From contig JAHBYH010000003.1 of NCBI GenBank assembly GCA_019636055.1, forward strand, positions 1 through 64,000: a stretch of 64,000 nt of DNA, read 5' to 3'. Both the position numbers and the translations under genes were made by a program. Below the pieces are notes generated by a model that made no database searches, was not told the origin of the DNA, and saw only the letters and a list, made by a program, of their open reading frames with translations. Source of the DNA: Candidatus Paracaedibacteraceae bacterium (GTDB taxonomy: Bacteria; Pseudomonadota; Alphaproteobacteria; Paracaedibacterales; Paracaedibacteraceae). This document shows, piece by piece, positions 1-64,000 of the stretch. Each line of letters opens with the position of its first letter. Within the stretch, counting starts at the first letter, position 1.

Positions 1-176
1 CATTTTGTTTTGACTATAGTGAGTGTGCTAACGTGTAATTTGGATAGAGCATTAAATTAAACGTCTTTGGTTGGCGAAGTACACCAAAAATTAATCACGA
101 TCTATTATATAATGACCTGAGAATTCTTTAACATGGGTTAAGACCCTATGTTGTAACATTGGAAGATATCTATATC

Positions 177-875
177 ATGAAACTCGTTTGTTTTCCCTAT
201 AGTGGCGCTAGTGGAATAGTTTATGCCCAGTGGCGCCCATACCTTCCTTCTGATTGGGCATTAGTTTGTATTGATTGTCCAGGCCATGGCATGCGTAGTC
301 ATGAAGCCTTACTGAATAACCATGAGGAACTTGTTGATGATCTTTATAACACATATAAAGATGAGTTTCTTGGGCCATTAGTACTGTTTGGTCACAGTCT
401 GGGGGCACTGATCGCTTTTGATATTGCAAGGCGATTGCTTAATGAAGGTAAAGATTTAAAGCTTTTGCTCGTTTCAGGTCGCCGTGCTCCCCATATTTCA
501 AGTCGGTTTCCCCCCATTCATAACTTGGATGATGACACTTTTTTAAAAGCATTAAACGATAGATACGGGGGTATTCCTGACGAACTTTTTTTAAATAAAA
601 ACCTTAGAGAAATATTTATACCGCCGTTGCGGGCAGATATTGGTATTTCAGAACAGTATCATCCTACAACTCAGTTACCATTATCCTGCCCTTTAGGTGC
701 CTTTCTTGCGGAGCATGATCATTCTGTTACTTTAGAGGAAACGCTTCCTTGGATGTGTTATTCTCAATATCCTCAAAATGTTATTGCTATTCAGGGGAAC
801 CATATTAACTGCATAACAAATCCTATATCTATCCGTGCGATACTACAGGTAATCACTAATACGGTCGAGTTTTGA
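177..875 (+). CDS. Type II thioesterase (alpha/beta hydrolase) of the polyketide cluster
   Basis: The 232-residue protein has the layout of stand-alone type II thioesterases (RifR/GrsT family), which remove stalled or wrong acyl groups from carrier proteins. The N-terminal FPYSGAS motif and the nucleophile elbow GHSLG (Ser74) are visible, and the C-terminal GNH supplies the likely catalytic His. I chose ATG 177 because GGAAGA lies about 10 bases upstream; an in-frame TTG at 159 is less likely. It is followed by a convergent phosphopantetheinyl transferase gene and lies just upstream of a giant PKS gene. Neither PKS in the window ends in its own thioesterase, so this enzyme could edit or assist release; that role is inferred. 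Confidence 0.9.
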   Translation: MKLVCFPYSGASGIVYAQWRPYLPSDWALVCIDCPGHGMRSHEALLNNHEELVDDLYNTYKDEFLGPLVLFGHSLGALIAFDIARRLLNEGKDLKLLLVSGRRAPHISSRFPPIHNLDDDTFLKALNDRYGGIPDELFLNKNLREIFIPPLRADIGISEQYHPTTQLPLSCPLGAFLAEHDHSVTLEETLPWMCYSQYPQNVIAIQGNHINCITNPISIRAILQVITNTVEF

Positions 876-954
876 TCTTGGATAATGATTTTCACCCGTA
901 AAGTACCATTAATTAATTGATACTTCAGCTGTGACGGTGCAAGTCGGGTAAATT

Positions 955-1701
955 TCATTCTGCGTTCCAAACAAAGTGATCTATTTCTTTAATGGCTTGC
1001 TTTGTTGATAGTGCTGCATAGTGGTTATCCCCAACAGAAAAAAAATCTGATGACCACAAAGAAGATTCCTCTGGAAATGGTTGGATATATATGGATGGAC
1101 GGGAGATATCATCGAGGGAAAACGTAACTTTGTCTATATCAAAACTAAAACCTACACCAATAGCTTTAATAAAAGATTCCTTTAATGTCCAATATTGGAA
1201 AAATAATTTTTGTCGTTCTGAAAGAGAGCTTGAAAAATAATTTTCTTGTTCCTTTAAGCTTAAGATTTGTTTAGCAATACTATCCTGATTTTTTATAGGT
1301 CGAATACATTCGACATCAATGCCAACACGGTGTTCCCTAGTCAAAGCGCATATGGCAAGGCCGTGAGTTTTACTAAAGTTAAATTCTACTCCGCATGGGT
1401 TATCATTTGGCTTAAGATAAGGCTTATTGTATTTATTAAAGGTCAAGGGAATTTGATGGGGAGAGCAATCAAGATACGCGCTCAGAATATGCCGCAGAGC
1501 AATATGACTATAGATATAGTCCCTTTGATGTTTAATATCCCTAAACTTTTCTGCAGTTTGAATTTCCCTAGGGCTTAAAACGGCTTTTTGTGTCGACGTT
1601 AAATCAAATTCAGCATCGAGGGGAATGTGCCAAACATGAACACAATTTTTCTCAATAATAATGGGTTGAGTAGACTGTAGGAAAGAAGAATTATGTTTCA
1701 T
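955..1701 (-). CDS. Sfp-type 4'-phosphopantetheinyl transferase
   Basis: This 248-residue protein matches the Sfp/HetI family, which transfers phosphopantetheine from coenzyme A to the active Ser of carrier proteins. The Mg-binding motif GIDVE is present (Asp129, Glu131), as is the second signature WTLKESFIKA with Trp171, Lys174, Glu175 and Lys179. Four carrier-protein domains in the two neighbouring synthases are its obvious substrates. The gene is divergent from the first synthase across about 290 bases and convergent with the thioesterase gene. Its position suggests a cluster-dedicated activator rather than the short AcpS of primary metabolism. Confidence 0.93.
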   Translation of the reverse strand: MKHNSSFLQSTQPIIIEKNCVHVWHIPLDAEFDLTSTQKAVLSPREIQTAEKFRDIKHQRDYIYSHIALRHILSAYLDCSPHQIPLTFNKYNKPYLKPNDNPCGVEFNFSKTHGLAICALTREHRVGIDVECIRPIKNQDSIAKQILSLKEQENYFSSSLSERQKLFFQYWTLKESFIKAIGVGFSFDIDKVTFSLDDISRPSIYIQPFPEESSLWSSDFFSVGDNHYAALSTKQAIKEIDHFVWNAE

Positions 1702-1918
1702 TCTTATTCTCTTTTATTTGTTTTTTCACAGTTTATTGTTAACCAAAAGTATTTAACAAAAGATTTATTCTCCACCAATTTTAGCTTTAACGGTCTTATT
1801 TAATAAGCTGTACTGAAGGGGATGATTAGCAAGCGTATATCTCAAGATATTTAAATGGTTAGGTGCAGAGATGGGATATAGGATGAGCATTAAATAGGCG
1901 AAAAAAGGGTGTATGAAA

Positions 1919-1933
1919 TTAATTAATCTTTAA
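1919..1933 (+). promoter_or_regulatory. Perfect CtrA-type box TTAA-N7-TTAA upstream of PKS 1
   Basis: TTAA at 1919-1922 and TTAA at 1930-1933 are separated by exactly seven bases, which is the CtrA consensus of Caulobacter and relatives. The box ends 60 bases before the ATG of the first synthase. A CtrA-like regulator is encoded at 49124-49906. Binding is inferred from the motif only; in AT-rich DNA such boxes can arise by chance. Confidence 0.45.
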
Positions 1934-1993
1934 GTGTTTAGCATTAGTTTTGAAAGGGTAACTTTTATTCAAAAACAGATATTGGTGAGTGTA

Positions 1994-4900
1994 ATGAAAA
2001 TCAAAACTTTGGAAACATTGCAGACGTTGAATGAAGTACTTGATTATCATGCTAACCAAAAACCTACATCTATCGCATATCATTTCATATCTTCAGAAAA
2101 TCAAGAAAATTCTATTACCTACCAAGAGCTCTCTGACAGTGTAAAGAAGATAGCATCTAACTTGCTTTCTTATGCACGTAAAGGGGATCGAGTTATTCTG
2201 ATTTTCCATCCTGGATTAGAGCTTATACAGTCTTTTCTGGGATGCATATATGCAGGTATAATTCCTATTTTAAATTACCCGCCAACCAATCAAAAATTAA
2301 CGGATAAATTGGCCGGTATTATGGCAAACGCAGGAACGGATCTATTAATTATTCCAGAGAAATTAAAAGAGAAAGTAACTAATTACTCACTTCCCGAAGC
2401 TAAACAGTGGTTAGTGTTTGAAGATCTCGCTGCAACAACTTCAAGCGCGTCTCTGGCGGAAATAAAGCCACAAGATATTGCTTTTCTGCAATATACCTCT
2501 GGCTCGACAGGGGTTCCTAAGGGCGTGGTCATTACTCATAATAATATTTTAGATAATTTAAGATTACTACGGCAAGGTTTGGGGCTATATCATGATAACG
2601 CAGTGTTTGTCAGTTGGTTGCCGCCTTACCATGACATGGGACTTATTGGGGGAATTTTAAGTCCTTTCTATTCAGGGGTTCCTAGTGTTCTAATGGCCCC
2701 TTTAACCTTTATGATGCATCCCATTAAGTGGCTCAAGGCCATAAGTGACTATAAAGGGACTATCAGTGGTGGCCCTAATTTTGCTTATAACTATTGTTGT
2801 GAACGAATAAAACCTGAGCAATTAGCTTCTTTAGATCTCTCAAGTTGGAAATGTGCTTTCAATGGTGCAGAACCAATTCATGCGGAAACATTACAGAAAT
2901 TCTATAATATGTTTAAAGAATGTGGTTTTCGATATGAATCCTTCTTCCCTTGTTATGGAATGGCCGAGACAACTTTGTTTGTCAGTGGGGCTGACCTTGG
3001 TAAAGGCCCTGTTTTAAGAGATATTTCAGCGAGTGGGTTGCAAGAAGGGGATGTTCTTCCGCCAAAGAAATACCAAGACTCTTATACTTGCGTCAGTTCA
3101 GGACGCCCATACATGACTACAATAATTGTAGATCATAATACAGGAAAAATTTTAGCTGAGGATCAAATCGGTGAGATTTGGATTCAAGGACAAAGCGTTG
3201 CCGAAGGTTATTGGCAGCGACTAGACGTCACCGAGGAAATATTTAAAGCAACTGTTGAAGCGACTCAGGGAAACTTCTTGCGAACAGGCGATCTTGGTTT
3301 CATGAAGGATGGTGAGCTGTATGTTACAGGACGTCTTAAAGATCTCATCATTATTCAAGGTCGCAATTATTATCCCCAAGATATTGAATTGATCGCTGAA
3401 ATGAGCCATCCGCTTATTAAATCATCTGGATGTGCTGCATTTACTTTGGATCCAACGAACGAAAAATCGGTTTGTTTAGTCGCTGCGATTCAAGATAAAG
3501 GTGCTGAGACTTATCTTGAAATTGTTAGAAGTATCCGAATGGCTGTTGCCTCAAGTTTAGAACTAACCATAGAAAGGGTTGTTTTAATCCCCTCTCGTGC
3601 ATTGCCAAAGACCACCAGCGGAAAAGTACAACGTCGTCAAGCAAGGCAAATGGTACTCAATCAAGAATTTGACGTATTGTTTGAAGATTCTCAGGGGAAA
3701 GTTGTCGCAGAATCAGACCCTCAACCAAAAACCAACACAGAAATTAAACAGGTAATAGTTGATTGGATCAAGGAGCAAGGTCTTGTCGTCGGAGACCAAA
3801 GAATACGGGGAGATGAACAGTGGGTTGAATTAGGATTTGACTCTCTTAGGGTTGTTAATATGTGTGTATCTCTTGAAGAGATACTACAAATAAATATCAA
3901 TCCTGTTATTGTTTGGGACTATCCAAGCATTGACCAGTTCAGCGATTTTCTATCTGGGGGTAGGGCAGATCAGACTCCTTGTCATGCCCGGAATATGTTC
4001 TCTAACGAACCGATAGCAATAATAGGGATGGGTTGTCGTTTACCTGGTGGGGTGGGTCTGCGGGAGTTTTGGGACCTTCTTCAAGATGGTCGAGACGGGA
4101 TCAGAGACATTCCCTCCGAACGCTTTGATCTTGATGCCTATTATGATCCCGATCCTACAATACCCGGAAAGATGAATACCCGTTGGGGTGGTTTTATTGA
4201 TGATGTCGATCTTTTTGATGCGGCCTTCTTTGGTATCAGTCCTCGTGAAGCTGAGATGATGGACCCGCAACAACGCCTTCTGCTCGAGACAACGTGGAAA
4301 GCCTTGGAAAATGCGGGGATTAATCCGCAGCAGTTGAAGGAAAGCCATACAGCAATTCTCATTGGGGCGTCGACCTCCGATTATTCAAACTTGTTACTCC
4401 AACAAAAAACAAATGAAAGCCTTAATGCCTATCTTGGGACAGGAACAGCGCTGAGCGCGGATGCCGGAAGGTTGGCTTATGTGCTGGGAACGCGTGGTGA
4501 AGCCTTGACCATTGATACCGCCTGTTCATCTTCTCTGGTAGCTCTGTATCATGCTTGTGATGACCTACGGGATGGAGAATGTGATTTGGCCATAGCCGGC
4601 GCTGTTAATCTTGTTTTAGCACCGGACTTAACGGTTGCTTTGAGTAAAGCGGGGATGCTCTCTCCAACAGGGCGATGTCAGACTTTTGATGTGAATGCCA
4701 ATGGCTATGTTCGCTCAGAAGGATGTGGTGTGTTGATTCTCAAGCGCCTTGCAGATGCTGAACGGGATGGCGATCGTATTTTAGCCGTGATTAAGGGCAC
4801 AGCTGTCAATCAGGATGGCGCCAGCAATGGCTTTACGGCACCCAATGGTCGCGCTCAAGTCGAGGTATTTACAGAAGCTCTCCAAAAAAGTAACTTAAAG

Positions 4901-7900
4901 GGAACGGATATCGACTACATCGAAGCCCATGGTACGGGGACGCCGTTGGGTGATCCGATTGAAGTCCATTCTATTGCAGAAGTCTATGGCGGTGGCAGAC
5001 AGAAACCCCTGATCTTGGGATCCGTTAAGAGTAATATTGGCCACCTAGAAGCCGCAGCCGGTATGGCCGGTCTCATTAAAGTGGTTTTATCCTTGCAAAA
5101 CGAAAAGATTCCGGGCAACCTTCATTTCCAAACAGTGAATCCTTTAATTGAGTTAGATCGTATCCCGGCTCAAGTTGCAACGGGCCTGATTCCTTGGCAA
5201 CGTGGAGACAAACCGCGTCGAGCTGCCGTCAGCTCGTTTGGCTTTACAGGCACGAATGCCCATGTAATCTTAGAAGAGGCTCCACAATCCCCTAAAACAA
5301 TCAATGAGATCGATCGCCATGATCATATCTTAACGCTGTCTGCAAAATCAGAAGCGTCTCTTAAAGCGCTGACGGAGTCCTATCAGGCATATCTGTTCAC
5401 TCATCCTGAGTTTGATATTGGGGATGTTTGTTATACTGCCAACACCGGACGGGCTCACTTTGGCCACCGTGTTGCTGTCATCGGACAGACAGTTGAAGAC
5501 ATAGTCAATAAACTCAAGACCAGAGACTTTATTCAAGGAACAGCTCTGAATAATCATAAGGTCGCATTTTTATTCACCGGTCAAGGATCCCAGTATGTGG
5601 GGATGGGCAAAGCGTTGTATGAAACAAGTCCCGTCTTTAAAGACGCTTTAGATGAATGCGCTAATCTTCTCATAGAACATTTGGATAAACCTCTGCTCAA
5701 TGTGTTATGGGAAGATAAGGAAGCAATTCATCAAACTCAATACACTCAACCGTGTCTTTTTGCTCTTGAATACGCCCTGTTTAAAATGTGGCAAAGTTGG
5801 GGCATCCAACCCACATATGTCATGGGGCATAGTGTTGGGGAATATGTGGCTGCGGTTATAGCGGGCGTGATGTCACTAAGAGATGGTCTAAAATTAATTG
5901 CTGCCCGTGGCCGCCTAATGCAATCCTTGCCGGCTGGCGGCGGGATGGCAGCACTTCAGGTTGATGAAGAAACCTTAACGGCACTCATTCAAGAGTCAAA
6001 TGCTAACATTGACTTAGCCGCTGTTAATGGTCCAAAGCAACGGGTGATTTCCGGGACCTTGGACGAGATCCATAAGGTCGTGACACTCGCCAAGAGTAAA
6101 AAACTGAAAGCTCAACAACTGGAAGTGTCACATGCCTTCCACTCTTCGTTGATGGATCCAGTTCTCGAGGCGTTTAAAACCATAGCCGCAGCTATTGCGT
6201 ATAAGGCACCACAACTCGGTTTAGTCTCGAATGTGACAGGTACCGTCATGTTCGAAGCCCCGACCGCAGATTACTGGGTTAACCATCTGCGTCAAGCGGT
6301 TCAGTTTGAAGCCAGCATTCAAACATTAGAAGCTGAAGGATGTACGGCCTTTATTGAAGCAGGACCGTCCCCTGTCTTGACTACCTTGGGGCAACTCTGT
6401 GTGCCAGGTGACAACCACACCATATGGGTAGCCTCATTATCAGAGAAAGAGTCGGACTGGCAAATGTTGACGGAGAGTCTCTCTAATTTGTACATTGCTG
6501 GCGTTGAAATAGACTGGGCAGGTATTGATGCTCCCTATCATCGGCGCAAATTAGATCTGCCAACCTACGCCTTTGACCGGCAACGGTATTGGGCGCCTGT
6601 TCTGGATGAAGCACGCCGTCATCAGGATAATTATGTCGATCCTGACTGGTTCTATGGGCTGCAATGGCTCCCCCACGAGCTAAACTCAAGTGCGACAAGA
6701 GAAGCGTTGAGCAGACGTTGGTTACTGATTGGCGATCATCCTTTAATGCAAGAAGTCGGGTCTCTCCTCAAGGCAAAGGGAATATCATGCCTTACCCTTA
6801 ACGAAGATGTATTGGATAGCAAAGAGTCGGTCTTGTCGGCAATTTCTGATCTCGTCAAGGAAGAACCGCTGTCCGGGGTTATTTATGGTTTAGGTCTGGA
6901 TCAAGCAACGACGACACTATCAGATCTGAAGCATCAAACGGCCGGATTATTACACCTTGTTCAATCTTTGGTACAAGAGAATCAAGAACCTGTTCTTTGG
7001 GTCTTAACAGCCGACGCACAACCGATTGGAAAAATGACGAATCTTGCCGCAGCGCTCCTGTTAGGGATGAGTAAAGTGATTGCCCTGGAACATCCGGACT
7101 TACACTGCTCCCGCTTAGATCTAGACGGAACACAAGACATAACGCAACAAGCCGGGATTGTCTTAAACGAACTAGAACGCCGTGACGGCGAAGGAGAAGT
7201 AGCCTATCGCGAGGGGATCCGTTATGTGCCGCGCTTAGATCGGGTTAAAGATACCGTGGGCGGAAAACCTTTAGTTATTGATTCTAAGGCAAGCTATGTC
7301 ATTACCGGGGGCTTGGGTGCTCTAGGATTAGAAGTTGCCGGATGGCTAATCAGCAAAGGGGCAAAACATCTAACCTTGCTCGGTCGTCGCTCCCCTCATG
7401 ATCAAGCGACAGCTAAGATTGCTGATTGGCAATCACAGGGTGTTACGATCACGACAAGAACTGTCGATGTGGCCGATCGAGATGCTTTAGCTTCTGTGCT
7501 TTCTGAACATGGAACAGTCACCCCCCCCATCAAAGGTATTATTCATGCAGCAGGCGTGCTAGACGATCGATTGTTGATGAATCAAGAATGGTCTGTGTTC
7601 GAAAAAGTCTTGTCAGGCAAGGCAATGGGAGCGTGGCATTTACATGAATTGAGCGCTAACCTGCCTCTGGACTTCTTTATACTCTTCTCGTCTGTTGCAA
7701 GTATGGTGGGATCCTTAGGTCAAAGTAATTATGCCGCAGCCAATGCGTATCTTGATTCATTAGCCTATTATCGACACACCCATGATTTACCTGTCTTAAG
7801 TATTAACTGGGGTCCTTGGGCTGATGTAGGAATGGCCAATACCGTGCAAAAGTTCGATCCCGGTATCCAACGGCTTTCGATCAAGCATTCGCTTAATGCG

Positions 7901-9607
7901 CTCTCGCATTGTCTGAACACTTCGTTATCTCAATACATGGTCGCTGACATCAATTGGTCAACCCTTAATCTTGGCCAAGCAATGCCCGCTCTCCTTCAAA
8001 TCCTAAGCCCTAATTTAGGGGGGCATGAACAGTTGGCTGATAGGGACCAATTGTTACAAAACCCTCGCTATACCAACGAAGATAAACTAAATTACTTGGC
8101 ACCTCTCTTGACAGATTTTGTTCGAGAGATCTTAAAATTGCCGTTTCACCAAGAAATACGATTAGACCAAAACTTATTTGAATTGGGTATGGATTCATTA
8201 ATGACAATTCAACTTACGAATAAAATAAATAATTATTTGGGTAGTGATCTAAACTTAATTAGCAACAAAAAATTATCAGACGTTGCATCCATTTATGGAA
8301 TTGCAACCCTTGTTATAGAGAATTCCAATAAAAGAGCAGATGAAACACCCACACAAAATAATAATACATCATTTTGCATTCCTTTATCTCCGCAACAACT
8401 TGAAATATGGTCTTATTTAAAATCGCAACAAAACCATCTGGCTTATACTATCCCTTTAGCACTGAACCTTCCAACAGCAATCAAGATTAATTCTTTAAGC
8501 AATGCTATAGAAGTTATTCTAAACCGCCATGACATATTAAGAGCAACTTTTGTTACTCTCGAAGATCAACCTATCCAGATTATTCCGTCAAAAATAAACT
8601 TTTCATTGGAAACGTTAGACGCCCTTTCTGATAATTTAGAGGAGATATATAACACATTCTTCAACTCATCATTTAATCTTGAAAAAGGTCCTCTAATCAA
8701 ATTTTTATTGATTAACAAAGGTCCAGATCATTATGTTCTCCTCATGAATATCCATCACTTAATCTCAGATGGCACAACACCTATTCTTTTACTTTCGGAA
8801 ATTTTTGAAGAATATCAAAATCCTTTGAGAAAGAATGTTAGCGACTATTATCAATACTCTAATTATATCCAATGGACATTGGATAACATTTGTCCTTATC
8901 TAACAGGTTCCTTAAAGGATTACTGGGAAAATAATCTAAAGGGCTTTCAATACGTTGATCTTTTTAAGCAGCCCTCTAAACAAACGAACAAAGCTATTTC
9001 TGGAAGCAAATTAAGTTTTGATCTAGAACAGAGTATTATTGATAAACTTTATATACTAGCAAAAGATCACCATTTAACCCTCAGCAACTTATTTCTCGCG
9101 GCTATTCATAAAACGATATATCATTTTACGCACCAAGCGGATACTTCGATAATGGTCTTGTCTGCTGGGAGGAATAGTGGTGAGTGGAGCAATGTGATTG
9201 GCGATACATCCTGTGAATTAATTGTGCGTTGTCAAGACGTGCTGCAACAACCGCTTATTCAAATAGCAAAAGTTATCCAACAACAATTATTAGATATCCC
9301 TGACAACAAACAAGTACCTATATCAGTTTTACGATTGTTTGATATAAATATCCCGCCAATTTCTTATGATTTTCAGAGATTTGATCAGACGAGTATCACT
9401 ATCCATGACAAGACAATCACACCAATTCAAGTTTCAAGTGACTCGACTCATCTTTGGGGCATTGATTCCCGTCACCTGTCCTTTAAAGTGCGGTTATATC
9501 CTCATAACAAGATTCATATTACGTTGAAATATAGGCTAGATAAATACAGCGACGATCAAGCTACCCAAATACTGGGTAAGTTTATAGAAATATTGCAAGA
9601 GGTCTAA
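1994..9607 (+). CDS. Hybrid PKS 1: FAAL-ACP-KS-AT-KR-ACP-C
   Basis: This 2537-residue synthase is built in this order: fatty acyl-AMP ligase (about 1-585; YTSGSTGVPKG near 167 and TGRLKDLIIIQGRN), ACP1 (LGFDSL, Ser617), ketosynthase (about 673-1100; DTACSSS Cys844, EAHGTG His979, NIGHLE His1017), acyltransferase (GHSVG Ser1280; HAFH 1380-1383, typical of malonyl-CoA), ketoreductase (TGGLGALG; LDD motif of B-type), ACP2 (GMDSL, Ser2068) and a condensation domain (about 2128-2537; HHLISDG at 2254-2260). There is no DH, ER or thioesterase domain. Predicted action: load a fatty acid, extend it once by malonate, reduce to the beta-hydroxy acyl chain, then couple or release it through the C domain. 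ATG 1994 follows a GGTGAG; GTG 1934 is an alternative. Residues about 691-2011 are shared exactly with PKS 2. Confidence 0.95.
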   Translation: MKIKTLETLQTLNEVLDYHANQKPTSIAYHFISSENQENSITYQELSDSVKKIASNLLSYARKGDRVILIFHPGLELIQSFLGCIYAGIIPILNYPPTNQKLTDKLAGIMANAGTDLLIIPEKLKEKVTNYSLPEAKQWLVFEDLAATTSSASLAEIKPQDIAFLQYTSGSTGVPKGVVITHNNILDNLRLLRQGLGLYHDNAVFVSWLPPYHDMGLIGGILSPFYSGVPSVLMAPLTFMMHPIKWLKAISDYKGTISGGPNFAYNYCCERIKPEQLASLDLSSWKCAFNGAEPIHAETLQKFYNMFKECGFRYESFFPCYGMAETTLFVSGADLGKGPVLRDISASGLQEGDVLPPKKYQDSYTCVSSGRPYMTTIIVDHNTGKILAEDQIGEIWIQGQSVAEGYWQRLDVTEEIFKATVEATQGNFLRTGDLGFMKDGELYVTGRLKDLIIIQGRNYYPQDIELIAEMSHPLIKSSGCAAFTLDPTNEKSVCLVAAIQDKGAETYLEIVRSIRMAVASSLELTIERVVLIPSRALPKTTSGKVQRRQARQMVLNQEFDVLFEDSQGKVVAESDPQPKTNTEIKQVIVDWIKEQGLVVGDQRIRGDEQWVELGFDSLRVVNMCVSLEEILQININPVIVWDYPSIDQFSDFLSGGRADQTPCHARNMFSNEPIAIIGMGCRLPGGVGLREFWDLLQDGRDGIRDIPSERFDLDAYYDPDPTIPGKMNTRWGGFIDDVDLFDAAFFGISPREAEMMDPQQRLLLETTWKALENAGINPQQLKESHTAILIGASTSDYSNLLLQQKTNESLNAYLGTGTALSADAGRLAYVLGTRGEALTIDTACSSSLVALYHACDDLRDGECDLAIAGAVNLVLAPDLTVALSKAGMLSPTGRCQTFDVNANGYVRSEGCGVLILKRLADAERDGDRILAVIKGTAVNQDGASNGFTAPNGRAQVEVFTEALQKSNLKGTDIDYIEAHGTGTPLGDPIEVHSIAEVYGGGRQKPLILGSVKSNIGHLEAAAGMAGLIKVVLSLQNEKIPGNLHFQTVNPLIELDRIPAQVATGLIPWQRGDKPRRAAVSSFGFTGTNAHVILEEAPQSPKTINEIDRHDHILTLSAKSEASLKALTESYQAYLFTHPEFDIGDVCYTANTGRAHFGHRVAVIGQTVEDIVNKLKTRDFIQGTALNNHKVAFLFTGQGSQYVGMGKALYETSPVFKDALDECANLLIEHLDKPLLNVLWEDKEAIHQTQYTQPCLFALEYALFKMWQSWGIQPTYVMGHSVGEYVAAVIAGVMSLRDGLKLIAARGRLMQSLPAGGGMAALQVDEETLTALIQESNANIDLAAVNGPKQRVISGTLDEIHKVVTLAKSKKLKAQQLEVSHAFHSSLMDPVLEAFKTIAAAIAYKAPQLGLVSNVTGTVMFEAPTADYWVNHLRQAVQFEASIQTLEAEGCTAFIEAGPSPVLTTLGQLCVPGDNHTIWVASLSEKESDWQMLTESLSNLYIAGVEIDWAGIDAPYHRRKLDLPTYAFDRQRYWAPVLDEARRHQDNYVDPDWFYGLQWLPHELNSSATREALSRRWLLIGDHPLMQEVGSLLKAKGISCLTLNEDVLDSKESVLSAISDLVKEEPLSGVIYGLGLDQATTTLSDLKHQTAGLLHLVQSLVQENQEPVLWVLTADAQPIGKMTNLAAALLLGMSKVIALEHPDLHCSRLDLDGTQDITQQAGIVLNELERRDGEGEVAYREGIRYVPRLDRVKDTVGGKPLVIDSKASYVITGGLGALGLEVAGWLISKGAKHLTLLGRRSPHDQATAKIADWQSQGVTITTRTVDVADRDALASVLSEHGTVTPPIKGIIHAAGVLDDRLLMNQEWSVFEKVLSGKAMGAWHLHELSANLPLDFFILFSSVASMVGSLGQSNYAAANAYLDSLAYYRHTHDLPVLSINWGPWADVGMANTVQKFDPGIQRLSIKHSLNALSHCLNTSLSQYMVADINWSTLNLGQAMPALLQILSPNLGGHEQLADRDQLLQNPRYTNEDKLNYLAPLLTDFVREILKLPFHQEIRLDQNLFELGMDSLMTIQLTNKINNYLGSDLNLISNKKLSDVASIYGIATLVIENSNKRADETPTQNNNTSFCIPLSPQQLEIWSYLKSQQNHLAYTIPLALNLPTAIKINSLSNAIEVILNRHDILRATFVTLEDQPIQIIPSKINFSLETLDALSDNLEEIYNTFFNSSFNLEKGPLIKFLLINKGPDHYVLLMNIHHLISDGTTPILLLSEIFEEYQNPLRKNVSDYYQYSNYIQWTLDNICPYLTGSLKDYWENNLKGFQYVDLFKQPSKQTNKAISGSKLSFDLEQSIIDKLYILAKDHHLTLSNLFLAAIHKTIYHFTHQADTSIMVLSAGRNSGEWSNVIGDTSCELIVRCQDVLQQPLIQIAKVIQQQLLDIPDNKQVPISVLRLFDINIPPISYDFQRFDQTSITIHDKTITPIQVSSDSTHLWGIDSRHLSFKVRLYPHNKIHITLKYRLDKYSDDQATQILGKFIEILQEV
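4064..8025 (+). repeat. Left arm of a 3,962-bp inverted repeat (KS-AT-KR cassette)
   Basis: The segment pairs with 14175-18136 on the other strand by the rule x' = 22200 - x, with no indel. The translations are identical throughout as read, and every DNA segment I compared was identical, including an eight-C run near 7521-7528. The left edge lies in the first residues of the KS; before it the two genes still resemble each other with scattered mismatches. The right edge is abrupt, just after the KR. The sampled line at 5041-5100 is 50% GC, against 20% at 8221-8280 just outside. The arm lies wholly inside the coding region of PKS 1. Confidence 0.97.
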
Positions 9608-9630
9608 ATGATTTTGGTCCTTATTGCATT

Positions 9631-10503
9631 TTAGTTGCGTGGCATATCTCGGTGATCAATACGTGTATTGAAATTTAATTCTTTAAGCCACGCCCCCACG
9701 TGCTCGACCATAAAAACTGATCGATGTTGTCCACCAGTACAACCACAAGCAATAGTTATGAATTTTCCTAAATCCACCTTTTTGAAATTAAAAAGAGTCA
9801 TCTTAATAAGCGATTTCATACTGATAGAATAATCTTGCCAATTGGGATCACGTTCAATAAATTCTTGAACTTCTAAATCTTTTCCAGTTAATGCTGAGCA
9901 TGTTCTGTCGTAATGGGGATTTGGTAAGAAACGCCCATCAAAGACAAGGTTAGCTTCTTTAGGAATTCCCATTCGATAAGAAAAAGATATCAATCTGACT
10001 AACGGCAGCTTTTCTCCGGTTACATCGAAATAATGCTCTATCATACTCTCAAGAATCTCTGCCGAAAGTGTAGTTGTCTCGATCGCGATCGTTGCATACT
10101 GGCGCAAATAACTTATTAGAGCAAATTGTTCCTTTAGCTGATTGAGATCCTTTTCAGAATTACTTAGCCCTTCCCCCAATAGCTCGTACAAATCATCAAT
10201 AAGACATAGAAATGTTAGATTGTTGCTGCTACGAGTAAAATTTATTTTTTGCTCAACAAACTTCTCTCTAATATTGATCAGCTCTCTATTAAGCGTAAGG
10301 CTAATAACCAAGTGGTCAGCTGAAGGGTGGCCTAATTGTAAAAATAGCTCCTGAGTACTGCAGTTCTTGATAATGCTATACCCGATTGCTTCTAATTTCT
10401 TTAAAGCAATCTCTTGTTTTAGCCCAGGCATGGCAGCCATAATAATTATTTTTTGCTCCATTCCTTTTACCCCATGAGGTGGCTTAACAATTATTTTAGC
10501 CAT
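9631..10503 (-). CDS. RapZ-like protein with a degenerate P-loop
   Basis: The C-terminal half carries clear RapZ (YvcJ) signatures: SFSYRMGIPKEANLVFDGRF, LPNPHYDR, LTGKD and ACGCTGGQHRSV. Standard RapZ is a nucleotide-binding adaptor that in enterobacteria controls GlmZ RNA and senses glucosamine-6-phosphate through its C-terminal domain. Here the N-terminal Walker A GxSGxGKS is replaced by AAMPGLKQ (about residues 23-30), so ATP/GTP binding is probably lost. It converges on PKS 1 with a 23-base gap and sits inside the segment flanked by the inverted repeat. That is an unusual place for rapZ, which more often accompanies PTS or HPr kinase genes. Met15 is an alternative start. Function here is unknown; family confidence is high. 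Confidence 0.85.
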   Translation of the reverse strand: MAKIIVKPPHGVKGMEQKIIIMAAMPGLKQEIALKKLEAIGYSIIKNCSTQELFLQLGHPSADHLVISLTLNRELINIREKFVEQKINFTRSSNNLTFLCLIDDLYELLGEGLSNSEKDLNQLKEQFALISYLRQYATIAIETTTLSAEILESMIEHYFDVTGEKLPLVRLISFSYRMGIPKEANLVFDGRFLPNPHYDRTCSALTGKDLEVQEFIERDPNWQDYSISMKSLIKMTLFNFKKVDLGKFITIACGCTGGQHRSVFMVEHVGAWLKELNFNTRIDHRDMPRN

Positions 10504-10631
10504 ACTCTGATTTCAATATGACGCATAATCCTAAAGATTTCTTTAACAACGCCTTGCTTCTGTTAAGCATTTTTTATCTATTTTTTGCCACAATATATAA
10601 AGGATAGGTATTCACTTAACCGAGAAAATTA

Positions 10632-11648
10632 ATGGATGATCAAGCATTATTAAATGTAACAAAGCCTATTTTAAAGGAATGTTGTGGCTCTGAGCCCATC
10701 TCAATAAAGTCTTTAGCTAAAACTTATCACAGCGCTACATTTTTACTTATCACTGAAGACGGAAGTAAAGTTATTCTAAAAACTCATAATCTTTCTTATC
10801 TTTGTGCAGCTTATGTTTTGTCTGTGCAACAAATTTTGAACCATCTAGAGTACCAAAATCAGCTCATTAATAATGTAAGGGATCTAACCCGATCACCTGG
10901 CATGAAAACAGTTTTTGGAAAAACTGTTTTCGAAGAAGACGGAATATGTTTTTCTCTCTACGATTTTGTCGAAGGCCAAGAGTATGATGTAAATGACCTG
11001 AATGAAAAGCAAAAATTACAAGTCATAGAGTTATTATCCAAAATACATAAAATTCCTGTTGATAGTATTGATCCTATCTTCTTAGAACAAAAAAAAATAT
11101 ATGGCCTCAATCTCGTACGCCCTCTTGAAAACAAGAATAAGATTATGAATGGCTTGTCTCAAGCTAGTCTTCTTTTTAAGGATAAGGAAACACTTGAGAT
11201 TTTAAATAACAAATTTGCATCATTAAATCTCAAAGACTTTTTTATTGATCAGTTATCGGGGGATGACATTGTCTTTGCCCATAATGATATTAAACCAAAG
11301 AATATCTTATGGATGTCTGAGGAAATATTCTCTTTAATTGATTGGGAAGCTGTTTATTTATTTCCTAGGACGATAGACGTAGTTGAAACTGTTGCAAGCT
11401 TTTCTATGGTAAAGAAGCAGGATAATTACGATATTGATACACGGTTATATAAGAAATTAATTAGATGTTATGAAGCGTTTAGTGGGGTATCTTTAAAAAT
11501 CCAAGAGAACGATATTTTAATTTCTGTTCTAAGACAATTATTTTGGATGTCAAAATGTTTTGAAGGTCAGAACTATGAGGCAGCAAAAGATGCTTGGTAT
11601 AAATTGGCTGCTTTGACGAATAGTTTTGAGGAACTCAAATATGGCTAA
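10632..11648 (+). CDS. APH/choline-kinase-fold phosphotransferase
   Basis: This 338-residue protein has the catalytic signature of the aminoglycoside phosphotransferase/choline kinase superfamily: AHNDIKPKNIL (His217, Asp219, Asn224), followed by LIDWE (Asp237), the metal-binding Asp. An N-terminal kinase lobe with VILKTHN fits ATP binding. The substrate cannot be read from sequence. It could phosphorylate the cluster product or a head group, or confer self-protection. Its last 8 bases overlap the start of the MFS gene, so the two are probably co-translated. Both lie between the inverted-repeat arms and would flip together. Confidence 0.8.
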   Translation: MDDQALLNVTKPILKECCGSEPISIKSLAKTYHSATFLLITEDGSKVILKTHNLSYLCAAYVLSVQQILNHLEYQNQLINNVRDLTRSPGMKTVFGKTVFEEDGICFSLYDFVEGQEYDVNDLNEKQKLQVIELLSKIHKIPVDSIDPIFLEQKKIYGLNLVRPLENKNKIMNGLSQASLLFKDKETLEILNNKFASLNLKDFFIDQLSGDDIVFAHNDIKPKNILWMSEEIFSLIDWEAVYLFPRTIDVVETVASFSMVKKQDNYDIDTRLYKKLIRCYEAFSGVSLKIQENDILISVLRQLFWMSKCFEGQNYEAAKDAWYKLAALTNSFEELKYG

Positions 11649-12903
11649 CTCAACGAGCGTTTTAGAGTACATTTCCCGCAGAATAAGTTTTTATTCCAAA
11701 GTATCTGGGAGCTACTTTCCTTTACTCCTTGGTCACCTGATATTTATACTTTCTGGAAAAATTATTCTCTTAAGCGCAATTATTTACTTTTTTGAAGATA
11801 CTAAATCACTTGAGTTTTTAATAATGATTAGCATATACGGCTATTTACCGGCTCTTGTCATTCTATGGTGTCTCATTCCCCTTCTTCGTTTCCTGCGGAT
11901 TAAAACGACACTAATCTTGACCAGTGTATTGATGATTTTTGGTATATTACTTTTAGCATACATCTCTACCTCTCTTAAAAGCTATTTGCATTCTTCAGTT
12001 GCGACTCTATGTTTAATTTTGATCTTTTCAAACGTTGAAAATGTTATGTTTGATCGACTGTGTTCGCTTTTCACAAAATCCATACAAAAGAAAATTGCCA
12101 TAAGTCTTAATAGACAAGCTAATTATATCGGCTATTTTCTATCGCCGATTATAACAGGATGCTTTCTAAGTTTCCTAACATTTCAACAGCTTCTCTTGGT
12201 ACAGGTTTTATTTATCCTGCCCTTAATATTTTTCACCTACACCAGTAAAACCTGCGACGTTTTTCCATCCACTCGCTCTCTAGCAGAATATAATGTTAAG
12301 GAAGTGATTACATCAAAGATTGATTATCTCTTTTATTACTTTCTTTTTACTCTCTCTTTTATTTGGCTCAATATAGTTAATGTTTCAGCAATACCCTTCT
12401 TAAAACTTTCATTTAGTAACATTGATGTTGGTATTCTCTTGTCTCTATCGGGCTTTGGCGGGGTATTAGGCAACGGGATTTTCTTTAACAAAAATCAATT
12501 AAACAAGGTTTTTCATTCTAATTATAACTTTGCGTATTTGACTGCTTTGTCTGTGATCGTATTAGGATGGATAAACATTAGTTTTATTTTACTTGGATTA
12601 ATATTTTTTATTGGGGGATTTTGCTCTTCTTATTGTTTTGCATCCGCCCAGCACTTCTTCCAAGATAATATAAATCAGAATAAACTTACAAAAGTATTCA
12701 TGGTACGAAATATTCTAAGCTCTTTGACAATTATACTGATAACTTTAATGACCGGTTTTCTCTCAACACCCATTTTGAAGAATTTAGCTTCGCACTTTAC
12801 AACAGATTTCGGACTAGAAAAAGCTTTCTTCTTTTTCTTTACCTTAATAGGAAGCAGTTCGTTTATTATGCTCGCTGTCCTAAAACATAGAAAAGCCTTT
12901 TAA
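11641..12903 (+). CDS. MFS-like membrane transporter, probable exporter
   Basis: The 420-residue protein is strongly hydrophobic, with roughly twelve predicted membrane segments and glycine-rich turns such as SGFGGVLGNG, in line with the major facilitator superfamily. ATG 11641 is preferred because GAGGA lies 8 bases upstream, inside the end of the kinase gene; a TTG at 11626 is possible. The ATGGCTAA overlap with the kinase stop suggests translational coupling. In a biosynthetic cluster an MFS protein most often exports the product, but the specificity is inferred from context only. The gene converges on PKS 2 with a gap of about 37 bases. Confidence 0.72.
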   Translation: MANSTSVLEYISRRISFYSKVSGSYFPLLLGHLIFILSGKIILLSAIIYFFEDTKSLEFLIMISIYGYLPALVILWCLIPLLRFLRIKTTLILTSVLMIFGILLLAYISTSLKSYLHSSVATLCLILIFSNVENVMFDRLCSLFTKSIQKKIAISLNRQANYIGYFLSPIITGCFLSFLTFQQLLLVQVLFILPLIFFTYTSKTCDVFPSTRSLAEYNVKEVITSKIDYLFYYFLFTLSFIWLNIVNVSAIPFLKLSFSNIDVGILLSLSGFGGVLGNGIFFNKNQLNKVFHSNYNFAYLTALSVIVLGWINISFILLGLIFFIGGFCSSYCFASAQHFFQDNINQNKLTKVFMVRNILSSLTIILITLMTGFLSTPILKNLASHFTTDFGLEKAFFFFFTLIGSSSFIMLAVLKHRKAF

Positions 12904-12940
12904 TACCTTAGACTTATTGATTAGCATTGACAGTCAATAA

Positions 12941-15900
12941 TTATAGTTTCTTTCTTATAAACGTTTTATCGGCTTTTCCTACCCATTCAGGTATTTTTTC
13001 CACAACATAAAACCCAGATTTCAAATAAAGACTTAAAGCATCACTTCCTAATGTCCCCCCAATAAACTCTTTACAATTTTGCCGCTTCAAGTAATCCGTA
13101 AAACTATCAAATAAAATTTTACTGACATTTGTTCCTCTAAAGTTGCTATCAATCCATGCAGAAGTCCCAACGCCATAAGACATAACGTGGTAACCCATTG
13201 CCCCCCCAACGATAGAATTATTATGGCCAGAGGTTATATAAATCGCAAAATCTATGGGATGTCCTTCAAAGTAATGAGAATTAATACTTGCCATTTCTTT
13301 AAGAAGCATTCCTTTAATAAGGCCATCATCACTCACAAAAAGAATATCTTCATCTCTTTCAGCTGCTCCCTTTAATTGTGCAATATTTTTTCTCAGGAGA
13401 AATAAATCATAGGGGACAGGAAAATTTGGAAGGATTTTTACCAACTCAAATCCCTGCTTCTCAAAGAAAACAGGATGTTGGTAATTGAATAAATCAAGTT
13501 GAATTGTGTCGCATCCTTCGTTGAAAACGTGGGTTTCAAATGCCTTAAATAACCTATTTGCAATTCCTTGCTTGCGGTAATCTTTACGAACCCACAGAGC
13601 ATTTATCGATGCTGTTTTTTTATCCTCATAAACAGATATTGTCCCTACCAATCCAGCAACAGTTGCGTTGGTTTTTTTGTCCTGAAAAATAAAGGTGAGA
13701 TCTTGTTCATGGGTCTTTCTTAGTAAGATCTCATTGTAACTATTTAAACCACTTTTAATTAAATCTTTTGTTGTTTTACTGACAGGTGATTCAAAATGAA
13801 TTTTGAAATCATTTTCGTCTCGTGTTTTAGAGGTGGATTCTGTAATAATGCTCCCTATGCTTGGAGCTGCATGTTCAGTAAAATTACTCTGAATAAATGA
13901 CGCCAATGAATTAATGGTATTATAGGTATAGATGTCTTTTATTGTTATCGTAACCATATCCTTCATTTCTTTATTAATTATATGGGCAAATTCAGCTGCC
14001 ATTAAGGAATTATTCCCCAATTCAAAGAAATTTTTGTCATAGTCATTTTCCGATATCCCAACTGCGACAAGACGTTTCAAATAACTGGCTAAAAGTATAC
14101 TTAAAGACTGAATTTTCTTTTCAATTGAGATGGATGAATTTGTTAATGACAACATTTCCTGAGACAAAGGCTGTTGCCCCCCTAAATTAGGGCTTAGGAT
14201 TTGAAGGAGAGCGGGCATTGCTTGGCCAAGATTAAGGGTTGACCAATTGATGTCAGCGACCATGTATTGAGATAACGAAGTGTTCAGACAATGCGAGAGC
14301 GCATTAAGCGAATGCTTGATCGAAAGCCGTTGGATACCGGGATCGAACTTTTGCACGGTATTGGCCATTCCTACATCAGCCCAAGGACCCCAGTTAATAC
14401 TTAAGACAGGTAAATCATGGGTGTGTCGATAATAGGCTAATGAATCAAGATACGCATTGGCTGCGGCATAATTACTTTGACCTAAGGATCCCACCATACT
14501 TGCAACAGACGAGAAGAGTATAAAGAAGTCCAGAGGCAGGTTAGCGCTCAATTCATGTAAATGCCACGCTCCCATTGCCTTGCCTGACAAGACTTTTTCG
14601 AACACAGACCATTCTTGATTCATCAACAATCGATCGTCTAGCACGCCTGCTGCATGAATAATACCTTTGATGGGGGGGGTGACTGTTCCATGTTCAGAAA
14701 GCACAGAAGCTAAAGCATCTCGATCGGCCACATCGACAGTTCTTGTCGTGATCGTAACACCCTGTGATTGCCAATCAGCAATCTTAGCTGTCGCTTGATC
14801 ATGAGGGGAGCGACGACCGAGCAAGGTTAGATGTTTTGCCCCTTTGCTGATTAGCCATCCGGCAACTTCTAATCCTAGAGCACCCAAGCCCCCGGTAATG
14901 ACATAGCTTGCCTTAGAATCAATAACTAAAGGTTTTCCGCCCACGGTATCTTTAACCCGATCTAAGCGCGGCACATAACGGATCCCCTCGCGATAGGCTA
15001 CTTCTCCTTCGCCGTCACGGCGTTCTAGTTCGTTTAAGACAATCCCGGCTTGTTGCGTTATGTCTTGTGTTCCGTCTAGATCTAAGCGGGAGCAGTGTAA
15101 GTCCGGATGTTCCAGGGCAATCACTTTACTCATCCCTAACAGGAGCGCTGCGGCAAGATTCGTCATTTTTCCAATCGGTTGTGCGTCGGCTGTTAAGACC
15201 CAAAGAACAGGTTCTTGATTCTCTTGTACCAAAGATTGAACAAGGTGTAATAATCCGGCCGTTTGATGCTTCAGATCTGATAGTGTCGTCGTTGCTTGAT
15301 CCAGACCTAAACCATAAATAACCCCGGACAGCGGTTCTTCCTTGACGAGATCAGAAATTGCCGACAAGACCGACTCTTTGCTATCCAATACATCTTCGTT
15401 AAGGGTAAGGCATGATATTCCCTTTGCCTTGAGGAGAGACCCGACTTCTTGCATTAAAGGATGATCGCCAATCAGTAACCAACGTCTGCTCAACGCTTCT
15501 CTTGTCGCACTTGAGTTTAGCTCGTGGGGGAGCCATTGCAGCCCATAGAACCAGTCAGGATCGACATAATTATCCTGATGACGGCGTGCTTCATCCAGAA
15601 CAGGCGCCCAATACCGTTGCCGGTCAAAGGCGTAGGTTGGCAGATCTAATTTGCGCCGATGATAGGGAGCATCAATACCTGCCCAGTCTATTTCAACGCC
15701 AGCAATGTACAAATTAGAGAGACTCTCCGTCAACATTTGCCAGTCCGACTCTTTCTCTGATAATGAGGCTACCCATATGGTGTGGTTGTCACCTGGCACA
15801 CAGAGTTGCCCCAAGGTAGTCAAGACAGGGGACGGTCCTGCTTCAATAAAGGCCGTACATCCTTCAGCTTCTAATGTTTGAATGCTGGCTTCAAACTGAA

Positions 15901-18900
15901 CCGCTTGACGCAGATGGTTAACCCAGTAATCTGCGGTCGGGGCTTCGAACATGACGGTACCTGTCACATTCGAGACTAAACCGAGTTGTGGTGCCTTATA
16001 CGCAATAGCTGCGGCTATGGTTTTAAACGCCTCGAGAACTGGATCCATCAACGAAGAGTGGAAGGCATGTGACACTTCCAGTTGTTGAGCTTTCAGTTTT
16101 TTACTCTTGGCGAGTGTCACGACCTTATGGATCTCGTCCAAGGTCCCGGAAATCACCCGTTGCTTTGGACCATTAACAGCGGCTAAGTCAATGTTAGCAT
16201 TTGACTCTTGAATGAGTGCCGTTAAGGTTTCTTCATCAACCTGAAGTGCTGCCATCCCGCCGCCAGCCGGCAAGGATTGCATTAGGCGGCCACGGGCAGC
16301 AATTAATTTTAGACCATCTCTTAGTGACATCACGCCCGCTATAACCGCAGCCACATATTCCCCAACACTATGCCCCATGACATATGTGGGTTGGATGCCC
16401 CAACTTTGCCACATTTTAAACAGGGCGTATTCAAGAGCAAAAAGACACGGTTGAGTGTATTGAGTTTGATGAATTGCTTCCTTATCTTCCCATAACACAT
16501 TGAGCAGAGGTTTATCCAAATGTTCTATGAGAAGATTAGCGCATTCATCTAAAGCGTCTTTAAAGACGGGACTTGTTTCATACAACGCTTTGCCCATCCC
16601 CACATACTGGGATCCTTGACCGGTGAATAAAAATGCGACCTTATGATTATTCAGAGCTGTTCCTTGAATAAAGTCTCTGGTCTTGAGTTTATTGACTATG
16701 TCTTCAACTGTCTGTCCGATGACAGCAACACGGTGGCCAAAGTGAGCCCGTCCGGTGTTGGCAGTATAACAAACATCCCCAATATCAAACTCAGGATGAG
16801 TGAACAGATATGCCTGATAGGACTCCGTCAGCGCTTTAAGAGACGCTTCTGATTTTGCAGACAGCGTTAAGATATGATCATGGCGATCGATCTCATTGAT
16901 TGTTTTAGGGGATTGTGGAGCCTCTTCTAAGATTACATGGGCATTCGTGCCTGTAAAGCCAAACGAGCTGACGGCAGCTCGACGCGGTTTGTCTCCACGT
17001 TGCCAAGGAATCAGGCCCGTTGCAACTTGAGCCGGGATACGATCTAACTCAATTAAAGGATTCACTGTTTGGAAATGAAGGTTGCCCGGAATCTTTTCGT
17101 TTTGCAAGGATAAAACCACTTTAATGAGACCGGCCATACCGGCTGCGGCTTCTAGGTGGCCAATATTACTCTTAACGGATCCCAAGATCAGGGGTTTCTG
17201 TCTGCCACCGCCATAGACTTCTGCAATAGAATGGACTTCAATCGGATCACCCAACGGCGTCCCCGTACCATGGGCTTCGATGTAGTCGATATCCGTTCCC
17301 TTTAAGTTACTTTTTTGGAGAGCTTCTGTAAATACCTCGACTTGAGCGCGACCATTGGGTGCCGTAAAGCCATTGCTGGCGCCATCCTGATTGACAGCTG
17401 TGCCCTTAATCACGGCTAAAATACGATCGCCATCCCGTTCAGCATCTGCAAGGCGCTTGAGAATCAACACACCACATCCTTCTGAGCGAACATAGCCATT
17501 GGCATTCACATCAAAAGTCTGACATCGCCCTGTTGGAGAGAGCATCCCCGCTTTACTCAAAGCAACCGTTAAGTCCGGTGCTAAAACAAGATTAACAGCG
17601 CCGGCTATGGCCAAATCACATTCTCCATCCCGTAGGTCATCACAAGCATGATACAGAGCTACCAGAGAAGATGAACAGGCGGTATCAATGGTCAAGGCTT
17701 CACCACGCGTTCCCAGCACATAAGCCAACCTTCCGGCATCCGCGCTCAGCGCTGTTCCTGTCCCAAGATAGGCATTAAGGCTTTCATTTGTTTTTTGTTG
17801 GAGTAACAAGTTTGAATAATCGGAGGTCGACGCCCCAATGAGAATTGCTGTATGGCTTTCCTTCAACTGCTGCGGATTAATCCCCGCATTTTCCAAGGCT
17901 TTCCACGTTGTCTCGAGCAGAAGGCGTTGTTGCGGGTCCATCATCTCAGCTTCACGAGGACTGATACCAAAGAAGGCCGCATCAAAAAGATCGACATCAT
18001 CAATAAAACCACCCCAACGGGTATTCATCTTTCCGGGTATTGTAGGATCGGGATCATAATAGGCATCAAGATCAAAGCGTTCGGAGGGAATGTCTCTGAT
18101 CCCGTCTCGACCATCTTGAAGAAGGTCCCAAAACTCTTTGAGATCCGCCCCACCAGGTAAACGACAACCAATCCCTATTATCGCTATTGGTTCTTTGGAT
18201 GCTTGGGTGATTTTCTGGGCATGAAGCGACTTTGCTGTTGTCAAATATTCTGCTAATTTTACTGGCGTGGGGTAGTCCCATAACAGCACAGGAGATAACT
18301 CTACGCCACACCATTCGCTTAACTCGCTACAGAATTGAGCCGCCAAGAGAGAGGTAAAGCCATAGTTGGCAAAAGAATCTTGTCCTGTAACTAATGGCAG
18401 ATCAAAGCTTTGTTTGATCCAATCTTGTATCCACATTAATATGTCAACGGAATCTTTCGAAACCAGAGGCATTTTGTTCCTGTTTTGAATTTTCGGCGCT
18501 TGCCATTCTGCTTGAATACGCAACTCTCCATTCAGCAGCATTGACTGGGTTAATTTTCGCTGTACCTTACCACTTGACGTTTTTGGTAAACTCGCCCGTT
18601 GAATGAGAATAATCCGTTGAACAAACACCTCATGAGCTTGCGAAATGGCTTGGCGAATTGCTGCAAAGATAGACTCGAAGTCCTTTATGTGACGTTTAAC
18701 TTCTTGAACAATGACAAGTTCAGATCCCTTGTCGGTATCAATCGTAAAGGCAGCAGCGGCATTATTAATTAGGTCTTCATGGCTTTCTGCAGTGGTATGT
18801 TCAAAGTCTTGCGGATAATAGTTACGACCACCGATAATAATTAGGTCTTTAAGACGCCCTGTAACATAAACATGACCATGATTATCGACCCAGCCTAAGT

Positions 18901-20170
18901 CACCGGTACGAAGGTACTCTTTTTCTGAGTCATCACCTTTAACCTTAGCCTTAAAAATCTCTTGTGTTAACTCAGGCTTACCCCAATACCCCTGAGCAAC
19001 ACTTGGCCCATGGAACCAGATTTCTCCAATTTGATCATGAGCCGCTATTTCTCGTGTTTCAGGGTCTAAAATCTTGATTTTATTGTCATGACTTGGCCAA
19101 CCACAATCGACCAACTCGTAAGAATCTTCAGGAGATTGGGGCGCCTTAATTTTGCCTTCTTCCAGAGCGGCCTTAGAAACTTCAATTGTCTTAGGGGAAT
19201 AACAAAGTGCAGTTTCTAAAGTTGTTTCTGCCATCCCATATCCTGGGCGCATGCTGCTTTCTTGAAACCCATAAGGACTAAATGTTTTTATGAAGTTACG
19301 AATGGTATCTGCCCGAACCGGCTCGGCTCCGTTAATAGCAAATGTCCACTGACTTAAATCTAACAGTGGCATTCCTCCTTGGAGGGTCGCCTCAACACAC
19401 AAGTCATAGGCAAAATTAGGAGCAGCGACAGCGGTCACACCTTCTTGTGAGATAATCTGTAACCAGCGAATAGGATCGCTGACAAATGAACTAGGCGACA
19501 TCAAAAAGTCAGGCCAACCATAGTAAAGCGGTAATAATATGCCATAAACCAAACCCATATCGTGGTAGGGCGGCAACCATGAACATACTTTATTTTCTCC
19601 CTCGTTCATAAAAGAACGAAGAATCTGGATGTTAACTGTCAAATTCTCATGGCTGACAATAACGCCTTTTGGGTTGCCAGTGGAACCTGATGTATATTGT
19701 AGAAAAGCAATATCCTGAGGTGCAACAGGGTATTCTTGATAAAGGCTAGGATTAATATCACTGCATTGTTCGATAAAGCAAATTTTAGAGGATAGATTAT
19801 CGAGTCTATCTTCGAAGTTCTGGGTCGTGAGAATAAACTTTGCCCCTGCATCTTCGATAACCTTTTCGAGGCGTTTCGTATGGTGATTATTGCGGGGAGG
19901 ATAGGCAGGAACAGCAATTACCCCTGCATAAAGGCACCCCATGAAAGCGGCTATATAATCTAGGCTTGGATTTAAAAGGATCATCACGCGCTCACCTTGA
20001 CAATCTCCATATGATTGTAACAAAGTGGCTATACACCGAGCACGACGATCGAGTTCGTTATAGGTTATTTCTTCGCGAGACTCATTGCGAAAAAAGGTAT
20101 AGGCAATCCTATCAGGATGTAGTTTTGACCAATTTTTGAGAGACCCAATGATCGTAGACTTAGTAAACAT
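12941..20170 (-). CDS. Hybrid PKS 2: FAAL-ACP-KS-AT-KR-ACP-GNAT-GNAT
   Basis: This 2409-residue synthase parallels PKS 1: FAAL (about 1-570; YTSGSTGNPKG, TGRLKDLIIIGGRN), ACP1 (GFTSL, Ser607; the usual Asp before Ser is Thr), KS (Cys832), AT (Ser1268, HAFH), KR (B-type LDD) and ACP2 (GNNSL, Ser2055; Asp replaced by Asn). The C-terminus is different: two GNAT-like domains, about 2125-2260 (RKQGIA acetyl-CoA loop at 2199-2204) and about 2270-2409 (the same position reads RGTNVS, degenerate). GNAT domains in PKSs are known mainly as loading domains, as in CurA, so a terminal tandem pair is unusual. The start is well supported by AGAAGG 7 bases upstream. Residues about 679-1999 are shared exactly with PKS 1. 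Confidence 0.95.
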   Translation of the reverse strand: MFTKSTIIGSLKNWSKLHPDRIAYTFFRNESREEITYNELDRRARCIATLLQSYGDCQGERVMILLNPSLDYIAAFMGCLYAGVIAVPAYPPRNNHHTKRLEKVIEDAGAKFILTTQNFEDRLDNLSSKICFIEQCSDINPSLYQEYPVAPQDIAFLQYTSGSTGNPKGVIVSHENLTVNIQILRSFMNEGENKVCSWLPPYHDMGLVYGILLPLYYGWPDFLMSPSSFVSDPIRWLQIISQEGVTAVAAPNFAYDLCVEATLQGGMPLLDLSQWTFAINGAEPVRADTIRNFIKTFSPYGFQESSMRPGYGMAETTLETALCYSPKTIEVSKAALEEGKIKAPQSPEDSYELVDCGWPSHDNKIKILDPETREIAAHDQIGEIWFHGPSVAQGYWGKPELTQEIFKAKVKGDDSEKEYLRTGDLGWVDNHGHVYVTGRLKDLIIIGGRNYYPQDFEHTTAESHEDLINNAAAAFTIDTDKGSELVIVQEVKRHIKDFESIFAAIRQAISQAHEVFVQRIILIQRASLPKTSSGKVQRKLTQSMLLNGELRIQAEWQAPKIQNRNKMPLVSKDSVDILMWIQDWIKQSFDLPLVTGQDSFANYGFTSLLAAQFCSELSEWCGVELSPVLLWDYPTPVKLAEYLTTAKSLHAQKITQASKEPIAIIGIGCRLPGGADLKEFWDLLQDGRDGIRDIPSERFDLDAYYDPDPTIPGKMNTRWGGFIDDVDLFDAAFFGISPREAEMMDPQQRLLLETTWKALENAGINPQQLKESHTAILIGASTSDYSNLLLQQKTNESLNAYLGTGTALSADAGRLAYVLGTRGEALTIDTACSSSLVALYHACDDLRDGECDLAIAGAVNLVLAPDLTVALSKAGMLSPTGRCQTFDVNANGYVRSEGCGVLILKRLADAERDGDRILAVIKGTAVNQDGASNGFTAPNGRAQVEVFTEALQKSNLKGTDIDYIEAHGTGTPLGDPIEVHSIAEVYGGGRQKPLILGSVKSNIGHLEAAAGMAGLIKVVLSLQNEKIPGNLHFQTVNPLIELDRIPAQVATGLIPWQRGDKPRRAAVSSFGFTGTNAHVILEEAPQSPKTINEIDRHDHILTLSAKSEASLKALTESYQAYLFTHPEFDIGDVCYTANTGRAHFGHRVAVIGQTVEDIVNKLKTRDFIQGTALNNHKVAFLFTGQGSQYVGMGKALYETSPVFKDALDECANLLIEHLDKPLLNVLWEDKEAIHQTQYTQPCLFALEYALFKMWQSWGIQPTYVMGHSVGEYVAAVIAGVMSLRDGLKLIAARGRLMQSLPAGGGMAALQVDEETLTALIQESNANIDLAAVNGPKQRVISGTLDEIHKVVTLAKSKKLKAQQLEVSHAFHSSLMDPVLEAFKTIAAAIAYKAPQLGLVSNVTGTVMFEAPTADYWVNHLRQAVQFEASIQTLEAEGCTAFIEAGPSPVLTTLGQLCVPGDNHTIWVASLSEKESDWQMLTESLSNLYIAGVEIDWAGIDAPYHRRKLDLPTYAFDRQRYWAPVLDEARRHQDNYVDPDWFYGLQWLPHELNSSATREALSRRWLLIGDHPLMQEVGSLLKAKGISCLTLNEDVLDSKESVLSAISDLVKEEPLSGVIYGLGLDQATTTLSDLKHQTAGLLHLVQSLVQENQEPVLWVLTADAQPIGKMTNLAAALLLGMSKVIALEHPDLHCSRLDLDGTQDITQQAGIVLNELERRDGEGEVAYREGIRYVPRLDRVKDTVGGKPLVIDSKASYVITGGLGALGLEVAGWLISKGAKHLTLLGRRSPHDQATAKIADWQSQGVTITTRTVDVADRDALASVLSEHGTVTPPIKGIIHAAGVLDDRLLMNQEWSVFEKVLSGKAMGAWHLHELSANLPLDFFILFSSVASMVGSLGQSNYAAANAYLDSLAYYRHTHDLPVLSINWGPWADVGMANTVQKFDPGIQRLSIKHSLNALSHCLNTSLSQYMVADINWSTLNLGQAMPALLQILSPNLGGQQPLSQEMLSLTNSSISIEKKIQSLSILLASYLKRLVAVGISENDYDKNFFELGNNSLMAAEFAHIINKEMKDMVTITIKDIYTYNTINSLASFIQSNFTEHAAPSIGSIITESTSKTRDENDFKIHFESPVSKTTKDLIKSGLNSYNEILLRKTHEQDLTFIFQDKKTNATVAGLVGTISVYEDKKTASINALWVRKDYRKQGIANRLFKAFETHVFNEGCDTIQLDLFNYQHPVFFEKQGFELVKILPNFPVPYDLFLLRKNIAQLKGAAERDEDILFVSDDGLIKGMLLKEMASINSHYFEGHPIDFAIYITSGHNNSIVGGAMGYHVMSYGVGTSAWIDSNFRGTNVSKILFDSFTDYLKRQNCKEFIGGTLGSDALSLYLKSGFYVVEKIPEWVGKADKTFIRKKL
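14175..18136 (-). repeat. Right arm of the 3,962-bp inverted repeat (KS-AT-KR cassette)
   Basis: This is the reverse complement of 4064-8025 and lies wholly inside PKS 2. The two arms are separated by 6,149 bases containing the 3' ends of both synthases, the RapZ-like gene, the kinase and the transporter. The reading frames of both synthases run through the arms in the same register, so a crossover anywhere in the arm keeps both proteins open. Confidence 0.97.
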
Positions 20171-20582
20171 ATATAGCCTTCTTTTTATTCAGAGGTTTTT
20201 TCAGGAAGATACGACTATATTTTAGAAAGGCATTGTTTAATTTTAGATTAATGAACACGCATGTTTGCATAAAATCTCTCAAATATTCCGCCAATTATAT
20301 GGCTCTGTTATTTTGGGGTTTATTGGTGCAAGTTGATGGATGTTTGGCACTTCAGCCAAAAATTAGAATAGAATCTACGAACTAGCTCTATTAATGACGC
20401 TAATATCATGCTGGATAAATTTTAAAACAAGAAAGCGTTGTCTTTAAGGTGATTATTTCAGGGGTGGATAGAGTACAGGTTTATGTACTAAAAGAGCCGC
20501 TCTTTCATTATGGGTAAAAGATTTTTTGATAAGGTTTCTTTTGCCCTCTTTAATTTAAGGTGACGGCTTTGTGAAACTACTC
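20171..20582. other. 412-base intergenic region between PKS 2 and the cinA-like gene
   Basis: No gene is visible. The end next to PKS 2 holds its ribosome-binding site (AGAAGG on the minus strand), a CtrA-type box at 20237-20251 and a TATAGT that could be a -10 element. A small hairpin, AAAGAG-CCG-CTCTTT at 20491-20505, might end transcription from the cinA-like gene but has no good U-tract. The rest shows nothing recognisable. Confidence 0.6.
20237..20251 (-). promoter_or_regulatory. Perfect CtrA-type box upstream of PKS 2
   Basis: TTAA at 20237-20240 and TTAA at 20248-20251 are separated by exactly seven bases. The box lies 66 bases before the PKS 2 start, almost the same spacing as the box before PKS 1 (60 bases). 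The parallel placement before two genes that share no other upstream sequence raises confidence, though binding is inferred. Confidence 0.45.
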
Positions 20583-21323
20583 TCACTCAATAATGTATTC
20601 ATGACCTTGTGCTTTGATCATGGCGCATATATCGTCGATTGAATGGTTAATCGCATCCAAATCTGTTCCGCGCACGACAAGGCTAACACCCCATTTCCCG
20701 GGGGATAGAAATGATGGGTAGCTCCCAATCTCAACTGTGGTATGGGCGTTCTGAATATCCGTCAGGGGTTGAGCGATATCATTTTCTAAGATAAAGCTCT
20801 TAATTGTTTTTGCATGAAACGTTTGTCCTATTTTTAAGGTCGGAATGATCACATCAAACATAGCTTGCATAACGGCGGGAATACCGGCCATACAATAAAC
20901 ATTTTTAATCTGAAAACCTGGGGCGGCACTGACAGGGTTTTTAATTAAACTGCTGCCTTCAGGGATGATGGCCATTTTGAGGCGCGTTTCATTAAGGCGT
21001 TCAAGATAATAAGTTTGCAAGATTTTAACAGCCTCAGGGTCTGTATGAAGGCTCCGGTTAAAAGCTTTTGCGATGCTAGCAGCCGTGATATCATCATGAG
21101 TTGCGCCGATGCCTCCGGTTGTAAAAACTTGATCATATTTGTCTGATAACGTCCGAATTGCATCAATAATCATCCCCTCAATATCAGGTATGATTCTGAC
21201 TTCACTCAAGGTAACGCCAAGGTCACTCAAACGTTTTGCTATAAAATTAACATTAGCGTCTTGGGTTCGCCCAGATAGAACTTCATTGCCGATTACGAGG
21301 ATAGCTGCAGTAGGATTTGTCAT
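20583..21323 (-). CDS. CinA-like molybdopterin-binding domain protein
   Basis: The 246-residue protein matches the N-terminal domain of CinA/competence-damage proteins (MoCF-biosynthesis fold): ILVIGNEVLSGRTQDAN near the start, then TTGGIGATHDDIT and GFQIKNVYCMAGIP. Full CinA of many bacteria has an additional C-terminal nicotinamide-nucleotide deamidase domain, which is absent here, as is common in alphaproteobacteria. The enzymatic role of the stand-alone domain is uncertain. The ribosome-binding site is weak. It is divergent from the yhcG-sfsA locus, and its start lies 53 bases from the first copy of the 29-bp direct repeat. Confidence 0.88.
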   Translation of the reverse strand: MTNPTAAILVIGNEVLSGRTQDANVNFIAKRLSDLGVTLSEVRIIPDIEGMIIDAIRTLSDKYDQVFTTGGIGATHDDITAASIAKAFNRSLHTDPEAVKILQTYYLERLNETRLKMAIIPEGSSLIKNPVSAAPGFQIKNVYCMAGIPAVMQAMFDVIIPTLKIGQTFHAKTIKSFILENDIAQPLTDIQNAHTTVEIGSYPSFLSPGKWGVSLVVRGTDLDAINHSIDDICAMIKAQGHEYIIE

Positions 21324-21375
21324 CTTGTGTGAATTATCGTATGGTTAATCAACTTAATATAATAATAGACGGTTC

Positions 21376-21404
21376 TATGAAATTTGAAAATCCCCTTGTG
21401 ACAG
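21376..21404 (+). repeat. 29-bp direct repeat, copy 1 (remnant of the sfsA 5' end)
   Basis: The 29 bases match 22461-22489 exactly and encode the first nine codons of SfsA (MKFENPLVT). The flanking bases on both sides differ between copies. The copy here is an orphan start followed by the yhcG-like gene. Confidence 0.95.
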
Positions 21405-21415
21405 AGGATTGTTCG

Positions 21416-22456
21416 ATGAAAGGTAATATCGTGTCTGATTTGTCAAACATAAAGTCCGAAATAGAATTACAGCTTATTCCCACGATCAAGAAATTAGTTG
21501 TTGGGGCTAGAGAAACCATCATTCGTTCTGCGAACTCAGAACTTGTTATGCTTAATTGGTCTATAGGTAGAGTTATCAAGGTAGATATCCAGAAATATGG
21601 TAGAGCTGATTATGGGGAGCAAATTGTTGCGACAGTGTCGCAACAATTAACTTTAGATTGTGGACGAGGGTTTACTAAGACTGCAATTTCAAGAATGATC
21701 AAGTTTTATGACTTATTTCCGGATGACTCAATTGTCGCGACACTGTCGCAACAATTGAGTTGGAGTCATATTGTTGAAATTTTGCCTTTAGAGGATCGAC
21801 TAAAAAGAGACTTTTATATTGAACTGTGCTGTGCTGAGCGATGGAGTGTTCGTATTCTCAGGGAAAAAATACAAGGAATGTTGTTTGAGAGGACGGCTCT
21901 TTCAAAAAAACCAGAATTAACAATTAAGAACGATTTAGAAGTATTGCGTCAGACTGGGAATGTAACGGCAAATATTGTATTGAAAGATCCGTATGTACTA
22001 GATTTCTTGGGTTTAGAGGATGCTTATAGTGAGGGGGAACTGGAGCAAGCAATACTCCGTGATCTAGAGAAATTCTTGCTAGAGCTTGGCGGGGATTTTA
22101 CATTTGTAGCTCGGCAGAAACGTATCTCAATCGGTCATGAAGATTTTTACATTGATTTACTTTTTTATCATAGGGGCTTAAATAGACTCATTTTGATTGA
22201 GTTGAAATTAGGGAAATTTCAAGCATCTTACAAAGGGTAGGTTGAATTATATCTTCGTTGGTTAGATCGATATGAAAGGAAAGAGGGAGAAGAATCTCCG
22301 CTTGGAATTATTTTGTGTGCAGAAAAAAACCAAGAACAAGTTGAGTTGTTAAATCTAGAGAAGAGTGACATTCATGTGGCTCAATATCTTACTAAACCAC
22401 TTGAGAAAGTCCTCAAAGAAAAACTACATCTAGCTGTTCAGAAAAATAGAGAGTAA
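21416..22456 (+). pseudogene. YhcG-type PDDEXK nuclease (DUF1016), interrupted by an in-frame amber codon
   Basis: The reading frame resembles the YhcG/DUF1016 family of PD-(D/E)XK nucleases: an N-terminal helical domain (MLNWSIGRVI, SWSHIVEILP) and a C-terminal nuclease core (DFYIDLLFYHRGLNRLILIE followed by LK). A TAG at 22238-22240 interrupts it just after ASYKG, where relatives usually have Gln, so a CAG to TAG change is likely. The same frame then continues without error for 71 codons (VELYLRWLDRYE, ILCAEK) to TAA at 22456. I prefer ATG 21416, which has AGAGGA upstream; frames from 21317 or 21377 are also open. The product would be a truncated protein ending after the nuclease core unless the amber is read through. 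Confidence 0.88.
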
Positions 22457-22460
22457 AATA

Positions 22461-22489
22461 TATGAAATTTGAAAATCCCCTTGTGACAG
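22461..22489 (+). repeat. 29-bp direct repeat, copy 2 (start of the intact sfsA)
   Basis: This copy contains the real start of sfsA. The distance between repeat starts is 1,085 bases and the intervening DNA is almost only the yhcG-like gene, as expected if an insertion duplicated the target and restored the gene. Confidence 0.95.
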
Positions 22490-23160
22490 GCAAATTAATT
22501 AAGCGCTATAAACGATTTTTGACAGATGTGAGGTTAGATTCGGGTGAAGTTGTGACAGCTCATTGTACGAGTACGGGTGCGATGTTGGGATTGTTGAATG
22601 AGGGTTCGACTGTCTGGTTGAGTCCTGCAACAAATCCTGAACGTAAACTTAAATACACATGGGAAATGGTTGAAAGCGATGGCGTGAAGGTGGGCGTGAA
22701 TACGTCTCATCCTAATAACCTGACACAAGAAGCAATTGAGGCTGGTATTATTCCAGAGCTTACCGGGTATACAAAGATTCGCCGTGAAGTTAAATACGGA
22801 ATAAATTCGCGAATTGATTTATTATTGCAGGACGGTCCTCAGTCTAATTGTTATGTGGAAGTTAAAAATGTGCATTTGCGCCGCGGAGGACTCGTTGAGT
22901 TTCCTGATGCCGTGACGGAGCGGGGAGCTAAACATCTTAGGGAAATGGCTGAAATGGTGCTACAGGGGTTTCGAGCTGCTATGGTTTATGTGGTGCAGCG
23001 GGATGATTGTGACCGCTTTAGCTTGGCAAAGGATATTGATCCAGTGTATGCTGCAATAGCTGCTGATGTTTTTGCTAAGGGCGTTGAGGCGTACGCCTAT
23101 GCTTGTGATATGCAAGACGACGGCATTAGGTTATACCGACGATTAACACTAGACTTATAA
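22462..23160 (+). CDS. sfsA: SfsA family protein
   Basis: This 232-residue protein is a full-length SfsA (sugar fermentation stimulation protein A). Recognisable blocks are the N-terminal KRYKRFLTDVRLDSGEVV OB-like part, CTSTGAMLGL, and the PD-(D/E)XK-like core YGINSRIDLLL followed by CYVEVKNVHL and FPDAVTERGAKHL. SfsA has been described as a nucleic-acid-binding protein and possible nuclease; its cellular role is unclear. The gene follows the yhcG-like pseudogene by a few bases and may depend on transcription through it, since its original upstream region was displaced by the insertion. The next gene starts 2 bases after its stop. Confidence 0.93.
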   Translation: MKFENPLVTGKLIKRYKRFLTDVRLDSGEVVTAHCTSTGAMLGLLNEGSTVWLSPATNPERKLKYTWEMVESDGVKVGVNTSHPNNLTQEAIEAGIIPELTGYTKIRREVKYGINSRIDLLLQDGPQSNCYVEVKNVHLRRGGLVEFPDAVTERGAKHLREMAEMVLQGFRAAMVYVVQRDDCDRFSLAKDIDPVYAAIAADVFAKGVEAYAYACDMQDDGIRLYRRLTLDL

Positions 23161-23161
23161 T

Positions 23162-23848
23162 ATGACACTAAATTTACAAGATCGAATTTTGTATCGCGAT
23201 GCGATGATTTTAATCATTAACAAACCAAAGGGGTATGCTGTTCACAAGGGCAAAGGTCGTAAACCAAATCTTGAGGATTATTTTCATCAGCTTCAATTTG
23301 GCTTGCCGAATGTTCCTGGTTTGGGGCACCGATTGGATGCGTCAACAAGTGGCTGTTTGGTTTTTGGTCGCCATGCTAAGGCTTTGCGTCGTTTAGGTGT
23401 TTTGTTCAGCAGTGGGCAGATTAAAAAGACGTATTGGGCTATTGTCAAAGGCCATTTGCCAGATAATTTAGGTGTTATTGATTTGCCACTGGCTAAGATG
23501 AATGACCGTAAAAGTAATTGGTGGATGAAAGTGGATCTGAATGGTCAGCGTGCTGTTACGGAATACAAAGTTTTAGGTAAGACAGCCAACCATAGTTTTG
23601 TTGAGTTAAGTCCGATTACAGGGCGTACTCACCAACTGCGTGTCCATCTCGAAGCATTAGGATGCCCTATTGTTGGTGATCCTGTCTATGGGAGAGAGAC
23701 ACCAGATCTTGATGATGATTACTTGCATTTACTGGCAAGATCTATTGAGATTCCTCTTTATCCAAAAAAGGATCCGGTTAGTGCGGTAGCGCCGGTTCCG
23801 GAGCATATGCTGGCGTTGATGAACACATTTAATCTTCACGAAGTTTGA
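23162..23848 (+). CDS. RluA-family pseudouridine synthase
   Basis: The 228-residue protein has RluA-family motifs: IINKPKGYAVHKG, the catalytic GHRLDASTSG (Asp in RLD), and TGRTHQLRVHLEALGCPIVG. No S4 RNA-binding domain precedes the core, which fits short RluA/RluC-like members. It should isomerise uridine to pseudouridine in rRNA or tRNA; the target base cannot be told from sequence. It starts 2 bases after sfsA and probably shares its transcript. Confidence 0.9.
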   Translation: MTLNLQDRILYRDAMILIINKPKGYAVHKGKGRKPNLEDYFHQLQFGLPNVPGLGHRLDASTSGCLVFGRHAKALRRLGVLFSSGQIKKTYWAIVKGHLPDNLGVIDLPLAKMNDRKSNWWMKVDLNGQRAVTEYKVLGKTANHSFVELSPITGRTHQLRVHLEALGCPIVGDPVYGRETPDLDDDYLHLLARSIEIPLYPKKDPVSAVAPVPEHMLALMNTFNLHEV

Positions 23849-23915
23849 GTTCCTTTGAGATCTTTTAAACGTGTGTTATCCTGAATTCAGTGTTTTGAGG
23901 AAAAGAAGAATTACC

Positions 23916-25037
23916 ATGAAAATTGTTGTGCTCAAAGAGACAGCGGCTCATGAGGGTCGCGTATCAATAACCCCAGAGATTGTCAAAAAATTAGTTGATC
24001 AAGGGCATGGGGTTCATGTCGAAAAGGACGCTGGTAAACCAGCTGGATTTGCGGATGCTGATTATACAAAATCCGGAGCGACAATCGCTAAAGATTTAGC
24101 TAAGGACTTGGCGGATGCTGATGTTGTAACCAGTGTTGTTTTTGATGGTGTTGAGAAACTTAAGGGTGCCAAAGATAATCTAATTTTAATCTCAATGATT
24201 AAACCCTATCAAAATGACAAAGCTTTGAAAGATTTGGCTAAGAAAAAAATCACAAGTCTTGCCTTAGAGTTTATCCCGCGGATTTCGCGGGCCCAAGCTA
24301 TGGATGTTTTGTCGTCCCAAGCTAACTTAGCCGGATATAAAGCTGTGGTTGATGCCGCGGCTGAATTTGGGCGGGCTATGCCCATGATGATGACAGCAGC
24401 AGGAACAATCCCACCGGCGCGTGTCTTGATCTTGGGGGCTGGCGTTGCGGGGCTTCAGGCGATTGCCACAGCAAAGCGGATGGGGGCTATTGTCAGCGCC
24501 TTTGACGTTCGCCCTGCTGTTAAAGAGCAAGTTGAAAGTTTGGGTGCAAGCTTTGTTGAGGTCGAAGCCACAGAGTCCGGTGATGGTGCTGGTGGATATG
24601 CAAAAGAAATGAGTGATGACTATAAAAAGCGTCAAGCTGAGAAATTGGCAGAAGTTATTGCGACTCAAGATATCATTGTGACAACGGCCTTAATTCCAGG
24701 AAAAGCGGCGCCTATTTTGATCACGGCTGATATGGTTAAATCGATGAAAGAAGGCTCAATCATTTATGACTTGGCTGTTGAAAATGGTGGAAACTGTGAA
24801 TTATCTGAGTTTGGAAAAACTGTTACAAAGCACGGTGTCCGCATCTTTGGTTATCCAAATGTCCCAAGTCGTATCGCGTTTGATGCCAGCAGTGTTTTTG
24901 CTCGCAATATTTTTAACTTGTTGAAAATTATGGTGAACGGTGAGGGGGCTGTTGCTCTTGATTTCAACGATGAAATCATTAAAGGATGTTGTTTAACCCA
25001 CGATGGTGCTGTTGTTCACACCAATTTTGCAAAATAA
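23916..25037 (+). CDS. pntAA: NAD(P) transhydrogenase subunit alpha, part 1 (NAD-binding domain I)
   Basis: The protein begins MKIVVLKETAAHEGRVSITP and carries the Rossmann motif LILGAGVAGLQAIATAKRMG, both typical of the soluble NAD(H)-binding domain of proton-translocating transhydrogenase. The ATG at 23916 has an AAGAAG ribosome-binding site; an in-frame start at 23871 would add an unlikely extension. The alpha subunit is split into two genes, as in many alphaproteobacteria such as Rhodospirillum. With the next two genes it forms the membrane pump that uses the proton gradient to make NADPH from NADH. Confidence 0.96.
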   Translation: MKIVVLKETAAHEGRVSITPEIVKKLVDQGHGVHVEKDAGKPAGFADADYTKSGATIAKDLAKDLADADVVTSVVFDGVEKLKGAKDNLILISMIKPYQNDKALKDLAKKKITSLALEFIPRISRAQAMDVLSSQANLAGYKAVVDAAAEFGRAMPMMMTAAGTIPPARVLILGAGVAGLQAIATAKRMGAIVSAFDVRPAVKEQVESLGASFVEVEATESGDGAGGYAKEMSDDYKKRQAEKLAEVIATQDIIVTTALIPGKAAPILITADMVKSMKEGSIIYDLAVENGGNCELSEFGKTVTKHGVRIFGYPNVPSRIAFDASSVFARNIFNLLKIMVNGEGAVALDFNDEIIKGCCLTHDGAVVHTNFAK

Positions 25038-25049
25038 GAGAGGTTATCT

Positions 25050-25457
25050 ATGGATGTAAATTCCTTAATTGAGCGGATGGAAAAGCTCAAAGTCGCAGTG
25101 GCTGAGATTGGTAATCATGCCAATAAAGTCGAGGCGTCCCTTCGGCAAATGGTGCAAAACACGGATGTGGCGCCGACAGATCCCTTTATCATGGGGTTGA
25201 CGGTTTTTGCGCTGGCGTGTTTTGTTGGTTATTATGTTGTTTGGAAAGTGACGCCAGCCTTGCATTCCCCGTTGATGGCGGTGACCAATGCGATCTCTAG
25301 CGTGATCATTGTTGGGGCAATTGTGGCGGCTGGACCCGTTGAAATGGGCGCGTCTGCGTTTTTTGGGTTTTTGGCCGTAACATTAGCATCTGTTAACATT
25401 TTCGGTGGCTTTATGGTCACTCAGCGCATGCTTGACATGTTTTCAAAAAGCAAATAG
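25050..25457 (+). CDS. pntAB: NAD(P) transhydrogenase subunit alpha, part 2 (membrane domain)
   Basis: This 135-residue protein has a charged N-terminus and about four hydrophobic segments ([20 protein letters not shown], then [36 protein letters not shown]). That is the length and layout of PntAB, the membrane half of the split alpha subunit. It starts 12 bases after pntAA and ends 13 bases before pntB. Confidence 0.95.
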
Positions 25458-25470
25458 GTAGGAGTCTCTG

Positions 25471-26868
25471 ATGAGTGCAAGTTTTTCTTCATTTTTGTAT
25501 TTAGTTTCTGCCGTTTGTTTTATTTTGGCATTGAAAGGATTGTCGTCGGCAAAAACTTCTCGTGCTGGTAATATGTACGGTATGGTGGGTATGGCAGTTG
25601 CCATTCTTACAACAATTTTGTCCCCGTCCGTAGCTAGCTATAGCTATATCTTGCTTGGCCTTGTTGTTGGTGGTGGTGTTGGATTTGTTATTGCTAAGAA
25701 AATCCAAATGACCGCGCTGCCGCAGTTAGTTGCAGGATTTCATAGCTTTGTTGGTTTGGCGGCTGTTTTTGTTGCGGCCTCAGCCCTCTTAGCCCCAGCG
25801 TCATTCGGTATCGGTGTTGAAGGGGCGATTCACACGTCAAGCCTGATTGAAATGGGCTTAGGATCAGCCATTGGTGCGATTACGTTTTCAGGTTCTCTTG
25901 TTGCCTTTGGTAAATTGCAAGGATTAATTGGTGGTAAACCTTTGTCATTTAAGGGGCAACACCAACTTAATGCGATTCTGGGTGGTTTAATTCTTTTGTT
26001 AATTGCAGGATTTGTTGGCAGTCAATCCCACTTTATGTTCTGGGCGTTGACACTGGTTGCTTTGGCTTTGGGCTTTTTGTTGATTCTGCCAATTGGTGGG
26101 GCTGATATGCCTGTTGTTGTGTCCATGTTGAACTCTTATTCAGGGTGGGCAGCAGCCGGTATTGGTTTTACCCTGAATAACCATTTGTTGATTATTACAG
26201 GAGCCTTAGTCGGTGCATCGGGTGCGATCCTCAGCTACATCATGTGTAAGGGAATGAATCGCTCGATCGTTAGTGTTATCTTAGGCGGTTTTGGCGCTGA
26301 AGCAGCAGTTGCTAGCGGATTGTCCTCATCTCAGGAAGATCGTCCTGTTAAGGTGAGCGGATCTGAAGATGCAGCCTTTATGTTATCTAATGCACGCTCT
26401 GTTGTCATTGTTCCTGGGTACGGTATGGCTGTTGCGCAAGCTCAACATGCGTTGCGTGAAATGGCTGATATGCTAAAGAAAGCTGGTGTTAAAGTCAGAT
26501 ATGCAATTCACCCTGTTGCAGGACGTATGCCGGGGCACATGAATGTTCTATTAGCTGAGGCTAATGTTCCTTATGATGATGTGTTGGAACTAGAAGACAT
26601 TAATTCTGATTTTGGTACAACAGACGTGGCTTTTGTTATTGGTGCGAATGACATCACCAATCCTGCGGCCAAAACGGATAAATCATCACCAATTTATGGA
26701 ATGCCGATCTTGGATGTCGAAAAGGCAAAGACAGTCTTATTCGTTAAGCGTTCTTTGGCCTCTGGTTATGCAGGTGTCGATAATGACTTGTTCTATCGTG
26801 ATAATACCTTTATGGTGTTGGGCGATGCGAAAAAAGTCTGTGAAGAAATTGTAAAATCAATGGATTAA
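25471..26868 (+). CDS. pntB: NAD(P) transhydrogenase subunit beta
   Basis: The 465-residue protein has a membrane domain of eight to nine hydrophobic helices (residues about 1-265) and a C-terminal NADP(H)-binding domain III with VVIVPGYGMAVAQAQHALRE, HPVAGRMPGHMNVLLAEANV and IGANDITNPAA, all signatures of PntB. GGAG lies upstream of the start. It completes the pntAA-pntAB-pntB operon and is followed directly by a strong hairpin terminator. Confidence 0.97.
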   Translation: MSASFSSFLYLVSAVCFILALKGLSSAKTSRAGNMYGMVGMAVAILTTILSPSVASYSYILLGLVVGGGVGFVIAKKIQMTALPQLVAGFHSFVGLAAVFVAASALLAPASFGIGVEGAIHTSSLIEMGLGSAIGAITFSGSLVAFGKLQGLIGGKPLSFKGQHQLNAILGGLILLLIAGFVGSQSHFMFWALTLVALALGFLLILPIGGADMPVVVSMLNSYSGWAAAGIGFTLNNHLLIITGALVGASGAILSYIMCKGMNRSIVSVILGGFGAEAAVASGLSSSQEDRPVKVSGSEDAAFMLSNARSVVIVPGYGMAVAQAQHALREMADMLKKAGVKVRYAIHPVAGRMPGHMNVLLAEANVPYDDVLELEDINSDFGTTDVAFVIGANDITNPAAKTDKSSPIYGMPILDVEKAKTVLFVKRSLASGYAGVDNDLFYRDNTFMVLGDAKKVCEEIVKSMD

Positions 26869-26869
26869 A

Positions 26870-26900
26870 AAAAGGGGGGGCTAAAAGCTCCCTCTTTTCT
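26870..26900 (+). terminator. Rho-independent terminator of the pnt operon
   Basis: Bases 26870-26881 pair with 26887-26898 (12 pairs including two G-U) around the loop TAAAA, and the descending arm ends in TTTT. It begins 2 bases after the pntB stop. Confidence 0.9.
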
Positions 26901-27111
26901 TATATTTTTAGCGGTACAGCCAGAGAGGAATAAAGGTTAAAAATTAAGGAAAACTGATGCTAATTTTATTGTAAAAATCAATTGCAAAAAACTGTTCTTA
27001 ATGTCAAATTCATTAATAACCGGTAAAGTCATTTCCCATAAATATTGCCATTAATAACTGTTTTGGGGCGGTTCGATGAGATAAAATTAATCTGGTAGAA
27101 GGTAGGTAATA

Positions 27112-28380
27112 ATGAATGAAGTTAATTTCTTATTAAAAACGTTCCCCCGTAATCATGACCTATCAAAAAAGAATACCTTTAAGTTGATCATAGAACGTTT
27201 GCCTGTTCCTATAATCATTTTTGACCGAAACTTAAGATTTATAGCTGCAAGCGATCGGTTCTTTGATGAATCACCTTTAGAAAAGAGGAACGTTCATCCG
27301 GATGACCACTGGTACAGTCTTATTCCTGATATGCCTATAAAATGGAAAAAGATTCACCAGCGATGTTTACATGGTGAGGAATTGAAAAGCGATGAAGACC
27401 TCTTTTATAGAAAAGACGGGAGTATTGAGTGTTGGAAATGGGAAATTAGGCCTTGGTATTTATCCAGCGGAGAAATTGGCGGAATTATTCTATACGTGGA
27501 AAATATTACGGCTAGGAAGACGGCTGAAATACAGTTGCAAGAGAGTATCTCTTCTTTAGAGAAGTCTAACGATAGTTTATCAAAATTTGCTAATATCTGC
27601 GCTCATGATTTAAACCAGTCGCTTCGGACGATATCGTTGTATGCACAAATGGCTCAGACAAAATCTGCTGAGAGATCTCAGGAAAGTTTAAATGAGTATA
27701 CAGCTGCTATTATTAATGCCATTGACCAAATGAAAAAGATAGTTGAAAATACTTTGGTCTTTTCTCGATCGATAGGCAAAAATATTATCATGACTAATTT
27801 TTGCATGGAGGATGCTGTTCGAAAATCAGTTATGTTGCTGACAAATGAAATTTTAAAAAAAGAAGCATCCGTAAATTATGATGCCTTACCTTATGTTAGG
27901 GCTAATAAGGATCTTATAATCCAGTTAATGCAAAATCTAATCTCTAACTCCCTAAAATATACGAAAAGCTCTCCTGTTATTAATATAAAAGCCGTTGACA
28001 AGGGAAATGTATTCTTATTCTCAGTAGAAGATAATGGTATAGGAATCGAAAGTAAGTATTTGCGAAAGATTTTTTCTGAGAATGTTCGGGTAAACTATGC
28101 AGATCAAAAAGGCAGTGGTTTAGGTTTATCTCATTGTAAAAAAATCATCAAATCTCATGGTGGGCGGATCTGGGCAAGCTCGTGTCTTGAAAAAGGGACG
28201 ACTATATTTTTTACTCTTCCTCAGCCGGTAGATAGCAGTAAAAAAGAGGACGTCGTAGATAGTTTGATTCTGGCGCCAGTGGGCGACAGTAAGAAAGAGG
28301 ATGTCGCAGATAGTCCGAGTCTCGTGCCAATAGATGACAGTGGAAAAGAGGGCGTTGAAGACACTCTGAGTCCAGCGTGA
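27112..28380 (+). CDS. Soluble PAS-domain sensor histidine kinase
   Basis: The 422-residue protein has an N-terminal PAS domain (about 22-140; LPVPIIIFDRNLRFIAAS), a dimerisation helix with the phospho-acceptor AHDLNQSLR (His165), and a HATPase domain with N-box NLISNSLKYTKSS, G1 VEDNGIGI and G2 GSGLGLSHCKKII. No signal peptide or membrane helix is visible, so the kinase is cytoplasmic. It resembles phytochrome-like and chemosensory orphan kinases. No response regulator is adjacent. The last 50 residues are three copies of a 17-residue repeat rich in Asp, Ser and Lys outside the catalytic fold. Confidence 0.92.
   Translation: MNEVNFLLKTFPRNHDLSKKNTFKLIIERLPVPIIIFDRNLRFIAASDRFFDESPLEKRNVHPDDHWYSLIPDMPIKWKKIHQRCLHGEELKSDEDLFYRKDGSIECWKWEIRPWYLSSGEIGGIILYVENITARKTAEIQLQESISSLEKSNDSLSKFANICAHDLNQSLRTISLYAQMAQTKSAERSQESLNEYTAAIINAIDQMKKIVENTLVFSRSIGKNIIMTNFCMEDAVRKSVMLLTNEILKKEASVNYDALPYVRANKDLIIQLMQNLISNSLKYTKSSPVINIKAVDKGNVFLFSVEDNGIGIESKYLRKIFSENVRVNYADQKGSGLGLSHCKKIIKSHGGRIWASSCLEKGTTIFFTLPQPVDSSKKEDVVDSLILAPVGDSKKEDVADSPSLVPIDDSGKEGVEDTLSPA
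28231..28380 (+). repeat. Three 51-bp in-frame tandem repeats at the kinase C-terminus
   Basis: Units start at 28231, 28282 and 28333 and encode DSSKKEDVVDSLILAPV, GDSKKEDVADSPSLVPI and DDSGKEGVEDTLSPA. The last unit lacks one codon to accommodate the stop. The copies have diverged, so the duplication is not recent. Confidence 0.9.
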
Positions 28381-28585
28381 AAAATGCGAGAGGCTAAAAA
28401 TTGGATTGCTAAACAAATTCTCTTTAGTTCTTTAAAAAGGAGTGTGGCTTTTTAGAGGTGGTCGGAAATGCCCTTTTAACGGGTTTCTTGCGCACTAAAT
28501 TAGGGCTATTAATGCTACTTTTAACTGTCTCGGACATTCAGTTGGAAGGCTCCTTTTATTGTGTTCTTGGCAAGGCTTTATTCAT

Positions 28586-28617
28586 AAAAAAACAGGGGTA
28601 ATTTTCATTAGCCCCTG
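28586..28617 (-). terminator. Terminator of rpmI-rplT
   Basis: On the minus strand CAGGGG, a bulged C and TAAT pair with ATTA and CCCCTG around a GAAA loop, followed by seven U. It starts about 25 bases after the rplT stop. Confidence 0.92.
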
Positions 28618-28641
28618 CCTATACTCAATAAGAACGAATTC

Positions 28642-29001
28642 TTATTTTGCCAAAGTCTTTTGGACTTTTTCAACGATAGACTTGAATGTTTCCGGGTTGG
28701 ACATAGCCAAACCTGCCAAAACCTTACGATCCATGTCGATGCCGGCCTTGATCAATCCCCCCATAAAGGTTGAATAGTTCAAGCCATATTCCCGGACGCC
28801 AGCATTGATACGTTGGATCCAAAGGGCGCGGAATGTACGCTTTTTGGCGCGACGGTCGCGGTATGCATATTGCAAACCTTTTTCAACACGTTGAATTGCC
28901 GGACGGAAACAGGTACCGCTTCTGCCGCGATAACCCTTAGCCATCTTAATGATTTTTTTGTGACGAGCGTGTGTTGTCACACCTCTTTTTACGCGTGCCA
29001 T
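28642..29001 (-). CDS. rplT: 50S ribosomal protein L20
   Basis: The 119-residue protein is a complete L20: it starts [19 protein letters not shown] and contains [20 protein letters not shown] and [21 protein letters not shown]20 is required early in 50S assembly and in many bacteria represses its own operon. It follows rpmI by 19 bases. No infC is found upstream in this window, unlike the infC-rpmI-rplT order of many bacteria. Confidence 0.99.
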
Positions 29002-29020
29002 AGTCTGTTCTCCCTAAAAA

Positions 29021-29218
29021 TTATACATGAAAATAAAAGGTACGAACTTTTTTGGCGAAGCTTTCGCTCATGATCGCTGTCCCGCGGGCGTTGCGAATGA
29101 ACTTATTGGAACGCTTGCGCATACCGTGACGCTTACCAGCTTGGCCCATTTTAACCTTGCCGGAAGCTGTGAGCTTGAAACGCTTTTTTGCGCTGCTCTT
29201 TGTTTTCATCTTGGGCAT
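29021..29218 (-). CDS. rpmI: 50S ribosomal protein L35
   Basis: The 65-residue basic protein begins [20 protein letters not shown] and contains [20 protein letters not shown], diagnostic for L35. It is the first gene of the rpmI-rplT pair and has a leader of roughly 160 bases with a plausible promoter at its start. Confidence 0.98.
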
Positions 29219-29379
29219 TTTGTACTCTCTTATGTTAAATTAATGTATTGTGCTTGGGCATGCCCGACAAAGCCGATAGCCATATTCATCTTAGCTCTTG
29301 GGCATCGCAACTGTGTTGCTTGCATACTCGGTGTACGCTTTGCTTTTTGTTGCTTGTCCAATAATTAATCTAAACGACT

Positions 29380-29407
29380 ATAATAGACCTGTCTCGCCTG
29401 GACACAA
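29380..29407 (-). promoter_or_regulatory. Candidate sigma-70 promoter of rpmI-rplT
   Basis: Read on the minus strand, TTGTGT (29407-29402) and TATTAT (29385-29380) are separated by 16 bases. The transcript would have a leader of about 160 bases before rpmI, long enough for L20-mediated feedback, though no known L20-binding fold was identified by eye. Confidence 0.5.
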
Positions 29408-29460
29408 TGATACCTAGAAAACTAAGTATCCTCTATTTATACATGATTTGTATTGAAAAT

Positions 29461-29760
29461 AAAAGAGATTTTGTTCGTTTAGCAGACTCCTGCGTTTTGC
29501 TATGTGTTGCTCTAGATCAGCTGCCAATATATAGTTGTTCAATTGAGTCTGGTGAGCCTGGAATAATAAAAACTGATTTTTGCTTGAACATCTTCTTTTG
29601 CGGATAATTCTGTTTCGACGTACAAGTCAATATCCCCACCTTTTCGTGTGTCGTCTGCTCGTGATCCAAATAGCTATAGATGATCGTTAGCTCCAAAATT
29701 CTTTTTAAAACTCATTTTTATGGCAGATAATTCGGGTTCGGATAAACGCATATTTCCCAT
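29461..29760 (-). pseudogene. Decayed minimal nucleotidyltransferase (MNT-type) gene
   Basis: Translation from 29760, or better 29751 (MRLSEPELSAIK), gives the start of an antitoxin-like nucleotidyltransferase. The NTP-transfer signature LFGSRADDTRKGGDIDLYVE is intact, but a TAG at 29674-29676 interrupts it right before LFGSRADD, where relatives have Tyr or another residue. Downstream, the frame runs to KISF and then loses its match; pieces in other frames (LEQHIAKRRSLLNE) resemble the usual C-terminus, so frameshifts are also present. The ATG directly abuts the dacF stop. No HEPN partner is visible. The downstream boundary is approximate. Confidence 0.75.
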
Positions 29761-31098
29761 CTAAGCCAAGACAATACATTTTCCTGTTAGCATCTTGCAG
29801 GCTCCGTTGGCCTGAGGGGCGGGGATGCCTGTGACTTGAGGGGCGTATAAGGTTTTCTTGCCTCGTTTAACTTTGTGGACATTAACTTTGCCATAGCCAA
29901 TTTTTTTGATAGCATCGCGCGCGATCGCTTTAGCTTTTTTTTCATTTGATACTGTTGTCAGCTGAATCGTTCGTTTTGAAAAGGTTTTTTTTGACGGAGA
30001 TGACGGCGCCGTCGGCCTTGACCAATTGGCAGGCAGAGCTTTAGGCTCATTATCCGGTGTGTATTGGCATGTTTGTGTTGCTATAGGAATATCTTCGTGA
30101 ATTGCTTCGTGTAATAAGCTGTCGATATCGGGAGTTGAATGAGAGGTAGTATCGATGGATTCATAGGATATTTCTTGCAAAACCTCTTGTTCATCTTCAT
30201 ATTCAGCGATCATATCATTAAGTTGGGTATCATCGATAATGGGGACGTCACGGTGGGCACCATTGCGCGCAAAATACGTCTCGAATAGTTCGGTGACACG
30301 TCGGTCGCGCCAGTGTCGGTTAGGTCCCCCCATGACGACTGTGATCAGGCGGCGACGTTGATTTGAGTTTGTTGCCCGAACAGCTGATGCTGCGAGATTA
30401 AAACCAGAAGCACCGATGAAGCCTGTTTTAATGCCGTCAACGCCTTGGACTTTTCCGAGTAAGTGGTTGTGGTTGCGATGCTCTGTTCCCTTGTAGAAAA
30501 AACTGCGTAAGCTAAAGTATTTGTATTGATTGGGATAATCGCGGTATAGGGCACGTGATAAAACTGCCATATCACGTGCACTGGTTATTTGGGATGGATT
30601 AGGAAGACCCGAGGCATTTTTAAAAACAGTTGTCCGCATCCCTAAAGCCCGTGCTTTTTGAGTCATCTTACGGGCAAAGGCTTCTTCGCTGCCGCCTAAA
30701 TGTTCTGCAACAACTACAGCAGCATCATTGGCAGATTTGGTGACAAGACCTAAAATTGCTGCTTTGAGTGAAATTGTCTCGCCGGGAACTAACCCTAATT
30801 TGGACGGGGCTTGACGCGATGCACGCGCCGATACAGGGAGGCGTGTCCCAAGGGTGATGCGACCTTCTCTCAGAGCTTCAAACGCCATGTAGAGTGTCAT
30901 CATTTTTGTGAGAGAAGCAGGGTGTCGGATGCCATCTGCATCTTCGTTATGGAGGATTTGGCCTGTTTCGGCGTCCATGACAATGGATGAGTATTTTGGC
31001 GTGTATGGTTTGGGTGTGATTTTTTTGCGTAGCCGTGCATCTGAATCGCTTGCACTTACGATAAGCCCAAGAACCAATAAACTGACACGTCGCCACAT
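29761..31098 (-). CDS. D-alanyl-D-alanine carboxypeptidase (PBP5/DacF type) with SPOR domain
   Basis: The 445-residue protein starts with a signal peptide (WRRVSLLVLGLIVSA) and has the three penicillin-binding motifs: SLTK (Ser62, Lys65), SAN (122-124) and KTG (224-226). It should trim the terminal D-Ala from peptidoglycan stem peptides in the periplasm. The last 70 residues (KAKAIARDAIKKIGYGKVNV) look like a SPOR domain, which binds denuded glycan at the division site. The acidic linker at about 280-370 is low complexity. ATG 31098 is chosen because it places the signal peptide at the N-terminus; GTG 31119 is the alternative. Confidence 0.93.
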   Translation of the reverse strand: MWRRVSLLVLGLIVSASDSDARLRKKITPKPYTPKYSSIVMDAETGQILHNEDADGIRHPASLTKMMTLYMAFEALREGRITLGTRLPVSARASRQAPSKLGLVPGETISLKAAILGLVTKSANDAAVVVAEHLGGSEEAFARKMTQKARALGMRTTVFKNASGLPNPSQITSARDMAVLSRALYRDYPNQYKYFSLRSFFYKGTEHRNHNHLLGKVQGVDGIKTGFIGASGFNLAASAVRATNSNQRRRLITVVMGGPNRHWRDRRVTELFETYFARNGAHRDVPIIDDTQLNDMIAEYEDEQEVLQEISYESIDTTSHSTPDIDSLLHEAIHEDIPIATQTCQYTPDNEPKALPANWSRPTAPSSPSKKTFSKRTIQLTTVSNEKKAKAIARDAIKKIGYGKVNVHKVKRGKKTLYAPQVTGIPAPQANGACKMLTGKCIVLA

Positions 31099-31189
31099 AA
31101 AAATTAAAATCCCCACCACACCCCTTATTTCTTTATCTTACCTTATTTTTTAGGGAAATGAGAGAAAAAATATTTGGTAAAAAAAACTT

Positions 31190-31204
31190 TTAATCTTAGT
31201 TTAA
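31190..31204 (+). promoter_or_regulatory. Perfect CtrA-type box in the dacF / exported-protein divergent region
   Basis: TTAA at 31190-31193 and TTAA at 31201-31204 with seven bases between. It ends 39 bases before ATG 31244 and lies about 90 bases from the dacF start, so either gene could be the target. Motif evidence only. Confidence 0.4.
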
Positions 31205-31243
31205 AATCCCTATTTAACTCGAAGTAAGTTGTGGAGTTTTTAT

Positions 31244-32500
31244 ATGAAATTTTTATTCTGTGTTATTTTTGTTTTTACCACTCAGGCTGCGGAATTATTG
31301 ACTGGCCAACTGGATTATGAAAAATATTCAAATGTTGTTCAAGAACGTTGTCGTGTTAGTTTTAGCGATAATATCTCTTTGCACTTAAAAGAGGTGTCAT
31401 ATACACAAGATCGAAACCGCTTGACTCTATTGAGGGTGATCCGACCTCTTAATGAAGGGGAAGTGTTAGTAAAATCATCAAAGACTATTCTAAAAGATGA
31501 TCAGCTCTTTGTCGTGGTCGGTAAATTACACCTTATTGAATATAATCACCCGAAATCTTATCAGATGCCATTTATGTTAGATTTCCTGTACGTGTTCGAG
31601 GGGAATCAGGGTCAAGGTATTGGTCCAAAAGCTTTGTCATGTCTTAAGGATATTGTGACGATCTTAAGTCAGTATTCAAGTTTCTACAGAACCATCGGTT
31701 TACTGTCTAAAGATGTTGATTATCATGTTGGGGATCAACATGTTCAATTGCCCAAAGTGCCAAGGCGCGTTGATTTTTACATGAAATCAGGGTTTCATCT
31801 TCATCCGGAGGCTATTGAATTGATTCGGTTCTTAGATGTCGGGCACATGGTCCGTCAGATGACTGTATCGCGACTTGCAGACTATATGAGTTATTACCTT
31901 TTTAAAGAGGAGTCTAAATCAAAACTCAAAACGCTAGCTAAAACCATACTTCCGAAGCTTATTGACGAATATAAAATTCCTTTACCTTTGGATTTTTTGA
32001 TTGCTTGTGTTCGTTATGATGGTAATGAATCATTATTTCCGATTTTGAATCGTTCTTATTACCGGGAAGGTATATCCGATGCGCATCAACAATTACATCC
32101 TAATTTCAGTTATTTGATGTATTGGACTGTTGGGCAAGAGCCTGATCAACGGGGGTTGAATCCACAGAATTATCCGGTACAACCACAAGAATTTTTAGCA
32201 TCTATAGAAGTTGGAGAGGATTATTTACTCGCGGATCAGATCCGGCTTAATGACTCTATTATTCTTTTAAAGCAGAGTATGCCTGTGAAACGGGGGCGCC
32301 CGATTGGGACTAAGGGTATGAAGAGACCGTTAGAGTTCGTGGATGCCTTTTTGACTGATGAAAGTCAAAGTAAACGTATGTGTCTAGAAGAGGCTAGAAA
32401 TCTTGGGTTGATTGTACACACACCTTTTAAGGATTTAGACCGCGAACAGCAAGGCGAAAACCTTGTTCATAGGGGTTTAGAGGTTGATCTGGGACAATAA
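31244..32500 (+). CDS. Exported protein with a GNAT-like region, function unknown
   Basis: The 418-residue protein begins with a signal peptide (KFLFCVIFVFTTQAAELL). Residues about 100-200 contain LDFLYVFEGNQGQGIGPKAL and VDFYMKSGFHLH, which resemble the acetyl-CoA loop (QxxGxG) and the final strand of GNAT acetyltransferases. The rest is not recognised. The C-terminus has a short basic stretch (KRGRPIGTKGMKRP). An exported GNAT would lack acetyl-CoA in the periplasm, so it may act inside a host or the match may be structural only. ATG 31244 has GTGGAG upstream. Its last 74 bases overlap the convergent gene. Confidence 0.65.
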   Translation: MKFLFCVIFVFTTQAAELLTGQLDYEKYSNVVQERCRVSFSDNISLHLKEVSYTQDRNRLTLLRVIRPLNEGEVLVKSSKTILKDDQLFVVVGKLHLIEYNHPKSYQMPFMLDFLYVFEGNQGQGIGPKALSCLKDIVTILSQYSSFYRTIGLLSKDVDYHVGDQHVQLPKVPRRVDFYMKSGFHLHPEAIELIRFLDVGHMVRQMTVSRLADYMSYYLFKEESKSKLKTLAKTILPKLIDEYKIPLPLDFLIACVRYDGNESLFPILNRSYYREGISDAHQQLHPNFSYLMYWTVGQEPDQRGLNPQNYPVQPQEFLASIEVGEDYLLADQIRLNDSIILLKQSMPVKRGRPIGTKGMKRPLEFVDAFLTDESQSKRMCLEEARNLGLIVHTPFKDLDREQQGENLVHRGLEVDLGQ

Positions 32501-33779
32501 AGTAGTTCTTGATAGAATTTTCTTTTGGTTTGAAACATTGCGTTTTTCCTTTTTCAACCCGATACATGGTTTTTGTGCCTAAAATCCCTGATTTTCGTAT
32601 CTCAAAAGATTCATTTGAGTTAACCCATTGCCGTGTTTTGAAGTTGTAAACCTCTAACATAAAACAGATGGCTTTAAAGTGGGTTGAGAAATTAAGCGAG
32701 AATTTTGCACGTGTTTTTGAATTCTGATCGAGTAGCCTAAAATCTTCTTTGGGTTCGTAAATCTTAACATCAATTAAATTACCATTCGTTGTTTTTTGGA
32801 TCTCTGTGTCCGGTAGGGGAGAACTTTTATAGTGGTTGTCCCATGTGGGTTTATCGTGTAATCCTTTAGGACCTAAATCTCCGGCTAGTCCCCAACGGCC
32901 TTTCCAGTTGACCCATGGGGTTGTATTATCGATCATGACAATTTTTTCCCAAGTCCGCCAAGATGTGTTCCCTTTGTCAACAAGGTCGCCATCACTGGTT
33001 GGGCGAAGACCATAGGTCTGTGGGTAAGATGCGTGTCCGTATTTTGCTGAATAAATAATGGGGTGTTCGTATTCGTAAAAATCAACCCTGGGTTTTGGGT
33101 TGCCATAAATCGTAACAAGTTCACCGCGTTCCCGTCCATGGCGTGAGAAATAAATGTCCATAATTTTCCAATCGTTGCCCACTTTTTGGATTGTGACAAC
33201 GATATGTTCCCAGTCCCCTTCATGGATTCCTAGGGGGCCACGTCCCCCCAAAGCAATCGGTGCAAATGGTCCATTATAGGTATAATGAAACCAATATTGA
33301 ATATGGGCCTTAATCGGGCTCGTGAAGACAACTTTGCTGTAAACTGGTGCCGGGGATGATCCATCCTGACGTAAAGGCAGGCCTGCGTAGGCTTTGCGAT
33401 TGCCCATCAGATCAAGAGCGATGTCTTCCTTGTTATTTATTGGTTCCATGAGTTGATTTACATAAACTTGCCCCTTGGGTATAATCTCTGTCACTTTTGC
33501 TGCCCGTGATATGGGTTTGACGGGGCCAATGCCGTATTCTTTTTCACGCACATCCACACGAACAAGGCGAGAATTTTTGAGGAAAAATTCAACTGAACAT
33601 GGAAAATATTTTTCGCCCGAATGAAAAAAGACCAGAGGGGCGAATCGTTCGGCAAGTTCCTTAGAATTTGCGTATAGAGAAGGGTTGTCTTGAAAGTCTT
33701 GAGCGGATACATCATTGTCTATACTGAAATGAGCACTTACCATATTTGTTATAAACATAAGGGTAGCTAGAACTTGCAT
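32427..33779 (-). CDS. Exported Vps62/DUF946-like protein
   Basis: This 450-residue protein has a short signal peptide (QVLATLMFITNMVSAHFS) and a perfect AGGAGGT ribosome-binding site. Blocks such as LAERFAPLVFFHSGEKYFP, IQYWFHYTYNGPF, HEGDWEHIVVTI and YGHASYPQTYG are typical of the Vps62 family, found in fungi, plants and scattered bacteria. The biochemical function of the family is not established. The gene is convergent with the preceding one and their coding ends overlap by 74 bases. Confidence 0.82.
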   Translation of the reverse strand: MQVLATLMFITNMVSAHFSIDNDVSAQDFQDNPSLYANSKELAERFAPLVFFHSGEKYFPCSVEFFLKNSRLVRVDVREKEYGIGPVKPISRAAKVTEIIPKGQVYVNQLMEPINNKEDIALDLMGNRKAYAGLPLRQDGSSPAPVYSKVVFTSPIKAHIQYWFHYTYNGPFAPIALGGRGPLGIHEGDWEHIVVTIQKVGNDWKIMDIYFSRHGRERGELVTIYGNPKPRVDFYEYEHPIIYSAKYGHASYPQTYGLRPTSDGDLVDKGNTSWRTWEKIVMIDNTTPWVNWKGRWGLAGDLGPKGLHDKPTWDNHYKSSPLPDTEIQKTTNGNLIDVKIYEPKEDFRLLDQNSKTRAKFSLNFSTHFKAICFMLEVYNFKTRQWVNSNESFEIRKSGILGTKTMYRVEKGKTQCFKPKENSIKNYFIVPDQPLNPYEQGFRLAVRGLNP

Positions 33780-34034
33780 GAAGACCTCCTACTGCCTGAT
33801 CAGCATAGAGAGTAAATGTTAAAATCCCGTAAAAAATAAAAAAAAATGGCACTTGGTAATAAAAAAACATTGAAATTATTTTTTTTGATGTTATTTATGA
33901 TGTAGGCGTCGGAAGAACAACAATAAAAACCGATGCCAATTTTTTTATCCTAAAAATTTGTGTTTTCTATCCCTCTTTACAAAAGAGCTCGAAAGTCTAT
34001 ATCCTTAGTTATCGAATAACCAAAGGATACAACC

Positions 34035-34616
34035 ATGATTTCACAAGAATCCCTAAACACCCTTTTTTTAGACGCGCGTACCCATAATGCGTGGCAAAAT
34101 AAGCCCGTTAGCAATGAGCTTCTGCGTCAAGTTTTTGATTTAGCAAAAATGGCACCCACCAGTGCAAACTGTTCACCCATGCGTATTATCTTTATTCGAT
34201 CTCAGGAAGCAAAGGAAAAGCTAAAACCTTGTCTTGCTGCAGGAAATGTTGATAAGACAATGACGGCGCCTGTAACCGCAATTGTGGCGCATGATCTTGA
34301 ATTTTATGAGCATATGCCTCGGTTATTTCCTCATACGGACGCCCGGTCTTGGTTTGTAGGGAATGAGCCATTTATCAAGAGTACAGCTGAGTTTAACGGA
34401 GCCTTGCAAGCGGCCTATTTAATTATGGCAGCACGTGCTTGTGGTTTGGATTGTGGTCCGATGACGGGCTTTGATAAGCAAACTGTGGATGATGCCTTTT
34501 TTGCAGGAACAACATTCAGATCCGATATGTTGTGTAATCTGGGCTATGGTGATGTTGCCGGTCTGCATCCACGCAGCCCTCGCTTTGATTTTGACGACGT
34601 GTGTCAGGTTTTGTAA
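34035..34616 (+). CDS. RutE/HadB-like nitroreductase family protein
   Basis: The 193-residue protein follows the malonic semialdehyde reductase RutE subfamily of flavin nitroreductases: [16 protein letters not shown] at the N-terminus, [28 protein letters not shown] and [11 protein letters not shown]. RutE reduces malonic semialdehyde in pyrimidine catabolism, but no other rut genes lie nearby, so the actual substrate may differ. AAGGA lies 8 bases before the ATG. A bidirectional terminator follows. Confidence 0.9.
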
Positions 34617-34635
34617 AAACATTCTGTCAATTAAA

Positions 34636-34666
34636 AAACCCCCAATTCATAACGAGTTGGGGGTTT
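34636..34666. terminator. Bidirectional terminator
   Basis: AAACCCCCAA (34636-34645) pairs with TTGGGGGTTT (34657-34666) around an 11-base loop. It lies between the RutE-like gene and a convergent gene and has T or A runs on both sides. Confidence 0.88.
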
Positions 34667-34693
34667 CTTGACCAAGGTCATTTCATAGCACGA

Positions 34694-35032
34694 TTAAAGG
34701 CAAAAAATGCTTTTAATAAAATTCCAAGCGCGTTGTAACAAGCTTGGCTTTACAACTTCAGCTTTTGGTTGATGTATAAAAGGCTTTGCTTCCTTTAATT
34801 TATCAAAGCTGTTGCTGCGTGCTAATTTTTCGGGTTGTTGTGCAGGTTGAACTGTAAACCCTGTGACACCCATCAAGCTATCACCAAGACCTTTACCACT
34901 TGGTAGGACAAGTTCTTGATGACCACTGAGGCTGCCAAATAGGTCTTGAGTTCGTTGCAATGCAACAGGTTCAGCCATCGCCGTTCCTGTTAACCCTGAA
35001 ATAACCAAGGCAGAAGTAAGGATTATTTTCAT
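34694..35032 (-). CDS. Small exported protein, function unknown
   Basis: The 112-residue protein begins with a clear signal peptide (MKIILTSALVISGLTGTAMA), predicted to be cut after AMA. The mature part is unremarkable and ends LQRAWNFIKSIFCL, a possible amphipathic tail. ATG 35032 is chosen because AAGGAAG lies 6 bases upstream; a longer frame to 35077 would hide the signal peptide. It starts 22 bases after the 1042-residue exported protein and is probably co-transcribed with it. No family recognised. Confidence 0.78.
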   Translation of the reverse strand: MKIILTSALVISGLTGTAMAEPVALQRTQDLFGSLSGHQELVLPSGKGLGDSLMGVTGFTVQPAQQPEKLARSNSFDKLKEAKPFIHQPKAEVVKPSLLQRAWNFIKSIFCL

Positions 35033-35054
35033 CTTTTTTCTTCCTTTGATTATT

Positions 35055-38000
35055 TTAGTGATCATTATTATGATCACTACTTCCAGACTCTAACGAGTCT
35101 GAAACTGGTAGGACTGATTTCAGAGCATCAGATGTCTGTGTTCTTAATTCAGTCAAAAGTGTATCGTACGTCCAGACCACACTTGATCTATGGTTTTTGT
35201 GAACAAGGGCTGCCAATTCATTGGTGTGACGGTCGATGGCCATAAGATCATCCGATAGTACAACTTGTGAACGACGAATATCGTCAACCCACTGAGCTAC
35301 CTTTAGCATATCTTCTTTGGTCAAAGCAAAATGTGATCGTCCCTTAAACATGGCGGGATCTTTTGCAATCATGTCTTTAATTGTTTTTGCAATAAAATAT
35401 GCTTCGAACCCTTGGCTTTCAAATGTTTCCAGTGGAATGTGAGCTAGTTCTGGTAATGCAAAATGGGTGATGATTTCACTGGCTGTCCCTATTTCATCAG
35501 AAACAAGAACCCAATCGGAACTTCGTCCTTTGTCTTCTAGCGTTGGTTGCTTGCTTTTAGGCCATAAAGATGCAAGCCAGCTTGATGGTTCTTGTTCTTT
35601 GCTTGATGAATCTTTCGTATCTGATTGCTTTCTGTCAAGCTCAATGCGTTGTTGAATTAAATCTTGAATGATATGTTGGTAAATTGCTGTTTTAACGCTT
35701 TGATCAAGATTTAATTGGCTGAGTTGGGTACGAAACTCACCAAACTTCGAGTCTTTTGCCATTATACCCAAGCATTTTTGAACATACTCAGTAGGAATAT
35801 GCTGACCTGATTCGGATTCAACAAAAACAACAGAATCAAATTTTGAGACAAGTTCAGTTAACTCACTTTCCTTTAGTTCTGTTAAGAAAACTTGACCATA
35901 AACATGTCCTAGATACGTTGCAACATTTTGTGAGTAACGTGTGTGAAGTTCTTGTGATTCAACTGTCGGAATTGTCTCTTGAATTGGTTTGCTCATTGAT
36001 GCTTGAAGTTTTTGTTCAATATCCTCAACAGTTGATAGGTGTTGGGCTAAATCAAGTTGTTCAGTTAGGGATTTATCCATCCCCAAACTACTTGTTTGAA
36101 TGAAGTTGACTAAGCTTTCATGATAGCGTAATAGTTCGCTATAATCCTTGAGGGCAACTGCAAAGCCGGGCAAATCAGTGATGGGGCGACTGAAGTCAAA
36201 TTGATCACGAATGCCACTATCAAGCAAGGCGTCAAGAGCAATAACGAAGTGGTCTAGACTCAGGCCATTCATAAGCGTTGTCATTGCTGTTTCGACATGA
36301 TCAACTTTACTTTTTAATGCGCTTTTGGCTGCATCAATTTTGTTGAGAATAGCGATTGCTTCTTGGGTAAACTCAGCGGACAGAATCTGTCTTTTATCCT
36401 CATAAGGTTTTAGCTTTGTAGACTGGTCTTCTTTGCTAAGCCACGTATAGTGTTTTGCTAAGTGCTCGAGTTCTGCTTTTAGGAACTCAAAGGATGGGTG
36501 CTTGCGAATCGTATCAAGCAACTGTTGCTGTTCATCTGTGAGTTTTAATTGATCTGGAATTTCCCCATTCCAATAAGCCAACGCTCGGCTATACCAAGGC
36601 GCTGTCTTGGTAAAGTCAGATTGTTGTGTTTCAACGGCATCCAATGCTTTTGCAAGCTCAAATAATTTAATGCGGGCTACTGTGTCATGATGATTCGCTT
36701 GGGCGTGCCCTTGAGGCGCTGTTAAAAGTGCTAATCCTTCTGCTGTCTCATTTGAGCCGAGTAACGCTGCGGCAAGTTTTGTCAAGCCGGATGCTTCTAG
36801 GAGCAGGGATAATGGTGTGCTGACAGCAGAAGCCAAATCTTGGATCAAGGCAACAACAATACTTTGTTGGTTTAGGGCATCTCGTCCTTCATAGTCTTTG
36901 CGGAAAAGGTCGAGTTCTGTCGTTGATGGATTTGGATTCAAGCCAAAGAGTTGATGTTCTCCGCGGGTAACAGGCATGAACTGGTTTACGTAATAAGTTG
37001 CTGTTAACCGAAGCGTCTTCATGGTCATCTCGACAAGTTTTCGACGAGATTCATCCAGACCACGAGGGAGGGCCGCTTGTAATAATCCATTACTTGCCCA
37101 GTAGGCAACGCCCGAGCCAATTGCGCCATCAAGATACGGGATTGATGTTAATGACTCACCGATAGAATACCCGATAAAGCCGATTGTCCCTGTAATAAAC
37201 TGAGAATTATTATGAATCGTACGCGCAACTGCTAGGCCAACAGGATCGCTGATTTTTTCAGCTGTCAACCCTGCGATTCCAATGACGGATTCAATAATCC
37301 CCTGACGTATATAATGGGATAAGCGTGGATTGATATAATTCCATAATGCAGAAAAGCTTGGCTGAGTTTCTTGTGTCAGTAATGGTAATGATTCGGCATT
37401 ATCATAATCAGTAAGGGCTGATTCAAGGACCTTTTCACCAATCATTTTTCCTGATAGACCAATGAGCCCCATTGACCCAATCATTGTTTGTGTGATTTTA
37501 ATGCCGGTGATTTGTTCAAAGTATTTGACGGTGAGTCGAGCAAATTGAGCATCAATCTGATTCATTAAAAATGAATTGATGGCTGAGTTGTTGACCAGAG
37601 AAATAAGGATACCGCGTAGAGGAAGAGCAGTTGGTAAAATGGCATTAAGAAAGCTGGCTGAGGCGCTCAATGTAACATCATAGTGTGTTTCTGTTACATT
37701 GCGCTCGGGTATGAATACTTTTTTTGGGCTGCCAAAAGCACCTGTTCTCAATAAGGATTGGTAAATACCTTCACGAACAAGAGTAAATATTTCTTTGACT
37801 GAGTCCGCATCGAGTTCACCACGTTTTTGTGCCTCAGCATTTCTTTGCTGATATTGTTTCAGGCTTGTCCCCATTACTTTTTGAATGAGTTGTCGTGTCG
37901 TGCTTTCACTAACTTCTTTGAGTTCCCCTTTCCAAATGGATTTTAGGAAATCCTGCGTACCGCTTGTGTAGGACGAAAACCCATCTTTAGCCCCTTTGAT

Positions 38001-38183
38001 GAAACTGCGCCCCGTTTCACTTGAGGTGTTTTGAGTTAATGTTTTTTGAATGTTACTGTTTTCAACAAAGAATGCATCCACAGGACGGAGCGTTAAGTCT
38101 TGGCTAGTTAATTCCATTGACCAAGAAATGCTGGACAATACGGTGCTAAAGCATAATGCGATAGAAATGGATTTGCGAATCAT
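35055..38183 (-). CDS. Large exported protein (1042 aa), function unknown
   Basis: A signal peptide (RKSISIALCFSTVLSSISWS) starts the protein. Residues about 170-390 hold several hydrophobic glycine- and alanine-rich stretches (SFLNAILPTALPLRGILISL, TMIGSMGLIGLSGKMIG, FITGTIGFIGYSIGE) that could be membrane-inserting helices. The C-terminal two-thirds is mostly predicted helix with many Gln, Glu, Lys and Leu. The layout, with a hydrophobic hairpin region inside a long helical exported protein, recalls some pore-forming toxins and effectors, but no motif supports a specific family. The gene pairs with the small exported gene downstream. Confidence 0.8.
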   Translation of the reverse strand: MIRKSISIALCFSTVLSSISWSMELTSQDLTLRPVDAFFVENSNIQKTLTQNTSSETGRSFIKGAKDGFSSYTSGTQDFLKSIWKGELKEVSESTTRQLIQKVMGTSLKQYQQRNAEAQKRGELDADSVKEIFTLVREGIYQSLLRTGAFGSPKKVFIPERNVTETHYDVTLSASASFLNAILPTALPLRGILISLVNNSAINSFLMNQIDAQFARLTVKYFEQITGIKITQTMIGSMGLIGLSGKMIGEKVLESALTDYDNAESLPLLTQETQPSFSALWNYINPRLSHYIRQGIIESVIGIAGLTAEKISDPVGLAVARTIHNNSQFITGTIGFIGYSIGESLTSIPYLDGAIGSGVAYWASNGLLQAALPRGLDESRRKLVEMTMKTLRLTATYYVNQFMPVTRGEHQLFGLNPNPSTTELDLFRKDYEGRDALNQQSIVVALIQDLASAVSTPLSLLLEASGLTKLAAALLGSNETAEGLALLTAPQGHAQANHHDTVARIKLFELAKALDAVETQQSDFTKTAPWYSRALAYWNGEIPDQLKLTDEQQQLLDTIRKHPSFEFLKAELEHLAKHYTWLSKEDQSTKLKPYEDKRQILSAEFTQEAIAILNKIDAAKSALKSKVDHVETAMTTLMNGLSLDHFVIALDALLDSGIRDQFDFSRPITDLPGFAVALKDYSELLRYHESLVNFIQTSSLGMDKSLTEQLDLAQHLSTVEDIEQKLQASMSKPIQETIPTVESQELHTRYSQNVATYLGHVYGQVFLTELKESELTELVSKFDSVVFVESESGQHIPTEYVQKCLGIMAKDSKFGEFRTQLSQLNLDQSVKTAIYQHIIQDLIQQRIELDRKQSDTKDSSSKEQEPSSWLASLWPKSKQPTLEDKGRSSDWVLVSDEIGTASEIITHFALPELAHIPLETFESQGFEAYFIAKTIKDMIAKDPAMFKGRSHFALTKEDMLKVAQWVDDIRRSQVVLSDDLMAIDRHTNELAALVHKNHRSSVVWTYDTLLTELRTQTSDALKSVLPVSDSLESGSSDHNNDH

Positions 38184-38251
38184 GAAATACCCCTTAGTTT
38201 TCTTGCTTTTTTTTATATAGGGAGGTAAAACTTGTTTTTCAATAGAAAAAA

Positions 38252-38327
38252 TGGCGTCCCCTACGGGATTCGAACCCGTGTCGCCACCGTGAGAGGGTGG
38301 TGTCCTAGGCCTCTAGACGAAGGGGAC
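38252..38327 (-). tRNA. tRNA-Glu (anticodon CTC)
   Basis: The 76-base minus-strand sequence folds as a tRNA. Acceptor arm GTCCCCT pairs with AGGGGAC, followed by discriminator G and an encoded CCA. The anticodon arm has the seven-base loop CTCTCAC giving CTC, and the T-loop reads GGTTCGAATCC. The body has the hallmarks of bacterial tRNA-Glu. Confidence 0.97.
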
Positions 38328-38397
38328 GGAATATGTATTATTTTATAGAGTGTTTGGGGTGGATATGCAAGATTTAAATTTGTTTTGGCTTTAGCTT

Positions 38398-39930
38398 CTA
38401 AAAAAGGGGTGGTAATTTTTTTGCCCTGTATGTAGCATAACTAGCATCGTTGTCACTATCAGCGTCTCGAGGACGTTTTTTTTGATTCTCTTGTTGAACA
38501 GGATCGTCTTGATCATCATCTGTTTCCTCTGTTTCTTCGGTTGAGTCAATATCTTCTGAGTCTGTGGAGTTTTCACTCTGAAATATAAAATCAGAAAGTT
38601 GACCAAATATATCATGATTAAAACTTTCAAGGTCTTTGGGACTGAATCTTAGAAAATCTATGGCGCAGTAAAACGTTTGTTTCCATCTATCCATCTCCTT
38701 AAAAACATCTGTTTCGGTTATGGTATTTTGGTCAATTGTTGTTAGGGCAAAGTAGAATAAGTAATACAGAACACTAAGTTCATGGAGTAAGTCTACTTTT
38801 GTAGGGGTAAGCGTTTTTGTCAGAAGGTTCTGGTGCGCCCTTGAAACAAGAGTTTTTAGTGAATTCATGTGTTTGACCACAAGGTCAAGGCTGAATTCAA
38901 TATCGTTTGCTTCTAAAAGAGCTATTGCAAAAAAGGATAATTTATCCAAAAGGTCAATTACGGTATACGTTTCTGTTTCGGTATCAAATCTAGAGTATGA
39001 TGCCATCACATTATCAGGTAATAATAATAGATTGGGTGTGTCTTCAATTACCTCTATAATGTCCCTTCTTGTGGTTTCTCCATTCTGGATGATATCAGCT
39101 ATACTTTGAAGGAGAATTTTGTACTCGTCCCATAATTCCATTTCTCTAAAAAGCTGCTGAGGGGTAGGTGTGTTATGGCCGTTCTTTTTTAGCTCAAGTA
39201 ATGCTCGCCTTTTGATCGCTAAATTGGTTTTTTTTATTATTTTTAAGTCTTGGGTATGAATCTCCGGGTAGCGTTTAATTACCCTTGTTGCTGGTGGAGT
39301 TTCGTCAAATGTAAGCATTGTGTCTGAGGCTAGTTTTGCTCGATATTTTTTGTTTAAAAGGGCAATAGTTCGACTTAAAGATTCCATGATCGTATATTTC
39401 TGGTCTATTGGCATCGATGATATAACAAAGTGAGTTGCGTTTACCTTATTTTTGGGGAATGTTCTTCGGTTCCATATACTTTGACAAAATTCTAGACTTT
39501 GAAGGCAACTTTCTATCAATAAGTTTTGTGACGAATCATTCGATCTGAATCCTGACAAAAGAAGTTGTGCTAGTGGTAGATAAAATTTTTCGTAAGATAG
39601 ATAACTGATGGGAGGTGAGATAATGCTTGGACTATTGTAGGGAATATTAGTAAGCGTATTCGCATAGATTAAGAGATTGCCGAAAACAATTTCTTGAATT
39701 ATTTCTTTGGGAAACGTCAGAAGCGATACCGTGTTGATTTTGCTGCAGAATTCATAGGTTGATCGGCAATCATATTCAGTTATTATTGAGTCAGGGATTT
39801 TCGGTGTAAATAGATCCGTTGTCAGAATTACTGGTGCTTTTTCTTTCAAAATAGAAGGATGCAATAGAGTTTCTTGAGCATGCAGAAAGTTTAATATAAG
39901 TAAAAATGAATTAAAAATAGTTTTAACCAT
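38398..39930 (-). CDS. Exported protein with an acidic tail and basic motif, function unknown
   Basis: The 510-residue protein starts with a hydrophobic export-type segment (IFNSFLLILNFLHAQE). The body is mainly helical and not recognised. The last 60 residues are highly acidic (STEETEETDDDQDD) and are followed by KKRPRDADSDND, which resembles a monopartite nuclear localisation signal next to an acidic region. In a host-associated bacterium this would fit a secreted effector, but export and targeting are inferred only. It is flanked by tRNA-Glu and the site-2 protease gene. Confidence 0.75.
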   Translation of the reverse strand: MVKTIFNSFLLILNFLHAQETLLHPSILKEKAPVILTTDLFTPKIPDSIITEYDCRSTYEFCSKINTVSLLTFPKEIIQEIVFGNLLIYANTLTNIPYNSPSIISPPISYLSYEKFYLPLAQLLLSGFRSNDSSQNLLIESCLQSLEFCQSIWNRRTFPKNKVNATHFVISSMPIDQKYTIMESLSRTIALLNKKYRAKLASDTMLTFDETPPATRVIKRYPEIHTQDLKIIKKTNLAIKRRALLELKKNGHNTPTPQQLFREMELWDEYKILLQSIADIIQNGETTRRDIIEVIEDTPNLLLLPDNVMASYSRFDTETETYTVIDLLDKLSFFAIALLEANDIEFSLDLVVKHMNSLKTLVSRAHQNLLTKTLTPTKVDLLHELSVLYYLFYFALTTIDQNTITETDVFKEMDRWKQTFYCAIDFLRFSPKDLESFNHDIFGQLSDFIFQSENSTDSEDIDSTEETEETDDDQDDPVQQENQKKRPRDADSDNDASYATYRAKKLPPLF

Positions 39931-39996
39931 GCTAAATCAATATAAGTGTTTTATAATGCTTATATTTGACTTTAAGGTAAACATATCAAGCTATTT

Positions 39997-40647
39997 CTAA
40001 CTTAGTCCGGCAGCTCCAATAATCAGTCCCATGATAAATTTAACCGCAGGTATCATGATGGCTCGTAGAATGTCAATGCCAATCAGACTTGGTAACATCA
40101 GCAGGCCAAGAATAATAAACATACCGTAAGGTTCTGTTCGGCTATAGGGTTCTGCTAGACGATACGGCAAAAGGCGTTGTAAAATGCGACCGCCGTCGAG
40201 AGGGAGGATTGGGATTAAGTTAAAAACACCCAGAACCACATTAATCATAACAAGTCGGACAAGGATATCGTTCCCAAAGGTTTCTTTGTCAGGATTAATA
40301 TGAAGAAGAAGGGCTGCAATAAATGCCAGAATAAAATTTGCACCGACCCCTGCAAATGACACCATAATTTCGCCGAATCGTTGTGGTTTCAGATTTCGAA
40401 AATCAACGGGAACAGGTTTTGCATAGCCAAATAAAAATGGTGTTCCTGCCATAAACATGAGGCCTGGCAAGATAATTGTTCCAAACAAATCAATATGCGG
40501 AATTGGATTGAGCGTCAGGCGTCCCATCGATTCAGCGGTTCGATCGCCAAAAGCCTTTGCCATAAAACCATGAGCTGCTTCGTGGGTGGTTACAGCTAAG
40601 ACCAGCGCAATTAGAGATGCTAGTGCAACAATCATATCCTGAGACAT
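39997..40647 (-). CDS. Site-2 protease family (M50) membrane metalloprotease
   Basis: This 216-residue polytopic protein contains the zinc motif HEAAH in the first helix (TTHEAAHGFMAKAFGDRTAE) and the second motif NLIPILPLDGGRIL, which supplies the third metal ligand. The short form without a PDZ domain is the common stand-alone M50 group, often of unknown substrate. Its ATG follows the nagZ stop with no gap, so the two are translated from one message. Confidence 0.92.
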   Translation of the reverse strand: MSQDMIVALASLIALVLAVTTHEAAHGFMAKAFGDRTAESMGRLTLNPIPHIDLFGTIILPGLMFMAGTPFLFGYAKPVPVDFRNLKPQRFGEIMVSFAGVGANFILAFIAALLLHINPDKETFGNDILVRLVMINVVLGVFNLIPILPLDGGRILQRLLPYRLAEPYSRTEPYGMFIILGLLMLPSLIGIDILRAIMIPAVKFIMGLIIGAAGLS

Positions 40648-41721
40648 TTACATAACCTTTGTGTTGATGCCACCCCAATAATTTTTGAGGTGGTAGTTCA
40701 ACTCAGCCCAGAGAGCTTCGTCATCGACTGATTGTAGTCGGTGACCTGACAATTGGCAAGACCTAAGTCGATCGTAACTTTGGGATGTCATTGCTGGGAT
40801 GGCGGCGGCGATCTCTATCATTTCTGTCAAATCGCCGCTGCAGTGGAGGACGATGTCACAGCCGGCTTCTAATGATTGAGAAGCGCGTTCTGCCATGGAA
40901 CCGCTTAGGGCTTTCATGGTCAGGCAATCTGTAATCAAAAGACCGCGGAAGTCTAGGTGTTTGCGAATGATTTTATCGATAACTGCGTCTGATTGTGTGG
41001 CAGGGGCTTGGTTATCAATATCATCATAGATGATGTGTGCCGTCATGCCCCAAGGTTGTGAGAACTTCTCTTCATTAATAAGGCGACAAACTTGACGAAA
41101 GACTGCAAAGTCATATTCCTTAAGAGTATCAAACGGGGCCTGCACAATAGGGAGTTTTTCATGGCTATCCACTAAAGCACGACCATGTCCCGGGATGTGT
41201 TTGATAATTGGAGCAACCCCAGAGCGTTGCAGGCCCCGGATCACATGTAGTGCTAAGTTGCTGACGATATCAACGGATTCATGGAATGCTCGGTCTCCGA
41301 TAATGTGGTGGGCATCAGGAATAAGCAAGTCCATGACAGGGGCGCAGTCAACGTTAATCCCAAGTTCAGCCATCTCAACACCCATGAGATACGCATTAGA
41401 CTCAACGGCCCAGCATGCTAAATCTAAATCATCATCAGCCATAGCGCCAAAAACACCTGCAGGTGGATATTGCCGCCAATGGGGGTGGCCTAAACGAGCG
41501 ACGCGTCCACCTTCCTGATCAATGAGGATCGGGACATAGGTATGCGGAACACAGGCGCGCAAATCATGAGTTAATTGCTTAACCTGAGCCGGACTTTTGC
41601 AATTGCGTGTGAAGAGGATAAACCCTAAGGGCTCCACTCTTGAGAAAAACTCTTTTTCTTCGGGGGTTAATTCTGTACCGGAACAGCCAAAAATGACAGG
41701 CTTCATTGTTGCATAAGACAT
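40648..41721 (-). CDS. nagZ: Beta-N-acetylhexosaminidase NagZ
   Basis: The 357-residue GH3 enzyme has the NagZ signature KHIPGHGRALVDSHEKLP and the nucleophile region LLITDCLTMKALSG. It removes GlcNAc from muropeptides in the cytoplasm during peptidoglycan recycling. IDQEGGRVARL near residue 70 is another family block. The start is uncertain between 41721 and the Met five codons later (MKPVIFGCSG); neither has a strong ribosome-binding site. In alphaproteobacteria nagZ is often followed by ScpA/ScpB; here it is followed by the M50 protease. Confidence 0.94.
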   Translation of the reverse strand: MSYATMKPVIFGCSGTELTPEEKEFFSRVEPLGFILFTRNCKSPAQVKQLTHDLRACVPHTYVPILIDQEGGRVARLGHPHWRQYPPAGVFGAMADDDLDLACWAVESNAYLMGVEMAELGINVDCAPVMDLLIPDAHHIIGDRAFHESVDIVSNLALHVIRGLQRSGVAPIIKHIPGHGRALVDSHEKLPIVQAPFDTLKEYDFAVFRQVCRLINEEKFSQPWGMTAHIIYDDIDNQAPATQSDAVIDKIIRKHLDFRGLLITDCLTMKALSGSMAERASQSLEAGCDIVLHCSGDLTEMIEIAAAIPAMTSQSYDRLRSCQLSGHRLQSVDDEALWAELNYHLKNYWGGINTKVM

Positions 41722-41841
41722 GGATGTTTGCTTTGAATGGGTGAGTTTATGCCTATCATACCGAATGTTTGGGGATCATGCTAGGGGAGATGCAAATCTA
41801 TTGACTTATTCTTTCCCGGGATTATTTGAAGACGATCAATC

Positions 41842-42081
41842 TTAATGTGGTCGGGGGCCATAATACCCATTAAGGCGACGTTGATCGTTTAGGGGGGCTG
41901 TATGGCAAACTTTCTGACCAAGGCTGTTATAGCAATACAAGGGTTCGGGATCTGGTTGACAAGACGGATTTCGGGCCCATCCCTTTTTGACAAGGGTTTC
42001 GGAGTCGGGACGAAAGGGCATAAATGGATTACACCCGGATAGGATTAGAGTGAACAAGAAAAATAGCCTTGATTTCATCAT
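41842..42081 (-). CDS. Small lipoprotein, function unknown
   Basis: The 79-residue protein has a lipoprotein signal (LFFLFTLILSGCNPF) with the lipobox Cys near residue 17. The mature chain is rich in Pro and Cys (PSCQPDPEPLYCYNSLGQKV) and resembles small uncharacterised lipoproteins of alphaproteobacteria. Start is one of two adjacent ATG codons. It is monocistronic. Confidence 0.8.
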   Translation of the reverse strand: MMKSRLFFLFTLILSGCNPFMPFRPDSETLVKKGWARNPSCQPDPEPLYCYNSLGQKVCHTAPLNDQRRLNGYYGPRPH

Positions 42082-42276
42082 AAATAAATCTAGTCTGATT
42101 GGTACCTTAGGATAAGCGTAACTTAGGTATGATTAATTATTGGTAAAATTATTTGTAACGATTCAGCCTATGGCTGCCACTCATATCCTGAATCATTACG
42201 ATTATATAAAGTCATATCCTTAACTGTTTATTTAGAAAGAGATTGCTAAAGTTAAAGAAAGAGATAGGAGACTGTT

Positions 42277-42744
42277 ATGATTATGGATATTGGACTTGAG
42301 AGAAAAGATTGCAAGCTTGTTGCTGATACCATGCTGCGTATTTTAGCTGATACATTCGTCCTATCACTCAAGGTGCGAAATTTTCACTGGAATGTAACAG
42401 GGATTTTCTTTAAGCCGTTGCACGAACTCTTCCAAGAAATTTATGAAGATTTAGACGAATCTGGGGATGAAATTGCTGAACGCATTCGCGCCCTTGGATT
42501 CTATTGCCCCGGTAGTTATGCTGAATTTATAGCCGTCAGTGCCATAAAAGAAGAACGTGGCCATCTCGAAGCACTAGACATGGTGCGTCGACTTGTATTA
42601 GATTTAGAGCTACTTATCCGACGAATTGACGAAGTTAAGTCCGTGGCCATGTCTGTTGATGATGATGCCAGCGCTGATTTAATGATCGAACGTCTAGCTG
42701 ATTTAACTAAGTTCGCTTGGATGCTCAGAAGCCATTTAGAATAA
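42277..42744 (+). CDS. dps: Dps-family DNA-binding ferritin
   Basis: The 155-residue protein is a Dps/ferritin-like four-helix protein. The ferroxidase motif LKVRNFHWNVTGIFFKPLHE and FQEIYEDLDESGDEIAERIR supply the His, Asp and Glu ligands used at the dimer interface. Such proteins oxidise iron with peroxide and protect DNA. TAGGAGA precedes the ATG. The lack of a Lys-rich N-terminal tail suggests weak direct DNA binding. mlaD follows 10 bases downstream. Confidence 0.93.
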   Translation: MIMDIGLERKDCKLVADTMLRILADTFVLSLKVRNFHWNVTGIFFKPLHELFQEIYEDLDESGDEIAERIRALGFYCPGSYAEFIAVSAIKEERGHLEALDMVRRLVLDLELLIRRIDEVKSVAMSVDDDASADLMIERLADLTKFAWMLRSHLE

Positions 42745-42754
42745 GGAACAATAT

Positions 42755-43204
42755 ATGCGCGCCAACGTCGTTGAAGCCATTACAGGTGCTGTTGTGCTTG
42801 CTGTTGCAGGTGTGTTTTTTTATCATGCCTATACCAGCAGTGGGACAAAAGTTACGGATGGTTACCACCTGACAGCTAATTTTGACCGTATCGACGGATT
42901 GGTCGAAGGAAACGATGTTAAGCTTAGCGGTGTCAAGGTTGGTGACGTGTCTAAGATTTCAATTGACCCAAAAACCTATTTGGCGCAAGTAACTATGTCT
43001 TTGGAAAAGAATGTCCAACTTCCCGACGATACTTCAGCTCAGATCGTGAGCGAAAGCCTGATGGGCGGTAAATATATTGCTTTGGTGCCCGGTGGTAGCG
43101 ATGACCTTTTAAAAGATGGCCAGCACATCACACATACTCAATCCTCTGTTAATTTAGAAGGGCTAATCGGTAAATATATCTTTAGCGGCGAAGATAAGAA
43201 GTAA
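42755..43204 (+). CDS. mlaD: MlaD-type lipid transport protein (MCE domain)
   Basis: The 149-residue protein has an N-terminal membrane anchor (AVVLAVAGVFFYHAY) and one MCE domain: YHLTANFDRIDGLVEGNDVK followed by LSGVKVGDVSKI, then LMGGKYIALVPGG. MlaD forms a periplasmic hexamer that carries phospholipids between membranes together with MlaFEB. Those partners are not adjacent in this window. It follows dps by 10 bases, probably by chance of gene order. Confidence 0.92.
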   Translation: MRANVVEAITGAVVLAVAGVFFYHAYTSSGTKVTDGYHLTANFDRIDGLVEGNDVKLSGVKVGDVSKISIDPKTYLAQVTMSLEKNVQLPDDTSAQIVSESLMGGKYIALVPGGSDDLLKDGQHITHTQSSVNLEGLIGKYIFSGEDKK

Positions 43205-43319
43205 GTCTTGCTAATAGGGCGCAATCTTATACATTTATTTTTATCGTGCTTATTACCCATTTACAAAACCTTGATAAGTTTAGTAATGTATTATCATAAA
43301 TTTACCTAAAATATGTGTG

Positions 43320-43691
43320 ATGATGCGACAACGCCCATTATCTCCGCACCTTCAGGTGTACCGTTTGCCCCTTACGGCAATTTTATCAATTTGCCACAGA
43401 ATTTCCGGTTTTGCTTTGTTTTTTTCGCTGCTGTTTTTTATTGGATGGCTAGGGACACTGTGTTTTTCGTCAGATTGTTATGTGTGGGGGATTCAGCACT
43501 TAAGCTTGCTTCCGGGGCAACTTATTATTTGGTTGAGTGCCTTTGCTTTTTTTTACCACTTGAGTAATGGGTTGCGACATATGATTTGGGACTGTGGATA
43601 TGGTTTTGAGAAATCAACATCATGTAAGTCCAGTTTGTTTGTTGTTTTTATGGCTTTTGCTTTAACCCTAGGTCTATGGAGTGTCTGCTAA
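43320..43691 (+). CDS. sdhC: Succinate dehydrogenase cytochrome b556 subunit
   Basis: The 123-residue protein starts with the conserved RQRPLSPHLQVYRLPLTAIL block and contains SICHRISG with the heme-proximal His, followed by three membrane helices. It anchors the complex II dehydrogenase and helps bind heme b and ubiquinone. GTG 43317 and ATG 43323 are alternative starts. Its TAA overlaps the sdhD ATG. Confidence 0.95.
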   Translation: MMRQRPLSPHLQVYRLPLTAILSICHRISGFALFFSLLFFIGWLGTLCFSSDCYVWGIQHLSLLPGQLIIWLSAFAFFYHLSNGLRHMIWDCGYGFEKSTSCKSSLFVVFMAFALTLGLWSVC

Positions 43692-44083
43692 TGACTCAAG
43701 AATTACGCTCCTCCTTAAAACGAGTCAAAGGTCTTGGGACAGCTAAAGATGGAACCGATCATTGGATAGCTCAACGTTTGAGTAGCATTTTGGTTGCTTT
43801 TTTCGGGCTCATTGTTATGGGATGGTTGTCACAAAATTACCATTTGTCCCAAGCTGATATGATTCAGGCGATTGGCAATCCTTGGGCTGCAAGCATCGTG
43901 TTTTTATTTGTCGCATCAACCAGTTATCATGCCGCTTTAGGGCTTCAGGTTATTATCGAAGATTACGTTCACAACAATTTCTGGCGATATTGGCTGATTA
44001 TGAAGGTGCGTCTTGCTGGCTATATTTTGCCGGTTATTGCTTTATTTATTCTTATTCAACTTATGCTCATAGGGTCAAAATAA
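43691..44083 (+). CDS. sdhD: Succinate dehydrogenase membrane anchor subunit
   Basis: The 130-residue protein has three hydrophobic helices and the blocks [19 protein letters not shown] and [19 protein letters not shown], which carry the conserved His and Tyr residues of SdhD. It starts inside the sdhC stop (TAATGA), a classical coupled start; an ATG at 43676 is less likely. sdhA begins 1 base after its stop. Confidence 0.95.
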
Positions 44084-44084
44084 A

Positions 44085-45866
44085 ATGACACAAACCCATA
44101 AAATCACAGATCATCGCTTTGATGTTATCGTTGTTGGTGCTGGTGGTGCCGGTCTTCGGGCAACCTTAGGAATGTCGGCCGCTGGTCTAAAAACCGCCTG
44201 TGTCACCAAAGTGTTTCCAACACGTAGCCATACGGTTGCGGCCCAAGGGGGTGTTGGTGCTGCTCTTGGGAATATGGGCGATGGCGATAACTGGAAAAAC
44301 CATTTTTATGACACGATTAAAGGCTCTGACTGGTTAGGGGATCAAGACGCTATTGAATACATGTGTCGCAATGCGATTCCTTCCGTCATTGAATTGGAAC
44401 ATTTTGGTGTGCCGTTTTCGCGAACGCCTGAGGGGAAAATTTATCAGCGTCCGTTTGGTGGGCATACCATCAATCAGGGCGAGTCCATGGCAAAACGTGC
44501 TTGTGCTGCGGCTGATCGGACGGGGCATGCGATTTTACATACGCTGTATCAGCAATGTCTGAAACACCAAGCTGAATTCTTTGTTGAATATTTCGCCCTA
44601 GATTTAATTATGGATGACAAGGGGCGGTGCCGTGGTGTGATGGCATTATGTCTTGAAGATGGTACGCTTCATCGTTTTCAGGCACATATAGTTGTTCTGG
44701 CGACTGGTGGGTACGGCCGTGCTTTCTTCTCTTGTACGTCGGCTCATACCTGTACGGGTGATGGTAATGCCATGGTTTTGCGGGCGGGCTTGCCGTTGCA
44801 AGATATGGAGTTCATTCAATTCCATCCGACAGGAATTTATGGCTCCGGTTGTTTGATTACTGAGGGCGCACGTGGTGAAGGCGGGTACTTAACCAACAGT
44901 GCCGGTGAGCGTTTTATGGAACGGTATGCGCCGAATGCTAAGGACCTAGCTTCTCGTGATGTGGTGAGCCGAGCGATGACTATAGAAATCCATGAGGGTC
45001 GTGGTGTTGGCCCCAAAAAAGATCACATCTATCTCCATTTAGAACATTTAGACCCAAAGGTTTTGCATGAACGGTTGCCGGGGATTTCTGAGACTGCTAA
45101 GATTTTTGCTGGCGTTGATGTTACCAAACAGCCAATTCCTGTGATTCCAACGGTCCACTATAATATGGGGGGAATTCCAACCAACTATATGGCAGAAGTT
45201 GTCAAAGACGATAAGGGAACAGTTGTTCCGGGATTGATGGCGATCGGTGAAGCGGCTTGTGTTTCTGTACACGGCGCTAATCGTTTGGGCACGAACTCCT
45301 TGTTAGACTTAGTTGTATTTGGACGTGCAGCAGCACATCGGGCTATTGAATTGATTCGACCTAATTCGCCGCATGAGGTTTTGCCGGATTCAGCGGGGCT
45401 GGATGCGATTGAGCGTATGGAAAAAATTCGTACAAATAAAGGAACGTTGATGTCCAGTGAGATTCGCTTGAATATGCAACGAACCATGCAACGATTCTGT
45501 GCCGTATTCCGTGATGAAAAATTAATGTCTGAGGGGCAAGAAAAGATCCAACAAGTTCATGCGTCTTTGAAAGATCTGAACATAGCCGATAAAAGTTTAA
45601 TTTGGAATAGCGATTTGGTTGAAGCCTTAGAGCTTCATAACTTGCTAGAACAATCCTTAGTAACCTTGGCTTCAGCTGTGAACCGCAAGGAAAGTCGCGG
45701 GGCTCATGCTCGCGAAGATTTTACAGAACGGGATGATGAAAACTGGATGAAACATACGTTATGTCAATTGGATAAAGGGAAAACTAAGATTAGCTATCGC
45801 CCTGTGCAAATGAAGACGTTAACAGATGAGATTGAGGTTATCCCTCCGAAAAAGCGCGTGTATTAA
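44085..45866 (+). CDS. sdhA: Succinate dehydrogenase flavoprotein subunit
   Basis: This full-length 593-residue SdhA has the FAD Rossmann motif [20 protein letters not shown], the FAD-linking His in [15 protein letters not shown], the [11 protein letters not shown] active-site block and the C-terminal [17 protein letters not shown]. It oxidises succinate to fumarate and passes electrons to SdhB. It lies between sdhD and sdhB with tight spacing. Confidence 0.99.
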
Positions 45867-45875
45867 AAGGATCGA

Positions 45876-46658
45876 ATGATGGTTGAATTTTCTTTACCTC
45901 GGAACTCTAAGCCAACGCAGGGCAAGCATCATGCGTGTACGACAAAATCGGATACTGTTCGTACGTTTCAAGTGTATCGTTGGAATCCGGATGATGGTCA
46001 TAATCCACGTATAGACTCATTTGAATTAGACATGAATGAGTGTGGTCCTATGGTATTGGATGCCCTTCTCAAGATTAAGAACGAACTCGATTCATCCTTG
46101 ACGTTTCGTCGGTCATGTCGTGAAGGGATTTGTGGCAGTTGTGCTATGAATATCGATGGAACAAACACGTTGGCCTGTACCAAGCCAATCAGTGAGGTTA
46201 AGGGGACGGTTAAGATCTATCCCTTACCCCATATGAATGTTGTTAAGGATTTGGTTCCTGATTTGACAATAGCTTATGCCCAATATGCCTCAATAAAGCC
46301 ATGGATCCAATCGGATACAAAGCCTGGTGAGCGTGAGCGTTTGCAAAGTGAAGAAGACCGTGCCAAATTGGACGGCTTGTGGGAATGTATCTTGTGTTTT
46401 AGTTGCACAACCAGCTGTCCGAGTTATTGGTGGAATGGGGATAAGTACCTAGGACCAGCAACCTTGCTTCAAAGTTATCGTTGGATTGCAGACAGCCGTG
46501 ATGATCATACAGGTGAGCGTCTTGATGATCTTGAGGATCCGTTTAAGCTCTATCGTTGTCATACAATTATGAATTGTACCAATACGTGTCCCAAAGGCCT
46601 TAATCCCGCCAAGGCAATCGGCGAGATTAAAAAGCAGTTGGTTGAACGCAAAGTATAA
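45876..46658 (+). CDS. sdhB: Succinate dehydrogenase iron-sulfur subunit
   Basis: The 260-residue protein has all three cluster motifs: [15 protein letters not shown] with a later Cys for 2Fe-2[16 protein letters not shown] for 4Fe-4S, and [17 protein letters not shown] for 3Fe-4S. It carries electrons from the flavin to ubiquinone. Its stop codon abuts the stop of the convergent gene without a spacer, so no terminator fits between them. Confidence 0.99.
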
Positions 46659-47477
46659 CTATTCAGGTTTATTAGAATTTGTTGAGGTATTCGCTCTCTT
46701 TTTGTTGAAAAGAGGGGAGTTATTCAAAGCTGATGGATCCGCGTAAGAGCTGAGTGTTGGAAGCGAAGAATTCGCCCTTAATCTGTGGATAGAATTTGTG
46801 CTTATATGGGGTGAGCTTGGCTCTGATTGTGGTTTTGGCGGCGTTGATGATCTTGAGGACGAACTCTCACTTTCGCTGCTACTGGATGTGCTGGATTTTG
46901 AGTTTCGTACCCTGTCTCTTAGAAAATCGATAGCTAATAACTCAGATTGTGAGAAACTAGTTTGATTCTGAATAAGCATATCAAATTTCACAGCTCCATC
47001 CAGTTGGCGGCGAAGACGAACTGATTCATCATTGTTGTCGGAACCAAAGGTTTTTACCAATCTATCTTGGATGTCGCGAATTAACTTTAGCATTTCTAAA
47101 AGTGAGTTAAAGGCAGATTCTTTTGCGTTATAGTCTACAGGTTTTCCTGATACTAAGTGTATCCCTCTAAGATACTTTGCTTTCTCAAGGTCAAGTGCAT
47201 AATCCAAAGCATGGGCTAAAATGACATTAATAGCCTTGGTAATTGCTTGGTAGGATAACTCAGTGTCGGAACTCAGGATGCTAATATGGTCTATTTTTAA
47301 GTGATCTTGAAAAACACTGAGGGATTGCCCTAAACTTCTAACTTCAGGTTGAAGTTTCTCGAGAACTTGTATTTCTGTTGGGGTATGTTGTTGCAAAGTC
47401 AGAGGGTCGGCCGCGTGTGTTATTATTATCATAGATACACCGGCAAGAATATTTTTTATGTATTTTGTATTCATCAT
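46659..47477 (-). CDS. Exported protein with a Ser-rich tail, function unknown
   Basis: The 272-residue protein starts with a signal-like segment (IKNILAGVSMIIITHAADPL). The middle (30-190) is predicted helical, with a pattern resembling the cores of the other exported proteins in the window. Residues about 195-235 are a Ser/Pro-rich low-complexity stretch (SSTSSSSESESSSSRSSTPP). The C-terminus is basic and Asn/Ser-rich. No family recognised. Its stop abuts the sdhB stop. Confidence 0.72.
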   Translation of the reverse strand: MMNTKYIKNILAGVSMIIITHAADPLTLQQHTPTEIQVLEKLQPEVRSLGQSLSVFQDHLKIDHISILSSDTELSYQAITKAINVILAHALDYALDLEKAKYLRGIHLVSGKPVDYNAKESAFNSLLEMLKLIRDIQDRLVKTFGSDNNDESVRLRRQLDGAVKFDMLIQNQTSFSQSELLAIDFLRDRVRNSKSSTSSSSESESSSSRSSTPPKPQSEPSSPHISTNSIHRLRANSSLPTLSSYADPSALNNSPLFNKKRANTSTNSNKPE

Positions 47478-47697
47478 TTTTAATTTAGCTCTAATAGACT
47501 ATTATTTTGCACATTAAATGTCGCTCTAATCTCAGATAGGTGTCATTGTTTGTAAAATCAAGGAAATTAATTTGCTATAGTTTAATCTTTTAGCGTTTTA
47601 TGTTTTTATTGAGTTATATTCTTCAAAAATAGGTGTTTGACGCTATTTTTAAAGTTGTTTATGATCTTGGTAGTATCATAATATAGAAGTTTGTCGC

Positions 47698-48138
47698 ATG
47701 TCCCGTTATACTGTTGTTCCATCCGTTTATTTAATCCCTTTGAAAGATAATAAGACAGTTTTAGGGGTGCGTCGGAATACGCCGTGGATGAATGGTTATT
47801 ATGCAATGATCTCCGGGCATGTCGAGGAAGGCGAGACGCCCGAGGAAGCAATCATTAGAGAAGCTCAAGAAGAAGCTGGTATTATGATAACGCCGGACGA
47901 TTTAAATTTGAGTCTTATGATGTATCGGCGTCTTGACCGTGGAAATGTGGATTATTTCTATACGATTAGAAAATGGGATGGGCAAATCACAAATTGTGAG
48001 CCTGATAAACTAGGGGACTGGGAATGGTTTGATCTGACAAATGTGCCAGAAAATACCATTCATTATCTGACCTTAGCACTTGATCATGTTGCACAGGAAT
48101 TGCCATTAAAACATATGAACTATAGTCGCTCTAGTTAA
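47698..48138 (+). CDS. NUDIX hydrolase
   Basis: The 146-residue protein contains a complete NUDIX box, GHVEEGETPEEAIIREAQEE followed by AGI, giving the metal-binding REAQEE core. Such enzymes hydrolyse nucleoside diphosphate-linked substrates. The N-terminus VVPSVYLIPLKDNKTVLGVR is typical of MutT-like members, but the substrate cannot be told. A terminator follows about 30 bases after the stop. Confidence 0.92.
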   Translation: MSRYTVVPSVYLIPLKDNKTVLGVRRNTPWMNGYYAMISGHVEEGETPEEAIIREAQEEAGIMITPDDLNLSLMMYRRLDRGNVDYFYTIRKWDGQITNCEPDKLGDWEWFDLTNVPENTIHYLTLALDHVAQELPLKHMNYSRSS

Positions 48139-48167
48139 GAGCGTATCCCTCACATTCTTAATAACGG

Positions 48168-48191
48168 TGGGGTGTCTGCCCCATATTTTTT
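48168..48191 (+). terminator. Terminator of the NUDIX gene
   Basis: TGGGG (48168-48172) pairs with CCCCA (48179-48183) around a six-base loop, followed by TA and six T. The stem is short but G-C rich. Confidence 0.7.
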
Positions 48192-48209
48192 AGGGGAAAC
48201 TAATTTGAA

Positions 48210-48806
48210 TTATGCTTCTAAAATTGACCACACTCTGTGTTGTAATTCAGGTAAAAGATCTGTTTCAAACCAAGGGTTAGTTTTACGCCAACCGTTATTT
48301 CTCCAGCTCGGATGAGGCAGGGGAAAGTATGTTGGTAAAAACTCTTGCCAAGATTTGACGGTTTCTGTCAGCGTCTTCTTACGGTTATTCTTTAAATAAT
48401 AGGCTTGAGCATATTGGCCAACAAGAAGTATCAATTGGATATTCGGTAGGTGTTTGAGGGTTGCTTCATGCCAAAGCGGCGCGCAAGCCGTCAGTGGTGG
48501 TAGGTCACCTCCCTTAGGATTACGTCCTGGATAGCAAAACCCCATCGGCATAAGAGCAATGTTGTCTGCGTTATAAAATTGTTCTCGGGTCATTTTTAGC
48601 CATAATCGTAAACGGTCTCCGCTTGCATCATTAAATGGTGCGTTCGTTTGATGCGCTTTAGTTCCCGGAGCTTGTCCAATAATCAGTATTTTTGCTCGCG
48701 GAGAGAGTTGCACCACGGGATTGGCCCCGAGGGGCAGACTTGATGCACAGTTCTGACAAGATTTTAATTTTTCTAGATGTCGGCTAAAGATATTATATTC
48801 TTCCAT
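48210..48806 (-). CDS. Uracil-DNA glycosylase superfamily protein
   Basis: The 198-residue protein has motif 1 IIGQAPGTKAHQTNAPF and motif 3 LPHPSWRNNGW of the UDG superfamily, and an NPKGGDLPP loop seen in the small bacterial 'uracil-DNA glycosylase family' group. The N-terminal CQNC is reminiscent of the iron-sulfur UDGs but only two Cys are near. It may remove uracil or act on another damaged base. ATG 48806 is preferred because GGGAG is 8 bases upstream; a longer frame starts at 48854. Confidence 0.88.
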   Translation of the reverse strand: MEEYNIFSRHLEKLKSCQNCASSLPLGANPVVQLSPRAKILIIGQAPGTKAHQTNAPFNDASGDRLRLWLKMTREQFYNADNIALMPMGFCYPGRNPKGGDLPPLTACAPLWHEATLKHLPNIQLILLVGQYAQAYYLKNNRKKTLTETVKSWQEFLPTYFPLPHPSWRNNGWRKTNPWFETDLLPELQHRVWSILEA

Positions 48807-48961
48807 TTTGTAGCTCCCTAAAAAATTCTGAATTTTTATCTGATGGAAAAGCAAAAAAACTATTTATAAATAAGGGATTAATTATATTCCTGCTAAACAT
48901 ATCATATGATGGCTGATTTAAATAATGATTATAACGCGCAAGAACTTTTTTTCTATAAAGT

Positions 48962-48988
48962 ATAGCCGATTCGTTATAAGTCGGCTAT
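48962..48988. repeat. Perfect 8-bp inverted repeat upstream of the UDG-like gene
   Basis: ATAGCCGA (48962-48969) and TCGGCTAT (48981-48988) flank an 11-base spacer. No T-run follows on either strand, so it looks more like an operator or RNA hairpin than a terminator. It lies in the roughly 260-base gap between ctrA and the UDG-like gene. Confidence 0.5.
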
Positions 48989-49070
48989 GCAAAGGGCATC
49001 ATTCACGAACTCTTTTTACGCTTCGTTCCTTGTTTTTATAACCAAATTAAAATTATTTAGCTATATAATC

Positions 49071-49096
49071 AAAAAAGGGGCTGGAATTAGCCCCTT
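49071..49096 (-). terminator. Terminator of ctrA
   Basis: AAGGGGCT (49075-49082) pairs with AGCCCCTT (49089-49096) around GGAATT. On the minus strand the hairpin is followed by six U. It begins about 28 bases after the ctrA stop. Confidence 0.9.
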
Positions 49097-49123
49097 CTTA
49101 AGGTGTATGTTTATTTTTTCTCG

Positions 49124-49906
49124 TTACCGATAGCTTGTCGCGCTCAGTTTAGAGTCAAGTTCGGGTTTTTGTTTAGAGGGCATTTCAGAACCGGTGATTG
49201 GCTTGTTGTGACGGCTATCCATGCTCTTTGGTTGTGGGTCGCGCAAAACATAGCCACGGCCCCAAACGGTTTCAATGCAATCTTCTCCGTCAAGTGCTTC
49301 GGCCAATTTACGGCGGAGTTTACAAATAAACACGTCGATAATTTTCAACTCAGGCTCATCAATGCCACCATAAAGATGGTTTAGGAATGCTTCTTTTGTT
49401 AGCGTTGTTCCTTTGCGTAAGGATAGGAGCTCAAGAATCGCATATTCTTTACCTGTCAAGTGAACGATTTTATCGTCAACAGTTACCATGTGTTGGCGAA
49501 GGTTGACTGTCAAGCGGCCCGTTTTGATGACGGAATCAGAGTGACCGTGAGAACGGCGAATAATAGCATGGATACGTGCGAGAAGTTCAGATTTATTGAA
49601 TGGTTTTGTGATGTAGTCATCAGCACCAAAACCAAGAGCTTTAACCTTGTCATCAATTTCTTTTAATCCGGACAAGATCAATGTTGGTGTTTTAACGTTT
49701 GATGCACGGAGTCTTTTAAGGACTTCATAGCCATCCATGTCAGGAAGCATCAAATCAAGAATAATTAAATCATATTCATATAACTTGCCAATCTCAAGGC
49801 CGTCTTCACCTAAATCAGTTGTGTCACAAACAAAACCTTCATTTTTTAACATTACCTGAAGGGTTTTTGATGTTGCTGAATCGTCTTCTATTAATAGTAT
49901 TCTCAT
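49124..49906 (-). CDS. ctrA: CtrA, cell-cycle response regulator
   Basis: The 260-residue OmpR-family regulator starts [20 protein letters not shown], with the receiver phospho-acceptor Asp51 ([17 protein letters not shown]) at the same position as in Caulobacter CtrA, and a winged-helix domain ([50 protein letters not shown]). CtrA controls replication, division and flagellar genes in alphaproteobacteria. GGAGAAGG lies before ATG 49906. The C-terminal tail is about 25-30 residues longer than usual and ends SYR, not the Ala-Ala that Caulobacter ClpXP recognises. The gene is divergent from fliI with a CtrA box between. Confidence 0.95.
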
Positions 49907-49988
49907 GATGCCTTCTCCACTCTCGACATAGGTCATACTTTAATGGTATCAAATAATTTAAAAATAACTAACGGATTTTTATATATTT

Positions 49989-50003
49989 TTAATAAAAATT
50001 TAA
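49989..50003. promoter_or_regulatory. CtrA box between ctrA and fliI
   Basis: TTAA at 49989-49992 and TTAA at 50000-50003 are separated by seven bases. It sits 82 bases before the ctrA start and 46-67 bases before the fliI start. CtrA is known to control its own gene and flagellar genes in Caulobacter, so both targets are plausible. Confidence 0.65.
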
Positions 50004-50070
50004 CAAGTAGATTGCATTTTGTGTTAACCTTAAGCTAAAGTGCGGGTTTATGCTCGAAAGATTTTTTATT

Positions 50071-51381
50071 ATGTCTTTGTTAACTATTTCAAAATTAGTC
50101 GAAAAAATACCAACCATTGTCATTTATGGTGAGGTCAAATCTGTCCAAGGATTATTGATTAAAGTTTCTGGGGCTAATAACCAAATCAGTGTCGGTATGC
50201 AGTGTACGATTGCAGCGGCAGAAGGGATTCGACTGGGGGAAATTGTCGGATTTGAAGATTCAACAGTTTTGGTTATGCCCTATGGTGGACTTGAAGGGAT
50301 TCGTCCGGGGGCACGTGTTGATTTTGACTTACATGAAACCTATTTGAATCCGTGTGACGAATGGATGGGACGCGTTTTAAATGGTTTGGGGGAAGCAGTC
50401 GATCAAGTGGGGATTTTGCCTCAAGGGCCTGTCAACGTCCCTGTTCGTGGAACACCGCCACCAGCCCACCAACGTCATAAGGTTCATCAAAGAATAGGTG
50501 TTGGCCTTAAAGCAATTAATACGTTTCTGACGGTGTGTCGAGGTCAGCGTATGGGAATATTCGCGGGATCTGGGGTTGGCAAATCCATGTTAATGTCGAT
50601 GTTAGCACGGTATACAGATTGTGATGTTTGCGTTATTGGCTTAATCGGTGAACGAGGGCGTGAAGTTCGCGAGTTTATTGAGGATACATTGGGGACTGAA
50701 GGGTTAGCAAAGAGTGTGATGATTGTTGCAACATCCGATGAGTCCCCGTTGATGCGGCGTCGGGCTGCTTATACAACCATGGCTGTTGCGGAATATTTCC
50801 GCGATCAAGGAAAGTCAGTTCTTTGTTTGATGGATAGCGTGACACGTCTTGCTATGGCACAACGTGAGATCGGTTTATCGACAGGGGAGCCACCCACAAC
50901 CAAAGGCTATACGCCAAGTGTTTTTGTTGAATTAGCCAAAGTTTTAGAGCGAGCCGGGCCAGGGACAAATGAAGGCGATATCACCGCTTTTTTCACTGTG
51001 TTGGTTGATGGGGATGATCATAATGAACCGATTGCGGATGCCGTGCGTGGCATATTAGATGGGCATATTGTTCTGGAAAGAGCAATTGCTGAGCGTGGGC
51101 ATTATCCGGCGATTAATATATTAAAGAGTCTTTCTCGTATGGTGCCGGCATGCCACAGTCCTGAGGAGCAAAGCCTGGTCATTCAGGCACGACAATATCT
51201 ATCAGCCTTTGACGATATGGCCGATATGATTCGTCTTGGTGCTTATCGCTCTGGCAGCAATCCGCAGGTTGATAATGCAATCGAAATGAATCCAAAACTG
51301 ATGGCATTTCTAGGTCAGCATCATAAAGAACACTTTGATTTGGATGATAGCTTTGCCTTGCTCAAGGAGATCATCGGTTAG
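50071..51381 (+). CDS. fliI: Flagellum-specific ATPase FliI
   Basis: The 436-residue protein has the F1-ATPase-like fold with Walker A GIFAGSGVGKSMLM and Walker B VLCLMDSVTRLAMAQREIGL, and the export-ATPase signature GERGREVREFIEDTLG. FliI energises loading of flagellar export substrates. ATG 50071 matches the usual N-terminus length; ATG 50050 is an in-frame alternative. Type III injectisome ATPases are close relatives, but the divergent ctrA gene and a downstream FliJ-like gene favour the flagellar form. Confidence 0.9.
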   Translation: MSLLTISKLVEKIPTIVIYGEVKSVQGLLIKVSGANNQISVGMQCTIAAAEGIRLGEIVGFEDSTVLVMPYGGLEGIRPGARVDFDLHETYLNPCDEWMGRVLNGLGEAVDQVGILPQGPVNVPVRGTPPPAHQRHKVHQRIGVGLKAINTFLTVCRGQRMGIFAGSGVGKSMLMSMLARYTDCDVCVIGLIGERGREVREFIEDTLGTEGLAKSVMIVATSDESPLMRRRAAYTTMAVAEYFRDQGKSVLCLMDSVTRLAMAQREIGLSTGEPPTTKGYTPSVFVELAKVLERAGPGTNEGDITAFFTVLVDGDDHNEPIADAVRGILDGHIVLERAIAERGHYPAINILKSLSRMVPACHSPEEQSLVIQARQYLSAFDDMADMIRLGAYRSGSNPQVDNAIEMNPKLMAFLGQHHKEHFDLDDSFALLKEIIG

Positions 51382-51415
51382 GATAAGAGAAGACCCTGCA
51401 GACAAAGGAATCGAT

Positions 51416-51856
51416 ATGACGAAACGGGAAAAGACATATGAATTTCTGGGGAAATTAGTTGGCCTAGAATTGGATCAGTTACGGTTGCAATTGGCAAAAT
51501 TGCAAGATCAGCGGGCAACCTTGGCTTCTCAAGTTGATCAAATGCGTGATAATGAACGCAGAGAAGCAGAAGTGGCAGCCAATAATCCTGTTGAGTCAAT
51601 CACCATGCCTGTGTATGGTGCTTATACCCGAGAAACGCTAGAACGTTTGCAAAAGGATATTACAGTCTTAGACAATAAAATTGAAGAATTTTTGGATGGG
51701 GTCAGGTATCATTTCCAAGAAAGCAAAAAACTTGAAATAGCTCAAGAGCGTGAAGCGTCTGCGCATCAAAAGAAATTGAATAAACAGGAACAAAATTTTT
51801 ATGACCAAATCGCCGAAAGCCGACACACCCGTCGTTCCAAGTCAGAATCTCGTTGA
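51416..51856 (+). CDS. fliJ: FliJ-like coiled-coil protein
   Basis: The 146-residue protein is almost entirely charged coiled coil (LGLELDQ-like start, then QLAKLQDQRATLASQVDQMR, LERLQKDITVLDNKIEEFLD, KKLNKQEQNFYDQIAESRHT), with the size and position of FliJ, the export chaperone/escort that stirs the FliI ring. FliJ sequences diverge strongly, so the call rests on location after fliI and on the coiled coil. AAAGGA precedes ATG 51416. Its last 56 bases overlap the xerD start in another frame. Confidence 0.8.
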   Translation: MTKREKTYEFLGKLVGLELDQLRLQLAKLQDQRATLASQVDQMRDNERREAEVAANNPVESITMPVYGAYTRETLERLQKDITVLDNKIEEFLDGVRYHFQESKKLEIAQEREASAHQKKLNKQEQNFYDQIAESRHTRRSKSESR

Positions 51857-52760
51857 GCGGTTTCTCGAGGCGCAAGCAGCCGAACATGCTTCTGCTAAAA
51901 ATACGCTGTTAGCATACGGTCGTGATCTCAAAGATTTTTTTAAGACGCTGCAAAAACCAGCTGAGACTATTGGGGCAGATGACATTCAAATTTATCTTGG
52001 AACTCTGGCTAATCAGAACGTTACAGCGTCAACGCAGGCACGTCGACTATCTTGTTTGCGGCAGTTTTTTCGGTTTTTGATGTCAGAATCAATCGTTGAT
52101 AAAGACCCGACATTCACAACTGAATCCCCAAAAACACGGCGATCTTTACCAACCGTCTTGTCCGTTGCCGATGTCGATAAACTTTTGATTACAGCTTCGC
52201 AGCGCCGTGATTCTGCAGGCATTCGCTTGTATGCGATGTTGGAAATTATGTATTCTAGTGGGATGCGTGTCTCAGAATTAGTTGGTCTTCCTTTGACTGT
52301 TCTCCCTAAAAACGTTGATAAGATATCGGGATTGCAAGTGCTTCATATCAAAGGAAAAGGGGGACGTGAACGTCTTGTCCCTTTGGCTGAACCCGCTGTT
52401 ATCGCTCTTATCGATTATCTTAAAGTTCGAGATGATTTTATCAGTGAGAAAAATTATCGAAGTGACGTTTATTTGTTTCCTTCTTCATCAAAAGAAGGTC
52501 ATTTAACTCGTATTCGTTTTTTTCAACTCTTAAAAGAATTGGCTGTGGCGGCAAATTTAGATCCATCCCTTGTAACACCGCACGGAATTCGCCATGCGTT
52601 TGCGACTCATCTTTTATCTGGAGGGGCTGACCTTTTAACAATTCAAAAATTGTTGGGACATGCTGATATTGCAACAACTCAGATTTATACACATCTGACA
52701 GCAGACCGAATCATTGATCTTGTGAATCATCATCATCCGTTGAGAAAACAGAAGGGCTAA
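51801..52760 (+). CDS. xerD: Tyrosine recombinase XerD
   Basis: This 319-residue recombinase has an N-terminal SAM-like domain and a catalytic domain with SGMRVSELVGLP (Arg156), KGKGGRERLVPL (Lys186), HGIRHAFATHLL (His261, Arg264), LGHADIATTQIYTH (His287) and the nucleophile Tyr296. It resolves chromosome dimers at dif with XerC. It is a bacterial chromosomal Xer, not a phage or integron integrase. The start overlaps fliJ by 56 bases. Confidence 0.92.
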   Translation: MTKSPKADTPVVPSQNLVERFLEAQAAEHASAKNTLLAYGRDLKDFFKTLQKPAETIGADDIQIYLGTLANQNVTASTQARRLSCLRQFFRFLMSESIVDKDPTFTTESPKTRRSLPTVLSVADVDKLLITASQRRDSAGIRLYAMLEIMYSSGMRVSELVGLPLTVLPKNVDKISGLQVLHIKGKGGRERLVPLAEPAVIALIDYLKVRDDFISEKNYRSDVYLFPSSSKEGHLTRIRFFQLLKELAVAANLDPSLVTPHGIRHAFATHLLSGGADLLTIQKLLGHADIATTQIYTHLTADRIIDLVNHHHPLRKQKG

Positions 52761-52784
52761 TATTTTTGTTTTTTACAAATAAAA

Positions 52785-52810
52785 AAAATCCCTGAAAAAA
52801 CAGGGATTTT
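52785..52810. terminator. Bidirectional terminator between xerD and rpsA
   Basis: AAAATCCCTG (52785-52794) pairs with CAGGGATTTT (52801-52810) around AAAAAA. T-runs occur at the stem foot on both strands, so it can end both convergent transcripts. Confidence 0.9.
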
Positions 52811-52842
52811 TTAGTAGTGTGTTGGGGGAAATCCCTCAACAC

Positions 52843-54558
52843 TTACTCAGCTTTTTTAGACTTTGTTGTCTTCTTAGCTTTGTTCATGGCTTCACCCAAG
52901 ATGTCGCCCAAAGAAGCGCCGCTGTCGGCTGAACCAAATTCAGACATAGCTTGCTTTTCTTCGTCAAGCTCACGTGCCTTAATAGACAAGTTCGCTTTGC
53001 GACCTGAACGATCCATGGACAGAACCATCGCGTCAACTTTTTCACCAACGGCAAAACGGTCTGGGCGTTGTTCGCTGCGTTCACGGGATAAGTCAGCTTT
53101 TTTGATGGACCCGGTTAGACCAGATTCAAGAGCAACTTCGATACCTTTATCGTGAACTTCGGTCACTGTACCTGTTACAACCGTTCCTTTTTTCAAACCT
53201 TCGGCTGCAGCAGCATAAGGATCGTCGTTCAGCTGTTTAATACCCAAAGAAATACGTTCTTTTTCGGCATCAACATCCAAAACCTTAACTTTAATAACAT
53301 CACCCTTCTTGAATTCAGAAGAATCATTGTTATCCCAAGAAACATCGGTCATGTGAACCATACCATCAATTTCTTCGTCAACGCCAACAAACATACCAAA
53401 TTCGGTGATGTTCTTGATTTCTCCTTCTAGGATGCTTCCGATTGGGAATTTCTCAGCAAAACGAACCCATGGGTTTTCAGAGCATTGTTTTAGACCCAAA
53501 GAGATACGACGTTTTGTCATGTCAACTTCAAGAACTTGAACTTCAACTTCTTGGTTTTGTGTCAAAATCTTTGATGGGTGAACGTTTTTCTTTGTCCAGC
53601 TCATTTCTGTAACATAGATCAAACCTTCAACAGCCGGTTCGAGTTCAACGAATGCGCCGTAATCAGCGATATTGGTGATCTTACCTTTGTGACGTGAACC
53701 AGGAACATAGCGTTCTTCAACACCTTTCCACGGATCAGCTTCAAGTTGTTTCATGCCCAAAGAAATGCGTTGTGTGTCGCGGTTAAAACGAATGACTTGA
53801 ACTTGAACGGTTTCACCAACCTTGAGCATGTCGCTTGGGTGGTTAATACGACGCCAAGAAATGTCGGTAACGTGAAGAAGACCATCAACCCCACCCAAAT
53901 CAACGAATGCACCGTAATCTGTAATGTTTTTAACGATACCTTCAAGAACTTGACCTTCGGATAGGTTTGAAACCAATTCAGCGCGTTGTTCAGAGCGGTT
54001 ATCTTCAAGAACTGCACGGCGGGAGACAACGATATTGCTGCGCAATTTGTCCATCTTCAAGATTTTGAATGGTTGGGCAATATTCATCAATGGTGTGATG
54101 TCGCGGATTGGGCGAACATCAACTTGGCTACCAGGCAAGAATGCAACTGCGCCTTCAAGATCAACAGCAAAACCACCTTTAACTTTGCCAAAAATGACAC
54201 CGTTAACCAATTCACCGGTGATGGATGCTTTTTCAAGTTCACCCCAAGCAGCTTCACGACGAGCTTTTTCAACGCTGAGAACTGCACAACCGTTTTTATC
54301 TTCCATGCGTTCAACGAACACATCAATAAAATCACCAGCTTTAATTTCCGGAGCGCGACCTGGGCCTGCGAATTCGCGCAGTGGAATGCGACCTTCGGAT
54401 TTTAGACCAACGTCAACTGTAACGAAATCTGAATCAACAGATAAAACATATCCCTTAACAACACTACCTTCGAATGAGGAGCGACCACGCAGGGATTCTT
54501 CGAGAAGATCAGCAAAGTTTTCTTTTGCGGGGGATTTTGCAGCGGATGTATTAGACAT
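52843..54558 (-). CDS. rpsA: 30S ribosomal protein S1
   Basis: The 571-residue protein contains six S1 RNA-binding repeats, for example VKGYVLSVDSDFVTVDVGLK, VKNITDYGAFVDLGGVDGLL, ITNIADYGAFVELEPAVEGL and IKNITEFGMFVGVDEEIDGM. It recruits mRNA to the small subunit. AAGGAA lies before the ATG. The C-terminus is basic (KAKKTTKSKKAE). It lies downstream of cmk on the same strand, the usual cmk-rpsA pairing. Confidence 0.99.
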   Translation of the reverse strand: MSNTSAAKSPAKENFADLLEESLRGRSSFEGSVVKGYVLSVDSDFVTVDVGLKSEGRIPLREFAGPGRAPEIKAGDFIDVFVERMEDKNGCAVLSVEKARREAAWGELEKASITGELVNGVIFGKVKGGFAVDLEGAVAFLPGSQVDVRPIRDITPLMNIAQPFKILKMDKLRSNIVVSRRAVLEDNRSEQRAELVSNLSEGQVLEGIVKNITDYGAFVDLGGVDGLLHVTDISWRRINHPSDMLKVGETVQVQVIRFNRDTQRISLGMKQLEADPWKGVEERYVPGSRHKGKITNIADYGAFVELEPAVEGLIYVTEMSWTKKNVHPSKILTQNQEVEVQVLEVDMTKRRISLGLKQCSENPWVRFAEKFPIGSILEGEIKNITEFGMFVGVDEEIDGMVHMTDVSWDNNDSSEFKKGDVIKVKVLDVDAEKERISLGIKQLNDDPYAAAAEGLKKGTVVTGTVTEVHDKGIEVALESGLTGSIKKADLSRERSEQRPDRFAVGEKVDAMVLSMDRSGRKANLSIKARELDEEKQAMSEFGSADSGASLGDILGEAMNKAKKTTKSKKAE

Positions 54559-54668
54559 TTTTTTCCTTAAAACCTTATATGATTGAATTTACGACAAAGC
54601 GCAGCATACAAGGGGTTAGAGTTAATATACTCTATGCCCGACCATCAGGCAGAGAGATAAAAAACACG

Positions 54669-55334
54669 CTAAGCAGTTAATGTGCCTGGTAAGCATGATT
54701 TTTGTACATAATATGAGGCTTTTTGACACACTTCGTCAATAGTTAAATGTGTTGTATCAATGATATACGCATCATCAGCAGCATTTAACGGAGCACTTTG
54801 ACGAGTTGAATCACGTTTGTCACGTTCAGACATCAATCGCTGAACTTCAATTTGGCAGATATTGCCCTCTTGTTTCATGCGACGTACGGCGCGGATTTCT
54901 TGATCCGCTGTTAGATAAATTTTGCAGTCTGCATCCGGGCAAATGACGGTGCCTATATCGCGCCCATCTAAAATGACACCTGCTTGTTCACCTGGGTCGC
55001 CATAGGCAAAATTACGTTGCAATGTATTCAGAATTTCGCGTACCTGAGGGATTGCTGCAATCTTAGATGCCATGGCAGCAACGGTTTCGTCCCGTAACCC
55101 TGCTTGATTAACATCTTCAATCTTAACAACCTTAGCCAGTTCAATGATCGCCTCGGTCATTGTTTCGTTGAATCCCTTAGCGAGCGTAAGTTTAGCCAGA
55201 ACACGATATAGCAAGCCTGTATCTAAAATCTTGAGATTAAACGTATCCGCTAAATAATGGGCAACAGTCCCTTTGCCGGCACCCGAAGGGCCATCAATCG
55301 CTATAATCACTTTTTTTGCTTTCTCTTTTGTCAT
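54669..55334 (-). CDS. cmk: Cytidylate kinase
   Basis: The 221-residue protein has the P-loop IIAIDGPSGAGKGTVAHYLA, LDTGLLYRVLA, the NMP-binding DGRDIGTVICPDA and the Arg-rich SERDKRDSTRQSAPL block. It converts CMP and dCMP to the diphosphates. ATG 55334 is chosen over an upstream TTG at 55343. The pairing with rpsA is conserved across many bacteria. Confidence 0.97.
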   Translation of the reverse strand: MTKEKAKKVIIAIDGPSGAGKGTVAHYLADTFNLKILDTGLLYRVLAKLTLAKGFNETMTEAIIELAKVVKIEDVNQAGLRDETVAAMASKIAAIPQVREILNTLQRNFAYGDPGEQAGVILDGRDIGTVICPDADCKIYLTADQEIRAVRRMKQEGNICQIEVQRLMSERDKRDSTRQSAPLNAADDAYIIDTTHLTIDEVCQKASYYVQKSCLPGTLTA

Positions 55335-55414
55335 ATCAACCAATACTTTAGACTATTTTATCATCTTCGTAAATAAGGGTAGTTGTTCTGTTGCGGAATA
55401 CAAGAGGATAATAG

Positions 55415-55440
55415 AAAACGCGACAAAAATGCCGCGTTTT
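55415..55440 (-). terminator. Terminator after the repeat lipoprotein gene
   Basis: AAAACGCG (55415-55422) pairs with CGCGTTTT (55433-55440) around a ten-base loop. It lies about 20 bases after the lipoprotein stop and before cmk on the minus strand. Confidence 0.75.
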
Positions 55441-55459
55441 TATTAAGAACTAAAAAAAC

Positions 55460-55711
55460 TTAGTGAGCTTTGTGTTCTTCAGCTTTTGGCGCTTCTTCTG
55501 TTTTGTGCTCTTCAGCCTTATGTTCAGTAGCTTCAGCAGTTTTTGGTGCTTCTGCAGCTTTGTGTTCTTCAGCTTTATGTTCCACAGCTTTTGGAGCTTC
55601 AGCGGCTTTGTGTTCTTCAGCCTTTGGTGCTGCAGCTTCTTCTTTCTTTTCACCCCAGCAAGCAGCTAATGCGAATGACAAAGCTGTTAATGCAAATAAC
55701 TTTAACTTCAT
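55460..55711 (-). CDS. Small lipoprotein with EEHKA-type repeats
   Basis: The 83-residue protein starts with a lipoprotein signal (KLKLFALTALSFALAACWGE), with Cys18 in the lipobox LAAC. The mature part is nearly all short imperfect repeats of EEHKAAEAPKA, an Ala/Glu/Lys/His-rich sequence likely to be helical or extended. GGAGA precedes the ATG. The repeats keep other frames open too, which creates spurious overlapping frames. Function unknown; a periplasmic spacer or metal-binding role is speculation. Confidence 0.85.
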   Translation of the reverse strand: MKLKLFALTALSFALAACWGEKKEEAAAPKAEEHKAAEAPKAVEHKAEEHKAAEAPKTAEATEHKAEEHKTEEAPKAEEHKAH

Positions 55712-55827
55712 TTTATGTCTCCAATAGGATTATGATAAATACAAGTCCATGATAACCCAATTTTCTAAAGAATGGGTTAATTTTTGGCTGTTTTAACCAT
55801 TATTAATTTCTCTTGCTTGCTAACTGT

Positions 55828-58539
55828 ATGAAAATATTTAGATACTTTGCTGTTATTTTTTTTGGTGTTATTTTGGGAGGCAGCGCTTTTCTCAATGCCT
55901 ATTTGGCATCCGAAACAGTTAAGCAGAATGTTGAACAGGAATTTCTGGAATCATTAGAAAAACTAGGAATTAAATCAGCCAATGTCAGTCTTGATCATAT
56001 TGAGTGGGGGGGTGTTTTTTATCCTTTTTCACTCCGTGTTCGGGCTGTTTCGATGCATGATGATGTGCGTCGGGTTGATGTGTCGAATCTAATCCTTGGG
56101 GTTAGCGCAAGTGCTTTGTTGTTGGGGGAAACCCGGATTAAACATGTTGCAGCACGCCATGTTAAGGTTGCTCATGATGACAAGGTGGCCCTATCTGGTG
56201 AGTTTGAGCTTTTGTTGAATTTGCCAAGAGCTACAGTCAAAGTGAATTTTTTAGATGTTTCATTTCCGGATTTGGCTGACCTTGATCCTATGTTCGCAGT
56301 GTTGAAGGGGATCGATTGCCCAACAACATTAGTTATTTCTGCTGATTATAATGGCCATGAAATAACACGCGGTGTTATCAAGGCAACGGTTGGTTCCGGG
56401 GAGATTATCTTCCCCCCGTACTATCCCAATAAAACACCGATTCAGCATGCTAAATTTGAGGTAAACTTGACGCCATCAAAGATTAAACTTACCCAGTTAA
56501 CCGTGCGAACTGCAGATGCTTTTGCTCAACTGTCAGGAGCACTTCGTGGGCATTCCATCTTAACAGCTTTGCAGGCTGGGCAAGATGTTTCTTTGTCACT
56601 TCAAGGGAATCTTGATCGTCTGCCTGTTGATTTAATCAAGGTTTACTGGCCCCATGGGTTAGCTAAGGATGCTCGAGAATGGGTAACGACTAATTTATCA
56701 AAAGGCGAGGCTGAAAACGCAACGATCCAGATGAAGGCGACTTTGCATGTTGGTGATGTGCCTGCTCTAACAATCAAAGAACTTTCAGGGGATATTGATG
56801 CTAAGGGGGTGGATGTGGCTTACCTTGGCAATCTGCCTAAGGTTGTCGATACTTCGGGGCATTGTCGCTACACGAAATCTAATTTTATTATTGATGCTCA
56901 TGGGACGTGCGATGGTATGGCTGTTAAGGATGCGCATCTGGATATCAGTCAATTGGATCAAGAGCATGGGCACATGGATATTGATCTTAAGGTTAATGGC
57001 GAACTTAAACCTGCTCTCAATTTGATTTCACAAAAACCGTTAGAGCTAACGCAAAAATTAGGGGTAGATCCTAAATTATTTGAAGGGCAAGCTGAGACGC
57101 ATTTAAAGTTATCTTTTCCGTTAGATGATGATAGCAAACTCAAGGATGTGAAAGTTGATTCGGTTTCTGTTATTAAAAATGCCTCTGTGATTCATGGAAA
57201 ATTAGGGCGAATTATGGAGGGAGGACTGTTAAAACTTGAGACAACAAACGAACAATTGAATCTTAAAGGAACGGCTTTGGTATCCCGTCATCCGTCAGAA
57301 ATTGTGGCGTTTAAAAGCTTTAACAGTAACGACCGTAAACTGACGATAAATGGAAAGGATGCGCTCCATGACCCACGGTTTGGCGCGTTTTGGGTGTCTT
57401 TAATCAATGGGAAACTTTCAGGGGCTGTTGATCTGAGTAAAGTTGCATACGATATTCCGATGGCGCTTTTTATCAAGGAAGCCAAAGAACCTGGTAAGCT
57501 GATTTTTAATGGGTTTTACAACGATGACGGTGTGACATTATCTGACTGGGAATTGAAATTTGGGGCAGCTATGGCTCATGGGGCTGCAAAGTTAGCGGCG
57601 AAAGGTGCGCAAGAAATTACGATCCAGTCTGCCACAGCAGGAGGGATTCAAGGCCAAGGTAAGGTTATAATCCAAGATAACCATCTCGGGATTGCTGGGA
57701 GATTGCAGGCTCTTGATTTGGATCATGTTTACCACCATTATAATTCTGATGCAGGGGAATCGCCGTATTCTATTGATACTGATTTAAAAATTGAGCAACT
57801 TCAGTTGAGCCAGAAATTGACTTTTGGTCAGGTTAATCTGAGGGTGACACACTCAAAAGGTGACTTGACCTCGTTAAAGTTAATGTCAGACAAACCGGGT
57901 GTTCTTGAGGTTTTTGTGACTCCGGAGAAGAGCGGTATTAAACATATTACATTGTTGTGCCATAAGGCAGGTGATGTTTTGGATTATTTTATGCCAAACA
58001 GCGATTTTGAAGGAGGAACGCTTAATTTAGTTGGGCAATTGTCTGGTAAGCCGGGACACAAAGTATTTAAAGCTGAGATCGACTTGCGTGATTTCGTTGT
58101 TATCAAGGCTCCCCTATTGGCTCAGATCTTGTCTTTGTCGTCTTTGGATGGGATTATGCGGACATTGACAGGGCAAGGCGTTAGCTTTTCTAATACCATA
58201 GGGCATTTAGAGTGGGGGAATGATAAGGTAATTCTAAAAGATATTCATGCTTCGGGTTCATCAATTGCCTTGACCTTAGATGGCACAGTCAACCTATTAA
58301 CTGATAATATTGCCATTGAAGGTGAGCTCTATCCTATTAATAGTTTGAATGTGATATTGGCTAATATCCCGCTGGTGGGGCAAGTACTCGGTGGTGGAAA
58401 GAGTCGGGGCGTTTTTGCCACAGCATTTAACCTGACGGGAAAACGTCAAAATCCTGTGATATCGGCAAATCCCTTGTCGACCATTGCTCCACAGAGTGTG
58501 AAGGAACTCTATAAAAAACAGGTTAATAATGAAAAATAA
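55828..58539 (+). CDS. AsmA/YhdP-like envelope protein
   Basis: The 903-residue protein has an N-terminal membrane anchor (FRYFAVIFFGVILGGSAFLN) and a long beta-rich body ending in an AsmA-like C-terminal region (HLEWGNDKVILKDIHASGSS, LTDNIAIEGELYPINSLNVI, NIPLVGQVLGGG). This matches the DUF3971/AsmA_2 group (YhdP, TamB relatives), thought to form bridges that carry phospholipids to the outer membrane. ATG 55828 puts the anchor at the start; a TTG at 55813 is in frame. It is monocistronic. Confidence 0.88.
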   Translation: MKIFRYFAVIFFGVILGGSAFLNAYLASETVKQNVEQEFLESLEKLGIKSANVSLDHIEWGGVFYPFSLRVRAVSMHDDVRRVDVSNLILGVSASALLLGETRIKHVAARHVKVAHDDKVALSGEFELLLNLPRATVKVNFLDVSFPDLADLDPMFAVLKGIDCPTTLVISADYNGHEITRGVIKATVGSGEIIFPPYYPNKTPIQHAKFEVNLTPSKIKLTQLTVRTADAFAQLSGALRGHSILTALQAGQDVSLSLQGNLDRLPVDLIKVYWPHGLAKDAREWVTTNLSKGEAENATIQMKATLHVGDVPALTIKELSGDIDAKGVDVAYLGNLPKVVDTSGHCRYTKSNFIIDAHGTCDGMAVKDAHLDISQLDQEHGHMDIDLKVNGELKPALNLISQKPLELTQKLGVDPKLFEGQAETHLKLSFPLDDDSKLKDVKVDSVSVIKNASVIHGKLGRIMEGGLLKLETTNEQLNLKGTALVSRHPSEIVAFKSFNSNDRKLTINGKDALHDPRFGAFWVSLINGKLSGAVDLSKVAYDIPMALFIKEAKEPGKLIFNGFYNDDGVTLSDWELKFGAAMAHGAAKLAAKGAQEITIQSATAGGIQGQGKVIIQDNHLGIAGRLQALDLDHVYHHYNSDAGESPYSIDTDLKIEQLQLSQKLTFGQVNLRVTHSKGDLTSLKLMSDKPGVLEVFVTPEKSGIKHITLLCHKAGDVLDYFMPNSDFEGGTLNLVGQLSGKPGHKVFKAEIDLRDFVVIKAPLLAQILSLSSLDGIMRTLTGQGVSFSNTIGHLEWGNDKVILKDIHASGSSIALTLDGTVNLLTDNIAIEGELYPINSLNVILANIPLVGQVLGGGKSRGVFATAFNLTGKRQNPVISANPLSTIAPQSVKELYKKQVNNEK

Positions 58540-58543
58540 CAAA

Positions 58544-58574
58544 GTGCGCTTAACGTTAGTGTCGGTAAGCGCAC
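58544..58574. terminator. Hairpin between convergent genes
   Basis: GTGCGCTTA (58544-58552) pairs with TAAGCGCAC (58566-58574). It lies between the AsmA-like gene and the convergent symporter gene. T-runs are modest, so termination is likely but not certain. Confidence 0.65.
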
Positions 58575-58582
58575 CTTATTAA

Positions 58583-59791
58583 CTATGCTGCTTCGAGTTG
58601 GACGTCTTCCTGTTGTTTGACATTTCCAACAAGGCCGAGGGCTTTCATGATCTTATGGCTGAGCAGGGCAAATGCACCATTTCCAGCAACATTTGATCCG
58701 GTAAAGATACTGTCTTGTAAGATGTAGAGCGTCGTGACAAAGCCGAGCATTTCTTCTGTGAGGCCAAGATGGCTTTGGAGTGTTGGTAGCAGAACCAGAA
58801 TCCCACCACCAGGAATTCCTGCTGTTGAAAACTTAGCAACACAAAAGAATCCGGCAAAGATTGCAAAGCTGGGTAGGTCTGGCATTGGAAGGCCTGATAG
58901 TTGGAGTGTCGCAAGGCCGAGCAGTGGAATGCCCAGTGCATCTCCGACTAAATGGATGTTAACCGTTGCCGGAATGACAAGCTGTGAGTAGCTTTTATCG
59001 TTCATGTTTTTTTCTGTGGCATCCAATGTAACAGGCATGGTGGCGGCACTTGACATAGTTGTAAAGCCAGTAAAGGCTGCAGGGAACATGTTACGAATAT
59101 ACGTTGCAAAACGGTTCGGGACAAAATTTGCAGCGATAGCATACATTAAACCGATGTAAATCACGATCAAGCTGATCATTAGGGCAATAATTTGCCCGCC
59201 GGATTGGAATAAAATGCTAAGACTTCCTTCCATTTGCATTTTCAGGACGAATCCAAAAACATAAACAGGAAGGAGCGGGATAAATGATTTTTGCAAGATT
59301 TTAGTGACTAAATCACGAAGCTTAAAGATGATTTGGCGACCCGGTTCATAAGGGCGAATACTTAGTGTTAGACCGTAAACTGATCCGACAATCATAGCCC
59401 ATTTTGGTTCCAAGAGTACGGGGAAGGGGGTGGATAATAGGGAGTTGATGGTTTCCGTGGCTCCTGAAAGTTGAATCATTTTACCTTGAGTCACAAACGG
59501 TAGGGCTGCCAAACTGACACCATAGGACACAAAGGTGGCCAACATGTTCGATACACAAACAAGAGTCAAGACCGCAATAATTAACAGGGGTGCTTTTTGT
59601 TCTAGGGATAAAATGGCTGATCCCATATAGCTAATGATGACAAAGGGGAGTAACATCATCAGAAAATCTTTGAGGACACAGCTGAGGCTATAGGCGTATG
59701 AGGCATGAGTTGGGGTGGCAAAATCTGCTGCCAAATAAGCTGCAATGACGCAGATGACAAGTTGGGCTGGTAAACTTTTAAAAATGTTCAT
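58583..59791 (-). CDS. Dicarboxylate/amino acid:cation symporter (DAACS family)
   Basis: This 402-residue membrane protein has about eight helices plus re-entrant loops. The blocks TTMSSAATMPVTLDATEKNM, IPATVNIHLVGDALGIPLLG and AGIPGGGILVLLP are signatures of the GltP/DctA family, which couples uptake of glutamate, aspartate or C4-dicarboxylates to protons or sodium. Uptake of host C4 acids would suit the complete SDH in this window. GGGGAGA precedes the ATG. Confidence 0.93.
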   Translation of the reverse strand: MNIFKSLPAQLVICVIAAYLAADFATPTHASYAYSLSCVLKDFLMMLLPFVIISYMGSAILSLEQKAPLLIIAVLTLVCVSNMLATFVSYGVSLAALPFVTQGKMIQLSGATETINSLLSTPFPVLLEPKWAMIVGSVYGLTLSIRPYEPGRQIIFKLRDLVTKILQKSFIPLLPVYVFGFVLKMQMEGSLSILFQSGGQIIALMISLIVIYIGLMYAIAANFVPNRFATYIRNMFPAAFTGFTTMSSAATMPVTLDATEKNMNDKSYSQLVIPATVNIHLVGDALGIPLLGLATLQLSGLPMPDLPSFAIFAGFFCVAKFSTAGIPGGGILVLLPTLQSHLGLTEEMLGFVTTLYILQDSIFTGSNVAGNGAFALLSHKIMKALGLVGNVKQQEDVQLEAA

Positions 59792-59869
59792 TTCAATTTC
59801 TCCCCTGATATCTAGGAGGTGGGTATTTTATGGATTATTTGCAATGTAATTTTTGGGTATAAGAATATG

Positions 59870-59884
59870 TCCGCCTCAGGCGGA
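59870..59884. repeat. Short palindrome upstream of phyH
   Basis: TCCGCCT-C-AGGCGGA forms a 7-bp palindrome with one central base. It lies between the divergent symporter and phyH genes, about 35 bases before a CtrA-type box. It may be a regulator site; nothing more can be said. Confidence 0.4.
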
Positions 59885-59918
59885 TGTAGTTGTAGAGGAT
59901 GTAAATGATGTGTACAAT

Positions 59919-59933
59919 TTAATCATGACTTAA
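59919..59933 (+). promoter_or_regulatory. Perfect CtrA-type box upstream of phyH-dapF
   Basis: TTAA at 59919-59922 and TTAA at 59930-59933 with seven bases between. It ends 46 bases before the phyH start. Motif evidence only. Confidence 0.4.
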
Positions 59934-59979
59934 CTATGCGCCCGATGAATGATTTTGTCAAGGTTTGAAGAGGGGGATA

Positions 59980-60825
59980 ATGAAACCGTTACAAGTAAAC
60001 CATCATAACGCCCTATTGGATCAGTTTCACGACAATGGATATTTGATTTTACCCGATTTTATACCATCTGAAGATTGTGACTGTTTGATGGCGAGAATGG
60101 GTGAGTTAGTGGATGAATTTGCTCAAACAGAGCAAGTAACCTCTGTTTTTTCAACGTTAACTCATGAGCATACGCAGGATCGTTATTTTTTAGAATCTGC
60201 AGATGAGATTTATTATTTCTTTGAAAAAGATGCCTTGGGTGAAGACGGGTTGCTTTATTCTATTCGTGAATCCTTAAATAAAGTGAGTCACGCCCTACAC
60301 GATAAAGATCCTGTGTTTAATGAGTTTTGTTGCCATGATCGACTCAGATCGTTGATGGTCAACCTTGGCTATTTAGATCCCGTTATTCGTCAGTCTATGT
60401 ATATTTTTAAGCAGGCTCGGATCGGTGGGGAAGTGGCAATGCACCAAGATTCTACATTTTTGCACACCAATGGAAAACCTGTTGTGGGATTATGGTTTGC
60501 TTTGGAAGATGCAACTTTGGATAATGGGTGTTTGTGGGTAATTCCGCGTGGTCATAAAGGGCCGCTTCGTCAGAAATTTATGCGTCATGATGATGATTCG
60601 CTCACTTTTGCAACGCTGGATGTTACGCCGTATGACTTAGATGCCGCGATGCCTCTTGAGGTTAAAAAAGGGACTGTTATTGTGTTGCATGGATTGCTGC
60701 CTCATGCGAGTAAGCCGAATACATCGGGTCAATCACGGCATGCGTTTACCTTGCATATGACAGACCGACAAGATGGCTTTCCTGTTGGAAATTGGATGAG
60801 AGGCTATGATGACACAACCGCTTAA
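59980..60825 (+). CDS. Phytanoyl-CoA dioxygenase (PhyH) family protein
   Basis: The 281-residue protein is a 2-oxoglutarate/Fe(II) oxygenase of the PhyH family. The iron triad is visible as HQD in MHQDSTFLHT and the distal His in LPHASKPN, and RHAFTLH carries the Arg that binds 2-oxoglutarate. The substrate is unknown; family members hydroxylate acyl-CoAs, lipids or small metabolites. AGAGGGGG precedes ATG 59980. The 3' end overlaps dapF by 20 bases, so it is co-translated with a lysine/peptidoglycan gene, an unusual pairing. Confidence 0.88.
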   Translation: MKPLQVNHHNALLDQFHDNGYLILPDFIPSEDCDCLMARMGELVDEFAQTEQVTSVFSTLTHEHTQDRYFLESADEIYYFFEKDALGEDGLLYSIRESLNKVSHALHDKDPVFNEFCCHDRLRSLMVNLGYLDPVIRQSMYIFKQARIGGEVAMHQDSTFLHTNGKPVVGLWFALEDATLDNGCLWVIPRGHKGPLRQKFMRHDDDSLTFATLDVTPYDLDAAMPLEVKKGTVIVLHGLLPHASKPNTSGQSRHAFTLHMTDRQDGFPVGNWMRGYDDTTA

Positions 60826-61537
60826 ATTTACAAAAGCCCAAGCTCTGGGGAATGATTTTGTTATCCTTGAAGGACAGCCCCAACCAATCGGAGTCATCCA
60901 AAAGTTAGCGCATCGCCGATTGGGGGTTGGTTGTGATCAGGTGATTTTTTATCAAAAGATATTTGAGCGTAACGTGAATATTCAATTTTACAATGCTGAT
61001 GGAAGCGTGGCTGGTGCTTGTGGTAATGGTAGCCGCGCTTTGGCAAAACTCTTGTGTAGCGATGGCAAAATTATACTAAAGACCCAAGATCGAGATTTAC
61101 ATTGTGTCGTGCAAAAGGAGATCATCACCATTGATATGGGTGTCTGCCGTATAGATGCGAGTCATGGTCATGGTTCTCTTGATTCATCCTTTTGGATTCT
61201 GGCTGATGTTGGGAATCCTCATCGGATTGCCTTTGTTGATCGACTTGATGCTTATGACTTAGAGGCTGTGGCGAAGCCATATCCCCATGAAAATGTGTCT
61301 TTGGCTCAGATGACGGATACAGGCGTTCGGCTGATGACGTGGGAAAGGGGGAGCGGTTATACTGGTGCTTGTGGTACTGCCGCCTGTGCTGTGGCAGCCG
61401 CGGCAATTCACTTTGGGCAAGAGAGTGCTGTTCTGGTAAGTCAATCCGGGGGCGATTTAACAATTACTGTGAGTGATGGGCGTGTTTATATGTCAGGTAC
61501 GGCCGAGATTGTATTTGTGGGGGAGTTCTATAATTAA
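60806..61537 (+). CDS. dapF: Diaminopimelate epimerase
   Basis: The 243-residue protein has the two catalytic Cys motifs, GACGNGSRALAKLL and SGYTGACGTAACAVA, and the N-terminal FTKAQALGNDFVIL. It converts LL- to meso-diaminopimelate for lysine and peptidoglycan. At 243 residues it is shorter than typical DapF (about 270), but both halves are complete. Two adjacent ATG codons (60806, 60809) are possible starts. murE downstream uses its product. Confidence 0.95.
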   Translation: MMTQPLKFTKAQALGNDFVILEGQPQPIGVIQKLAHRRLGVGCDQVIFYQKIFERNVNIQFYNADGSVAGACGNGSRALAKLLCSDGKIILKTQDRDLHCVVQKEIITIDMGVCRIDASHGHGSLDSSFWILADVGNPHRIAFVDRLDAYDLEAVAKPYPHENVSLAQMTDTGVRLMTWERGSGYTGACGTAACAVAAAAIHFGQESAVLVSQSGGDLTITVSDGRVYMSGTAEIVFVGEFYN

Positions 61538-61732
61538 AATTCATGAGAAGCGGGGGGTAAATTGTTTTTCATAAAAGAGCGCTAAAAATAATCAAAATTC
61601 ATGGATTGTAAACATTTTTCATGAAGAAAAGCAATTTTAAAGCCTTTTTTATGGCGTTATGTTCCGTGAGCTCGACATCTTTGTGGACATTGCGTATATT
61701 AAAGTAAGTTCAACGATCCCTTGGGTTACCTG

Positions 61733-63226
61733 ATGAAAATAAAAGATATTTTGCCACACTTAAATACATCCCAGATGGGAGACTTGACCTGTAGTCACGT
61801 GCATAGTGATTCCAGACTTATTCAGTCCGGAGATGTTTTCGTTGCGATTACGTGTGATGCGGTTCTGGATAATGTGCGAGTCGCAATTACTAGCGGGGCA
61901 GCTATCATTATAGTTGAGCATGCGTTGATTGATGAATTGCAACGTCAGTTCCCATCCATTCAACTCATTGCCGTAGACAGTGCGCGTGAGGCATTATCCG
62001 TTATCGCTTCTCAACTGTACCCTAGGCAACCTGACCATATTTATGCGGTAACAGGAACGAATGGTAAAAGTTCCATCGTGAATTTCATACGGCAAATTTT
62101 AGGCGAACTAGGGCGTCAATCCGTAAGTTTTGGGACAGTTGGATTAGAGTTTTCTTCAAATACCGCTGTTATTCCTAAAATTGATGTGCCAAAACTAACA
62201 ACCCCTGATGCGATGTCAATGCACAAGATGTTGGAACAGTTGACTGGTGCAGGGGTAACGGATGTTGCTTTTGAGGCATCGAGCCATGGGTTGGACCAGT
62301 ACCGACTCCACCAGGTTAAAGTTACGAGTGCGGGGTTTACAAATCTGACTCAGGATCATCTCGACTATCATGGCAGCATGGAAGAGTATTTTAAGGCTAA
62401 GGTTAAGCTGTTTACAGAGGTTTTAACTCAAGATGGGGCTGCGACGATAAACGTGGGTTGCCCGTATGGAAAATCTTTGGCTTTGATGTTGGCTCATCGA
62501 CCTGTTCGCGTTGTGACCTATGCTGTGGGGGCTGAGGCTGACTTAGTTGCTGACCGAATCCAATTAGAGGCGGGAAAAATTAAATTTGATCTAACCTATC
62601 TTGGGCAATCTTTTGGAACGCAAACAGTTCCGGTTGCAGGAATATTCCAGATTGAAAATATTTTGTGTGCCATTGGGATGATTGTGGGTGAAGGGATTGC
62701 GCTGCCGGAGGTTTTGGCTGTTTTGCCAAAGATTCAAAGTGCGCGGGGCCGAATGGAATATGTTGGTTCTAGTGATAAGGGCGGGGCTGTTTATGTGGAT
62801 TATGCTCATACCCCAGATGCTTTAATGCGAGCTTTGCAAGCTTTACGTTTGCATGCAAAAAATGCACGCGTTCATGTTGTTTTTGGCTGTGGTGGCAATC
62901 GTGACAGTTTGAAGCGCCCGTTAATGGGGAAAATTGCCGATGACCTGGCTGATGTAATTATTGTGACAGATGATAACCCAAGGCACGAAGATCCATCCTT
63001 TATTCGAGCGCAAATTATGGCAAAAAGCCCGAGAGCTGTTGAGGTTGGAGATCGCCGAGACGCAATTGCGACAGCTATTGCAGGATTAAGTCAAGGGGAT
63101 GTGTTGTTAATTGCTGGCAAAGGGCATGAAACAGGGCAGTTGATTAAAGATACGATTGTACCTTTTGATGACCGTGAGGTAGTACGTACATGTTTGTCTG
63201 GCAGAACGATGAAGGCTGCTCATTAG
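61733..63226 (+). CDS. murE: UDP-MurNAc-tripeptide synthetase (meso-DAP type)
   Basis: The 497-residue Mur ligase has the ATP motif AVTGTNGKSSIVNFIRQIL, the FTNLTQDHLDYHGSMEEYF block and the DAP-binding DNPRHEDP motif that marks the meso-diaminopimelate form rather than the lysine form. It adds meso-DAP to UDP-MurNAc-L-Ala-D-Glu in the cytoplasm. ATG 61733 is preferred to an upstream TTG. No ftsI or murF lies next to it in the window, unlike the usual dcw cluster. Confidence 0.97.
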   Translation: MKIKDILPHLNTSQMGDLTCSHVHSDSRLIQSGDVFVAITCDAVLDNVRVAITSGAAIIIVEHALIDELQRQFPSIQLIAVDSAREALSVIASQLYPRQPDHIYAVTGTNGKSSIVNFIRQILGELGRQSVSFGTVGLEFSSNTAVIPKIDVPKLTTPDAMSMHKMLEQLTGAGVTDVAFEASSHGLDQYRLHQVKVTSAGFTNLTQDHLDYHGSMEEYFKAKVKLFTEVLTQDGAATINVGCPYGKSLALMLAHRPVRVVTYAVGAEADLVADRIQLEAGKIKFDLTYLGQSFGTQTVPVAGIFQIENILCAIGMIVGEGIALPEVLAVLPKIQSARGRMEYVGSSDKGGAVYVDYAHTPDALMRALQALRLHAKNARVHVVFGCGGNRDSLKRPLMGKIADDLADVIIVTDDNPRHEDPSFIRAQIMAKSPRAVEVGDRRDAIATAIAGLSQGDVLLIAGKGHETGQLIKDTIVPFDDREVVRTCLSGRTMKAAH

Positions 63227-63297
63227 CACAAAGATTGCAAAAAATATTAATAGGCCTTAAATTAAATATAAGACGAAAAACAAAGGATTAAGTTTCA

Positions 63298-64000
63298 ATG
63301 ATTCATTCTCAACATCATCATCACGACGGTTGCTGTGACCACGACCATGATGAAGAACAATACGACGATCACACCATCTTAATTCACGGTGCTGAAGGAT
63401 TTGATGGTATGCGTGCGGCGGGTAAGTTAGCTGCGCAAACCCTAGATTATATTGGTCAGTTTGTTAAAGTGGGGATCACAACTGAAGAACTAGATAAGCT
63501 CTGTCATGATTTTATTCTGCAACATGGTGCCATTCCGGCACCCTTGGGATATCGTGGTTTTCCAAAATCGATTTGCACATCCTTAAATCATGTTGTTTGT
63601 CATGGAATTCCCGGATCACGCAAATTAATGGATGGTGATATTCTAAACATCGATGTCACTGTTATCTTGAACGGTTGGTATGGTGATACTAGCCGTATGT
63701 ACACAGCCGGAAAGCCCGGAGTAAAAGCACGCAAGTTGATTGATGCAACCTATGAAGCCATGATGCGCGGGATTGAAGTGGTACGCCCTGGGGCAACTCT
63801 GGGTGATATTGGTCATGCAATTCAGGCATTTGCTGAAAAACAAGGGTATTCTGTTGTTCGTGATTTCTGTGGTCATGGTATTGGGCGAATTTTCCATGGC
63901 GCGCCAAATGTCATGCACTATGGAAAACCGGGTAAAGGCTTAGAACTGCAAGAAGGCATGTTCTTTACGATTGAACCGATGATTAATGCGGGTGATTGGC
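63298..64000 (+). CDS. map: Methionine aminopeptidase type I, 3' truncated by the window end
   Basis: The frame is open to the window edge (234 codons). Blocks such as GYRGFPKSICTSLNHVVCHG, the metal ligands DVTVILNGWYGDTS and the FCGHGIGRIFH motif are typical of type I MetAP, which removes the initiator Met. The N-terminus carries an extra stretch of about 25 residues rich in His, Cys and Asp (HSQHHHHDGCCDHDHDEE) before the usual start of the fold. AAAGGA precedes the ATG. The last part of the enzyme, including the final Glu metal ligand, is outside the window. Confidence 0.95.
   Translation, partial: MIHSQHHHHDGCCDHDHDEEQYDDHTILIHGAEGFDGMRAAGKLAAQTLDYIGQFVKVGITTEELDKLCHDFILQHGAIPAPLGYRGFPKSICTSLNHVVCHGIPGSRKLMDGDILNIDVTVILNGWYGDTSRMYTAGKPGVKARKLIDATYEAMMRGIEVVRPGATLGDIGHAIQAFAEKQGYSVVRDFCGHGIGRIFHGAPNVMHYGKPGKGLELQEGMFFTIEPMINAGDW

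Follow-up and report, generated by a model that had tools for sequence, protein, structure and literature searches.

An identical inverted core in two convergent polyketide synthase genes of a Paracaedibacteraceae genome and the in-frame exchange of ends predicted from it

The window, the 64-kb stretch of DNA analysed here, forms the start of a 337,560-bp contig (C3) in a genome of 1.72 Mb and five contigs, and its closest named match is Candidatus Paracaedibacter symbiosus PRA9. Another contig of this genome, C4, is exactly 160,000 bp long, an unusually round length for an assembled contig. Two convergent, oppositely facing polyketide synthase (PKS) genes were identified. PKS1 (1934..9607, forward strand) encodes a protein of 2,557 aa (2,537 aa in its database entry, P0005) with the domain order FAAL1-ACP-KS-AT-KR-ACP-C, and PKS2 (12941..20170, reverse strand) encodes 2,409 aa with the order FAAL2-ACP-KS-AT-KR-ACP-GNAT. 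A further GNAT domain, suggested in PKS2 by a weak self-match of 18.6% over 97 residues, is possible. The end of PKS1 consists of its second ACP (ACP2) and a condensation domain with the motif HHxxxDG (8026..9607, forward strand), and that of PKS2 of its own ACP2 and GNAT domain or domains (12941..14174, reverse strand), for which AlphaFold2, run on the single sequence, returned a mean pLDDT of 38. Two accessory genes, for a free thioesterase (159..875, forward strand) and a 4'-phosphopantetheinyl transferase (955..1701, reverse strand), are also present.

Most of the KS, AT and KR domains of PKS1 are encoded by a left arm (4064..8025, forward strand) that is the reverse complement of a right arm (14175..18136, reverse strand) encoding most of the same domains of PKS2, with a middle of 6,149 bp between the two. 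The first-pass annotation had described the arms as exact reverse complements, without an indel, in every segment it compared, lying within two PKS genes in one reading register. The full comparison bears this out: all 3,962 of 3,962 bp match, with no mismatch or indel, and both arms, covering residues 711-2030 of PKS1 and 679-1998 of PKS2, begin at codon phase 0. In a repeat search these arms were the sole inverted pair of at least 40 bp in the window. Self-BLAST lengthens the pair to 4,025 bp at 99.7%, running through an outer margin of diverged homology at the start of the KS (4001..4063, forward strand, and its partner 18137..18199, reverse strand). Codons -1 to -4 of this margin do not match between the two genes, seven identical codons follow them, and the homology is gradually lost by about codon -21. 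The Pfam KS match begins at residue 692 of PKS1 and 660 of PKS2, so with the arm starting 19 residues further in, the first part of each KS remains with its own FAAL-ACP; as the arm ends ahead of the second ACP, each ACP2 moves with its own release domain. The arms have a G+C content of 0.48 and a GC3 of 0.44 (0.34-0.43 and 0.29-0.37, respectively, in the rest of both genes), and this higher G+C may reflect a core with its own history.

The middle holds three genes, all of them entirely within the invertible part: a divergent RapZ-like protein (9631..10503, reverse strand), an APH/choline-kinase-like protein (10632..11648, forward strand), and a hydrophobic protein of 425 aa (11626..12903, forward strand). 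The last has no Pfam or NCBIfam match and, among 42 genomes of the order, none beyond itself; from its sequence it is likely an exporter. The RapZ-like protein, which is 35-36% identical to the family's RapZ-like proteins, sits inside a PKS locus next to a kinase-like gene; another RapZ-like copy is found elsewhere in the same genome (G000:C1:479793-480623). Scans of the middle returned promoter-like and terminator-like sequences at chance level (15 against 14.5 expected, and 2 against 2.1 expected). Beyond the PKS genes, the window encodes a YhcG/DUF1016 nuclease-like protein (21317-22240) that matches the PADLOC candidate PDC-S02 and stops short of the profile end. An exact 29-bp direct repeat (21376-21404 and 22461-22489) has one copy in this gene, and the other opens the next gene. 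A protein encoded at 32427-33779 matches the Vps62 domain, whose family takes its name from a eukaryotic protein.

When 4064-18136 was inverted in silico, both frames stayed open, as the first-pass annotation had claimed, giving proteins of 2,441 aa (FAAL1 to GNAT) and 2,525 aa (FAAL2 to C). The exchange of an ACP-C for an ACP-GNAT-GNAT end that it had proposed stands in its geometry, with the second GNAT reduced to a weak possibility. Compared with their parents, the flipped proteins contain no new 60-aa window (0 of 2,382 and 0 of 2,466) and no new 1,000-aa window; new windows of 1,330 aa number nine in each, as expected. In one parent or the other, each ACP1 already stands before this KS and each ACP2 after this KR, and the only novelty in the flipped proteins is the long-range pairing of a starter with a release domain. 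All FAAL, KS, AT, KR, ACP, C or GNAT motifs that were scanned are retained in the two parent and two flipped proteins.

Outside the arms, the two synthases are far apart. Identity between PKS1 and PKS2 is 41.9% in the FAAL, 26% in ACP1 and 27% in ACP2, as against 100% in KS, AT and KR, and by these values the parts outside the arms are old paralogues. The PKS of Candidatus Paracaedibacter symbiosus PRA9 (locus L007) matches PKS1 at 62.7% (FAAL), 52.5% (ACP1), 68.6% (KS) and 64.8% (AT); it matches FAAL2 of PKS2 at 43.7% and its ACP1 at 44% over 43 residues. In a tree of 39 FAAL rows, picked from the best matches, FAAL1 pairs with that of L007 (100/100), and the partner of FAAL2 is a Shimazuella FAAL (99/93); the two pairs join weakly (80/69), so the FAALs may still be distant sisters. 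A phosphopantetheinyl transferase gene adjoins the PKS both here and in the L007 genome, the two proteins being 29% identical. As in concerted evolution, the cores are 100% identical within the locus compared with 65-69% to the nearest named relative (AT, KS), and the segments outside the tract retain separate histories in both the identities and the FAAL tree. Since L007 is nearer to PKS1 (53-69%, FAAL through AT) than to FAAL2 (44%), PKS1 is likely the vertically inherited gene, and its core most likely replaced the one in PKS2, leaving a gene-conversion footprint. On these comparisons copying is well supported for the KS and AT parts of the core; in the KR part, where the arm finds no counterpart in L007, the direction of copying is unsupported. 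Given that the arms show zero differences (upper 95% bound on divergence, 7.6e-4), the copying event should be recent or repeated. An NRPS of about 3.2-kb tandem modules is encoded in a genome of the same genus (G001:C1:1012000-1031999, locus L107, at about 5348-15748 of that locus). Its exact direct repeats of 3,749, 2,615 and 2,612 bp indicate that module-scale homogenisation takes place elsewhere in the genus too; recombination within that array should tend to add or remove modules.

The PKS pair is found in 1 of the 42 genomes of the order, namely its own, and the full-length arm, present there twice, is absent from the other 41 genomes searched. At 1e-60 some part of the arm is matched in eight of the 42 genomes including its own, with the whole arm left uncovered in the other seven. 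The whole GNAT tail is likewise confined to its own genome among the 42; some match to it at 0.001 occurs in 20 of them, otherwise covering single-GNAT stretches. No flipped copy was seen in the 42 genomes, of which one only has the pair, or among the protein matches listed. Two full-length protein searches (about 7,990 candidates scored in each) revealed no chimeric PKS among the best 120 of 7,925 and of 7,800 matches; they listed PKS1 itself (P0005, with two member sequences on one contig, of 337,560 bp) and not PKS2, possibly the other of the two sequences in that entry. Given that PKS2 is not an entry of its own, these searches say little about flips. A search with the tail protein gave four matches, all NRPS-like and covering 11-20% of the query, and PKS2 was not among them. 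A self-BLAST survey of 111 loci for repeats of at least 500 bp and at least 90% identity found direct repeats in L061, L064, L068 and L107 and a single inverted repeat, in L108, which is formed by two copies of a 236-aa ORF, probably an IS transposase; the 77 genome-scan loci (L007-L083) had no inverted repeat of the surveyed size. The survey is a weak control, as many of the loci come from draft assemblies, in which such repeats may be collapsed, and were chosen without regard to convergent PKS pairs.

Homologous recombination can act on inverted arms of this length and exactness. The genome encodes RecA (a 361-aa frame on contig C5, with a second match under the cut-off), so that both a recA gene and long identical arms, as needed for RecA-dependent inversion, are present. 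Genome-wide searches for tyrosine integrases (PF00589) and resolvases (PF00239) gave two matches each. The nearer integrase, at 51801-52760, is the sole PF00589 match in the window and is separated from the right arm by about 34 kb; both resolvases are on other contigs, leaving no match to either family within 33 kb of the arms.

From these data, we favor, at a probability of about 0.58, the reading that a likely conversion of the PKS2 core by that of PKS1 has left arms between which homologous recombination is predicted to invert the 6,149-bp middle, thereby exchanging the ends of the two genes in frame. The core would have been copied from PKS1 to PKS2 by gene conversion. Further conversion without crossover would hold the arms identical, and a crossover between them, by the same homologous recombination, would invert the middle. 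Because the exact core is inverted and in one phase, such an inversion would exchange the ACP-condensation and ACP-GNAT ends with neither gene broken. Judging from the domains, each FAAL would load its own fatty acid, the common core would add one malonyl unit and reduce the product to a 3-hydroxyacyl chain, and the condensation or GNAT domain would release the chain onto an acceptor. As a flip would give each of the two starters the other release step, four products rather than two could come from a mixed population. That the middle flips, how often it would do so, and what products result are inferred, as is the direction of copying. Flipping of the middle is likely, and inversion is the expected by-product of the recombination that homogenises the core. 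A reversible assembly-line switch, in which the 14-kb flip would alternate two pairs of acyl products within a clone and gene conversion would keep the core identical, is a tentative possibility with the odds against it. A selected switch is possible, and we make no claim that the arms are maintained by selection for switching. The switch reading of the first-pass annotation accordingly survives in part: its geometry and in-frame outcome hold, and the comparisons point first to recent copying or homogenisation of the core.

The main rival to a selected switch is plain concerted evolution, in which the cores became identical through a single, recent act of copying or conversion, since the two synthases require the same extension step, and flips are rare and inconsequential. 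A single recent copying explains the identity with no later flip, it agrees with a core that is identical when everything else has diverged, and such homogenisation is documented for PKS modules (PMC4256081) and is suggested by the near-identical tandem NRPS modules of the same-genus genome. However, exact 4-kb arms lying 6.1 kb apart in a genome that encodes RecA should also cross over, with both outcomes open; this explanation in fact allows flips and denies only their importance, and as a full account of the locus we consider it doubtful. It is improbable that the repeat is an effect of assembly, with slightly different arms collapsed to a consensus or the orientation of the middle chosen arbitrarily. 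The left arm does lie 4,063 bp from the start of the contig, and four of the ten contig ends looked at carry imperfect repeats (nine of the ten were scanned for RNA families, and none gave a match), so it is uncertain which type of read spanned the arms; the orientation of the middle, too, is that of the assembled sequence alone. Nevertheless, both arms are on one contig, the window has no N, the unique flanks differ between the arms, and the opening 1.9 kb of the contig occurs just once in the genome. Even with collapsed arms, two FAALs and two ends, all different, must still meet such a core somewhere.

A dedicated site-specific invertase acting at short sites at the arm edges, with the long arms incidental, appears very unlikely. 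Some inverting hsdS systems do carry a recombinase at the locus (PMC7394358), and the pneumococcal spnIII locus still inverts in mutants of homologous recombination pathways (PMC6620402). Here, the ORFs scanned in the middle and next to the arms include no recombinase, and of the two integrase (PF00589) and two resolvase (PF00239) matches in the genome none lies within 33 kb of the arms. A recombinase encoded at the locus is present in some invertible hsdS-type systems and is not essential.

As far as the accessible portions of the cited papers go, the closest known relatives of this arrangement are of several kinds. In the mycolactone PKS (mls), three modules share a stretch of 2,682 nt, reaching from AT to KR, at 100% identity, and this near-identity, much like that seen here, was attributed to recombination-mediated domain replacement that changes the products (PMC2569948). 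That system has many modules, and the same portion of text speaks of replacement, duplication and deletion with no mention of inversion; here, in contrast, there is one core in two convergent genes. In the rapamycin family and others, PKS and NRPS domains within a cluster are homogenised by internal recombination (PMC4256081), and new rapalogs have been obtained from recombination between homologous PKS repeats (PMC5663706). The homogenisation within a locus is common to both cases, but there it is a series of modules that is homogenised or changed, whereas here a crossover would reversibly swap the ends of two genes. At inverting Type I hsdS loci, crossover between inverted repeats in coding sequence joins halves in frame and yields alternative proteins (PMC7394358), and at spnIII inversion goes on even when the known site-specific recombinases are missing (PMC6620402). 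The PKS locus shares with hsdS its same-phase inverted repeats in two coding sequences that are open after inversion. The pneumococcal repeats, however, are of 15, 85 and 33 bp, and a single locus is the expressed one (PMC7394358), as opposed to a 4-kb core repeat, genes that are whole in both states, biosynthetic enzymes as products, and a flip predicted from sequence. In chloroplast DNA, long inverted repeats enclose sequence that very frequently inverts (PMC3147054), and long inverted repeats flank a predicted invertible middle here as well. A flip here would re-pair protein halves, which chloroplast inverted repeats are not known to join. The fusion of clbJ and clbK in the colibactin system is also relevant. 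For phase variation, polyketide synthases and DNA inversion taken together, the accessible part of PMC9648514 concerns separate genes. Among the literature matches listed (in places 12 of 205 and 10 of 56, with few subscription journals), none describes a swap of PKS or NRPS ends by inversion; the first-pass annotation likewise knew of no described natural PKS switch of this form.

Recombining near-identical PKS modules are already known from mycolactone and rapamycin. The switch is a good, specific and cheaply testable hypothesis. Evolution has already made the boundary of the swap compatible: both starters and both ends are joined to the same core. If both orientations coexist, it would become testable whether PKS modules that have been homogenised merely remain after recombination or are retained as a way of varying the products, and the locus would represent natural combinatorial polyketide synthesis by DNA inversion.
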